Positions 1 through 64,000 of a stretch of 64,000 nucleotides of DNA are shown here, one piece after another. Numbering within the stretch: position 1 is the first letter of the stretch; every line of letters begins with the position of its first letter. The notes below the pieces were generated by a model, which was not told the origin of the DNA, searched no databases, and saw nothing but the letters and a program-made list of their open reading frames with translations. The stretch lies in NCBI RefSeq assembly GCF_019175385.1, contig NC_083346.1, positions 83,342,543 through 83,406,542 on the forward strand, read 5' to 3'. A program made the position numbers and the translations under genes. This DNA is from Lycium barbarum (Eukaryota; Streptophyta; Magnoliopsida; Solanales; Solanaceae).

Positions 1-559
1 TGACTTACTTGAAGTGAATCCAAAGGGAACCTTTGATCCCGATTTCGTTACCAAATGATAAATACTATGACTCCTCTAACGAGGGCACTTCCATGACGAT
101 AATGATAACAATGATGTTAGATAAGAGAATATGCCTATGATACGTACTACCGGAACGACTCTATGACTAAGATGACTAAGCTAAGTATCTTATGTAAACA
201 TGAAAATGATAAACTAATTTTTGAATCTTATTTATATTTCCTAGCTATGACTTTATTTTCTAAAAGATTTCAAAGTCTATGAAGTGTCATCTATGATGCC
301 CCGATTTCATTCTACGTTTACTTTAATATTATTCCCCGTTGGTAGTCTCACCTTAAAATACTCGTTCCTTCAAGGTGAGACAAAGCGATCACGAGTATTC
401 TATAATATAATTGGAGGTCACCGACCTTACGTCACTCCGATGACTACATGATTCTTCTTTGGGCTTTCCTGCGTGCCTATGAGACATATGTATATAGGAT
501 ACGTAAATGCATATAAGACATCTAAATGTATGTAAGATATGTGTATATATTTTTAAAAC

Positions 560-660
560 ATGCACATGACGAAAGAGCTAGAGCGCTATAGACGCTGATG
601 TACCTACACGACACACGTATATGTATATGATAAAAGAGCTAGAGCGCTATAGACGCTGAT
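560..660 (+). repeat. Short tandem duplication inside the LTR
   Basis: The phrase AAGAGCTAGAGCGCTATAG and the following ACGCTGAT occur twice, near 565-599 and 625-659, separated by TA-rich text. A third, weaker GAGCGTTATGAACGC follows near 713. The sister LTR at 12361-15450 lacks this array, so it is a local expansion. Confidence 0.7.
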
Positions 661-765
661 ATATGTACATGATATATGCATGTGTATACGGGGAAGATGG
701 AGGTAAGGGCAGAGCGTTATGAACGCATATCCACCTGATCAGTTGGCATTACATGATATGATATC

Positions 766-797
766 GTCCCGGACGCGGGATGCCCGGACGCGGGATG
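766..797 (+). repeat. 15-bp GC-rich doublet in LTR
   Basis: Two consecutive copies of CCCGGACGCGGGATG. The same doublet is seen at about 14648-14679, and as its reverse complement in both LTRs of element D (about 21719-21750 and 26967-26998). It is therefore an inherited LTR motif. Each unit contains the near-palindrome CCGGACGCGG. Confidence 0.75.
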
Positions 798-1506
798 TGT
801 ATATTTATGGATAAATGGATCGGCTGTCGACGCCTCGGCAATATGAGATGTCCTATTTTATATGTATATGTATATGAACAAGGAAAGATTCTTAAAGGAA
901 AGCTAAGTACGCATAGCACATGCCAAGGGTATATATATATACAGGTTATGTTTCTACCTCAGGACATGTGCTATTATTCTCTTATGTCGTTATTTCCGTT
1001 TTATACTTTCCGTATGCTACTATTCATGCCTTACATACTCGGTACACTATTCGTACTGACGTCCCTTCTTGTGGACGCTGTGTTTCATGCCGCGCAGGTC
1101 AGCAGACAGGCAGATTTGATCCTTAGAAGCTCTACCAGCAGTGTTGACAGTGCTCCAGTTATTCCGGAGCCTCACTTCCTTGGTACTATTTTGTGTATAT
1201 ATATTCGGGCACGGCAGTACTCAGCCCTTTCTATGTATAAATGTACTATGTCTAGAGGCTCGTAGACAGATATGTACAGTCAGTTAAGTATAGTTAGGTA
1301 TATGGTGCTTTGGCATGCTAATGTTGATGTATAAGTGATAACGAAGTTTATTAGTCTATGTTCAGAATGACGCCGCTAATGTTAATGTTCAAAAAAAAAA
1401 TGGCTCTGTTTACATGGCTTGCTAAGAGGTAAAGGTAAAACGATAGACAAGGGGTGCTCGGTACAAGTATCAGGTACTCGTCACGGCCCCTAGACGGGTC
1501 GTGACA

Positions 1507-4500
1507 GTTAGACTATCCGAGATTCTACGAAAATTTTGCCATATATTTTCCTTCAGCTGACCCGGAGTATCACGACCACACTATTCTTGCTTACCTCGTA
1601 CTCCTCTTTTTAAGTACCCACTTGGTTTCATTGGCGACGCATAAATACTTGCAAGTTACATAATCGTTCTTGCGTGATTCGTGTACATACACATCCATAC
1701 ATATACATGTATCCATAGCCATATCCGTATTCATAATCGTACTCATTTACATATCATATCCATAGTCATATTCATATACATATCATTTACATAACATATC
1801 CGACCATGAAGGTTCGGTGTTTCGCATACCCGACCATGGCTAGGCTCGGTGATTATATATACCTAAACTCTTTTGTCTATCTGTTGTAACTTATATCGTC
1901 ATGATCTCTTCCTTCCTTTATTTTTCCCTTGATTATCATCTTAGGTTCTACTATAGAAAACCTTAGGTCCCTTGCTTATTTGTCACTTATAAATCGCAGT
2001 ATCATTAATTATGACTTTACCGTTAGTGCCCTTGCCTCTATTCTAGTATAACATCTCCATCCTTTACAATACCCCTTGAGTTATTCGCTCTCAATGTCAT
2101 GTGGTTCAAGGTCTTTGCGAATGATTTCCAGTACAGTCTCAAATGCTTGTCCAATTCGTGTTCGTTTATCTACTAGTTATTAGACTCATTTCTGCATAAC
2201 TCTCACTCTTTGTTTTAGAGTCTAAATCTGTCACATCTTAGAGTCCATCATTTCAATCTCTACACTCGTATTCTCTTTACTGGCTTCCCCCCTTTTAAGG
2301 GTTTTACTTGTACCATTTTCAAATCTGTTGCCTCACCTTCAAATCTTGAATTCATATATCCCGTACTATACTACATCTTATTCGTACCGTTTCCCTTAAT
2401 TCGTAGCTACGATAATTCATGTGTGAAGTCTTAACATACTCATCTTGCAATTTTGTAATCAAGTAATGCAACCGACATAGCAATCCAAACAAAGATGTAT
2501 TTTTCTTGGCTCATCTGGTAATTATGAGTCAATGTCTAAATCCTCTCCAATTAACAACTTTTATCCCATAGGGATGCTGACCATGCTAGTATGCCTAGTT
2601 ATCCATACCGTCCATGCAATGTCACTTGCCCTCTTCTTCGGTGCTCTAAGTTCACTTGAAATGTCATCTTTGTTTTCCAGGGCCTAAGTCTCATGCGTAA
2701 CTATTACCCCTTATGCCTCATACTCTTTTACTCTTGTGTTGCACTCAACATCGATTTCAAAACCCATCATAATCACATTGTATTTGTCATTGATGATAGC
2801 TTTACTCTATCGCTTTATCGTCGTACGATAAACTCATAACTCATGGCCACCTTTTTCTTTTAAACTCATTACTTCTTATGCTTTACTCGTTCTAACTTGG
2901 TATAGGATGGGAGATGCATTATCCTTTAATCATAACACGACTACTTCGTAAGTGCGCGTACTTCGCGGTGCATTTCCTCCTCTTTGTTTTCCCATTCTTG
3001 TTCCTTTACATTCCTTCCTCCTCAATCTACCTTATTTCCTCCCATTTTATAACCAACCCTTTATTCCTCGCACAAGGAATCCTATTCTTAAATTAGTACC
3101 GCTTTGTCCTTTAGAATATACTACCTTTATACAATCCATTCTTCGCATCAAATCTTATTCTGTTCATTCTGATCATTCCCTCTCATCCTTATTGTGTTGA
3201 TCCTTTTCTTAACAATCATCCTATTTCGTTATTCATCTTTCTGTAGTCTTGGTCTTTTGCATCCAGCCAAAGATATCACTCATGCTCTCGATTATACAAA
3301 TCACAAGCTACTACTACTTTTCCATATCACATTTCTCTGATCCCCTTTTCAAGCTTACTTGCAGTCATTTCTGTCATTGCGAAACCTTTATGCTGGATTT
3401 TTCTGACAAGGTCTTATAAGCTTTCTCATCTACTGCCCCATGGCTCGCTTGTTGGTTTCACACCTGCACTCACTTTTTACTCATATAGAACATGTCACAT
3501 CTTTAGTCGTTTCCTCGCTATACTTTTTATTACAATTCTTGTTATGTTCCATTATACCCTGATCATAACCAACTCTATAGAGTTTCACTTCTTGATCTCA
3601 TTCGCAATCCCGCTTATGAAATAGAATAAACCTCATAAAGTAAGCATACTTAACCTGTCACTCTTTCTGATCAGCCCTATTACACTTACCACATAAGTTA
3701 TCTTATCAAGGTATCTTCATTCGTTATACCCCTTTGTACTTCACACCCTGTCTCAATCATGCTGTTACTCTATTTTGCCAATAAACTTATCGTATTTTAC
3801 TTGTACTTATCTACCCAATCAATACTTCAGTATCACACTCTATTGGAGCTACTCTTTCTCTTCTATGTCATATTTTAGTACTACCAAGCATTTCTCTTTA
3901 CCGTATTAATGTCGATCTTATAACTATTGTTATTATCAATTCAATAGTATTTAACTTATCTCTTGTAGTTTTTAACGATACTCCTAACTTAATCTCGTCC
4001 TGCCATTACCTTTTTGCACAACATCTTTTCCCGTTAGGACATATTAGAAGCTTATATCTTATCTCCTTTAGATTATAGGAAAATTTCGGCAGAGTTTCCT
4101 CTATATTTCTTACTATCCCAAAACCTGCACGCAGCAAATACCAGCAATGCCTCACAGGGCCAATATATATATACGACATATCTCAGCCATACAGGGCTCC
4201 CACTTTCAAGTAAAGCACAAAGATGTCGAAACATACCTCATATATCACGCTTCGAGATGTACCTGATCCTTTAGCGATCTGCCCTGTTATCCCTTCCTAT
4301 TTACCTTCTCTTTCATCCTTCAGCTTTACATTTCAATCATATCTCGATATTCTTACTTTGTTAGACACACATCTTTCGTACTGTCGCTTACCTTTGTTCT
4401 GATTAATTCAATTTGCTTAGTTCTCAACTTATAACTGAACTTATCATCAAGAGACACATTTGATCAATTCCTCTATCATATCAACACTAACTTACCTTTA

Positions 4501-4814
4501 TGACAACCAATCCATTAACATATGAATACGTACCCTGATAACGTAGTCTCAGTGAAGTGACTTACCTCTGTAACTTCAACATCAACAATCACTTTCTTCG
4601 GTCAATACCATTCTTCTACTGTAGTCAGGGGTTAGTACAAGGAATCTCATTTCCTATAGCTTAGCTCTATCGCATGATCTTAGGGATGAAAGAAGAGTAA
4701 CCATCTTAAATGCCCTATAGACTCCTATTTATTAGTGTGGCGCGCAACACACGATAAACAAGACTCTACTAGACACGACTCATAGACACTTTTGAACTGC
4801 TCTGATACAACTTT
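1507..4814 (-). mobile_element. Internal region of non-autonomous LTR element E
   Basis: On the minus strand this follows an LTR end and a primer-binding site (4799-4810). The first ~250 bases carry the same leader as elements A, B, C and D (GTGTTGCGCGCCACA-like text and CTCTATCGC near 4660-4745). The left end (1507-1560), read on minus, matches the pre-polypurine stretch near 52230 (GGCAAAATTTTC...AGAATC). Between them I find no gag or pol. The plus strand is pyrimidine-rich and only short unconvincing ORFs exist. Part of 1680-1870 resembles LTR sequence (CCGACCATG...GGTTCGG repeats). This is a large passenger element without coding capacity; its left LTR is missing. Confidence 0.7.
4799..4810 (-). 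other. Primer-binding site of element E (tRNA-Met type)
   Basis: On the minus strand this reads TTGTATCAGAGC, one mismatch from the plant initiator tRNA-Met complement TGGTATCAGAGC. It starts four bases after the LTR end, like the other elements here. Confidence 0.8.
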
Positions 4815-5409
4815 TGTCACGACCCGACTACCGGGGCTAACCACCGAGCATCGCTCATTCTATTACTCATCATACTCGTTAAGCGTACATTATCAAATTC
4901 ATACTCAAATCACAGGAAAATCATTTTTCATTTGGAACATAATTACCTTTATATATACATAAGCCCTTCGGCTATCAAATAATATACGTACAACAATGAC
5001 ATCGTGAGACCATGCTACCCACACATACGTATCTACGAGCCTCTACTAGAGTACTAGACATACGGACGGGACAGGACCCCGTCGTGCCCAAAACATATTT
5101 ATACACACAATAGTAAATCCATGGCACCTCCGGATTAACGGAGTGCTCTCAAAAGTCTGCTTATCGGCTTCAATAAATCTGGATCGCCTCTCTGTCTACC
5201 TATGGGCGTGAACACAGCTTCCAAAGAAAATGGACGTCAGTACGAATATTGTACTGAGTATGTAAGGCATAAATGAAATGAACATAATAGAGAAATCATA
5301 AGACATAAAATGAAGATATAACCTGCGTAACTTTTAAGGGTGGATACCTTTCATGCCTATATCATATATAATCATAGTACATGTATCGTCATAGCGCATA
5401 CATCATCGT

Positions 5410-5456
<47 letters not shown>

Positions 5457-7300
5457 TAGTACCGTATCTACTCATACACATAAAGCATTATCCGTATTCG
5501 GCCACGTAGTAGCTCGACAATATCCGTATTCGGCCACGTAGTGTCTCGACAATATCACATACACGTCTTCCGTACCCAGCCATAACAAGACTCGGTATAT
5601 CTCATCATCATCATTGCCATCACATACATCTCATAAGCTTATCATAGCTTTCCATAAGGCATACAGTTGAATTTAAAGACAATCTATGAAAATCATATCA
5701 TATTCGTAGCATGAACTTCGTAAAAATATCACATGATAGATTTTATAATCTCTGAACTTAGACTCATCATTACCATCATCGTATCTATGGCATATCTCTT
5801 ACCTTTATCTCATATGGAACCCCCTATGAACGTAGACTCGTAATTTTTTGGAACATTGGTCATAGGGCATGCATTAGGGCTTATAGATGATCTATAACAA
5901 TGTCGGGGTGACATAAGGTCGAGAACCCCCGATTACATTATGGAGTAGTCACATTCATGATATCTCACCTTGAAGGAACTAACATTTTAAGGTGAGTGTA
6001 CACCATGAACAACATCAAGGGATTGTAAATAAGATCATTAACTTCATGGACATCATATCTTACTTTAGAATCTCTAGGCTTAAACTTATCATCATTATTA
6101 TCGTATTCATGATATATTTCTCATCTTTATCTCATAAGAAGCTCTTTATCAATGTTGACTCATAGTTCCTGGAATGTAGGAAAGTCATTGAGAGGTAGGG
6201 AAATAATATCATAGGAATCATATAAGGAGCATTAGCTTCGTAGGGATATCGTATCATGAGCTTTAGAACTTCTAGACTTAGATTCGTCATCGGCATTGTC
6301 AAGTTCATAACGTATCTCTTTTCTTTATCTCGTATGAAGCTCTTTATACTCGTAGATTCATAGTTCCCGATATGTAGGAAAATCATGAAAAGATGGGAGG
6401 ATTCATACCATAAGAGTCATGCCTTAGAAAGAAAGGACTAGCCTTACATACCTCTTTCGTTTAACAATTTCCATCGCTTGATTGTTCTCCTTCAATGCTC
6501 ACGTTTCTACCTTTAAGAGAATTCACATTCGCATTAGCTAATAGATTATATGAACGTGCTTACTAAAGCTAGTGAAAATTGGGCAGTATTTCCTTTGTTT
6601 ATACAACCTTCCCCATATTGTTTATCAACTACCAAACATTTATAATAACGTTCACAATATCATAACCAACAATCGTCATTCATCTACATTACCCTCATTT
6701 CACAATCCCACTTCAATTAACCCATAATCATGGTCATAGTATATTAGTACATTTTATCACATATAATGCTTACCCCATGTCCTTAATATTATTTATAACA
6801 TAACCATATCACAACACATCAAGAATCATGACTCAATTCAAGTTATCACTCAAAATGACACTATTCTCACATTCATGACCCATTTTTCTATATTCTTCTA
6901 CAATCCAAGTGTTTAAACTTCAAATACCTTAAACAACAAGGAAATACCATAAAGCATACCTTAGATAGTGTACGAGCAAGTTTTGGATGATAATCTTTCA
7001 CTTGAAGAAAAACCCTAGCTTCAATCCAATAGGGTTTCTTGCCTTAGATGAACTTTAATGGGTTTCTTACACTTGATTTCCTTGGTTTGATGTAGTTGAT
7101 CACTAATATCCCTTGAATTCTTGTGGGAGAAGTGTAGAGAGATGTTTTAGAGAGAAGGGAAGTGATGGGGAAATGAAATGAAATGAACTTGGATCCCTTA
7201 TAAATACACAAAATCTGACCCGACCAGTTTCTACGGACTAACATACGGTCCGTATAACTGGTACAGAACGTGCAGAAAGTAAACAGAAAATCCAAAGTAT
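4815..7300 (-). mobile_element. 5' LTR of element E, truncated at its start
   Basis: It begins on the plus strand with TGTCACGACCC, the reverse complement of the LTR end. The conserved GGACGTCAGTACGAA block is at about 5229-5265. A TATA-like TATTTATAAGGG reads on minus near 7195-7206, and an ACGGTCCGTATAA motif lies upstream of it at 7245-7257. The expected LTR start (TGTTA...) is missing. Near 7300 the text switches to a different LTR family, so a deletion has joined two LTRs. The exact junction is uncertain by some tens of bases. Confidence 0.7.
5409..5454. repeat. (AT)n microsatellite
   Basis: An almost pure run of AT dinucleotides inside the LTR of element E. The other LTRs in the window do not share it at this length. 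Confidence 0.95.
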
Positions 7301-9758
7301 CAAATATATATTTTCAAAACATGCAGAGTGGGTACAAAAGCATATGACATATCAAATCTGGCCCCTGCCAAGGGACTCGGCAGACAGAACATGGCCACCC
7401 TCCCGACGCTAGTGCCACAACACAGAAGAATCAGAAAAGGGGCATAACCCCTTATCATAATACGTCAAATCGAATGGCCATAGCAAATCATATCAGAACA
7501 AGCGGACATAACACATCATACTCCACAAACCCATGTACGCGAATACCTGCCCCCTCACATCGAGGCACGACGAACAATGCAGAGAATCACGCTTGACAAC
7601 ATATCCTGGCCCGGGCTCAGTGTGGGAAACATTGGGGCATCCACGAGTGGAGTAGTGAGAGACTAATGCAATTAAAATATCATAAATGTTTCCATAGACT
7701 CGATGAGACATATCAAAGACAAACCGATCTAATGAAGTCGGAAGGGATCATAATAAACGAGTTTCGGATGTCATAATAAATTACAGAAGTATAACCTTTC
7801 TGAAACCATTCCGAGTGTCAAAACAATTTATCAGACTTAATGGAATATTTAAAATAATGTTTGTTAGGTAGTTAGAATGGTAGTCGAAACATTTCTTTCA
7901 AAAACCGCACAAAAAGAGGACTTAAGTACAATACGGGCAAAACCGGAAATAGTGGGCCCACCTCGGGACAAGCAAGGCGGTGGGCTCAAATTACATATTT
8001 TAAACTTATGGGGTCGCCTACAAAGGTTCTACGGACGTTCTATAGCTTTCCAAGTAGTTTAGAGAAAGTTTGCATAATTTCCAAGAAAGCGTACCAAAAG
8101 AGTTTAATCTTATTGAAAGAAAAAGTGATATTTTCACTTGCGGATTCCGAGGGGCAGAAAGTCTTTCGAGGCCTGAATCCGATCCTAATACACTTAGGAA
8201 TGCCAAAAGAAGGATCGGGGTAGCTTTACATACCTTTTGAGCTTTTTAAGCCTATCCAAGCTCACTCTCCGTTTCATCGAAAATCTGCAAATGGTCACAT
8301 TTACCAATTGTAAGTTATAGATGCTACGAATTCAATTCAACTCATATTTGTCTACCGAAATTTCGGCGGCACTTCCCCTATACATATAGCACCCCCGAGG
8401 ATTCAACTCGTCTCAAAATCATCAACAACAGCCCAAACAACAACATCAACATCAACAACAAACATTAGAAACACAATAGGACACAACTAGTTCTACTTGC
8501 CGACATAATGCCATAACCTTCATTTCAACTTCGATTTCCAAACCAATCTCAATGGTTTCACATTCATTATCAACCTAGATCTTCATAACATACTTTAGAA
8601 GCATTTCATATCGTTTCCTCTAGTTATACACACGATATACATAATATACAAACTTTCCGCTAAAGTCATAATTCATCCAAGGCTTCTAATCTTTAGCATA
8701 CATATTCATAACATGTTTCCATCTTCCAAATCTATCAATGATCATCATAATTTACGACCTAAAAACTTCATTTTCACAATGTCGTAAAATCGTATTAAAA
8801 CGACGTAAACTTCTACATTCCATTTCAATGCAATCTTACATCGTTTTACTTTCATATACCTTGCAAACATCACAACAACACTACTAACTTGTTAAACAAA
8901 ATTGATTCATTCTCATTCTACCAAAGACACCCCACGGCTACATCACTATTTTCCAACTTCTATCAAATTCATTCAACTTTCATTTCCAATATGCATTTCA
9001 CCCCAACCACAACTAGAATATGATATAAATTCAACACATTATAATTATACACATACATATATACACGGCCACATGCCTATATACATGCCCACTTGGTAAA
9101 CTTCCATTTTTCCGTACAATCAACTCATTCCCACATACTACAACACAAACAAAACTTCATAACACAATAAAAAGGAATGAATCCTTACCTTTTTCTCTAG
9201 TCTTCTTCACTTGGATATATGATCAAATTGATGAAACAAGGGCTCCTTCCTCCAAAACAACTACACCAAGTTGAAAAGGGTACTCAACTTAGTAGAAATA
9301 CCACAAAAGAAAAATTTTAGGAGCAAGATTTTTGGTGGGTGAAATTCTATGGCCAAACCCGAAACCCTTTATTTTTTTTGCTCTTGTTTTGCTTTGTTTT
9401 GTTCTTCTTTTCAATTCTTGAACATTCTAAAAAGGAAGATGACTCATATACTTATTTCACACATGGAGAATTATTCATTAGTAAGGTGGGTTTGGGCCTA
9501 TTTGGCCGGCCACCCCTTAATGTTGGGCCCAAATTTTTCTCTTCCCTTTTCTTGGCCCAATGGATTTAAATCCTTGTTTTACAATTCCCGAAACTAATTT
9601 CTGAAATTCCAATTTTGCCCTTAACCTTTCCCGACACTTTCACATTAATATTCCTTCATGCACAACTCCTATGTCAAATAAAATCAAATTTTACCTCATT
9701 TCTCAAAAATCCAAGATATTTCAAATTTTCCAAACGCGTGAAAACACGGGATATAACA
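7300..9758 (-). mobile_element. Truncated family II LTR
   Basis: The right end at 9758 is the exact LTR start on minus (TGTTATATCCCG). The text from 7900 to 8400 matches the LTRs of element C (GTGGGCCCACCTCGGG, then CTACCGAAATTTCGGCGGCA and TATACATATAGCACCCCCGAG). The left ~0.6 kb, including the U5 end, is absent, and the sequence abuts the LTR of element E. It sits in the gag remnant of element F at a clean terminus, so it probably inserted there and then lost its other end by deletion. Confidence 0.75.
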
Positions 9759-10061
9759 AGCCGCTCTATCACCTGGACTTGCACTCTGCTACTGAGTTTG
9801 AGCAGCAACTAGCCAAGTCAATAGCTGAACAACCTCTGTCATCTACTGACCTAAAGCACCCGATCAAGGGACTAGAGACACTGGAGCTGGAGCTTAGGCC
9901 CCTTCATGCTCCTCTAAAACAGGTGGAGTATGAGAAGTCTGAGACGAAGCCTCATTATTGGACTCACCCTCTTCTATATTTGCCGGTGGCTCCTGTTCTA
10001 CCCGCCTTCCTATCGCAGTCTTACCCTTTTAGGCAACTGTTGCTTTCCTCTTTACCGGCAT
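9759..10061 (-). pseudogene. Gag N-terminal remnant of element F
   Basis: Read on minus from an ATG at 10061, the translation resembles the start of the Gag proteins of A and B: a Met-Pro-Val-Lys-Arg-Lys basic start, an acidic Glu-Glu segment, a Pro/Ala-rich stretch, then a Leu-rich segment ending in Val-Ala-Ala-Gln-Thr-Gln. It contains several in-frame stops and is cut off after about 100 codons by the LTR at 7300-9758. Gag forms the capsid of Ty3/gypsy retrotransposons. Only this stub of the coding region of F remains in the window. Confidence 0.8.
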
Positions 10062-10256
10062 TGCTAAAATTATAACGCACAATTAAGGAAAACGTAAACC
10101 TTATAACACAGCTCTATGGCACGATCTCTGAAGGAGAAAGACGGTCATTATTCCTAAATGCCCCGTGGCCTTTTGTTTTTATAAATGTGGCGCGCTTCAG
10201 ACCCATAAACAAGACTATACTGGACACGGCTCGTAGATACACCCTAGGACGGAACT
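10062..10256 (-). other. Leader of element F between PBS and gag
   Basis: The untranslated leader, read on minus, shares CCTAGGGTGTATCTACGAGCC-like text, the GCGCGCCACA motif and CTATAGAGC-like text with the leaders of A-E. The spacing from LTR end to gag ATG (about 211 bases) equals that of element A. Confidence 0.75.
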
Positions 10257-10268
10257 GCTCTGATACCA
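10257..10268 (-). other. Primer-binding site of element F
   Basis: On minus this is a perfect TGGTATCAGAGC, complementary to plant initiator tRNA-Met. It lies four bases after the LTR end at 10273. Confidence 0.9.
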
Positions 10269-10272
10269 CTTT

Positions 10273-12360
10273 TGTCACGACCCAACTAGTGGGCCATGAC
10301 GGGTACCCGGAGCTGACTACCGAGCACCACTCATCATACTATCTATCATACTCCACCTGGCATACGTAATGCTCAACACAAGACTTATCCTGAAACCATC
10401 TCCAATTATCTCCCCAAAACATGTGTACATACATGGGCCCATAAGGCTACAAAATGGTATATAGAGTTTAGGCCAAACAAGTCTCATAACATCTATTACC
10501 CACACATAGGTGTCTACGAGTCTCTAACTAGAGTATTGGAATCATAAGGACGGGACAAGACCCTGTCATACCCCCAAATATGTATACAAAAGAATTTACC
10601 AATAGGCTGCACCTCCGGAGTAGTGGGGTGCTCCTGTAAATCTACTGAGTAAGCTCTTAAGCGTCTGCACCATCTCTTTGTCTACCTGTGGGAATGAGCA
10701 CAGTGTCCATAAAAGAAAAGGACGTCAGTACGAACAATGTACTGAGTATGTAAAGCATGTATATCAACATAATAAAGAAGTAAGAGAACATGAGATGAAC
10801 AGATAACCTGTAACTGAATGCCTCTTATGGCGGAATCATGCTTGCTAACAAAAAGAAAACATCATATCATGTATACATATATAAAAACTGCCCAACCATA
10901 TAGGTGCAGTGTGATCATCATTTGCCCGCGTCCGGGGTAAATATCTCAAGCCGCCCACTAGTGGTATCTGTCCATGCCATATACACATAGTGTAATCATC
11001 ATCATAGCTGCCCACTACGCCTGTCGTAGTGGTGACTGCCCGGCGATATAGACGTGGTGTAATCATACGTATACATAACATAATGCATGCATGAGAGCTC
11101 AAGAAAAGCTATAACTCTATCGGAGTAACGTAAGGTCGGTAACCTCCGATTGTGTTATTGAATAATCATGATCGTCATGTCTCACTTTGAAGAAACAAGT
11201 GGCATGAGGTGAGACTAACAACAATGAAAAATCATCATGGAAGAACATAGAATGAGATCATACAAAAGAAGCAATTCATAAGCTTTGGAATATTTTGAAT
11301 TAGAACCATCAACTTCATAAACCGCATCTCCTCTCTACCTCATGAGGAGGTCTTAAGAACCGTTAACCTTCGTCCTTTAGGATGTAAGAAGATCACGGGA
11401 ATATAGAAAAGGAATCATAATATAGAAGTCATGCCTTTAAAAGAAGGGGACTAGCCTTACATACCTTTACGCCTCCTTAACGACTAAGCGTTCTTCTTCC
11501 AAGCTCATAACTCTACATTCAAGAGAATTCGTACTACATTAGATCATTAGAAACATGTTTAAGGCTAAGCTAAGATGACTAACAGCTAACGAAAATTGGG
11601 CAGCATTTCCTTTGTTTTGACAACTTTCTTCGTACAATAAATAACTCCCAAATAGCAATAGCAACACCCATAATATCATAATCAATAAACTTCTTCAAGT
11701 TAAACATTATTAATTCCTCACAATTCTCTTTCAAATCATCCACAACCATGACTACAATACAACAACATATTCATTTTTTTCACATAATACTCCTTCAACG
11801 ACATTAGCAACATCCATAACAAGATTATGCTCATTTCATGCACAGAAGCATGACTCAAATGAACTTACTACTCAAAATACCATTATTTCCATATTTGAGC
11901 TCATATTCTACATTCTTTTCTAATCCAAGTCTTTCAACCACTAAATACCTTTAATAACATGAAATAAGTGTAAACCTCACCTTTGATTATGTTGGAATAA
12001 TCTTTGATGAAGACGCTCCACTTGAGAAGAACCCCAACTTTAATACTAAAGAAGTTCTTGACTTGTATCAACCCTAGTGAGCATCCACACACTTGGTTCT
12101 CTTGATCTTTGATTTTTCCTTGGATATGTGTTGATATGGTTTGGAGAGGGTTCTAGAGGTTTTGAGAGAGTTGGAGAAGATGAGAAATAAGACAAATGAA
12201 TTTGGGGTCCTCTTCTTATAAAATTAAAAGGCTGCCCGACGAGGATTATACGGACCCTTATACGGTCCGTATAACTTATACGGTCTATATAACTTATATG
12301 GTCCGTATAATACCTCCAGTGAAAGACCCTTCTCTGGACATATTAGATGGTCCCTTATAC
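10273..12360 (-). mobile_element. 5' LTR of element F, first part
   Basis: It starts on plus with TGTCACGACCC (the LTR end on minus), has the GACGTCAGTACGAA block near 10721-10745, and holds several ACGGTCCGTATAA motifs at about 12248-12310 close to a TATA-like CTTATAAAATT (12216). It is interrupted at 12361 by a solo LTR and resumes after 15455. Confidence 0.75.
12236..12320. promoter_or_regulatory. ACGGWCCGTAT motif cluster in U3 of element F
   Basis: Four or five near-palindromic copies of TACGG[T/A]CCGTATAA fall within 85 bases, just upstream (on minus) of the LTR core promoter. The same motif clusters occupy the U3 of A, B and E. The function is unknown; a binding site for an LTR activator or repressor is an inference. 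Confidence 0.5.
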
Positions 12361-15300
12361 TGTTATATCCCGCATTTTTGTGCAATCGGATAAATCAAGA
12401 CAATCACGGGAAGACAATAAGCAAGGCCTTATTTTTGTTTTGTTTGGCATATGAGTTGCTTATGAAAGATTTAGAAGCGGAATTATCAAGAGAGTCTAGG
12501 GGTAAAATTGGAATTTTTGGGAAAATAGTTTTATGAATTACTACTTGTCATGAAGAATAATTGGGCTTGGAATTTTAAAAGGCAAAAGAGGGCCCAACCG
12601 GCCATGGCATGGGCTAAGCCCATGAGGGGGTTTAATTTACAAGAATAAAAGATGACTAAGTCATCCTTATCATGTAATTTTCTAGAAATCTCAAGAAGTG
12701 GAAGAACAAGAAAAACAAGGAGAAACATTAAAGGTCATTCGGCCACAACAAATTCCACCAAAACCTTGGAAGATTTTCCATCAAAAATCATTCTCTTCTA
12801 GCCAAACAATCCCTTGAAGGGCCCTTAGTAAGGTGGGGTATTCATTGGAGCAAGAAAAACATATATTCATAAGTTGGAAATTCAAGCAAGTTGGAGAATC
12901 AAAGAAGGAGGTAAGAATTCATTCTCTTTACATGTTATGGATATTTTTGCATGTTGTTGTATACTAAAATGAGGGAAATTCATGAGGAATATGAAAGTGG
13001 GGGTGGTGGCCGTGTATGTGTATATGTGTGTGTAGAAATTATGAGCTAATTATTTTATTTAGTGTTTAGTTGTTATTGTTGTGAATGTTATGTTGATAAT
13101 AGAAGTTGAATGATTTTGGAAAGGTTGTAGTTGTGTATGCATGATGGTGGCCGTGTGGTGTATATTGTATGTATAGCCGTGTATATGTGTTGAATTATGG
13201 AGGAATGGTGAGCAAGTTTTATTTAGTATGTTGGTTGTTGTGTCGTGAACTTTATGTTGCAAATAAAAGCCTAATGAGCTTAGGGAAGTATTAGTAGTTG
13301 GAGGCTTGTCTTGGAAGATTATGTAAATTGAAATTATGTCCTTACATGTATGGAAGATAATGATATTAGTATGGTGTTGTTGGAATATGTATTACAATGT
13401 TGTTATCGTTTTTATTGGAGTTGGAAGGTTTTGAAGGAAGTGATAAATTGATTAAGTTGTTATAATATATCTTGGATTGAGTATGGAAACTGTTAGTATG
13501 GTTGTTGATATTATGATTGATAGTTTGGCCGGGTTGAATTCCCGGATTGTTGTTGATGAGAATTGGCTAAGTTGATCTTTGGGAATCATGTATTTACAGG
13601 GGAAGTGCTGCCGAAATTTCGGTAGCCAAGTATTATCTTAAGATTCCAATTCCAAATGTTCTAACCAAAGTTTGTAAATGTGACCAATTTGTAGATTTTG
13701 GCGGATTTGCAACTTGAATTTGGAATAGCATAAGGAGCGGAAAGAGGTATGTAAGGCTTCACCCTTCCTTCTATGGCATGTCTTAGACATAATATGTTGG
13801 ATATGAGCCTCGGGGATAACTCCACCCTCCGGAATCCGCGCCTAAAGTTTCCCCTTTTTTATTCAGTAGAATTGAATTAAAAATTGTGTAAAATGTTGGA
13901 AGAACTTCCTAAACCTCTAGAACTCGCATAAATAGGACCCGACTACCCTAAAACCCTCACAAGTAACGCCGTGACATGTAACATATGTAAATTTGGTACG
14001 CCGCCTCATTTGACCCGAGGTGTGCCTATTGTTCCCGGATTTTCCATATTGTTCCGCTTGACTTACTTTGAAGCTGAATCCAAAAGAAACCTTTGATCCT
14101 TATTCCATTATCAAATGACGAGTACTATACCTATTCCAACGAGAATACTTCTATGACGATAACGATAACGATGATGTTAGAAAAGAGAATATGCCTACGA
14201 TAAGTATGACCAGAATGATTCCATGACCAAGATTTCTAAGTAAAGGATTCAATGTGAATATGAAGGTGACAAACTAGTTCTTGATCCTTATTTCTATTTC
14301 TTAGCTATGACACTATTTTCTAAGGATTTTGAAGCCTATGAACTGACGTCTATGATGCCTATGATTTCATTCTATGTTTACTTCTAATGCTATTCTCCGT
14401 TGGTAGTCTCGCCTCAAAATACTTGTTCCTTCAAGGTGAGACAAAGCGATCACGATTGTTCCATAATGTAATCGGAGGTCACCGACCTTACGTCACTCCG
14501 ATGGCTACATGATTTTTCTTTGGGCTCTCTTGCATGCTTATATGACACATGTATATAAGATATGTAAATGAACATGAGGTGGGGGAAGGGATACATGGGG
14601 ATGGGAAGGTAAACATGTTTCACTGCCACCTGGTCAGTTGGCTTATCATCCCGGACGCGGGATGCCCGGACGCGGGATATAAATTTATATATGGGCGAGC
14701 CGATGTATTTCGGCGCAATATGGGCGAGCCGACATGGTTCGGTGCTATGATATTACATAATATACTATGATATGCTATGACATGATACACTGTGAAATAA
14801 GCTCTATTTTCTATGAATATGAAAAAGAAATGTTTCCAAAAGACAGCCAAGCATGCATGGTATCCGGCCTGAAAGGGCAGTCCTATGTACAGGTTACTTT
14901 CTTGTCTTATTATATGTCTATGACCCCATGATATTGGTAATCATAACCTATGTTCCTGTTTGTATTAATTTCCATGCCTTACATACTCGGTACACTATTC
15001 GTACTGACGTCCCTTCTTGTGGACGCTGCGTTTCATGCCGCGCAGGTCAGCAGGTAGATGGACCTGATTTCTAGGAGTTCTATCAGCAGTTATCGGCAGC
15101 GCTCCAGTTGTCCCAGAGCCTCAGATTCTTGGTACTACTTTGTGTATATATGTTCGGGCTCGGTAGTACTCGGCCCTTTCTATGTATATGTGTACTATGT
15201 TTAGAGGCTCGTAGACAGATATGTACAGTTAGATGTTTTGTACTTTTGATGGTCCTAGTCGCTGTATACTGTGCTAGTAAAGCTTATTAGCCTATGTTTA

Positions 15301-15450
15301 TAAGTATGCTCCTAATGTTAACGTTTAGTAAACAAGAAAAATATATGGTATAGTTCATACCGCCCGCTCAGTAATACAGGTAAGATGATAGATAAGGGGT
15401 GCTCGGTACAAGTATCGGGTACCCATCGCGGCCCTAGTTGGGTCGTGACA
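12361..15450 (+). mobile_element. Solo LTR, family II, with TATAC duplication
   Basis: It starts TGTTATATCCCG at 12361 and ends GGGTCGTGACA at 15450. Both sides carry the 5-bp duplication TATAC (12356-12360 and 15451-15455), so the insertion is complete and has collapsed to one LTR by recombination. Landmarks are a pre-TATA region that holds antisense LTR-like text, the palindrome CCGAAATTTCGG near 13611, the CCCGGACGCGGG doublet near 14650, and the conserved CTGACGTCC block at about 15003. It sits in the U3 motif cluster of the LTR of element F. Confidence 0.93.
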
Positions 15451-15899
15451 TATACGGACCGTATAAGTAGTGGCCGTATAACTCACATTTTCCGAAGGTG
15501 ATCTCGTTGTTTCATTTGACTTCCAATCCTTGTGGAACCTTCTTGACACTTGTATAATACTTCATTTTCCATCTAAAGAGCCTTATAACTCCTCCTCAAG
15601 GCCTTACTAGATCAACATAAGCTCGGTTGTTACGAAATATTCCCGAACACAACTTATATTTCAGTTCTCCTCGATGAACTTTCTTCTCTTGCCTGTAATG
15701 TCTTTGGAATCTTAATTAGAATCATTAAGTATCCCTGCTTACTTGTAGGAGCATCATGTTCACCTTAAATTGCATTAGTCTATTCATGGTATGATAGCAC
15801 AGAATGTCCGACGAGTAACAGAGTTGAGTTAGTATGAGTTTGGAAAAAGATAAGCGTTACTTTGAACAACAAAGTATGAGCCAATTTGGGGAAAGAATT
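15451..15899 (-). mobile_element. Remainder of the LTR of F and unassigned flank
   Basis: The text continues the F LTR after the solo LTR: ACGGACCGTATAAG at 15454 repeats the interrupted motif. How far the LTR extends is unclear, because I cannot see its TGTT start on minus. The last ~250 bases (about 15650-15899) match nothing else in the window. Confidence 0.5.
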
Positions 15900-17033
15900 G
15901 TCACGCCCCGAAAAATTTCGCGTAACTAAGGCTGCAGACGACTTAATGTGAGCTCAAGGAGGAGAAAATACTACAAGTATAAAAGATGGAATTCTACTGT
16001 ATTAGCATGAGGATAGCATGAGTATGATATTTGGAATTCGTACAATATGATTGGAATATTACGTTAGAAGATATATAACCCTCGTAACCGTAAGCTGAGG
16101 TGGGGCCCACATGTTGGGATTTTATAAAGGGCATATGACAAGTTATATGAATAGTACATGGGAAGTTGATCAATTCTCAAGAAGGACCCTTGAGCCAAAT
16201 CCAAGTGTAAACCCTCCAAAAATATGTTTTTAAGTTACGTTTTCGGGTGATCTGACTTTGAGAGGCCATAACCCAATCATTATTTGGGACTTTGGGAAAA
16301 CTCCAAAAATAAAAGTTGTAGATAATTGAAATACCTTTCCAACCATATATTGTGAGCTTTCACACGATATAGGGATAAAAAGTTATAGACGTTTTAAGAC
16401 AAAAATGTCAAGCTGGGCAGTGGGCTCGGCCCAACCCGACTCAAGGTCGGTGGGAACCGACCCAAGACCCATATATAAGGGCTAAAGTCATAAAAATTCA
16501 TTCTTTTACAAGTTGTCGTGGAGAATCAAGTTCGAGGCCCCGAATCCCGAAGATCGTGAAGGATAAAGTGTAGTACGAGTTGTCGTCGTCGTTTTAAGCT
16601 AAAAGTTGAACTTGGGGGATGTTGGTTTCGTGGTTGCTGCTCATATAAGGTATGTTTAAGATGTTAATGATTTTCTTACCATGATCATTGATGGATTTGA
16701 CCGGTTAGAATAGAGAAAATGACGTTGAAAGTTCGGTTATAATTTTTTGATATCAAATGACTTGGGGGCTGTTTTGGTATGATTGAATGGATAGAATTAG
16801 TTGGATATTCATATAAAATGATTGTTGATATTGTTGTTGATGTTTTTGATAAGTTGCGGTTCTTGAATTTGGGAGAATAAAATGTATGATAATATCGTAT
16901 ACAAAGCGTGTACTGGGCTGTTTTGGTGTATATCTTTGGGAGTTGATGCTTTGAATTTAAAGAGGCTTATATGAGATGGTTGTTGCTGTTATTGATTGCT
17001 GATTGTGTTGTTAAATTGAATTGGAATTAGAGG
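15900..17033 (+). mobile_element. 5' part of an LTR of a third family, split by CACTA
   Basis: TGTCACGCCCCGAAAAATTTCGCG at 15899-15922 resembles the LTR start of A and B. A TATA box (ATATATAAGG, 16471-16480) follows a CCCAACCCGAC/GGTCGGTGGG region, and the pyrimidine/purine bias then changes as in an R/U5 region. It stops where the CACTA element begins at 17034. The rest of this LTR is not visible in the window. I see no second copy here, so the family assignment rests on structure alone. Confidence 0.55.
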
Positions 17034-17240
17034 CACTACCAGAAATTGAGCCTATGGCAACAGATTGTTTAGCCACGGTTCTTAAACCGTTGTTGTAGAT
17101 GTTATATTGCAACGGTTCAAACCGTTGCCAAACGGTTTTGGGGACACGGGTACAGGTTAATAATTAAACCGTTGCCACTGTACAAAACCGTCGCTATAGG
17201 TTTACCTATAGCAACACATTTGTTAACGGTTGTTGTTAAT
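17034..17240 (+). repeat. CACTA terminal and subterminal repeats
   Basis: After the terminal CACTACCAGAAATTGAG the motif AACCGTTG, or its complement CAACGGTT, recurs about eight times in both orientations (17077, 17103, 17116, 17129, 17165, 17225 and nearby), together with TATAGCAAC variants. In En/Spm elements such subterminal arrays bind the TNPA protein, which may be related to the gene product encoded downstream. Confidence 0.85.
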
Positions 17241-20200
17241 GTTATCTGTGACAGCTATTAAATGAAATATTTTATCTATTGGAACGGTTTTAATTCCCTC
17301 CACCCTTTAATTTCCCCGCTCTATTTTTTGCTTAACCTGCCAAAATCATTTATTTTCTTTTCTTTTTACATTTATTTGCTAAATCAAAACTAATATGTCT
17401 TCTCTTTCATCTGATGAACGTATCAAACAAAAAGATCCTCTCCATTAACGATTCTCCATCAGAACTCCTCATTTCATCTTCTCTGTATATTGTTGTTTGG
17501 TCTTTTTCAACTGAATTTTCAAAATATTAGTGTAGTTAATTTCTAGGGTTGAAGCTGCTAAATGGTTAGAAGAAGTGGTTGTTTGAGAAATCTAAGAAGA
17601 CATATTTGAGACATCATTAGCTGAAGAAATTGTAAGTTCTTTGCTGATTATTTTTGAATTTCTTCTTTAATCTCTTATTTTTTCTTTAATCTTTGAGGTG
17701 TGGGTAGTGTATTTGATATAAGCTAAGTTCAGGAAACTCGTATATAAGCTAAAAAATAGAACCCCTTTTGTGATATTCAGCAAACAATTAATTTGGGTCC
17801 TTTGTCGAAGTGGGTTTGAAATAATTTTAAGCCTTTTGGTTGGGTCTTTGCTTTGCTTGGTTCTACAATATCACTTTTCTTCCCTATTTTTGTTGTCAAA
17901 AGAAAAAGCTGAGATTTGCCTTTTTTCCTTTTACTTTCTCTGCAATTTCACTCTTGTTGGGTGCATTTTATAGTGGCGATTTCATATAGTGTGGTGAAAT
18001 TGTTTTCTCTGGACCTGATGTTGGATCTAAACTTGTTTCTTCTTGTAATTTTTTGTATAACTTTAATCGACCATATCTTGGGTGACTAAAAATTACCATG
18101 GAAGTGGCTATAAAGTATAGAATGTTTATCTTTTTCTCGACATGGTGTTTTTGAATGGCTGAAAAGATACAGTTAAAAAGCCAGATTATTGCTGCTCTGC
18201 TTCGTAAATGTAGTTACAGAGGAAAAATTTATTGGTTTCAGTTAGTAGAATAATGTATTTTTGGAACAATATTCATGTGATTAAATTCAAAGGAGAAGGC
18301 ATTAAGTCAAATAGTAAATGAAGAAATCTCTTTAGGTACAGGGAAGTGGAAGACAAAGGAGAAACGTTTATGCAATATTGTGTTGTGGTCCAAATAAAAA
18401 AGGTTCATATAGATGATGTGAAATAAGCCACCTGCCACATGCAAATAAGCCTACATATTGTCATATAATTGCTTGACCTATTGGTTTGTTGTTGATGATG
18501 TGAAAAGAATTCAATGGTCTTGGCTAACACGAAAAAGAAAGTTTTTTCTTTAAGGATTTTGATTGTTCTCCCAGAATCCCAAGTGTTCTTCAACGACACT
18601 TTATCACGTCGTAAACGACTGGTTCGACATCGCAGAGCACAGTTTTTTCTTTAAGGGTGTTGACTGTTCTCCCAGAATCCCAAGTGTTCTTCTACGACAC
18701 TTTTGTCACTTCGTAGATGACTAGTTCGACATCGCAGAGCCCGTGAATCGCTAGTGTGAGGTAAGGGCTTTTGATTTCTTCATGTCCCTTCATCTTTTTC
18801 TTCGTTTTCATTAAAATTGTGATTTTGGTTTGTTCAAATTATTGAGTTTTTGTCTCAATATTTTTACAATATCTGGTTGCTTATTTTCCTATTATATCAT
18901 TTAAAGTAGATAAGAAATGGATGGAACTACTTCAATTTAGTAAATATCTAGTGAAATGTGTGAGCTTTACTATTTTCGAATAGCTAAATCATGGTTATTA
19001 CAAATTTCCTGAAGTTAATGCTATGTCTAAGGTTGGAGTGTTCCAATTTAGGACTTGATGATGTCTTGAGTTGGTGCTACAAAAGCCTAAACTATGTATG
19101 TGGTAAAAAAAACAAAAACTTGATAAAATGAGTTAATGATAGAATTCTGCATGCAAGGTTGTGTCCTGCTGCTCATCTTATTGGTCACACCAGGTGTAAA
19201 ACTGCAGTAACTCATACTGCTATTGCACTGCATTCCATCAGTACTTGTGTGAATCAAATTGTTTCCCAAGCTTGGCCCCTTGATGCACAACTTGACCAAC
19301 TATCCTCTCAAGAAATTACTCAGTATCTTAGTGTAATTCTTTTGCTTGACTGATGTGTTGTAAAAAACCAGCAACAATACGAGGAGACTGTTAGAAGCTG
19401 CAACTTGCTACACTCCCAGGATTGCCTCTCATTGTGTGACTCTGCATAATTTCTTTGTTGTTTCCATGCAAAAGTCATGTATCCATATTCCACATGAAAA
19501 ACAGCAACCATTTGAATCCTGCACAACTTAACTATAATGTAGCTCTTTTGCTTCAATGAAATTTCTGGAGGAAACTAGCACCAGTGCAAATTTTCAACTA
19601 CTGCATACTCCCTAAAGCCAATACCATTTCCACATATAGTCAATTCTTCAGCAGGATGAGCATATAATGCTAATACCACACACTGAAGAAGAGTCAATAC
19701 ATAGATCCTGTATGACCATACTGTCTATCTAACTAGTAACAGCAACCCCACTTCAGACTGTGCAAACCAAAGTTGGTGTTTTGTGACTTGTATTACCAAC
19801 AACACCTGCAGCTTCTGTGAGCTCTGCATTTTGCTATCAATACCAATACAAACCAACACTAGCTGCATTTTTGTTGAACCTGCATATCTGCAAATTAAAA
19901 AACCAGTAAAACCAGTCACACTGTTAATCTGCAGACTACAGTTGTTTATTTTTGTGCCAACTCTGTACTCTATATCATTTCCTGAATCTGTGTAAATTAT
20001 TGCAAAGTTTTTTCCTTCAATCAATACTTCACCTGCAAAGAAGAAAACCAGCTTAAAAATAACAGCTACCCTCCTACTCTCCTCCCAAAGAATTTGAGTA
20101 TGGAGATTGCAATGGATCACTGCATTCCACTGTATCTTTTCATCATAAGCTGTTGCAAATAGCAACAACTCATTTAGCCAGATTAAGTAGCATAGTGCAG

Positions 20201-20529
20201 CATCCAAGTGTTTCAATCCTCTGAATTTCCAATCTGCATGATTTCCAATTAAGACCAATTTAAGGTTTAATTTTTTGCTTATCTGTTTCAGTTTTTTTTA
20301 CTGTAATTTTATAAACTGCTAAACTCAAAATTTTGTGTGGTCGATAGGAACTTGTAAGTATCATTACTTTTATATAAGAAGCTGCTTATTTGAGCTGGAC
20401 TTTGTGAAGTTAACTAGTGGACTGGTAGGCTAAAATGCTGCCATTCTGATTGATTTCGTTTACAGCACTGACATTCTGCTAACCAATTTTATATTTCATA
20501 TTCTAAAACTTGCAGAGACTTGAGTAATC
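17241..20529 (+). other. CACTA 5' region: leader and introns
   Basis: No credible protein is visible. Possible leader exon borders include a GTAAGT donor at about 17631 and GTAAGG at about 18763. A TTGCAG acceptor at about 20516 precedes the ATG at 20530. The longest reading frame (19725-20258, minus, 177 codons) resembles nothing I know and lies in presumed intron. A 101-bp tandem duplication occurs at 18540. AAAAACCAGCAA-type phrases are shared with 33740-34130. Confidence 0.5.
18540..18741 (+). repeat. 101-bp tandem duplication in CACTA
   Basis: Units 18540-18640 and 18641-18741 both run from AGTTTTTTCTTTAAGG to GGTTCGACATCGCAGAGC (first unit) or AGTTCGACATCGCAGAGC (second unit), with about ten substitutions between them. 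The second unit ends shortly before a GTAAGG donor, so it may touch a leader exon. Confidence 0.9.
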
Positions 20530-20753
20530 ATGAATCAAGACGGGAGTTTAAGAAAAAGCAAGAGAGTTAAGAACTCAAACTTCATTCCACCTGGATCAGT
20601 TGCATCTTTGCTAAGCCAAAGAGTTTTGAATCACAAGCACAAGCTAAACTCAAAATACATTCCAGAACCTTATGTTAATAAGTCAAATGATAAGCATTAC
20701 AAGCACAAGCAGAACTCAAACTACATTCCAGCTGGATCTGAAGTGGAACAAGT
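20530..20753 (+). CDS. First coding exon of the CACTA gene, left half
   Basis: The ATG at 20530 follows an intron acceptor (TTGCAG at about 20516). The 73 codons before the duplication are Lys/Ser/Asn-rich, with a loose repeat of KHKxNSxYIPxxS type (three copies). That repeat suggests a DNA- or RNA-binding or linker segment, not a fold I know. The frame runs into the CAAGT duplication at 20749-20753 and resumes in phase at 29614 after element D. Confidence 0.75.
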
Positions 20754-21499
20754 TGTGACGACCCGACTAGGGGCCGTGACAAGTACCCGATACTTGTACC
20801 GAGCACCCCTTGTCTATCATATTACCTTTATCTCTTAGCAAGCCGTATAAGCAGTGCCATTTTTTTTTTTTGAACATTAACATTAGCGGCGTCATTATGA
20901 ACATAGACTAGTAAACTTCGTTATCACTTTATACAACAACCATGCCAAGACACCATATATCTAACCGTACTTGACTGACTGTACATATCTGTCTACGAGC
21001 CTCTAGACATAGTTCACTTATACATAGAAAGGGCTGAATATTGTCGTGCCCGAATAGACATACCCAAAATAGTACCGCTGGAGTGAGGCTCCGAAACAAC
21101 TGGAGCACTGTAGAGTACTGCTGGTAAGCTCCTAAAGATCAAGTCCACCTGTCTGCTGACCTGCGCGGCATGAAACGCAGCGTCCACAAAAGGGACGTCA
21201 GCATGAATAGTGTACCGAGTATGTAAGGCATGGAAAATAATGCAAGCAGTAACATAGAGTACGATTAATAGTATCACGGAGTCACAGGGCATATAACGAG
21301 GCAAGGAAGTAACCTGTGCATAGGAAGGCCCCCTTTCAGGCCGGCTGTCATGTAGGCTTGTCCTTTCGTCTTTGAAACGTTTCTTTTCATAAGCATAGGA
21401 ATTAACATTTATATATTACTTATTCTCGTGTGCAGAAAACAATACATTTCTATAACGGTACCTTTTGCTCACATTTACAGACGCCGAATACAATCGGCT

Positions 21500-21536
21500 C
21501 CCCCCCACCCCCCCCCACCCCCCCCCCCCCCCCCCA
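21500..21536. repeat. Poly-C tract in 3' LTR of D
   Basis: A run of C interrupted by two or three A residues. The sister LTR has a shorter pure run at about 26765-26786. The length difference is typical of slippage and may also reflect assembly error. Confidence 0.85.
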
Positions 21537-23583
21537 CGGTGTCCCTCATTCTCGTATACAGAAAACAGTACAATTCAGTAAACAGTATCTTTTATTCACA
21601 TTTACAGACGCCGAATACAATCGGCTCTCCCAACCCCTTCCCCAACGGTGTCCCATCATATCATATCATACATATACCATACATTATATATATACAGACG
21701 CCGCGTATGGCTCTCCCATATCCCGCGTCCGGGCATCCCGCGTCCAGCATGGAATCCAGCTGAATCAGGTGGTGATATAACAGTGGCCCTTCCCCTTTCC
21801 CCATACACATATACATATACATTTGCTTATCTGTTATACATATACACGTCTCATATATAATTACTTATCTTATTTATATATACATATCCATACACATATA
21901 CCTGTTTATTATACATATATCATATAAGCACACAAGAGCCAAGGAAAATCATATATCCATCGGAGTGACGTAAGGTCGGTGACCTCCGATTACGTTATGG
22001 AATGCTAGTTATAACTTTGTCTCACCTTGAAGGAACAAGTATTTTAAGGCGAGACTATCAACGGAGAATAGTGTTACAGTAACCGCGGAATGAAATCGGG
22101 GACATTATGGATGACAGTTAAAGGCCTTGGAGTCATAGAAAATAAAGTTATAACTAGGAAATATAAATACGATTTAGAAATTAGTCTATCAATTTCATAT
22201 TCATATTGGATACTTATTTTAGAAATCTCAGTCATAGGATCGTTCCGGTCGTACTTATCATGAGCACATTCTCTTGTCTAACATTGTCGTTATCATTATC
22301 CCCATTGAAACATTCTCGGAAGAGTAGTCATAGTACTTATCATTCGGCAAAAAGTAGAAAACTTTAGGTGCGGGTTCCGGGGAATAGGGTTGTCCCCGAG
22401 GCTCGTACCCGACTTAGTACAACTAAGACATGCCATAGAAAGAAGGGTGAAGCCTTACATACCTCTTTCCGCTCCTTTTGCTATCCCAAATTCACGTCAC
22501 AATCTCGTCGAAATCTGCGAATTGGTCATTTTTACCAAAACTTTCATTAGTATACTTTGAGTTAAAATCTTAAGGAAACACTTTGCTATCGAAATTTCGG
22601 CAGCATTTCCTCTATAAGTGTACCAATCCCGAGAATAAGGCTCGGCCCCAAATCAACAACAACCATCCGGGAATGTAACCCGGCCAAACCAACAATGATA
22701 TTAACAACGCCAATAAGAGGTTCAAAGCTCATTCTAACATTAATAACTCTTTATTATACCACTCAACGCTATTTCGTTTTCATTCAATCAACCGCATACG
22801 ATCGACCCAACACCCACGCTCATACGTTCAAGTACCAACATAAACCATTTGAACAAGATTCAAAATTGCCTCGGACAAACCACAAAATAGTCAAACAATT
22901 CAAACAACGCACCATAGAATCCAAAATCTTCCAACTTCCATAGGAACCATCACAACACATTTCTTTCTCCAAAATTTCACAATCTATACCAACAAACCAT
23001 ACTTTTACCACATTGTTATCAAAATTACAAGAACTATATTTGGCTCACATTAGTTTCCACAACAAACCATAAACTACTATAATCTCAACTTTGAATCATT
23101 AAACTTCTTTTGGCGTTATAAAATCCACAACGACACAACTAGTATACTAAATAAAATTAATTCATCCTTTCTTCAATAAACAACATCACACACGGCCTCA
23201 ACACTACATACACATTTTCATGCATTCCGTCCATTCCTCCATTCTACAACATATACAAATCACCCATAACCCAAACAACAATCACAATACTAAATAAAAC
23301 AATTGAATCATTGCCTTGCAACTATCCATACACACGGCCACACATCAACACACACATATTTCACAAATTTCACTCATTTTTACATACTACAACACTTCAA
23401 CAACATTCATAACACATAAAAGAGGGTTAGTTCTTTACCTTCATTCTTCAACTTTTCCACTTGGTTAAAGCTCATAAACCATCCATATAAGTGTTCTACT
23501 TCTTCCAACAACTCCACCATGTTAACAAGCACCTTCCACTTAGCAAGAAAACCAAAAGAAAATGATCCTCGATGAACAAAATA

Positions 23584-23608
23584 GAGGGGCTGGTTTCGGC
23601 CAGCCCCT
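23584..23608 (-). other. Perfect hairpin in LTR of D
   Basis: AGGGGCTGG and CCAGCCCCT form a perfect 9-bp inverted repeat around TTTCGG. It is kept in the other LTR at about 29080-29104. It lies near the U3/R side of the LTR, where the transcript would begin. Confidence 0.6.
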
Positions 23609-24113
23609 AGCCGAACCCTCACCCTATTTTGTTTTTGTTTTCTCTTCTTTTCCCATGTCTTGAATTAATTAGGCACTCATATATACATACATATAATTCA
23701 AGCATGTGAGGGGCACATGCCCCCCTCTCTAGAAGATTCTTTAATTTTCTTGAAATTTTCCTTAAATTAAAAGATGAATCAAGTCTTGCCATGTGCACTT
23801 TGACCCCTATGTTCTCCAACACATGGCCAATGTGGCCCTTTGAACCTTCATGAATTTTTTGTGAAATTCCCATTTCGTCCCTCGACTTTTCTCAATATGA
23901 CCATTTTACCCCTAACCTTCCACATTGTTTCTATTGATCATTTTGCAATTTCTCTTCTTGCCCTTAGCCTCTCACAATATTTTCATACTAATAATGGTCA
24001 TAAATAGTATTCTTCACGACTTGTGCATTAATGTAATATTTGAAAAGGTTTTCGTCCTTGACTTTCCGCGACGACTTTGAAATATTCAAATGTTCAAAAT
24101 GCGGGCCATAACA

Positions 24114-24128
24114 TTCTCCCCCCTATAG
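24114..24128 (-). other. Polypurine tract of element D
   Basis: On minus this reads CTATAGGGGGGAGAA, directly before the 3' LTR start. Just before it is ATTCGAGGACGAATGTTC, the same text seen before the tracts of A (60020-60040) and B (52259-52278). This is the expected primer site for plus-strand synthesis. Confidence 0.85.
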
Positions 24129-26002
24129 AACATTCGTCCTCGAATGTTCAACTGACCTTATGGGGATTTATAATATTTCGGGAGGGTCCGTCCTGTAGAC
24201 GCTCTCCTCTTTATGCCCGTTCTTTACCCTTTATCTTATCCTCCTTGACCTTCTCGCGCTTCCTCGTTTCACGTTGTAGGTTTCCTTTTTTTTTTTCCAA
24301 TACTTGAAAATATTGCGACCCCTTGATGTCATAAGATAATATGGTCTCCCCCTCCTTTAGGGGATTCTTTATATTCTAACAGTTCCTTCCTTCGCCTCGG
24401 TGCACGACATAGCGAAATTTTCTTACCATAAGTCTTCATTTTATTTCCAGTCGACGACATCATTCTCGTCAGCATTCTCATATCTTTCCATCCACCATTG
24501 ATCCTTTCAAGAGTCGGGGTCTCCTATCATCGTCACCGGACCTAACCATTCTTTTCTCTTACTTCACGTTCCTTATCGTGGTTGGCTTCACTTGTTTAAA
24601 TTGGTTTTCAATCCTTACACACTTTCCTTTTGTTCATGTTGCCACACTTGTTCGTTTTACACACCTATACTTGTAATTTCACCTCAGATAATTCCATGTT
24701 CTTCCAGTTATTCCCCTTTTTGGAGGTCTTGCCCATTCATGTTTCTTATCCTTCACTCCTTTCGGATATTTAGTCTCCTTAGCTTCCACCTAGTTACCCA
24801 TTTTCTTCTTCAAACATCATAATATTCATACTTTTCTATCCCTAATCCATAACGAAAGTAGCGGCTTATCTCGTGGCGTTTGCACCATTTGTTTCACTAC
24901 CGTTCAGGTTCCGGTATCCCTCTTTCTGTCGTAGCATAGATCGTTGGGACACACGCGTCCACTAATACCTTCACACACGAGATATCACACATGTTCATCT
25001 GCACATACACACATGATCAATACCACTAATCCACAAAACACTTCCAGACGCTATTCAAGCCTATCCGAATTCTCGAGCTGTGAGGTACTCTTTGTCTCTT
25101 TACCGAGCTGAGCTGCCTCGTTCTACGCATCTTCTTTAAGGATTCCAGTCATCCCATATACTATAGTTTCACTTAGACTATTCTGATTTTCCATTTGTCT
25201 GTTGTGTCAAAACATGTAGAATTTCTTCAAAACTTCCTAGGGGGTCACCCATCCCAGGATTGCTCCCACTTGAGCACACTTAACCTTGAAACTTTGCTGG
25301 GATCCGATGCCTTAATGCTGATATTTTCGCGTCGACTTCCGCGCATGATCTTTACTACATAATTTGAGGCTAGTCGAGGTCTTACAGATCCCGGGACACC
25401 CTCGTAATGCGTCTCTTCTTTCACAATTACCTCTTTACCCTTTTTGGGCCTCAGAGCTCATCTTTCACTCCCATGTATAATTACTTTTCATCCTGGGTTC
25501 CCAGGCCCCTGATGATAATAGTTACGCCTTCGTTGCCATTATTTTATGGATGCCCCGATATCAGTCTGTTCGAATATCTTACTCACCGTTTTTTACACAG
25601 TGACCTGTAGCAAGATTAGTTATCAACTTTTCGAGTCCTCCATCCGACCTTATCTTTCTTATACCATACTCCTGTACGCAGCAAATACTAGTGGCACCTT
25701 ACAGAACATACAGCTATGCCACGTTCTGGCCATCCGAAGCTGCTCATTCCAGATAACAGATCAAATACGTCAGTACTTATCCTTGTGACCTTCCGTATCG
25801 CCACTTACCTTTTCCGTGGTATGTAAGGCTCACATCAGAAATCTCATTTCCTAGTACTTGGCTCTATCGCACGATCTGAGACAGAAAGAAGGTCAACAAT
25901 TCATAAATGCCCTGTAGCCTTCTGTTTATAAATGTGGCCGGCAACACACCATAAACAGGACTCTACTGGACACGGCTCGTAGACAATCCCTAGGACCGAA
26001 CT
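24129..26002 (-). mobile_element. Internal region of element D, non-coding
   Basis: No gag, protease or polymerase motif is found in any frame. The sense (minus) strand is purine-rich. The part nearest the primer site (about 25830-26000) is the Tekay-like leader. The part around 25340-25800 matches the internal region of element C (GATCCCGGGACA / GATCCCGAGACA, then GTATAATTA text), so D and C share an ancestor. Element E shares the CTG[T/C]ACGCAGCAAATAC phrase (25671 versus 4128). Confidence 0.8.
25232..25335 (-). ncRNA. 5S-rRNA-like sequence in element D
   Basis: On minus the segment aligns without gaps to plant 5S rRNA from near its 5' end to the GGGAAGT region. Best-kept parts are CGGATCCCA, GGTTAAG-GTGCT (internal promoter A-box region) and GGGATGGGTGACC (C-box region). 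It is in the sense of the element, about 0.68 kb after the LTR. The comparison is with the 5S sequence as I remember it. It is diverged and lacks the 3' end, so it is a captured derivative and not a working 5S gene. Confidence 0.82.
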
Positions 26003-26014
26003 GCTCTGATACCA
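26003..26014 (-). other. Primer-binding site of element D
   Basis: On minus a perfect TGGTATCAGAGC, complementary to plant initiator tRNA-Met, four bases after the 5' LTR end. Confidence 0.92.
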
Positions 26015-26018
26015 CTTC

Positions 26019-29000
26019 TGTCACGACCCGACTAGGGGCCGTGACGAGTACCCGATACTTGTACCGAGCACCCCTTGTCTATCATATTACCTTTATCTCT
26101 TAGCAAGCCGTATAAGCAGTGCCATTTTTTTTTTGAACATTAACATTAGAGGCGTCATTATGAAAATAGACCAGTAAACTTCGTTATCACTTTATACAAC
26201 AACCATGCCAAGACACCACATATCTAACCGTACCTGACTGATTGTACATATCTGTCTACGAGCCTCTAGACATAGTTCACTTATACATAGAAAGGGCCGA
26301 ATACTGCCGTGCCCGAATAGACATACCCAAAATAGTACCGCTGGAGTGAGGCTCCGAAATAACTGGAGCACTATAGAGTACTGCTGGTAAGCTCCTAAAG
26401 ATCAAGTCCACCTGTCTGCTGACCTGCGTGGCATGAAACGCAGCGTCCACAAGAAGGGACGTCAGCACGAATAGTGTACCGAGTATGTAAGGCATGGAAA
26501 ATAATGCAAGCAGTAACATAGAGTACGATTAATAGTATCACGGAGTCACAGGGCATATAACGAGGCAAGGAAGTAACCTGTACATAGGAAGGCCCCCTTT
26601 CAGGCCGGCTGTCATGTAGGCTTGTCCTTTCGTCTTTGAAACGTTTCTTTTCATAAGCATAGGAATTAACATTTATATATTACTTATTCTCGTGTACAGA
26701 AAACAGTACATTTCTATAACGGTACCTTTTGCTCACATTTACAGACGCCGAATACAATCGGCTCTCCCCCCCCCCCCCCCCCCCCACGGTGTCCCTCATT
26801 CTCGTATACAGAAAACAGTACAATTCAGTAAACAGTATGTTTTATTCACATTTACAGACGCCGAATACAATCGGCTCTCCCAACCCCTTCCCCAACGGTG
26901 TCCCATCATATCATATCATACATATACCATACATTATATATATACAGACGCCGCGTACGGCTCTCCCATATCCCGCGTCCGGGCATCCCGCGTCCAGCAT
27001 GGAATCCAGCTGAATCAGGTGGTGATATAACAGTGGCCCTTCCCCTTTTCCCATACACATATACACATACATTTGCTTATCTGTTATACATATACACGTC
27101 TCATATATAATTACTTATCTTATTTATATATACATATCCATACACATATACCTGTTTATTATACATATATCATATAAGCACACAAGAGCCAAGGAAAATC
27201 ATATATCCATCGGAGTGACGTAAGGTCGGTGACCTCCGATTACGTTATGGAATGCTAGTTATAACTTTGTCTCACCTCTAAGGAACAAGTATTTTAAGGC
27301 GAGACTATCAACGGAGAATAGAGTTACAGTAACCGCGGAATGAAATCGGGGACATTATGGATGACAGTTATAGGCCTTGGAGTCTTAGAAAATAAAGTTA
27401 TAACTAGGAAATATAAATACGATTTAGAAATTAGTCTATCAATTTCATATTCATATTGGATACTTATTTTAGAAATCTCAGTCATAGGATCGTTCCGGTC
27501 GTACTTATCATGAGCACATTCTCTTGTCTAACATTGTCGTTATCATTATCCCCATTGAAACATTCTCGGAAGAGTAGTCATAGAACTTATCATTCGGTAA
27601 GGAGATCGGGATCAAAAATCCCCTTTGGACTCACTTCGAGTAAATTAACCAGGATTATAGGAAAATCCGGGGGTAACGGGCCCACCTCGGGCCGGATGAG
27701 GTAGCGTGTACGATTTACGCATGTCACGTGTCACAGCGTTGCTTGTGAGGGTCTTGGGGTAATCGGGTCCCATTTATACACGTTATAGGGGTCTAGGAGG
27801 TCTTGTCATCATTTGGCACCTTTCTAGTTCAATTCTAGTGAGTAAAAAGTAGAAAACTTTAGGTGCGGGTTCCGGGGAATAGGGTTGTCCCCGAGGCTCG
27901 TACCCGACTTAGTACAACTAAGACATGCCATAGAAAGAAGGGTGAAGCCTTACATACCTCTTTCCGCTCCTTTTGCTATCCCAAATTCACGTCACAATCT
28001 CGTCGAAATCTGCGAATTGGTCATTTTTACCAAAACTTTCATTAGTATACTTTGAGTTAAAATCTTAAGGAAACACTTTGCTACCGAAATTTCGGCAGCA
28101 TTTCCTCTATAAGTGTACCAATCCCGAGAATAAGGCTCGGCCCCAAATCAACAACAACCATCCGGGAATGTAACCCGGCCAAACCAACAATGATATTAAC
28201 AACGCCAATAAGAGGTTCAAAGCTCATTCTAACATTAATAACTCTTTATTATACCATTCAACGCTATTTCGTTTTCATTCAATCAACCGCATACGATCGA
28301 CCCAACACCCACGCTCATACGTTCAAGTACCAACATAAACCATTTGAACAAGATTCAAAAATGCCTCAGTCAAACCACAAAATAGTCAAACAATTCAAAC
28401 AACGCACCATAGAATCCAAAATCTTCCAACTTCCATAGGAACCATCACAACACATTTCTTTCTCCAAAATTTCACAATCTATACCAACAAACCACACTTT
28501 TACCACATTGTTATCAAAATTACAAGAACTATATTTGGCTCACATTAGTTTCCACAACAAACCATAAACTACTATAATCTCAACTCTGAATCATTAAACT
28601 TCTTTTTGCGTTATAAAATCCACAACGACACAACTAATATACTAAATAAAATTAATTCATCCTTTCTTCAATAAACAACATCACACACGGCCTCAACACT
28701 ACATACACATTTTCATGCATTCCATCCATTCCTCCATTCTACAACATATACAAATCACCCAAAACACAAACAACAATCACAATACTAAATAAAACAATTG
28801 AATCATTGCCTTGCAACTATCCATACACACGGCCACACATCAACACACACATATTTCACAAATTTCACTCATTTTTACATACTACAACACTTCAACAACA
28901 TTCATAACACAAAAAAGAGGGTTAGTTCTTTACCTTCATTCTTCAACTTTTCCACTTGGTTAAAGCTCATAAACCATCCATATAAGTGTTCTACTTCTTC

Positions 29001-29608
29001 CAACAACTCCACCATGTTAACAAGCACCTTCCACTTAGCAAGAAAACCAAAATAAAATGATCCTCGATGAACAAAATAGAGGGGCTGGTTTCGGCCAGCC
29101 CCTAGACGAACCCTCACCCTATGTTTTTTTGTTTTCTCTTCTTTTGTCATGTCTTGAATTAATTAGGCACTTATATATATATACATATAATTCAAGCATG
29201 TGAGGAGCACATGCCCCCCTCTCTAGAAGATTCTTTAATTTTCTTGAAATTTTCCTTGAATTAAAAGATGAATCAAGTCTTGCCATGTGCACTTTGACCC
29301 CTATGTTCTCCAAAACATGGCCAATGTGGCCCTTTGAAACTTCATGAATTTTTTTGTGAAATTCCCATTTCGTCCCTCGACTTTTCTCAATATGACCATT
29401 TTACCCCTAACCTTCCACATTGTTTCTATTGATCATTTTGCAATTTCTATTCTTGCCCTTAGCCTCTCACAATATTTTCATACTAATAATGGTCATAAAT
29501 AGTATTCTTAACGACTTGTGCATTAATGTAATATTTGAAAAGGTTTTCGTCCTTGACTTTCCGCGACAACTTTGAAATATTCAAACGTTCAAAATGCGGG
29601 CCATAACA
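26019..29608 (-). repeat. 5' LTR of element D
   Basis: It is 3590 bp and intact. It contains the U5 hairpin (26020-26045), the conserved GGACGTCAGCACGAA block (about 26456-26475), the CGGAGTGACGTAAGG block (27211), the palindrome ACCGAAATTTCGGC (28083) and the hairpin at 29080. The extra 246 bp relative to the 3' LTR lies at 27597-27843. Confidence 0.93.
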
Positions 29609-29613
29609 CAAGT

Positions 29614-32027
29614 GCAGCAAGTGTGTCCCGATTCTACTTGTCTTGCAGCACAAACAGTACATGAGCAAGTCTTGTTGGATTCCACCACTCCTGAATCACG
29701 AGAAGCACAAGAACAAGTGCAACAAACCTTACAACTTTCCAGCATTCCTGCATTACAAGCAGTTAATGAACAAATCCAACAAGATCCACATGATTCTACT
29801 AATCTTGAAGCAAATGACCAATCTGGCGAAGGAGGCAAGATTTTACAGATTTGAACTACATGCACTTGAAATTAGAATTAGTCTTTAGCTTATAAAATCT
29901 GATAGTTGTATTGTCTGGATTTAGTTTTAGAATTAATTTTTATCTTACTAAAAATAGTTCATAAGCAAGCAGGCTCATGTTCTAAAATTACTAAATTTGA
30001 AATAGGTCCGGACCAATTGTCTGCATAACTATAAACTGTTTGGTTTATATTATTACAGGCCCTTCCACTCAAAAAAGAAAAAGAGGTGGAACACAAATGC
30101 AAAGTGTACATGGACGGAGTGAGCGCAAACTGATCGTGCTAAATGAGTTGCACCAACCCATTGGTCCTACTGAAGCAATTGTGAAAGAGTTGGGTAGCTT
30201 CCTCGGCACATTGGCAAGGAATGGGACCTTCTGTCCTCTGAATGTGTTTAAATGGAAGAAATTGAAGACACATGATGATATGTGGAACTATACCATGGTT
30301 TGAATTTCTCAATGTTCCAATTTTTACTTGAAAATATTTCAGATTTTTTGCACTAACCCAATTGCACCAAATTGTAGGAGAAATATGACATTCCTAAAGT
30401 TGCGAAAGAATGGGCTTTGCGAACAATTCAACTTGCTTGGAGAAAGTATAAGAATGGGTTGAAGAAGAAACACTACTATCGCTATGCCAATGACGAAATT
30501 CGAATGGCAAAAAGGCCTAAAGAAATTTCAGAATCTCAATTTAAGGCTCTCCTCGAATATTGGAACTCCGATGCGGCTCAAGTAAGATATAAATCATAGA
30601 CAACTTTCTTTTCTTTAAATTAGTGCCTTATTCAAAAGCAAAAAATATCTGATTTTTTTTTTGTGATTTTTGTTGTAATGGCAACATAAGCTAAATGATA
30701 ACATCATCTATAGATCTTACCGTTGATATAATTATGTAAAGTTATACACAAAAGGAATCGCGCATAGCTTGTGGATGATGTGAAGATATGTTATGACAAC
30801 TTTCAGCTGTTTCGATAAGTTGTTGAGAGTAGCAGGTGTCTCCTTGAAAAAAGTATTGAGTATGCCATCTTAGTGTATTAATTCTCATTAGATATATGGG
30901 GTTATAGCATTTTGTTGATTTGTTGAAAATGGGAATTAGATTGCTGTTTCATGGGGAATTTTTGTGATTTTGGTTGTAATGGCCACATAAGCTAAATGAT
31001 AACATCATCTATATTTCTCTTTTTGGTTCTTTATTTGTTTATTTTGTTTCATATTTAAGTATTGGTGACAAACTCCTTCCACCTTGTCTTTCCTTTTCAT
31101 GCCTTACTTTTATTTTGGTCGTCTAAATGTAAGGCACTCATAATCTGCCCTTCATCTATATAACTTTTGGCTTCTATTATTTCACTAACTCATATTTTTG
31201 CAGGACATGTCCAGAAAAAATACAGAGAATCGAAAAAAGTTGAGGTATCCACACACTGTTGGCAAAACAAGTTTTGCTATAATCCGCGAGGTTTGGTGTT
31301 TTATTGGATTGTTCATTTACTATGAACTTGTTGACTTTACTTGGGAAGATTTTTATGCTATCTTTTATCTAACTAGAAAAAAAAGAAGGAAAATCCTGAA
31401 GCTTTGTCTAGTAAGGAGTTTTTTGTGGCTACTAGAAGAAGGAAACCAGGCCGAGTATACAAGGACTCATATGAAGATACGGCTAGCAAAATAGTTTGAA
31501 ATTTTCTATTTAAAGGTTTATCGATATCATTTGCTTGTTCTTAAATATTGAATTAGTTTTATTTACTTGAGCCCCCTTCTCTTCAATCTGATTTGTAGGC
31601 TGAAATGGAGAGAATAGAAACTCAAGAAAGTGAAGATGGCAGTCAATCAGTTGACGCATATGTATCAGTAATGGGACCTGATCATCCAGGTCGAGTAAGA
31701 TTGTATGGACGTGGGGTTACCAAGACTCTCTTGAAACAGAAAGCGGCGGATACTGGACTCTCTTCAAATGTTACTGATGAAATGGAGAAAATAATGGAGG
31801 AGATAGAAGAGATGATGCAACAAAGAATGCAGGAAAAATTCAACGCGCAAAAGGATACCATGGAACAAGATATTACAATGAAAGTCATTGCAAAAATTCA
31901 GCAGCTAAATCCAGAATTCCGACTTGATCCTAATATGTTAAGGTTCAGTGTTCGCTCACCCGGGGAAGCTTCCTCTACACCTGGTAACAATCAAGGTCAG
32001 ACTTATTCTGATCTCTTTCTTGCCTAA
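29614..32027 (+). CDS. Remaining exons of the CACTA Ptta/En/Spm-type gene
   Basis: After the CAAGT duplication the frame continues as a Gln/Glu/Ser-rich stretch (VQQ, EAQEQVQQ, NEQIQQ) to 29840. There the best donor is GGAG|GCAAG, a GC-AG intron ending TTACAG at 30058 that keeps phase. The following introns are 30298-30377, 30582-31203, 31291-31376 and 31494-31598, all GT-AG and phase 0. The conserved domain covers exons 2-6. A further donor at about 31995 (CAAG|GTCAG) could extend the gene; otherwise it ends at 32027. Splice sites are my inference from phase and family alignment. Confidence 0.75.
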
Positions 32028-32251
32028 ACTTAGTGAAATCTTATGCTTGCTTGTTTTTTTGATTTTCTTATGCTAGCTGATTTTTTCTTGCTGACATTAC
32101 TGAAAAGTAGACTTTTTCCTGAAAAGAAAAAGGAATCAAAGTTTGCTTGGATGATTATTTATATTTCTCTATATGTCTTTTACTGTTCAGTTTTTTCTTG
32201 TTCAATTCATGAGTTTGTATGTGTTTGGATTGTTGAAAGGCAAACTGAAAA
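32028..32251 (+). other. CACTA 3' non-coding DNA before the LINE
   Basis: T-rich non-coding sequence after the last visible exon. It ends in AGGGTAGCAA (32252-32261), the left copy of the LINE target duplication. Confidence 0.6.
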
Positions 32252-32261
32252 AGGGTAGCAA

Positions 32262-32976
32262 GTCTTTTTTTTTGGGGGGGCAAGTAAAACATTTTATTAC
32301 CATGGATAATATTTACAAACAAACTAGACCCTCTAGAACTGGACAGCCCCAATTTTAGCCTCAACTAAACACCAACAAACAACTACTACCTTTCGAATCA
32401 AACACTACCAACATATAACACCTATACTGTGTAGGAAGCTAAGGATAAAAATTGAGAGTGACCATCATTCTAGCCAGCCTAGGAAAGGTATTTACTCGAC
32501 ATAAAACATCCTAGATAATTATCCTCACAACTTGGTCACCAAGAATTCTAAAAGACTTTGTTGTTTCTGTTTTCCCATATGTAGGGGACAGTGGCAGCCA
32601 TTGCCATCCTATATATCTTTGCCTTAGAGCTTTTGTTTATAGCAAAGTTCACAGCACATTGTAGTTCATCATGCCATCTCATTGCCTGTCTAGTATAACC
32701 TTGCAATTTAAGAATTTTGCACCAGATATAAGAAGAGATAGGACATTAAAAAAAAAATGTTGAATGGATTCCTCAGTAGCTTCACACATTAGACATGTTT
32801 GGTCATTGATCATGCCTCACTTTAGCAATCTATTACTAGTATAAAGCTTGCCTTGGATTATGAGATAGAGCACAAATACCCATCTAGGATAACCAGCATT
32901 GCTGCGGGTCATTTTCCTCCACCAAACCCTTGGTAAGTCACCCCTTAGCATGTTGTATCTATGCCTTATAGAGTAT
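32262..32976 (-). mobile_element. 5'-truncated LINE insertion, 715 bp
   Basis: The 10-bp duplication AGGGTAGCAA flanks it (32252-32261 and 32977-32986). At the left is a T/G run, the poly-A tail on minus. On minus, a degraded reading frame resembles the zinc-binding region at the C-terminus of plant LINE polymerases (zf-RVT): WWRKMTRSNAGYPRWVF, then GKLYTSNRLLK, then CLMCEATEESIQHFFF, with stops. Only this 3' end was copied, which is typical of 5'-truncated L1-type insertions. It lies antisense inside the CACTA element. Confidence 0.9.
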
Positions 32977-32986
32977 AGGGTAGCAA

Positions 32987-33579
32987 ATTCTTAAAGCTAA
33001 AAGCTGGGGATAATCTTGCAAAGAACATTACTAGTCTTTAACTTGCTGCAACTTGTTTGCCATATTTTAACTTGAATTAAACTAATTTATTCTAGCTTTT
33101 ATAACATCACATCTCAACCAACAGAACCTCTTTTTTTAAGTGGACATGGTAAATCTATCATGCTTGGTTTAATAGAAACATCCTTTCTGGTGATAAATCC
33201 TAGTTCATCTTATTTGCCGACCATTTCTAGAATAAGATGACAGTCTTATGACTTGATTAAGGTTGGCTAATTTCTAGCATTGGCTTCACTTTACCACCTC
33301 AGTTTATGATGCAAACTTAGCTCAGATAAGCTATTTGCTCCATTTTATCAAAGTCATTAAGGTCTTGGGTTCAAAATTCCACTTTTCCATACAAATATTT
33401 AAAACCTGGGGCTTAAGGGTTATATTGAAAAAAAAAAGGAAAAAAATAACAGATCTTTTCTATCAAAAATGCTAAATTACTGGAGGAAACAGATCTAGCC
33501 TAATTAGAATGATAAAGTGAACTTGTCTAACTACAAAAATCCATACATTCCAGTAGGTGGTGGAAATAGAATTACATCA
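32987..33579 (+). other. CACTA 3' region, non-coding
   Basis: AT-rich DNA without a credible gene. Joined across the LINE it is continuous with the sequence left of 32252. I see nothing else recognisable in it. Confidence 0.5.
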
Positions 33580-34362
33580 ACTGTTCTAAATAATAAGCTA
33601 GTTTTTGACCAATCTTGCTAATAAAATTGTTTATTTGAAGTGCAATTTTTCTGTTAATGTGCTGGACCTGCTGAAATTTTGTATGTGTCCCAAGTCTGGT
33701 CCCTTTGGTGCACAAATTGGTAGCAATGCAAAAAACCAGCAATAGGGCTGAACTGCTACCAGTTGCTGCAGTCTTTCTTTGGAAAAACTAGCAGGAATTT
33801 TGAATGTATGGCCTTGTCTTGTGTCCTTGTATGTTGTCTCTGGTATATTTTGCGTTGTTGTCGAGACCTGTTGAGGTGAAATACCAATAATACAAAGTTA
33901 TACATGCTTCTGATACCATCACAACAGCCATCCACCAACAACCACCTTATTTGCACAAGCTGCCCAGCCTACTATTCTGAATAATAAACCAGTTTTTGAC
34001 CAATCTTGCTAAGAAAATTGTTTCTTTGAAGTGCAATTTTGCTGTTAATTTGCTGCACCTGCTGAAATTTCGTATGTGTCCCAAGTCTGGTCCCTTTGGT
34101 GCACAAATATGCAGCAATGCAAAAAACCAGCAATAGTGCTGAACTGCTACCGGTTGCTGCAGTCTTTTCTTTGAAAAAACCAGTAGGAGTCTTGCATGCA
34201 TGGCCTTGTCTTGTGTCCTTGTATGTTTTCTCTGGTATATCTTGCATTTTTGTCCGGACCTCTTGCGGTGCAATAGCAATAATACAAAGTTATACACGCT
34301 TTTGATACCATCACAACAGCCATCCATCAACAACCACCTTATTTGCACAAGCTGTCCAGCCT
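33580..34362. repeat. 391-bp tandem duplication near the CACTA 3' side
   Basis: Units 33580-33970 and 33971-34362 start ACTGTTCTAAATAATAAG or ACTATTCTGAATAATAAA and end in GCTGCCCAGCCT or GCTGTCCAGCCT. They differ at roughly a tenth of positions. They explain the similar minus-strand ORFs at 33756-33956 and 33947-34405, which are not otherwise gene-like. Phrases such as AAAAAACCAGCAA recur at 19367, so the repeat may have a relative on the other side of the element. Confidence 0.9.
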
Positions 34363-34612
34363 TTGTGCAACTAATTAAGTAGCATACTATGATGTACCTC
34401 TTCATATCCCATTAGACTAGGATCATGAGTATACAAGTTAGTCACTGCAGACCCGAACCATGTCCCTGCCTGTACCATACCTGAATCACCAATATTTCTG
34501 ATTTCCTTATTTTTCCATCTACTCACTTCCTTTATACCAATAACCAGCATCAAAATTTGCTCCATCCCTTCATTATTAGAAAACAACATCCACCAGAATT
34601 CCCTCAAAATTA
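34363..34612. other. End of CACTA-derived DNA
   Basis: Non-coding. It merges at about 34612 into an LTR end fragment with a short shared ATTATTCTTTTG, without any CACTA terminus. Confidence 0.45.
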
Positions 34613-34918
34613 TTCTTTTGTGTATATTTGTATATGTTGGGCACGACGTGGTCCTGTCCCGTCCTTATATCTAGTACTCCAGTAGAGGCTCGTAGATGTG
34701 AAGTGTTGGTGATGTGGTCTCACGAGGTTTCTACTATGTATATATATATTATTTTTGTGGCCGAAGGGCTTAAGTATATAAAAGTGTTTATGTTTTCAAA
34801 TGAAAGATGATTTTCTTACAATTTGGGTATGAAATTGATAAAGGAACGTTGAATGAGTATAATGAGTAATGGAACGAGCGGTGCTCGGTGGTTAGCCCCA
34901 GGTACCCGTCGCGGCCCC
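34613..34918 (+). mobile_element. 3' end fragment of a B-type LTR
   Basis: It matches 43672-43975, the end of the 5' LTR of element B (ATTCTTTTGTGTATATT, GGGCA-GTC-TGTCCCGTCC, TAGAGGCTCGTAGAT, then GGTACCCGTCGCGGCCCCTA). It lacks the final GGGTCGTGACA and is joined directly to the beginning of the next LTR at about 34918. The divergence is visible, so it is an older separate copy. Confidence 0.8.
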
Positions 34919-35310
34919 TAACGAAGAATACGAGTATAAGATGCTTTAATTAGAAGGGAATGACGTTTGACGACCCTAAGTAAGATTTCAAAGGCAATGG
35001 GAATAAGAGATAGATTATGCTCCACAATGACTAACTATAGGTTCTGAAGACGTGAAAGTTGCAGATTTGCACTTTGGCCCAGTCGATCGTAAAATGAAAT
35101 ACGGAACGTAAAGTGGTATACGACCCTTAAACTACCATGTCGTATTTCAACATACAAAACTTCAACTTTCTGTGAAATGCTTGGATGGCTAAAGACGACT
35201 TGAAATTCAGACCGTAAGCTGAAATACGGCCCGTAAACTGAGTCGTAAACCACCATGTCCTTAGCTTGGCTTTCTGGTTCTGTTATGCTTAAATACGTCC
35301 ATTAAATATG
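34919..35310 (+). mobile_element. 5' LTR of element B, first part
   Basis: It matches the 3' LTR of B (52336-52509) from GAAGAATACGAG onward; the first ~35 bases of the LTR are missing. It contains ACGGAACGTAAAG, GGCCCGTAAACTG and related U3 motifs (about 35100-35245). It is cut at 35310 by element C, and ATATG (35306-35310) is the target duplication. It resumes at 42029. Confidence 0.85.
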
Positions 35311-37495
35311 TGTCACACCCCAACCTCACTAGGGTGTGATGGGCACCCGACCCTTACTTAGGGCCGAGCGAACCCTCAGACTCTTACTGCACATACGTCA
35401 CGTCAAACATTTTTTTTTTTAAATCAAAGATGGTAAAGTACATAGCAAAAATTTTCTTTCAGAAATATTCTTTCTCGTGGCTTTCAAGCCGAACAAATCT
35501 GTGACCATACAAATTCGGTGCATAACATAAACAGACATATCGGCTGACGGAGCCGCTTACAGACTGACAACCAATACCCACGACATTGTCTGCAAAGCCT
35601 CTAACAAGATCCCAAAAGCACAACATACAGACTCTAACTCGGCAGCACTCCGGGAACAAATGGAGCTTGCCATCTGCACTGGATCATCTTCTATCTGTCC
35701 TCAACTCAACTGGGAGTACCTGCGCGGCATGAAACGCAGCCCCCGAAGAACAGGGGGTTAGTACGGAAATGTACCGAGTATGTAAAGCGAAAATATAACA
35801 ATAATAATCTAAGATCCGAACCAGAAGTACGGAAATACAGCAGACAGGATCGAACCCGAGTCCGAACAGAAATACAGAGTGTATGGGCAGAACCACAACA
35901 TACACCATAAGCACGGGGTATAGCCGACAGAGTTGTAGTATGAACTGGAGGCACGGAGTCTAACTGGCAGAATCATCGTGCGGGTCAGGGGCACCAAGTG
36001 CGACTGACATAATCCCAATCGAAGCTAGAGGTGCAGAAATATAACCGACGGAATCATAGTCCGGCTCAGTCATACAGAAGCAACACAGACCGAATCATGC
36101 ATGCAGAATCATAAACTTACACAGGTACAGATAGTATACATTTACCTCAGATCTTGGCCCTTTAGTGAGGGGCGCGGTAGTTAGTGCAATGGAATGTGCA
36201 CGACTAACCAGAATGCCACAGGGTCACCTCTGACGTACAAGTCATACACAAGAGGTTCCGGAATGCAAATACGGCAATTAGAATGCCAAAATGCTTTGCT
36301 TTCTTTTGAAAAACATTTCCATCTCATACACACAGAAAATCAAACACACAATTACCGCGGCCAAAAGTCCAGCGGTCACTATCACACATACCGCGGTCAA
36401 GAACCCAGCGGTCACTATCACACATACCGCGGCCAAGTGCCCAGCGGTCACTATCCCAATTTCGACATACCGCGGTCAAGGGTCCAGCGGTCTATGTCGG
36501 GCATACCGCGGTCAAGGGTCCAGCGGTCAATATCACAAATGCGGCATACCGCGGTCAAGGGTCCAGCGGTTAATGCCACACATGCGGCATACCGCGGTCA
36601 AGGGTCCAGCGGTCAATGTCGGACAGGCCGCGGTCGAGGGTCCAGCGGCCAATATCACACACACGCATAATAATATAACCGGCCCTGGGCTCGGCAAAAG
36701 AGAGAATAACATAATGCCAAATTATCACGTCCCAAACATAAATCACGCATGCCAGAATCATGCATCACACAAGATTCACGTATGCCAACATCGTATATCA
36801 GGAAAATACAGAAGATAAGTAGTTTATCCAGAATATCAGGGTAAGATTTCCAAAAACGTTCTAGATGTCAAAAATATTTTATAAGGCTCATAAAGGTGGT
36901 CCTAGCACCTATCGTATAATAAACAGCATAATAACCAGGAGCTACCTGTGAGCTCCGGACAAAAGTGAGCTGGCTAAAGCCATTCCGAAGATATCAAGGT
37001 TTCTGTCTCCACAATCGTTTCAATAAACATTAAATCAAACTCAGAATAGTTAAAATAACTCCCGTTTAGTAGTCGGAACAATAACCATAAGTTCCCTTGA
37101 CTTATCGTACAAGAATGAAACAAACAGGACCATAGAAGAGAAGTCGGGGATAGCGGGCCCACCTCGGGTCAAGTCGAGGTGGCAGACATGAATCACGCAC
37201 ATTAAACTCTACGGAGTCACCCAGGAAAGTTTCAGAGCGATCGGATTACATTTGTGAAAGTTACGGATGCTTAACCATTTTTCTAACAAAATGCACCTTT
37301 TGTAGTTCAATTGCATTGAATGAATAGTACCAAAAATCAATCTCGGATTTCTATGAGCAGAATTTCCCCTGAGGCTCAAATCTCAACCTAGTATGTCTAG
37401 GACATGCCAAAGAATGAAGGGGAAGGCTTTACATACCTTAGTTGCGTCTTACGCTCGTCCAGGTTCAGTTTCTGTTTCGCCCGAAATCTACAAAT
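35311..37495 (-). repeat. 3' LTR of element C, truncated
   Basis: It is nearly identical to 38685-40550 but ends at AAATCTACAAATG, where the two LTRs part. It carries about 73 bp more near 35462-35535 than the other LTR and eight copies of a GC-rich minisatellite (36354-36660) against two in the other. ORFs over the repeat (36194-36818) are artefacts. Confidence 0.9.
36354..36660. repeat. CCGCGG minisatellite, eight units
   Basis: Eight units of the type ACCGCGGTCAAGGGTCCAGC plus a variable tail, 36-45 bp each. Each unit has an inverted pair CCGCGG...CCAGCGG. The 5' LTR of the same element has only two (39645-39714), matching the last two units here. Confidence 0.95.
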
Positions 37496-37951
37496 GACAC
37501 TTCGGGGAGGTTCCTTTCTTTCCTTCAAAAGTCTTTTCAATGTTACATTTGCCATCAACATCTTTCACCTCTTGTCACACTTCTCGGTTACTCACAACGT
37601 TATCATAATCCCACGTCATATCAAATAGATTCATATCGGACAGATCCATAATCAGAGCCAGGTGTACTGAACTATGGCGGACGGATTCGCAGTCAGAGTC
37701 AGACGTATGGAAATATGTCAGACAAATCCGTGATCAGAACTAGATGTACAGAGATGTATCAGACAGATTCGTAATCAGAGTCGGACGTACAGAGGCATAT
37801 TAGACAGAGCCTCATCAAAGTCAGAGGCACAGACGCATAACAGACAGAATTATGATTAGGATCAGACCACTTCCACATACTCTAATTTCCTTTGGGTTAC
37901 CCTATATTTCCATTTATATCTTATACTTACACTTGTGAAAATTTTTGTATC

Positions 37952-38053
37952 CTTCCCAGGGGGCCACCCATCCTGAAATTGCTCTCAGCTTAGCACGCTT
38001 AACCTCGAAACGTTGATGGAATTCGATGCCTTAACGCCGATATAATCGCATCC
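37952..38053 (-). ncRNA. 5S-rRNA-like sequence in element C
   Basis: On minus, 102 bases align without gaps to plant 5S rRNA starting at its first base (GGATGCGAT) and ending after GGGAAG. By my count about three-quarters of the positions agree with the 5S sequence as remembered. The best parts are GGTTAAGCGTGCT (A-box region) and AGGATGGGTG-CC-CCTGGGAAG (C-box region), the internal promoter of RNA polymerase III on 5S genes. The last ~17 bases of 5S are not recognisable. Orientation and position, 0.63 kb after the LTR, are the same as in D. Confidence 0.85.
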
Positions 38054-38669
38054 TTTTTCTCATATGGCCTTGATTTCATAATCCAAGACGGGTCGAGGTC
38101 TCACAGATCCCGAGACATTGTCGGAGCACGTCTTTCTTTGTACATTTACTATTTTGCCCCTTTTGATTCCTAATGTGCACTTTTCACTTATGTGTATAAT
38201 TATTACCTGTTCTGGGCTTCCAGATTCCCGATGGTGGCGAACATACCTTCGTCGCCAATACTTACGAATATTTCGGATATCGGCCCGTCCGGGCTCTTAC
38301 TCACTATCCTTACATAACAATCTCCATTCACCATTCCTGCCATTCAGAATCTGAACATGGAAAATATCAACAACATCTCACAAAGCATACTAACCATATA
38401 TCACATTCAAACTATTCGGAACTTCCAATTTCCAGATAATAGAGCAAACATGGCTTCCCATATCCTTTCCCATCTTATTCCGTCGTATGTAGGGCTCACA
38501 TAAGGAATCTCATTTCCTATAACTTCGCTCTATCGTACGATCTGAGACAGAAAGAAGGTCAACAATCCCTAAATGCCCCGTAGCCTCCTGTTTATGAATG
38601 TGGCGCGCTACACACCATAAACGGGACTCTACCGGACACGACTTTGCAGACAACCCCTAGGACAGACCT

Positions 38670-38681
38670 GCTCTGATACCA
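38670..38681 (-). other. Primer-binding site of element C
   Basis: On minus TGGTATCAGAGC, a perfect initiator tRNA-Met complement, three bases after the LTR end. Confidence 0.92.
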
Positions 38682-38684
38682 CTC

Positions 38685-41600
38685 TGTCACACCCCAACCT
38701 CGCTAGGGTGTGATGGGCACCCGACCCTTACTTAGGGTCGAGCGAACCCTCAGACTCTTACTGCACATACGTCACGTCAAACTTTTTTTTTTTTTTAAAT
38801 CAAAGATGGTAAAGTACATAGCAAAAATTTTCTTTCAGACATATCGGCTGACGGAGCCGATTACAGACTGACAACCAATACCCACGACACTGTCTGCAAA
38901 CCCTCTAACAAGATCCCAAAAGCACAACATACAGACTCTGACTCGGCAGCACTCCGGGAACAAATGGAGCTTGCCATCTGCACTGGATCATCTTCTATCT
39001 GTCCTCAACTCAACTAGGAGTACCTGCGCGACATGAAATGCAGCCCCCGAAGAACAGGGGGTCAGTACGAAAATGTACCGAGTATGTAAAGTGAAAATAT
39101 AACAATAATAATCCAAGATCCGAACCAGAAGTACGGAAACAGCAGACAGGATCGAACCCGAGACCGAACAGAAATACAGAGTGTATGGGCAGAACCACAA
39201 CATACACCATAAGCACGGGGTATAGCCGACAGAGTCGTAGTATGAACTGGAGGCACGGAGTCTAACTAGTAGAATCATCGTGTGGGTCAGGGGCACCAAG
39301 TGCGACTGACATAATCCCAATCGAAGCTAGAGGTGCAGAAATATAACCGACGGAATCATAGTCCGGCTCAGTCATACAGAAGCAACACAGACCGAATCAT
39401 GCATGCAGAATCATAAACTTACACAGGTACAGATAGTATACATTCACCTCAGATCTTGGCCCTTTAGTGAGGGGCGCGGTAGTTTGTGCAATGGAATGAG
39501 CACGACTAACCAGAATGCCACAGGGTCAGCTCTGACGTACAAGTCATACACAAGAGGTTCCGGAAGGCAAATAGGGCAATTAGAATGCCAAAATGCTTTG
39601 CTTTCTTTTGAAAAACATTTCCATCTCATACACACATGCGGCATACCGCGGTCAAGGGTCCAGCGGTCAATGTCGGACAGGCCGCGGTCGAGGGTCCAGC
39701 GGCCAATATCAAACACACGCATAATAATATAACCGGCCCGGGGCTCGGCAAAAGAGAGAATAACATAATGCCAAATTATCACGTCCCAAACATAAATCAC
39801 GCATGCCAGAATCATGCATCACACAAGATTCACGTATGCCAACATCGTATATCAGGAAAATACAGAAGATAAGTAGTTTATCCAGAATATCAGGGTAAGA
39901 TTTCCAAAAACGTTCTAGATGTCAAAAATATTTTATAAGGCTCATAAAGGTGGTCCTAGCACCTATCGTATAATAAACAGCATAATAACCAGGAGCTACC
40001 TGTGAGCTCCGGACAAAAGTGAGCTGGCTAAAGCCATTCCGAAGATATCAAGGTTTCTGTCTCCACAATCGTTTCAATAAACATTAAATCAAACTCAGAA
40101 TAGTTAAAATAACTCCCGTTTAGTAGTCGGAACAATAACCATAAGTTCCCTTGACTTATCGTACAAGAATGAAACAAACAGGACCATAGAAGAGAAGTCG
40201 GGGATAGCGGGCCCACCTCGGGTCAAGTCGAGGTGGCAGACATGAATCACGCACATTATACTCTACGGAGTCACCCAGGAAAGTTTCAGAGCGATCGGAT
40301 TACATTTGTGAAAGTTACGGATGCTTAACCATTTTTCTAACAAAATGCACCTTTTGTAGTTCAATTGCATTGAATGAATAGTACCAAAAATCAATCTCGG
40401 ATTTCTATGAGCAGAATTTCCCCTGAGGCTCAAATCTCAACCTAGTATGTCTAGGACATGCCAAAGAATGAAGGGGAAGGCTTTACATACCTTAGCTGCG
40501 CCTTACGCTCGTCCAGGTTCAGTTTCCGTTTCGCTCGAAATCTACAAATGGTCATGTTTACCAATTGTCAACCATAAGACTTTAAGACTTAAATCTTGAA
40601 GCAACACTTTTCTACAGAGATTTGGGCAGCATTTCCCCTATACATATAGCACCCCCGAGAATTCAACTCGGCCAGAATGATCAACAACAATCCAACAACA
40701 ACACTAACAACAACAACAAGCACTATAACACACAATACAACACAACTAGTCTTGTTTTCCACATAGTCCAACAACTTCCATTCCAACTTCACATTCCCAA
40801 ACCAATTTCAATGTTTTCATATTCCTTACTAATCAAAATCATTGCAATACCATTTGGAAACATTTCATACCATTTCTACAAAATATTCACGAAATATACA
40901 AAATATACGAACTTTCCGCCAAAGCCATAATGCATCCAAAACTTCTGATCTTTAACATACATATTCATAGCATGTTTCCATCTTCCAATTCCATCAACAA
41001 TCATCATAATATGCACCTTAACAACTTCATTTCCACATTTACATAATTTTATCACAAGATTACTAACCTACCTATAGCAACTTAACAACCAATTCTCATA
41101 CAAATGTGAGCTAGTATTCTTCCGTTTACACCATATTGCAGTTACAACACAATTAACATCATGAATAAAATTGGTTCATTCTTATACACACATACATATA
41201 CATTCGACCACATACCAATATTTCCAACCTCAACCCAAACCATTAATCTTTCATTTCCAACATAGAATTCACAACAACCATAACTAGAATACTACATAAA
41301 ATTAATTCATCTTTGTCCATACACCAACACATACACACGGCCACACATACATACATACATACAAATACCATGCAAACTTCCATATTCTCAAGAGTTTTAG
41401 CCTTTCCTACATCCCACAACATGAACAAAGCTTTCATACCATACAAAAGGGGATTAATTCTTACCTTTCTTCTTCAACCTCTTCACTTGACTCGAATGCG
41501 GAAACGATGAAACAGACGACCTATCTTCCGAAACAACTATACCATGTTGTAGAGGACCCTTGAATTAGAGGGAATACAACAAGAAAATAATTTTTAGAAC

Positions 41601-42023
41601 AAGATTTCATGGGGGTAAAATTCCCCCACCTTGGCCGAAATGGCCATGGTGCTTTTCTCCTTGTTCTTTCTTTTCTTTTTCTCAAGCTTTCTTGAAACTT
41701 CTTGAAGACTCCCCCCTCTTATATAATTAATCACATGATTAATTAAATGGGTTTGGGCCATGGCACTTGGCCGGCCACCCCTTTAAAATTGGGCCTTGAT
41801 TTTTTTTTTTTTTTTTGAGCCCAATTGGCTACAAATCTTGTTTTGTAACTCCCGAAACTACTTCCCAAAATTCCAATTTTTCCCTTGGCCTCCTCTCATA
41901 TTTCCACACCAACGTTATCATAGCCGGCACATTCATACTAAGTAAGGTCCAAATATAGCCTCATTCATTACAAGTCAAATTATCTCAAATTTTTCCGAAT
42001 ATACAAAAATGCCCGATATAACA
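38685..42023 (-). repeat. 5' LTR of element C
   Basis: A full LTR of 3339 bp. The U5 end has the inverted repeat TCACACCC/GGGTGTGA, differing from the other LTRs but still pairing. The minisatellite has two units (39645-39714). The GGCAGCATTTCCCC block is at about 40625. ORFs within (for example 38988-39320, 39403-39815) are not conserved between families. Confidence 0.92.
39645..39714. repeat. CCGCGG minisatellite, two units
   Basis: The two units here equal units seven and eight of the array in the other LTR of C. Confidence 0.93.
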
Positions 42024-42028
42024 ATATG

Positions 42029-43993
42029 GCCCGTAAACTAGAATACGGACCGTAAACTGGGTTTACGACCACTGTGCACTTCAACTACAGTTCATTTCAG
42101 ATCAAATTTTAAGTCATTAAAAAGGAGACCCAAGCTCATTAATTCATTTCATTTCCACGATACTTCTCTCTAGAAACCTCTAGAATATTCTCCACTCTTC
42201 ATCTACAAGAAAACAAAGGAAATCAAAGATTAATATCTAGAATCCAAGTGAATCAAGTGTATGAAACTCATCAAAGTTCATCCAAGTTAAGAAATTTCAA
42301 GAGAAGCAAACTAGGGTTTTGGTGCAAGAAGGGTAATACCACTCAAGGCTTGTTCCTACAACATCTAAGGTAGGTTTTATGGCATTTAAATGTTATTTAG
42401 GGTATGGAAGAGTTGAAACACTTAGATTATAGAAGGATGTAAGAAATGGGTCATGAAAGTGTGAATAGTAGCAATGTTGAGTAGAGATTTGAATTGAGCC
42501 ATGATCATTGATAATTTGTGATCATAAAAATGTTATGAATGACATTTAGAACATGGAATAAGTATCCTATGTGAGGAAAATGCAACAATGAACCATGGCC
42601 ATGATTATGGAGAAATTGAAGACAAATTGTGAATTACGGATATTGTAAATGAATGATGAGTGTTGTCTATCATATTGAGAACGTTGTTATGAACTCTTGA
42701 GAGTTGACATAGACCAAGGGAAGAGTTGCACAAACGAAAGGAAATGTTGTCCAATTTTCTCTAGCGTTAGTAAGCTGTTTTTATAATCGCTAGCTAATGT
42801 CGATACAAATTCTCTTGAAGGTAGAACGTACGCACTAAAGGAGAACAAGCAAGCGATAGATTAGTAAACGTCAAAGTTATATGAGACTAGTCCTTTCTTT
42901 CTAATGGCATGAATCCTATAACATGACTCTCTTTCCTCTTCATGAGTTCCTATATTCCAAAAAACTAAAAGCCTGTGTCTAGGAATAGCTATATAAGATA
43001 AGAGACATGTTATGAGCCCTAAAATGATATGATGTTATTTATTGCTCACACTCACCTTATATGTTAGTTCCTTCAAGGTGAGGCAGAATGTCAAAGAATG
43101 CTCCATAATGAAATCGGCGGATCACGACCTTACGTCACCCCGACAAAGTGTAGTTGTTCTTGAGCCCTATGCATGTACTATGATAAACATATTATGATAG
43201 GTATATTATGATAAACATACTATGATGAGAATGTATGATGATGATATAACACCGCGCCTATATGGTCGGGCAGTCACCGCTAAGGCGGGCAGCTATACAC
43301 CATGGCCAGACGGCATTGGCAGACACCACTATGGACGGGAAGCTTATACATTATTACACCGTACCTATATGGGCGGGCATCTTATACGTTTATGCATATA
43401 TGATATGACGATGAGTATGAGTAAAACAGTGTGCATTACTTCTTTTATATTTGACAGTCAGATACAGATTTTCATACTGATATTTCCTTTGTATCATTGT
43501 CTTATTTCATTGCTTATGCCTCTCATACTAAGTACAATGTTCGTACTGACGTCCGTTTTCTTTGGACGCTGTGTTCATGCCCACAGGGAGACAGGGAGAA
43601 GAGCCTGACCCAGATTCGTAGTAGTTGTCAACCGATTGAAAGCACTCCTTTGTTCCGGAGGTGCTTGATTATTCTTTTGTGTATATTCATGTATATGCAT
43701 TTTGGGCATGTCGGGGTCTTGTCATGTCCTTATGTTTAGCACTCCAGTAGAGGCTCGTAGATATGAAGTGTGGGTTAGATGGTCTCACGAGAGATTATTA
43801 TGTATATATATTATTTTGATGGCCCAGAGGCATATGTATATAAAAGTATTTATGTTACTATATGAAATATGATTTTCCTACAATTTGAGTATAAATGTGA
43901 TAAAAGAGCTAGATAAGCATGATGAGAAATAGAACGAGTGGTGCTCGATGGTTAGCCCGGGTACCCGTCGCGGCCCCTAGCTGGGTCGTGACA
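42029..43993 (+). mobile_element. 5' LTR of element B, second part
   Basis: It continues the LTR after C: GGCCCGTAAACTAGAATACGG onward, through CACTTCTCTC-like leader text, the CTTACGTCACCCCG block (43129), the CTGACGTCC block (43546) and the U5 hairpin, ending GGGTCGTGACA at 43993. It matches the LTRs of A in order but is clearly diverged. The pieces of the LTR total about 2.36 kb, the same as LTRs of A. Confidence 0.88.
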
Positions 43994-43997
43994 AAAG

Positions 43998-44009
43998 TGA
44001 TATCAGAGC
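43998..44009 (+). other. Primer-binding site of element B
   Basis: TGATATCAGAGC, one base away from the initiator tRNA-Met complement, four bases after the LTR end. Confidence 0.88.
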
Positions 44010-44199
44010 GGTTCAGTCCTAGGAAGTGTCTACAAGCCGTGTCTAGTAGAGTTTTGTTTATGGTATGTTGCGCGCCACATCAATAATCAAGAGGCTACAG
44101 GGCATTTTGGAAAAATGACCATCTTTCTCCCTATGAGATCGTGCGATAGAGCCATGTATAAGATTTTATCCTCCCTAATAATGTGTTGTGATTCCAGAA

Positions 44200-45560
44200 A
44201 TGCTGCCAAAGGGAAAGGCTACAGCCGCCCAGAAGGGCAAGACTACGACAAAGAGGCGGGTAGAAAGAGAGCCTCCGATGAATATTGAATAGGGTGAATC
44301 GCATAATGAGGCACCATCTAATACTTCCTCTACCCCGCCTTATGTGGAAGAGTAAGGAGGAGCTCCAGTTCCAATCCCTCCACCAGTTTCTTCGGGTCAA
44401 CAAATGACCGAGGCCATACATATATTGACATAGTTGGTTGCTGCTCAGGCACAACGGCAAAATGTGAGTTCAAGTGATCGGGCAGCAAGTACCAGAGCCC
44501 ATGATTTTGAGTTTAAGTCCTCCGGATTTTTTTGGGTCAAAGACGGATGAATTCCTGCAAGGCTTCATAGAAGAGATGTTGAGGACGTTGAGGATTGTCC
44601 ATGCCTCCGAAACTGAATCCGTGGAGTTGGCATCTTATAGACTCCGGGATGTGACAGTTTTATGGTATAACAACTAGGTACTATCAAGAGGAGAGAATGC
44701 GCCTCCTCCGGTTTGGCAAGAGTTCGTAGATGCTTTTATTAGTCATTACTTGCCACCCGAGGTCCGCCGATCTAGAGCGGATAGATTCTTAAATTTTAGG
44801 CAAGGAAACATGAGTGCCCGGGAGTATAGCCTTCAGTTTAATTCGTTGGCTAGGTATGCCCCGACTATGGTGGCCGACATTGGAGATTGGGTACATAGAT
44901 TCGTGAGTGGCTTAGGGCCACATTTATTCAAAGATTGCTTGACAACTTTGCTACAAGATGGGATGGATATTTTCCGGATATAGGCTCTTGCTCATAATTT
45001 AGAGGGGCGACAACAGCCACAAAGAAGTGATCGTGATAGTGATAGAAGGCAAAGCAAGAGGGCCAGGTCGATGAGAGCAGGCAGTGATTATAGAGGGGGA
45101 TCAAGGCAGACATATTCTAGGCACTCAGGCCAGTCGGTGACTAGTGCTCCTCCTCGATTCGCAGGTAGGAGATTTGATCGCTCCATCCATTCAGGACAGG
45201 GCCAGAGTTCGAGGGCCTCAGATTCCTAGATCAGGGAAGATTATAGTTAGAGGAGACCCCCCGTACAGTGATGCAGCCAGTGCGGTAGATTACATTCCGG
45301 ACAGTGTCGCCAAGGTTCGGATGCTTGCTATACTTGTGGCCAAGTTGGGCACATGATGAGAGATTGCTCGTCATTGGGTGGTAGAGTTGGTATTCAGCCC
45401 ACAGGTTCGGTAGCTGGTTCTGTCTCAGTGCGCCCGATAGGGCAGACTCCCCAGATGTCAGCAGGCCGAGGTAGAGGTAGAGGGGCAGCATCTACTTCAG
45501 GTGCCACTCAGCCCCGTGTATATGCTTTAGCCGGACGACAGGATCTTAAGTCCTCCCCGG
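44200..45560 (+). pseudogene. gag: Gag region of element B (Tekay chromovirus)
   Basis: The ATG at 44200 opens a Lys-rich start like that of A. Capsid-type text follows (FLQGFIEEMLRTLRIVHASE, then ESVELASYRLRDV, then RADRFLNFRQGNMSAREY) and a CCHC zinc knuckle CYTCGQVGHMMRDC at 45326-45367, which binds the genomic RNA. The reading frame has many stops (for example near 44288, 44356, 44675, 44981) and an extra base in a T run near 44523. It is a dead copy. Confidence 0.9.
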
Positions 45561-48500
45561 ATGTGGTTACAGGTACACTGTCTATATTTTCCCGTGACGT
45601 GTATGCATTGATAGATCCGAGTTCTACTCTTTCCTATATTACTCCGTATGTTGCTGGTTGTATTGGGGTGAAACCTGAGCCAATCAAACCTTTTGAGGTA
45701 TCTACTCCGGTTGGTGATCCCGTTATAGCAAGACATGTGTATAAAAACTGTGTAATTGTGATATGTGATCGCCAAACAAAAGCTTATTTGATTGAATTGG
45801 AAATGTTAGATTTCGATATAATTATGGGTATGGATTGGTTGGCATCATGTTATGCTAACGTTGATTGTCGAATGAAAGTGGTGCGATTTCAATTTTCGGG
45901 AGAGCCCGTGCTTGAACGGAAGGGTAATACAGCATCTCCAAATGGTAGGTTTATTTCCTACCTTAAGGCAAGAAAGATAATAGCTAAGGGCTATATTTAT
46001 CACTTAGTTCGAGTTCATGACACCGAGTCAAGGCCGCCAACTTTCCAATCAGTTCTGGTAGTGAATGAATTCCCAGATGTCCTTCCAGACGAGCTTCCAG
46101 GTCTTCCTCCAGAAAGAGAGATTGACTTCGCCATTGATGTGTTGCCGGACACCAAGCCTATTTCTATTTCCCCTTATCGAATGGCTCCGACAGAATTAAA
46201 AGAGTTAAAGGCGCAGTTGAAATACTTGCTCAAGAAGGGATTTATTAGACCCAGTTCATCACCGTGGGGAGCGCTAGTCTTGTTTGTGAGAAAGAATGAC
46301 AGTTCTCTGTGAATGTGCATAGATTATAGGCAATTGAACAAAGTAACGATAAAGAACAAATATCCTCTTTCGAGGATTGATGATTTATTTGATCAGATAC
46401 AGGGTGCCAAATGGTTTTCAAAATAGACTTGAGATCGGGTTATCATCAAGTGAGGGTTACAGAAGTGGATATTCCCAAAACAGCCTTCAGGATGAGATAT
46501 GGCCACTATGTGTTCCGGGTGATGTCGTTTGGATTAACTAATGCTCCGGCCGTGTTCATGAATTTAATGAACAACGTATTCAGGCCTCTGTTGGATTTGT
46601 CCGTGATAGTATTTATTGATGATATTTTGGTGTATTCTCGCACAGAATCAGAACATGCAGATCATTTGCAAATTGTTCTTGGAATTCTTCGAGCCCGAGA
46701 ATTGTATGCAAAATTTTCAAAGTATGAGTTTTGGATAAATTCTGTGACATTTCTAGGCCATGTTATTTCAGATAATGGCATTCGAGTTGACACTCAGAAA
46801 ATTGAAGCTGTGAAGACTTGGCCAAGGCCTACGACGCCTACAGAAGTTCGTAGTTTCCTGGCTTTGGCGGGTTATTATAGAAGATCCGTAGAGGGATTTT
46901 CATCTATTTCAGCCCCATTGACGAAGCTAACCCAGAAGTTGGCTAAATTTCAATGGAGTGATGCTTGTGAACGCAGCTTCCAGGAGTTGAAAGACAGATT
47001 GTCCTCAGCTCTGATCTTAACACTTCCAGAAGGGTCAGATGGCTATGTGGTGTATTGTGCCGCTTCCGGTGTTGGATTAGGATGAGTCTTAATGCAGCAC
47101 GGTAGAGTTATTGCATATGCTTCGAGGCAGCTACGGAAACATGAAAAGAACTATCCAACTCATGACCTCGAATTGTGGAGACATTACTTGTATGGTGAGC
47201 ATGTTGATATCTATACAGATCATAAGAACCTTCAGTATATTTTCAAACAGAAGGAGTTAAATCTGCGGCAGAGGCGGTGGTTAGAACTATTGAAAGATTA
47301 TGATGTTAGTATTTTATACCACCCCGAAAAGGCGAATGTAGTAGCTGATGCGCTTAGCCGCCGATCAATGGGCAGTTTATGTGAAGTTCCTCCGGAAAAG
47401 AAAGAGATGGTTCATGAGCTCCGTCAACTAGCTAATCTTTGAGTGCGTGTACTTGATTCGGGTAGTGCAGGGATTGGCATTAACGATCCTACAGTTTCAT
47501 CTTTGAATATAGAAGTGAAGGAGCGGCAATATGAATATCCCTAGTTGAGTCATTATAGAGGCGTATCTTATGGAAAAGAGAAGTCTCCATTTGAAGTTTC
47601 AACGGATGGAATTCTTAGATACCGAGGCAGGTTATGTGTGCCGAATGTGGTAGAATTGCGCCGACGAATTCTAGAAGAAACACATTGTTCTCGGTATTCT
47701 ATCCACCCAGGTGCAACCAAGATGTATCATTGCCAACAAGTAAAGATTGAACATCAAAAGTCAGGAGGCTTATTGCAAGCAATGGAAATCCCTACTTGGA
47801 AATGGGAAGTAATCAATATGGATTTTATTGTGGGGTTACCCCGTTCCCGTGGCAAGTATGATTCTATATGGGTGATCGTGGATAGATTGACGAAAGCAGC
47901 CCATTTTCTTCCAGTTAGAACCACGTACTTAGCAGAAGACTATGCGAGGTTGTATCTCAAAGAAATTGTGCGACTCCATGGTATACCATTATCTATTATC
48001 ACAGATAGAGGAGCACAGTTTACAGCCAAGTTCTGGAAGTCCTTTAAAGAAGGTCTAGGCACTTAAGTGAAGCTTAGCACGACATTTCATCCACAGACCG
48101 ATGGACAAGCCGAGCATACTATTCATATCTTGGAAGATATGCTACGAGCATGTGTGCTGGATTTCGGTGGTAGTTGGGACGACCATTTGCCGCTAATCGA
48201 ATTCGTATACAACAATAGCTATCATTCCAGTATCCAAATGGCTCCGTATGAATCCCTATATGGAAGAAAGTGTAGGTCCCCGGTTGGATGGTTTGAAATA
48301 GGAGAAGTACAGCTAGTAGGCCCCGAGTTGATTCAGCAAGCGGTGGAAAAAGTTGAGGTGATTCGAGATCGATTGCTGATAGCCCAACGTCACCAAAGGT
48401 CTTATGCGGACAATCGCTGACGAGACTTAGAGTTCCAGGTTGATGATTGGGTATTTTTGAAAGTGTCTCCAATGAAAGGGGTGATGAGATTTGGCAAGAG

Positions 48501-51500
48501 AGGGAAGTTAACTCCTAGATATATAGGACCCTATAAAATTATCAGCAAGGTGGGTCATGTCGCCAATGAATTGGACTTGCCTTCGGAGCTTGAATCAGTC
48601 CATCCAGTCTTCCACGTTTCGATGCTCCGCAAGTGTATTGGACATACCACAAAGATTGTCCCGATGGATGATGCGGAAGTGACAGAAAAGCTAACCTATG
48701 AAGAAGTGCCTATTGCTGTTCTAGACAGGCAAGTGCGAAGACTCCGAAATAAAGTGGTAGCTTTAGTTAAAGTCTTGTGGCGAAACAATTGTTATATCCA
48801 GTAATTTCGAACACTCGGAAAATTCGAAATAATTTGTGGCTTGGGAGAAATGAGGCTATATTTTGATTCTATCCAATATGCATATGTTACTCAGGAAAAT
48901 ATTGATGTGGAGATATGAGAGGAGGCCAAGGGAAAAATAGGAATTTTGGAAATTAGTTTCGGGAATTACAAAACAAGAATTCTAACCAATTGGGCTCAAA
49001 AATAAAAAGGAAAAATGAGGCTCAATTTGAGAGAGGTGGCCAGCCAACAATGGCCCAAGCCCATGGAATTTTAATTAATTTTCCATGTGATCATTATTAT
49101 ATAAGCTTAGAAGCTTCAATACTTATCAAGAAAACAAAAGAAAAATTGAGAGGAAAAAGAAAGAGGCAATTCAGCCTAGAGAGAGAGAGAAAAGAAAAGG
49201 AAAGAAAAACATTCTTGGAGCTTGATTCTTGGTTCAAAAATCCATCTCTTTTGAAATTTCTACTAAGCTCAAGGTGCTCTTCAAGTTGGTATAATTATTT
49301 TGGCAAGAAAGTAGCTTTGGTGGCAAGTGAAGAACTTGAAGAAAGGTAAGAATCAATTCATTTTCTTATGTTATGAAGTTTGGTTTATGTTGTAATATGT
49401 AGAAATGAATAGAATTTGTGAAAATATGGAAGTTTGCAAAGTGGGTGTGTTTGTTGGAAAGTGGTCGTGTGTGTGTGTTGATGTATTGATGTAATGAGTT
49501 GAATTTTTATGTTGTATTCTAGTTGTAGTTATGGTGAAAATTGTATTAGAAATGAAAGTTGAATGAATTCGACGGAAATTGGAAATATGGAATGTAGCCG
49601 TGTGGTGTTGTGTTGATGGTGGAAAAATGAATTAATTTTGTTTGGTATGTTAATTGTGTTGTTATGGTTTTGTGAAGTAGATGGAAGAATAATGGGTTAA
49701 GCTAACATGAAGAAATTGTTGTTAAGTTGTTGTCGGAAAGTATGTCGTTTTAGTATGATCTTATGAAATTAAGAAAATGAAGTGGTTAAGGTGCAAATGA
49801 TGATTTATGTTGATGAACTTGGAAGATGGAAATGTGTTATGAACATGTATGTTAAAGATTAGGAGAATTGGATAAATTATGGCTTTGATGGAAAGTTTGC
49901 ATGTTTGTATATCTTGTGTATATCTCGTGTATATATTGTAGAAATGTTATGATATGATTCCGAATGGTATTGTAATGACTTTGATTAGAATAAATGAGAG
50001 AATGTTGGTATTGATTTGGGAGTGTGAAGTCGAAATGAGGATTATTGCATTATGTCGTAAAGTAGACTAATTGCGTATATTATGAATTATGATAATTGTT
50101 GATGTTGTTGATGTTGTTGTTGGGTTGTTGTTGGTTGTTTGGAGCCGAGTTGAATCTCGGGGAGGCTATATGTATAGGGGAGGTGCTGCCCAAATTCTTA
50201 TAGACAAGTATCGGTTAAGGTTAGAAATTTTAAGTCTCATGAATAGTAACTGGTAAATGTGACCATTTGCAGTTTTTGGGCGAAACAGGAATCGAGTTTG
50301 GACGAGCGTAGGACGCAACCAAGGTATGTAAAGCCTACCCCTTCATTCTTAGGCATGTTCTAAACGTAATAGGCTAGGCCGCGAGCCTTAGATACGACTC
50401 CGTCCCTCGGAATTCGAGATTGAAATCCGCCCCAATTTCTTCAGTAAGATTGAGTCTATTTCCTTATAACTTGTCTTCAAAGTGAGCTTTAAGTATGCAA
50501 CTCTCCTAAACGGAGTCGGAATACTTCCAAATGATTATGGACGACCTCATAAGGTCTACTATTTGTAATTTACGAACGTCGCCTTGGGTTGGTCTGAGGT
50601 GGGCCCACAAGGCCCGATACTCTCGGTATAATTTTAACTACTTTGTTTTTGTCCGATTTTCTCAGACCACATCTAGATTAACATTCTAATCATGATATGA
50701 CTTTATTTTTCTATAAATCTTACGAAATGATTTTTGACATCTGAAAGTCTTATTCTGGTAATAATCTGTCGTGCCTTCCCAAATGATATATAGGCGCGTA
50801 TTATGAATACTGTTCGGATACTTTGATTCGACCTGCCATTTGGTCTATTTCAGTTCCATTGAGTCTGCATAGTGATTTGTATGTATGTGGTTTCTCATTA
50901 ATCTGTTCGTGGATGCCTCAACGCTTCCTTCACTGCGCCCGGGCCAGGTTCTGTTACTCGTGCACATTCGTCTGCATTATTCACCGAGTCCCTCGTACTT
51001 GCGGGCCGGGACACGTTATCTGTATATGTTTATGTTATGATGATACGGGGTTGGTGGCCAGGATGGCACATGATGATTTTCCACCGAGACCCGCAGTAGA
51101 GGGCCGGGACACGTTATGAATACATGGTACATGATTATGACACACATGAATTCACTTACCGAGTCCCTTATCAGAGAGCCGGGACATGTTATATGCTTAT
51201 ATGATGATTATATGATTTGGCATGCACCACCTATACTTTGGTACTATTTCTCTTTCCTGAGGTCTCGAATAAGGTACTCACCTTTTTGTACTACGGACCC
51301 TCACTATAACTCTGTCTGTTATATTTCTGAACCTCCGGTTCCGAGTGTGACTTTGCTAGTTATACCCTTGCATCTCCGGCTTTGACTTTGGTTTTGACAG
51401 CTATGTTTTTGTACTCCTGTTCTTGATCATGCTCATATTTGTTACATTTCTGCTTTACATACTCGGTACATTTTCCATACTGACCCCCGGTTCTTCGGGG

Positions 51501-52089
51501 GCTGCGTTACATGCCCGCAGGTACAGACGCACCCGGTGATACGCCGCCAGTCTAGGGCACATATTCTGCTATTTTGGAGGCTCCTTTGATCCGGAGCGTG
51601 TACTTTTGGTATATATCTTCTGACATCTGTACATTCGGTACGTTTGGTAAATTCTGGGTACGGCGGGGCCCTGTCCCGTCATATGATTCTGTATGTCTGT
51701 TAGAGGCCTGTAGATATGTATGTGGGTTACGGGTTGCTACGATTCGGGTAGGTACGTACGCTTTTGTGACTCTGTCCGCTATGTTAGCCTCAACGGCTTA
51801 TGTGTAAGCGTCAGTATGTTTATGTATGTGTATATTTTCGCGCGCGCCGTATTTGTATTGGTTTGAATCTGTGAGCACCTATCATAAATTCTCTGTCTGG
51901 TTCGCCAACTCTGTTAGGTAGGTACGTATGGGTACCCAGTTAGGGTACCAGTCGCGGCCCACGGGGTTGGGTCGTGTCAACAATAACCGGGAAGAAATGA
52001 CTTGGGAGGCGGAAAAGAAGATAAAATCCACGTACCCGCATTTATTTCAACCCCCAGGAGAGATTCAAGATGAAACACCAATGATATAA
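45561..52089 (+). pseudogene. pol: Pol region of element B, split by a solo LTR
   Basis: The order is protease, reverse transcriptase, RNase H, integrase, chromodomain, as in Ty3/gypsy chromoviruses. The protease motif is DPSS (45614) against DPGS in A. The polymerase has FIDD at 46612-46623. Damage includes a TGA at 46310, a one-base loss near 46425, stops at 47083, 47440, 48064 and 48418, an in-frame loss of 27 bases near 47172 in RNase H, and a loss of 72 bases near 47731 that removes part of the integrase HHCC finger. The chromodomain (48690-48789 plus 51985-52050) is interrupted by the LTR at 48790-51979. It ends at TAA 52087. Confidence 0.92.
48790..51979 (+). mobile_element. Solo LTR, family II, inside the chromodomain of B
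   Basis: It starts TGTTATATCC and ends GGGTCGTGTCA (3190 bp). The duplication ACAAT occupies 48785-48789 and 51980-51984. Removing one copy and the LTR restores the B frame across the junction. LTR landmarks are GGCTCAATTTGAG near 49019, GGGGAGGTGCTGCCC at about 50179, GGTGGGCCCAC near 50599, GCCGGGACACGTTAT repeats (51006-51190) and ACTGACCCCCGG near 51480. The ORF at 48990-49349 is not conserved elsewhere. Confidence 0.95.
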
Positions 52090-52280
52090 GGTATATATGC
52101 TTACTTTTCATGCTTTTGATCGTGTGTGACCATAGATATGTTGATATTGTGATGTAGCCCTGTGTGGGAAAGATATTATGGGTTGTTGTGACAGGATGGT
52201 AGTGCCATATTACAGGGGAAACTCTGGCAAATTTTTTCTAGAATCCCCGATGACTTAACATTCGAGGACGAATGTTCCAA

Positions 52281-52299
52281 AAGGGGGGGGGGGGGGGAA
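52281..52299 (+). other. Polypurine tract of element B
   Basis: AA followed by a run of 15 to 16 G and GAA, immediately before the 3' LTR. The sister tracts have six G, so this one has expanded. It is preceded by ATTCGAGGACGAATGTTC. Confidence 0.85.
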
Positions 52300-52509
52300 T
52301 GTTACACCTCGAAAATTTTCCCGTGAACGTACAATGAATAGACTAATGAAGAATACGAGTATACGATGCTTTAATTAGAAGGGAATGACGTTTGACGACC
52401 CTAAGTAAGATTTCAAAGGAAATGGGAATAAGAGATAGGTTATGCTCCACAATGACTAATTATAGGTTCTGAAGACGTGAAAGTTGCATATTTGCACTTT
52501 GGTCCAGTC
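52300..52509 (+). mobile_element. 3' LTR of element B, first 210 bases
   Basis: It starts TGTTACACCTCG and matches 34919-35079 closely. Element A inserted at 52510; CAGTC (52505-52509) is the presumed duplication. The rest of this LTR lies beyond the window. Confidence 0.9.
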
Positions 52510-52689
52510 TGTTACACCTCGAAAAATTTCCCGTTGGTACGCAAGTAAACGAACTAATGATGTGTGCGAGGAGTGCGAGTGTATAATGTTTCATGGGAAA
52601 TGTATGTAAAGGGATGTGGATGATTAGAATGAAAAGTCGAGAAATGAGAAAAATTGAAAGTTGGAAAAACTGCCCAGTGGTTGTATAGT

Positions 52690-52932
52690 GCAGAATACGG
52701 ACCGTAAAGTGCAATACGGTCCGTAAACTGTCATGTCCAACTTCAACTCTCTACCAGCTAAGGAAAAGGTATAATACGACCTGGTGGACAGACCGTAAAG
52801 TGACTTACGGCCCGTAAACCATGGTCGTAAATCACCATGCATCCAGGCCAAAGTTTCTGGTTCTGCTTAAGCTTAAAAACGACCACGAGGGACGGTCCGT
52901 AAACTGAAATACGGACCGTAAACCTCCATGGA
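52690..52932. promoter_or_regulatory. ACGGACCGTAAA motif cluster in U3 of A
   Basis: Six or seven copies of [T/G]ACGG[A/T/C]CCGTAAA in three pairs (52695/52713, 52792/52808, 52890/52910) plus GGTCGTAAA variants, all upstream of the AT-rich core region near 52970. Each copy is close to its own reverse complement. The position in U3 suggests promoter control, which is an inference. Confidence 0.55.
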
Positions 52933-54809
52933 TGACCACTGTTCACCCAGCACAGATTTTCCAATTCATTAAATATGAGGACCAAGACTTATTTTTTTTC
53001 ATTACAACATTACACCACTTCTCTCTAGAACTTCTCTCTACATTTATTATATGAGTTTTCAAGGATTATAAGTCATCCATAACATTAAGACAAGTGAATC
53101 AAGGATAAGGGAATCATCAAGGATCATCCAAGTCAAGAAATCCAAATGGAGAAAAACTAGGGTTTAGCTTAAAGAAGAGTATTATCAACCAAAGTTTGTT
53201 CCTACAACTTCTAAGGTAAGATTCATGATTTTTACAAGATGTTTAAGGTATTGGAGAATTAAAATACATGGATTGAAGAAAATATGGTCAACTAGGTCAT
53301 GAATGATGAATAGTGACATTTTGAGAAATAGTTTGAATTGAGATATGAATGTTGTTGTGTTGTGATATGAATGTGTTATAAATGGTATTGAGATCATGAA
53401 CTAAAAACTTTAGACGAATGGACGAAGATGGGTGTTATGACCATGAATGTGGGTGAATTAGAGGCAAATTGAGGAATCTAGATAATGTGTATAATGTGAA
53501 TGACTAATGGCCATTGTTATGATATTAATGAAGGTATAAACGCTAGCATTGGAAGGGAACGTGCAAGTGTAGAATAGTTCGACGGAAAGGTATGTAAGGC
53601 TAACCCTTCTTTCATAAGGCATGGTTCTTGGCCAAATTTCTAAATTCCTCTATTTGAGTATGTTGTCTTCACATGGTTGACATTCCGAGCTCCTAAGCTC
53701 ACGACCCTTGATATGTACTATGCTTATACTACGTTCCTCGTATGACGAGTAATTCTATAATGTAAATGTAACCATAATGATGAGGATAGTAATGATGATG
53801 AGAGTAAAATGAAACTAGAGATGCTTACGAGCTACGATATACGTGTATGTGTGCCTATGAAGGGCTATGATAAGACCCCGAGCTTATGATGCCGGGTAAG
53901 ACTATATGTATATAACCATGCATAAAGTATGTATATGATTACGTAACGCGCGCGCACTTCTGCAGAAGGTACGGATAACCCCGAAGCCTTGGTAGGGCTA
54001 GGTATGTATGATCTTGAGCCTTGGTTGGCTAAGCATGTATGAAACATCGATCCTATGAGGTCGGGTATGCTATGTAAATGCTATGTATGTATATAAGTGT
54101 ATGGATATGTATATAATATGAATATGAATGTGAAAATACAATGTATATGAATGCGAATAGGGCCATGTATACGAATATGAGCACAAGTATGGTACGAGTA
54201 TTGTTATGGAATACGAACGACGATGTATGCAAGTAAGCGATATGATGATGATGATATTACTGTCTCCCCTCCTATGCTATCGTCATATGATATCTATTAT
54301 GCTTCTATATTGATGTTGATCATGCTTTACATACTCAATACATTCTTCGTACTGACGTCCTTTTGTTTGTGGACGCTGCGTCATGCCCGCAGGTGCACAT
54401 GGAGACAGACTTGATCCTTAGCTGCCTATTCGGAGATATCCTAGAGAGCTCCATTTCCTTCGGAGCCATATGTTTTGGGTACTCATTCTTTTGTGTATAT
54501 AATTATGGGCATAGCGGGGTCCTGTCCTGCTAATGTGATATGTTATACTCTTAGAGGCTCATAGACATGTGTGTGTGTGGGTAGATGTGTTTGGCCTTGT
54601 CGGCCTATGTTTTGTATATCACTTTGTCGGCCACGTTGGCCCATGTACATTGATGTGGCATAAATGCCTATGATGATATAAATGTGCGGTTGTCCATATG
54701 GGACTAGTTGACGAATGAATGGAAATGCATGTATAATTATGTGGATCACCTAGATGTAAGTATAAGAGTAAGCTAAGAGGGTGCTCAGGTGGGTTAGCAC
54801 CGGGTGCTC

Positions 54810-54835
54810 GTCGCGGCCCCGAGTCGGGTCGTGAC
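54810..54835 (+). other. Hairpin at the U5 end next to the PBS
   Basis: GTCGCGGCCC and GGGTCGTGAC pair over ten positions (two of them G-U in RNA) with a six-base loop. Every LTR end in the window keeps such a stem; see the findings. Confidence 0.6.
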
Positions 54836-54840
54836 AAAAG

Positions 54841-54852
54841 TGGTAACAGAGC
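54841..54852 (+). other. Primer-binding site, first internal copy of A
   Basis: TGGTAACAGAGC, one mismatch from the initiator tRNA-Met complement. The second copy at 62399-62410 reads TGGTATCAGAGA. Confidence 0.88.
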
Positions 54853-55046
54853 AGTTCAGTCCTAGGATGTGTCTACGAGCCGTGTCTAGTAGAGTCTTGG
54901 TTATGGGTGTGTTGCGCGCCACACTTATAAACGAGAAGCTGCGGACATCTTAGGAATATATGACCTTCTTTCTTAATAAGAATCGAGCGATAGAGCTATG
55001 ATGTAAGAAATTCTTGTTCCTAAGTTGTGTGTTGTGTATTTCAGAG

Positions 55047-56393
55047 ATGCCTAAAAAGAAAAAGGCTACAGCAGCCCAAAAGGGAGAGACGGTGGCAGAA
55101 AAGCGGGCTGAAAGAGCACCGCCACCGGTAGTAGAGGAAGATGAGTCCCAGAGTGCGGCTCAATCTTAGTCCTCCCAGACAGTGCCTATTACTGAGGAGC
55201 ACGTGGGAGCCTCAGCCCCAGCTCCAGCTCCTCCACCAAATGCTTTGGGCCAAGACGTGAGAGAGGCCATTAATTTGTTGACTCAGTTGGTTGCGACCCA
55301 GACTCAGAGGCCAAGCGCAGGGCAAGGTGATAGGACTGTTAGTGCAAGGGCCCATGACTTCATTGCTTTGAAACCCCTGGAATTCTTCGGGTTGAAACTC
55401 GGAGAGGATCCCCAGGACTTTATTGATGGTATGCTAAGGACGCTCCGGTTGATACATGCTTCAGACACCGAATCGGTGGAGCTAGCGTCCTATAGATTGA
55501 GGGATGTCTCAATCCAGTGGTATACGGTTTGGATGGATTCGCGTGGAGCCAATGCACCTCCACCGGTATGGCAAGAGTTTGTTGATGCTTTTCTCCGTCA
55601 TTATATGCCTTCGGAAGTTCGGCGAGCTAGGGCCGATAAATTCTTGAATTTGAGGCAAGGTAGCATGAGTGCTACAGAGTATAGTCTCCGCTTCAATTCC
55701 TTGGCTAGGTATGCTTCGGCCATGGTAGCGGATATGGGCGATCGGGTGCACCGGTTTGTGAAAGGCCTAGCGCCCCACTTGATGGATAAATGCTTGAGTG
55801 CGTCCCTTCAGGATGGCATGGATATTGCATGCATTCAGGCACATGCTCAGGAATTAGAGGAACACCTACAGCAGCGGAGAAATGAACGTGAGCAGGATAG
55901 GGGCCATAACAAGAGGGCCAGACCTTCGGGTTCGAGGAGCGAGTCCAGGGGCGGACACAGACAGCAGTTTCCCAGCCATTCAGGCTATTCTATGACCAGT
56001 ACACCTCCATAGTTCACGGGGCAGAGATTTGACAGATCTACTCGTTCCGAGCCAAGTCAGGGTTATTCGGGGTCTCAGTTTAGAGGTGATTCAGGCCAGC
56101 CAAGGCCACCCATACCACGATGTTCTCAGTGTGGAAAGTTGCATTGGGGTCAGTGCCGATCAGGTTCAGATGTTTGCTATTCATGTGGTCGGCCAGGCCA
56201 TATTATGCGTGATTGCCTCTCAGTACATGGTAGAGGTAGGACCCAGCCATCAGGGTCGGTAGCCGGATCTTCGGCATCTGTACTCCCTACGGGGCCAGGT
56301 TCACATGCGCCAGTCGGCCATGGTAGAGGTAGAGGCAGAGCTCCCAGTACTAGCGGTCCTCAGCACCATATTTATGCTTTGGCTGGACGCTAA
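55047..56393 (+). pseudogene. gag: Gag of element A, first copy
   Basis: The ATG at 55047 follows the 211-base leader. The product has a Lys-rich start, a Pro/Ala linker, a capsid-like region (DFIDGMLRTLRLIHASD, then VELASYRLRDV, then RADKFLNLRQGSMSATEYS), an Arg/Ser-rich RNA-binding stretch and a CCHC knuckle CYSCGRPGHIMRDC (56175-56216). In-frame stops are TAG 55167, TAG 56010 and TAA 56391, each a Gln codon (CAG or CAA) in the second copy. Gag and Pol share one frame with no shift, as in Tekay elements. Confidence 0.93.
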
Positions 56394-59300
56394 GATCTTG
56401 AGTCTTGTCCTGATGTGGTCACAGGTATATTATCGGTATTTTCTCATGATGTATATGCTTTGATTGATCCGGGCTCCACATTATCATAAGTTACTCCATA
56501 TATTGCGGGTCGATTTATAATTGAGCTGGAGTCTATCAAACCTTTCGAGGTGTCTACTCCCGTGGGTGAATCGGTAATAGCTAGCCGAGTATATAGGAAC
56601 TGTGTGATTGTGATTTGTGATCGTCGTACCATGATTGATTTGCATGAGCTAGAAATGGTAGATTTTGACGTTATTATGGGCATGGATTGGTTGGCTTCTT
56701 GTTACGCCAATGTTGATTGCCGAATGAAGATGGTTCGTTTCTAGTTTCCGGGAGAACCAGTCTTAGAATGGAAAGGGAATGCGGCATCACCAAAAGGTAG
56801 GTTTATTTCCTATCTAAAGGCAAGTAAAATGATCACGAAGGGGTGCATTTATCACCTAGTACAAGTTCAAGATGTAGATGCTGAGTCGCCGACTCTTCAG
56901 TCAGTTCCGGTGGCGAACGAATTTCCGGATGTGTTCCCGGAAGAGCTTCCAGGCCTTCCTCCCGAGCGAGAGATCGATTTTGCGATTGATGTGTTGCCAG
57001 ACACAAAACCCATATCTGTTCCTCCCTATAGGATGGCACCCGCAGAGTTGAAAGAGTTGAAAGAGCAATTAAAAGACTTGCTTGAAAAAGGCTTCATTAG
57101 GCCTAGTTCATCCCCGTGGGGAGCACCCGTATTGTTCGTCCGGAAGAAGGATGGCTCTTTGAGAATGTGCATTGATTATCAGCAACTGAATAAAGTGACA
57201 ATTAAGAACAAGTATCCCCTCCCGAGGATTGATGATTTATTTGATCAATTGCAAGGTGCCAAATGGTTTTCAAAGATTGATTTGAGGTCCGGGTATCACC
57301 AAGTAAGAGTTAGGGAGAAAGATATCCCTAAGACAACTTTCAGAACAAGATATGGCCATTTCGAGTTCCGAGTAATGTCGTTTGGGCTAACTAATGCACC
57401 GGCAGAGTTTATGGACTTAATGAACAATATATTCAGGCCTTTTCTGGATTTATTCGTGATTGTATTCATCGATGATATCCTAGTGTATTCTAGATCCGAG
57501 GCAGAACATGCGGATCACTTGCATGTTGTCCTTGGAGTTCTTCGAACTCGAGAGTTATTCGCGAAGTTTTCCAAATGCGAGTTTTGGTTGAACTCAGTGG
57601 CATTTCTGGGCCACATTGTTGCAGCTGACGGTATTCGAGTGGATAGCCAAAATATTGAGGCGGTGAAGACTTGGCCAAGGCCCACGACCCCTACGGAGGT
57701 TCGTAGCTTTTTGGGCTTAGCCGATTATTACAGAAGATTTGTTGAGGGTTTCTCTTCTATTTCTGCACCGCTCACCAAGTTGACTCAGAAGTCAGCTAAG
57801 TTTCAATGGACAGATGCTTGCGAGCGTAGTTTCCAAGAGTTGAAAGACTGACTGACTTCAGCCCCAGTCTTGACACTTCCTGAGGGATTGGAAGGATATG
57901 TTATTTATTGTGATGCTTCAGGCGTCGGGCTAGGCTGTGTATTTATGCAAAATGGTAAGGTGATTGTATATGCTTATAGACAATTACGGAAACATGAGCA
58001 GAATTATCCTACCCATGACTTAGAATTGGCCGCGGTGGTCCATGCTTTAAAGATATGGAGACATTACTTATATGGTGTCCACGTGGATATTTATACAGAT
58101 CATAAGAGTCTCCAGTACATCTTCAAGCAGAAAGAGTTGAATTTGCGGCAACGACGATGGCTAGAGTTGCTAAAAGACTATGATGTTGAAATCCTATACC
58201 ACCCCGGAAAGGCAAATGTTGTGGCTGATCCTCTTAGCCGTAGGTCGATGGAAAGTCTAAGTGACGTACGACCAGAAAAAAAAGATATGGCCCGTGATCT
58301 TCAGCAGTTAGCTAGCCTAGGAGTCCGAGTGGTGGACTCCGGTAGCAGTGGAGCTATTATTAAGAATTTAGCAGTTTCATCGTTAGTAGCGGAAGTAAAA
58401 GAGCGACAATATGAGGATCCCATGCTAATGCAGTACAGAGATACACTCCCTCAGAAGGAGGGGTCATCATTTGACATTTCGGAAGATGGAGTTCTCCGAT
58501 GTCGAGGCAGGTTATGTGTTCCTGATGTGGCAGGTCTAGGCCATCAGATTTTGAGAGAAGCTCACTGTTCCCGTTACTCCGTTCACCCCGGAGCGACGAA
58601 AATGTATCATGATCTTAAGACTATATATTGGTGGAATGGGATGAAGAAAGACGTAGCAGAATTCGTAGCTCAGTGTCCTAATTGCCAACAAGTGAAGATA
58701 GAACACCAAAAGCCGGGTGGCTTATTGCAAGCTATAGAAATCCCAACTTGGAAGAGGGAAGTGATTAATATGGATTTCATTACAGGGTTAACCCGTTCTC
58801 GACGTAAATATGATTCTATATGGGTGATCGTGGATAGGCTCACAAAGTCAGCGCATTTCTTACCGGTCAGAACGACCTATGTGGCAGAAGATTATGCCAA
58901 GCTTTATCTTAAAGAGATAGTGAGACTCCATGGCGTTCCGGTATCTATTATCTCCGATAGAGGGACTCAGTTTACAGTAAAGTTTTGGGGATCTTTCCAA
59001 GAAGGTTTAGGGACCCAAGTGCGCCTAAGCACGGCATTTCACCCACAGACCGATGGGCAAGCTGAACGTACTATTCAGACTCTTGAAGATATGCTACGGG
59101 CATGTATGATAGATTTTGGAGGAAATTGGGATGACCATTTGCCACTCATTGAGTTTGCTTACAATAACAGTTACCATTCTTGCATTCAAATGGCACCGTA
59201 TGAAGCTCTATATGGGCGAAAGTGTAGATCCCCAATTGGGTGGTTTGAAACCGGAGAAGCTAAGTTGATAGTGTCAGACTTGGTCCAACAAGCAATAGAG

Positions 59301-59846
59301 AAAGTTAAGCTCATACAAGATCGGTTGCTAGCGGCTCAAAGTCGTCAGAAGTCCTATGCGGATAATCGTCGAAGAGACTTAGAGTTCGAAGTGAAAGATT
59401 GGGTATTCTTGAAAGTGTCTCCAATGAAGGGCGTGATGAGATTTGTCAAAAAGGGGAAGCTCAGTCCCCGGTATATTGGGCCATACGAAATTGTGCGCAA
59501 AATAGGCAAAGTGGCCTATGAGCTAGATCTACCTCCAGATTTGGAGTCAGTCCATCCAGTATTTCATGTCTCGATGCTTCGGAAGTGTGTTGGAGATCCT
59601 ACGAGGATCGTCCCAGTGAATGATATTCAAGTGACAGAAAAGTTAACTTATGATGAAATACCCATTGCCATATTAGATAGGCAAGTACGGAGGCTTAGAA
59701 ACAAAGAAGTGGCCTCAATTAAAGTTCTGTGGAGAAATGACAATCGAGAGGAAATGACATGGGAAGCAGAAGAGAATATGCGATCCAAATACCCACATTT
59801 ATTTCAGCCCTTGGAAGAAGTCCAAGATGAGACGTCAAAAACATAA
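56394..59846 (+). pseudogene. pol: Pol of element A: PR-RT-RH-IN-chromodomain
   Basis: The protease active site region is ALIDPGS (about 56457). The polymerase (about 56980-57700) has [13 protein letters not shown] and the catalytic FIDD at 57465-57476. RNase H acidic residues fall at 57912, 58023, 58098 and 58228. Integrase has the HHCC finger (CPNC at 58674-58685) and Asp-Asp-Glu at 58773, 58956 and 59064 with 35 residues between the last two. A chromodomain (59670-59800, [16 protein letters not shown], then EEMTWEAEE) closes the protein; in this family it guides integration to certain chromatin. Stops lie at 56487, 56742 and 57849. Otherwise the frame is open to TAA 59844. Confidence 0.95.
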
Positions 59847-60040
59847 GGTATGCATGTTTTCCCTTTTATACATTCAGGTCGTGTGTGGCCAAATTTCTAG
59901 TGCTATTGTATTAATGCCCTGTGAGGCATTGTTATTGTGGGCTGTTGTGACAGGGTGGTAGTGCCATATTACAGAGGAAACTCTGGCGAAATTTTTATAG
60001 AATTCCCCAAAGCCTTTAACATTCGAGGACGAATGTTCCT

Positions 60041-60053
60041 AAGGGGGGTAGAA
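60041..60053 (+). other. Polypurine tract of element A
   Basis: AAGGGGGGTAGAA directly before the second LTR, preceded by ATTCGAGGACGAATGTTC, as in B and D. Confidence 0.9.
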
Positions 60054-62394
60054 TGTTACACCTCGGAAAATTTTCCGTTGGTACGCAAGTAAATGAACTA
60101 ATGATGTGTGCGAGGAGTGCGAGTGTATAATGTTTCACTGGAAATGTATGTAAAGGGATGTGGATGATTAGAATGAAAAGTCGAGAAATGAGAAAAATTG
60201 AAAGTTGGCAAAACTGCCCAATGGTCGTATAGTGCAGAATACGGACCGTAAAGTGCAATACGGTCCGTAAAATTGTCGTCGTAAACTGGCATGTCCAACT
60301 TCAACTTTCTGCCAGCTAAGGAAAAGGTATAATACGACCTGGTGGACGGACCGTAAAGTGATTTACGGCCCGTAAACCATGGTCGTAAATCACCATGCAT
60401 GCAAGCCAAAGTTTCTGGTTCTGCTTAAGCTTAAAAACGACCACGAGGGACGGTCCGTAAACTGAAATACGGACCGTAAACCTCCATGGACGACCACTGT
60501 TCACCCAGCACAGATTTTCCAATTCATTAAATATGAGGATCAAGACTTATTTTATTTCATTACAACATTACACCACTTCTCTCTATAACTTCTCTCTACA
60601 TTTATTATATGTGTTTTCAAGGATTATAAGTCATCCATAACATTAAGACAAGTGAATCAAGGATAAGGGAATCATCATGGATCATCCAAGTCAAGAAATC
60701 CAAATGGAGAAAAACTAGGGTTTTGCTCAAAGAAGAGTATTATCAACCAAAGCTTGTTCCTACAACTTCTAAGGTAAGATTCATGATTTTTACAAGATGT
60801 TTAAGGTATTGGAGAATTAAAATACATGGATTATAGAAAATGTGGTCAACTAGGTCATGAATGATAAATAGTGACATTTTGAGAAATAGTTTGAATTGAG
60901 ATATGAATGTTGTTGTGTTGCGATATGACTGTGTTATAAATGGTATTGAGATCATGAACTAAACACTTTAGACGAATGGACGAAGATGGGTGTTATGACC
61001 ATGAATGTGGGTGAATTAGAGGCAAATTAAGGAATCTAGATAATGTGGATAATGTGAATGACTAATGGCCATTGTTATGATATTAATGAAGGTATAAACG
61101 CTAGCATTGGAAGGGAACGTGCAAGTGTAGAATAGTTCGACGGAAAGGTATGTAAGGCTAACCCTTCTTTCATCAGGCATGGTTCTTGGCCAAATTCCTA
61201 AATTCCTCTATATGAGGGTGTTGTCTTCACATGGTTGACATTCCGAGCTTATAAGCTCACGACCCTTGATATGTACTATGCTTATACTACGTTCCTCGTA
61301 TGACGAGTAAGTCTATAATGTAAATGTAACGATAATGATGAGGATAGTAATGATGATGAGAGTAAAATGAGACTGGAGATGCTTACGAGCTACGATATAC
61401 GTGTATGTGTGCCTATGAAGGGCTATGATAAGACCCCGAGCTTATGATGCCGGGTAAGATTATATGTATATAACCATGTATAAAGTATGTATATGATTAC
61501 GTAACGCGCGCGCACTTCTGCAGAAGGTACGGATACCCCTGAAGCCTGGGTAGGGCCAGGTATGTATGATCTTGAGCCTTGGTTGGCTACGCATGTATGA
61601 AACACCGATCCTATGAGGTCGGGTATGCTATGTAAATGCTATGTATGTATATAAGTGTATGGCTATGTATATAATATGAATATTAATGTGAAAAGACTAT
61701 GTATATGAATACGAATAGGGGCATGTATATGAATATGAGCACAAGTATGGTACGAGTATTGTTATGGAATACGAACGACGATGTATGGAAGTAAGCGATA
61801 TGATGATGATGATATTACTGTCTCCCCTCCTATGCTATCTTCATATGATATCTATTATGCTTCTATATTGATGTTGATCATGCTTTACATACTCAGTACA
61901 TTCTTCGTACTGACGTCCTTTTGTTTGTGGACGCTGCGTCATGCCCGCAGGTGCATAGGGAGACAGACTTGATCCTTAGCTGCCTATTCGGAGATTTCCT
62001 AGAGAGCTCCATTTCCTTCAGAGCCATATCTTTTGGGTACTCATTCTTTTGTGTATATATTTATGGGCATAGCGGGGTCCTGTCCCGCTATTGTGATATG
62101 TTATACTCTTAGAGGCTCGTAGACATGTGTGTGTGTGGGTAGATGTGTTTGGCCTTGTCGGCCTATGTTTTGTATATCATTTTGTCGACCACGTTGGCCC
62201 ATGTACATTGATGTGGCATAAATGCCTATGATGATATAAATGTGCGGTTGTCCATATGGGACTAGTTGACGAATGAATGGAAATGCATGTATAATTATGT
62301 GGATCAGCTAGATGTAAGTATAAGATTAAGCTAAGAGGGTGCTCGGGTGGGTTAGCACCGGGTGCTCGTCGCGGCCCCGAGTCGGGTCGTGACA
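60054..62394 (+). repeat. Second LTR of element A
   Basis: It is 2341 bp and serves as 3' LTR of the first internal region and 5' LTR of the second. The U3 motif cluster is repeated at about 60238-60480 with one extra GTCGTAAAC copy. The conserved CTGACGTCC block is at 61909 and the U5 hairpin at 62368-62393. Confidence 0.95.
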
Positions 62395-62604
62395 AAAGTG
62401 GTATCAGAGAAGTTCAGTCCTAGGATGTGTCTACGAGCCGTGTCTAGTAGAGTCTTGGTTATGGGTGTGTTGCGCGCCAAACTTATAAACGAGAAGCTGC
62501 GGACATCTTAGGAATATATGACCTTCTTTCTTCATAAGAATCGTGCGATAGAGCTATGATGTAAGAAATTCTTGTTCCTAAGTTGTGTGTTATGTATTTC
62601 AGAG

Positions 62605-64000
62605 ATGCCTAAAAAGAAAAAGGCTACAGCAGCCCAAAAGGGCAAGACGGTGGCAGAAAAGCTGGCTGAAAGAGCACCGCCACCGGTAGTAGAGGAAGAT
62701 GAGTCCCAGAGTGCGGCTCAATCTCAGTCCCCCCAAACAGTGCCTATTACTGAGGAGCACGTGGGAGCCTCAGCCCCAGCTCCAGCTCCTCCACCGAATG
62801 CTTCGGGCCAAGACGTGAGAGAGGCCATTAATTTGTTGACTCAGTTGGTTGCGGCCCAGACTCAGAGGCAAAGCGCAGGGCAAGGTGACAGTACTGTTAG
62901 TGCAAGGGCCCGTGACTTCATTGCATTGAAACCCCCAGAATTCTTTGGGTAGAAACTGGGAGAGGATCCCCATGACTTTATTGATGGTATGCTAAGGACG
63001 CTCCGGTTGATACATGCTTCAGACACCGAATCGGTGGAGCTAGCATCCTATAGATTGAGGGATGTCTCAATCCAGTGGTATACGGTTTAGATGGCTTCGT
63101 GAGGAGCCCATGCACCTCCACCGGTATGGAAAGAGTTTGTTGATGCTTTTCTCCATCATTATATGCCTCCGGAAGTTCGGCGAGCTAGGGCCGATAAATT
63201 CTTGAATTTGAGGCAAGGTAGCATGAGTGCTACAGAGTATAGTCTCCGCTTCAATTCCTTGGCTAGGTATGCTTCGGCCATGATAGCGAATATGGGCGAT
63301 GGAGTGCACCGGTTTGTGAAAGTCCTAGGGCCCCACTTGATGGATAAATGCTTGACTGCGTCCCTTCAGGATGGCATGGATATTGCACGCATTCAGGCAC
63401 ATGCTCAAGAATTAGAGGAACACCTACTGCAGCAGAGAAATGAACGTGAGCAGGATAGGGGCCATAACAAGAGGGCCAGACCTTCGGGTTCGAGGAACGA
63501 GTCCATGGGCGGACACAGACAACAGTTTCCCAGCCATTCAGGCTATTCTATGACCAGTACACCTCCACAGTTCACGGGGCAGAGATTTGACAGATCTACT
63601 CATTCCGAGCCGAGTCAGGGTTATTCGGGGTCTCAGTTTAGAGGTGATTCAGGCCAGCCAAGGCCACCCGTACCACGATGTTCTCAGTATGGAAAGTTGC
63701 ATTGGGGTCAGTGCCGATCAGGTTCAGACGCTTGCTATTCATGTGGTCGGCCAGGCCATATTATGCGTGATTGCCCCTCAGTACATGGTAGAGGTAGGAC
63801 CCAGCCATCAGGGTCGGTAGCCGGATCTTCAGCATCTGTACGGCCTACGGGACCAGGTTCACATGCGCCAGTCGACCATGGTAGAGGTAGAGGCAGAGCT
63901 CCCAGTACTAGCGGTCCTCAGCACCGTATTTATGCTTTGGCTGGACGCCAAGATCTTGAGTCTTCTCCTGATGTGGTCACAGGTATATTATCGGTATTTT
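62605..64000 (+). pseudogene. gag: Gag of element A, second copy (runs off the window)
   Basis: The same product as 55047-56393, in one frame from the ATG at 62605. Stops are TAG 62950 (Leu in copy one), TAG 63088 (Trp) and TGA 63100 (Arg). None is shared with copy one, and the positions stopped in copy one are open here. The CCHC knuckle is at 63733-63774; a Cys just before it (CSQC in copy one) is Tyr here. The sequence ends within the protease region. Confidence 0.92.

Follow-up and report, generated by a model that had tools for sequence, protein, structure and literature searches.

Two large non-autonomous LTR retrotransposons of Lycium barbarum, here called B and C, each carry in their interior a 102-nucleotide block that aligns to the start of 5S rRNA, and this block has changed less between the two elements than the DNA surrounding it, which hints that it may serve the element. 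Both elements lie within the window, the whole 64,000-nucleotide stretch of contig NC_083346.1 that was analysed, and their features are listed in Table 1. The block was probably captured a single time and carried into both families, the simplest account because it is collinear in the B and C interiors. Its retention in two families as a captured 5S control region, acting at the DNA level as a TFIIIA/Pol III site, is the reading that we tentatively prefer, at somewhat less than even confidence.

Identity of the 5S-derived blocks

The first-pass annotation had described a gapless match of minus-strand positions 38053-37952 to the beginning of 5S rRNA, and the coordinates, the strand and the start at 5S nt 1 all proved right. 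The block in C is identical to 5S nt 1-102 at 75 of 102 positions with zero gaps (BLAST of 5S against the 64-kb window, E = 9e-13), the reference being a 5S sequence of the Arabidopsis type. Against a patched reference, in which nt 1-30, 34-62 and 66-89 follow angiosperm oligonucleotides given in PMC5974128 and the other positions stay of the Arabidopsis type, identity is 76/102. In an ungapped scan of both strands of the window, the best place besides the C and B blocks reaches 47/102, and the top match among 200 shuffled 5S queries is 50/102; with the blocks at 74-76/102, a chance match was rejected. No 5S similarity past nt 102-103 was found in the alignment of the blocks to 5S.

Support from the covariance model is marginal. 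Rfam RF00001 gives the C block 27.7 bits (E = 0.00095 in a 401-base stretch), short of the gathering score of 38. When the whole window is scanned, the block has E = 0.15, next to the unrelated HOTTIP_3 (E = 0.084) and SCARNA7 (E = 0.33), with no entry in the window at the gathering threshold. Since unrelated families score like 5S window-wide, the covariance scan alone would not call the block; its 5S identity is decided by aligning the sequences directly and by a second occurrence in element B.

This second block (25334-25233), overlooked in the first-pass annotation, lies in an element of a family distinct from that of C and of the same lineage. It matches the Arabidopsis-type 5S sequence at 74/102 positions and the patched reference at 75/102, and RF00001 gives it 22.9 bits (E = 2.9 for the window; gathering score 38). 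The two blocks are identical to each other at 80/102 positions, and the letter of the Arabidopsis-type 5S is kept by at least one of them at 84/102. At 15 positions both differ from this 5S in the same way, and at 3 positions each differs in its own way. The shared changes at 5S nt 24 and 49 fall on sites where the angiosperm oligonucleotides also depart from the Arabidopsis-type sequence, the published letter at nt 49 being that of both blocks, and 3 of the 15 shared changes (nt 50, 67 and 93) are inside the boxes as placed here.

A profile of the block, searched against the window, matched B and C and otherwise two places with E = 1.8 and 5.2, and a second copy of family C is absent from the 64-kb window. 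An exact-pattern search for relatives returned 0 matches in viral_contigs and 0 in genome_contigs; neither is a plant collection, so these zeros say nothing on how widely the block is spread.

Structure, coding content and lineage of the host elements

Table 1. Features of elements B and C, in window coordinates.
Feature	Position	Strand	Remarks
Element C, non-autonomous LTR retrotransposon	35311..42023	minus	6713 bp, TSD CATAT
TSD CATAT of element C	42024-42028 and 35306-35310		both sides
5' LTR of element C	38685..42023	minus	3339 bp
Conserved leader of element C	38500..38684	minus	common to B and other window elements
Primer binding site of element C	38670..38681	minus	TGGTATCAGAGC
5S-derived block of element C	37952..38053	minus	ungapped alignment to 5S nt 1-102
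A-box region of C block	37992..38004	minus	5S nt 50-62, ungapped alignment
Intermediate element region of C block	37982..37987	minus	5S nt 67-72, ungapped alignment
C-box region of C block	37957..37974	minus	5S nt 80-97; 16/18 to 5S; holds canonical AGGATGGGTG
First TTTT after C block (+113)	37938..37941	minus	possible Pol III stop
3' LTR of element C	35311..37496	minus	2186 bp, 5'-truncated
Element B, non-autonomous LTR retrotransposon	20754..29608	minus	8855 bp, TSD ACTTG
TSD ACTTG of element B	29609-29613 and 20749-20753		both sides
5' LTR of element B	26019..29608	minus	3590 bp
Primer binding site of element B	26003..26014	minus	TGGTATCAGAGC, beside 5' LTR
5S-derived block of element B	25233..25334	minus	same length, collinear place
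First TTTT after B block (+103)	25229..25232	minus	
Polypurine tract of element B	24114..24124	minus	adjoins 3' LTR
3' LTR of element B	20754..24113	minus	3360 bp

The setting first described for the block in C, on the sense strand and 0.63 kb into the interior of an element with 3.3-kb LTRs, stands with respect to strand, position and the 5' LTR (3339 bp), and has to be corrected for the 3' LTR, which is only 2186 bp long. An internal deletion in C has removed the polypurine tract and the beginning of the 3' LTR. Measured downstream of the primer site, the block lies at 0.63 kb in C and at 0.68 kb in B. The primer site, TGGTATCAGAGC, is of the initiator Met type.

Over aligned letters, the LTRs of a pair are identical at 3285/3343 positions in B and at 1832/1864 in the part shared in C (98.3% each), indicating that both elements inserted recently. 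A global alignment of the B LTR with the C LTR has 1658/2935 identical positions (56%) and 829 gap columns, with local patches of about 70-75%. We also observe that minus-strand positions 37647-37863 in the C interior resemble a part of the element's own LTR (35791-35988) and positions 51287-51450 at 63-65%.

In total, 24 ORFs of at least 50 aa overlap the B and C interiors, 17 of them on the opposite strand and 7 on the sense strand, and the Pfam scan covered these 7. None of the 7 sense-strand ORFs has a Pfam match above cut-off (the weak match is to DUF772, 13.1 bits with a cut-off of 23.1), in agreement with the earlier description of the host as non-autonomous. By homology of the leader and the 3' end, B and C are assigned to the Ty3 chromovirus lineage, putatively Tekay/Del. 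The primer-site leader of B and C matches elements D, E and others in the window, and the last 74 bp of the B interior are 75% alike to positions 59980-60053 of element D. The ORFs of D contain RVT_1, RNase H and Integrase_H2C2 above the Pfam cut-off, with rve and a chromodomain (20.4 bits) below it. Apart from B and C, a profile search with the interior found five other leaders, the stretch 4235-4103 and two places with E = 0.41 and 4.9. The stretch at 4103-4235 (minus strand; 24.5 bits, E = 6e-8 to a part of the B/C interior) is in an element that has the same leader (4607-4812), and no 5S block was found in that element.

Conservation of the block relative to its surroundings

The B and C interiors are collinear over 870 columns with 66.8% identity, and the block is located near the end of this stretch. 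Outside the leader, which is itself identical between B and C at 161/183 positions, the block is the joint best-kept of 581 windows of 102 columns, the tie being the window shifted by one column. Its B-C identity of 80/102 compares with 320/518 for the other interior outside the leader (Fisher P = 0.0014), made up of 274/441 before the block and 46/77 after it. Within the block, the 5' half is identical at 38/49 positions (P = 0.03 versus the surroundings) and nt 50-102 at 42/53. The case for selection on the block is suggestive, because it is built on two copies, one window and several tests.

A second better-kept patch lies on the minus strand 40-90 nt upstream of the block (about 38093-38143 in C and 25374-25424 in B; GGGATCTGT.AGACCTCGAC). 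This patch has no 5S and shows B-C identities of 0.72-0.76 in 50-column windows.

Promoter boxes, spacers and possible Pol III signals

The A-box and C-box regions had been called well kept in C, and they do match 5S well, at 12/15 and 16/18 positions. The limits of the A-box, intermediate element and C-box within the block are our placement. With respect to the C-box, the motif AGGATGGGTG is named as such in PMC10853983, which also describes two motifs, of 4 nt and 5 nt, that lie between these boxes and vary among Cassandra elements. Under our own placement of these two motifs as spacers (nt 63-66 and 75-79), B and C agree at 3/9 spacer positions, and at 39/44 of the remaining positions of nt 50-102 versus 320/518 elsewhere in the interior (P = 0.0002). 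Counted as differences within nt 50-102, this amounts to 6/9 in the spacers and 5/44 in the rest (one-sided P = 0.0013 with the spacer placement inferred; other placements give P = 0.02 and 0.08). When boxes are instead compared with the rest of the block, the match to 5S gives P = 0.06 for the C copy and 0.50 for the B copy, B-C identity gives P = 0.32 (two-sided), B-C differences give P = 0.17 or 0.11 and changes from 5S in either copy give P = 0.08 or 0.02, the last two pairs depending on the box limits.

In both elements the first TTTT counted from the start of the block is met past its end, but on the minus strand 9% of positions have this tetranucleotide within 18 nt, so that the evidence for a stop signal is weak and may reflect chance. 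On the upstream side, ATTATG occurs 29-24 nt before the block in both copies (minus strand; 38077-38082 in C and 25358-25363 in B), which we take to be close to the site of the TATA-like box in plant 5S genes.

Possible control region or passenger

We propose that a segment of 5S rRNA or of a 5S gene (nt 1-102) entered the interior of a large non-autonomous Ty3-type LTR element in a single capture that predates the split of families B and C, both of which have carried it ever since. It would have been kept because its internal control region may still bind TFIIIA/TFIIIC as DNA, in the manner of a type 1 Pol III promoter. Transcription by Pol III would then begin at the first base of the block, run along the sense strand and end at the nearby TTTT, yielding a 5S-like RNA of about 103-116 nt. 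Because such an RNA would begin downstream of the primer site, it would lack both the primer site and the 5' LTR and could not serve as the transposition RNA; the latter has to be initiated in the 5' LTR, presumably by Pol II. The advantage to the element would be local, with a bound Pol III factor keeping a silenced element accessible, or with the block acting as a bare factor site. The Pol III promoter role suggested in the first-pass annotation is retained in part: the B-C substitution pattern favours it under our placement of the spacers, but the block cannot drive transposition RNA.

In favour of a control region, the LTRs are alike within pairs and only 56% identical across B and C, which points to recent activity of both elements after a long separation. 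An account by promoter alone does not predict that the 5' half of the block, which lies beyond the control region, is likewise better kept than its surroundings. Almost as probable as a functioning promoter is that the block is a functionless relic travelling as a passenger, a piece of 5S taken up when reverse transcription switched templates, whose slow change would be due to chance or to variation in the local rate. The drift of the blocks to 74-76/102 of 5S is consistent with this, as are the end of the match at nt 102-103, a retention of structure no better than chance, the several nonsignificant comparisons of boxes with the rest and the existence of the better-kept patch without 5S upstream. 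What a passenger explains less well is that the block ties as the best-kept window outside the leader and that, under the main placement, B-C differences are concentrated in the spacers.

Returning to the control region, its most far-reaching form would be a working internal 5S-type Pol III promoter in the body of a protein-less LTR element, selected across families and separate from the Pol II promoter of the LTR. This would make B and C two-polymerase retroelements, in which the second polymerase serves accessibility, a short 5S-like RNA or positioning near 5S arrays, and not the genome RNA. We consider this form doubtful.

Origin of the block and possible action as RNA

With respect to origin only, and compatibly with the other readings, the source of the block may be an inserted Cassandra LTR or 5S-headed SINE instead of 5S itself, which we think unlikely. 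Insertion of SINE3 into an LTR has been proposed as the way in which Cassandra and Ajax arose (PMC10886601), and the variation in the spacers of the block is like that of Cassandra. Nevertheless, a search of 0.9-1.0 kb per element found the block not to be enclosed by TG...CA ends 150-700 bp apart with exact 5-bp repeats, and in place of a convincing longer target duplication only short repeats within chance were seen; both searches are weak tests, because such an insertion would be old. That the similarity begins at 5S nt 1 also counts against this origin.

TFIIIA, uL18 and uL5 are partners of 5S RNA, and a block contained in the Pol II genomic RNA could bind them as an RNA-level mimic and so aid export, localisation or packaging. 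The lesser change of the 5' half of the block agrees with such a role, and 16/18 of the 5S helix pairs (Rfam) can still form in both blocks. However, the retention of pairs does not exceed that expected if the same substitutions are placed at random (P = 0.32 in C and 0.08 in B; with a fuller pair list P = 0.45 in C, 0.29 in B and 0.28 jointly), the folds of minimum energy depart from that of 5S and score no better than those of shuffles (z = 0.30 and 0.60), and the closing helix I is lost through the truncation at nt 102. In a control, z was -1.81 for the full 119-nt 5S but -0.37 when only its first 102 nt were folded; truncation by itself thus abolishes the fold signal, and the fold test is too weak to decide against a role as RNA. 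Overall, packaging or localisation through a 5S-like fold, as suggested earlier, is not supported, and we regard the mimic as distinctly unlikely. The 5S mimic in the plant TFIIIA exon (P5SM) is likewise a 5S-like stretch in a longer RNA; it works by RNA shape, and no shape constraint was shown for the blocks.

Recombination between packaged RNAs that moved the block between B and C after their separation, again compatible with the other readings, would account for identity being raised in the block only, but it is very improbable, given that the lower identity of the collinear flanks on both sides (48/79 and 75/112) demands two crossovers near the 5S edges and that the contrast between boxes and spacers is left unexplained.

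Comparison with known 5S-carrying retroelements

Cassandra is, like B and C, a plant non-autonomous LTR element with a 5S-derived control region, in which the boxes are kept and the spacers vary (PMC10853983), a pattern that may be mirrored in the 39/44 versus 3/9 seen here in two copies with inferred spacer placement. The 5S sequence of Cassandra is situated towards the middle of its LTRs (PMC10853983), whereas both of our blocks are in the interior and no LTR in the window has a 5S match above 47/102; the interior position had been described as unlike Cassandra, and this is borne out. Furthermore, Cassandra elements are TRIMs, a class below about 1 kb; they measure 565-860 bp and their 5S region in the LTR starts the genome RNA (PMC10886601), in contrast to 6.7 kb for C and 8.9 kb for B, with LTRs of about 3.3-3.6 kb, one of them truncated. 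The Ajax TRIMs of nemerteans share with B and C a partial 5S that covers the promoter boxes and is unlikely to yield functional 5S RNA, and they differ in being animal elements of 421-434 bp with the 5S in their LTRs (PMC10886601). SINE3 also has 5S-derived sequence within a retroelement, although B and C differ from it in having LTRs and no clear longer target duplication.

In overall structure, B and C fit LARD-type Ty3 chromovirus elements, with long LTRs, a primer site, 5-bp duplications and no coding domain found; the polypurine tract is present in B and lost by deletion in C. No report of a 5S block in a LARD or in the interior of a large LTR element was found among the titles and abstract openings listed in literature searches.

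In the literature examined, the 5S-type promoters described for LTR elements belong to miniature elements and sit within the LTR, and the processivity of Pol III has been put forward to explain the shortness of these elements (PMC10886601). An interior 5S control region in an element about 10 times longer cannot start the genome RNA, and the interior block would thus either point to a second way in which retrotransposons use Pol III factors or be a striking passenger. In addition, such blocks could give spurious 5S-like matches in 5S annotation and in probe design.

Other repeats in the window

Positions 52510-56442 and 60054-64000 form a 3.9-kb repeat with 96% identity that includes an LTR and gag, which suggests a complex of the form LTR-interior-LTR-interior or else two adjacent copies from a single family. 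A further repeat of 391 bp occurs head-to-tail at 33580-33970 and 33971-34362, with its two units being 91% alike.
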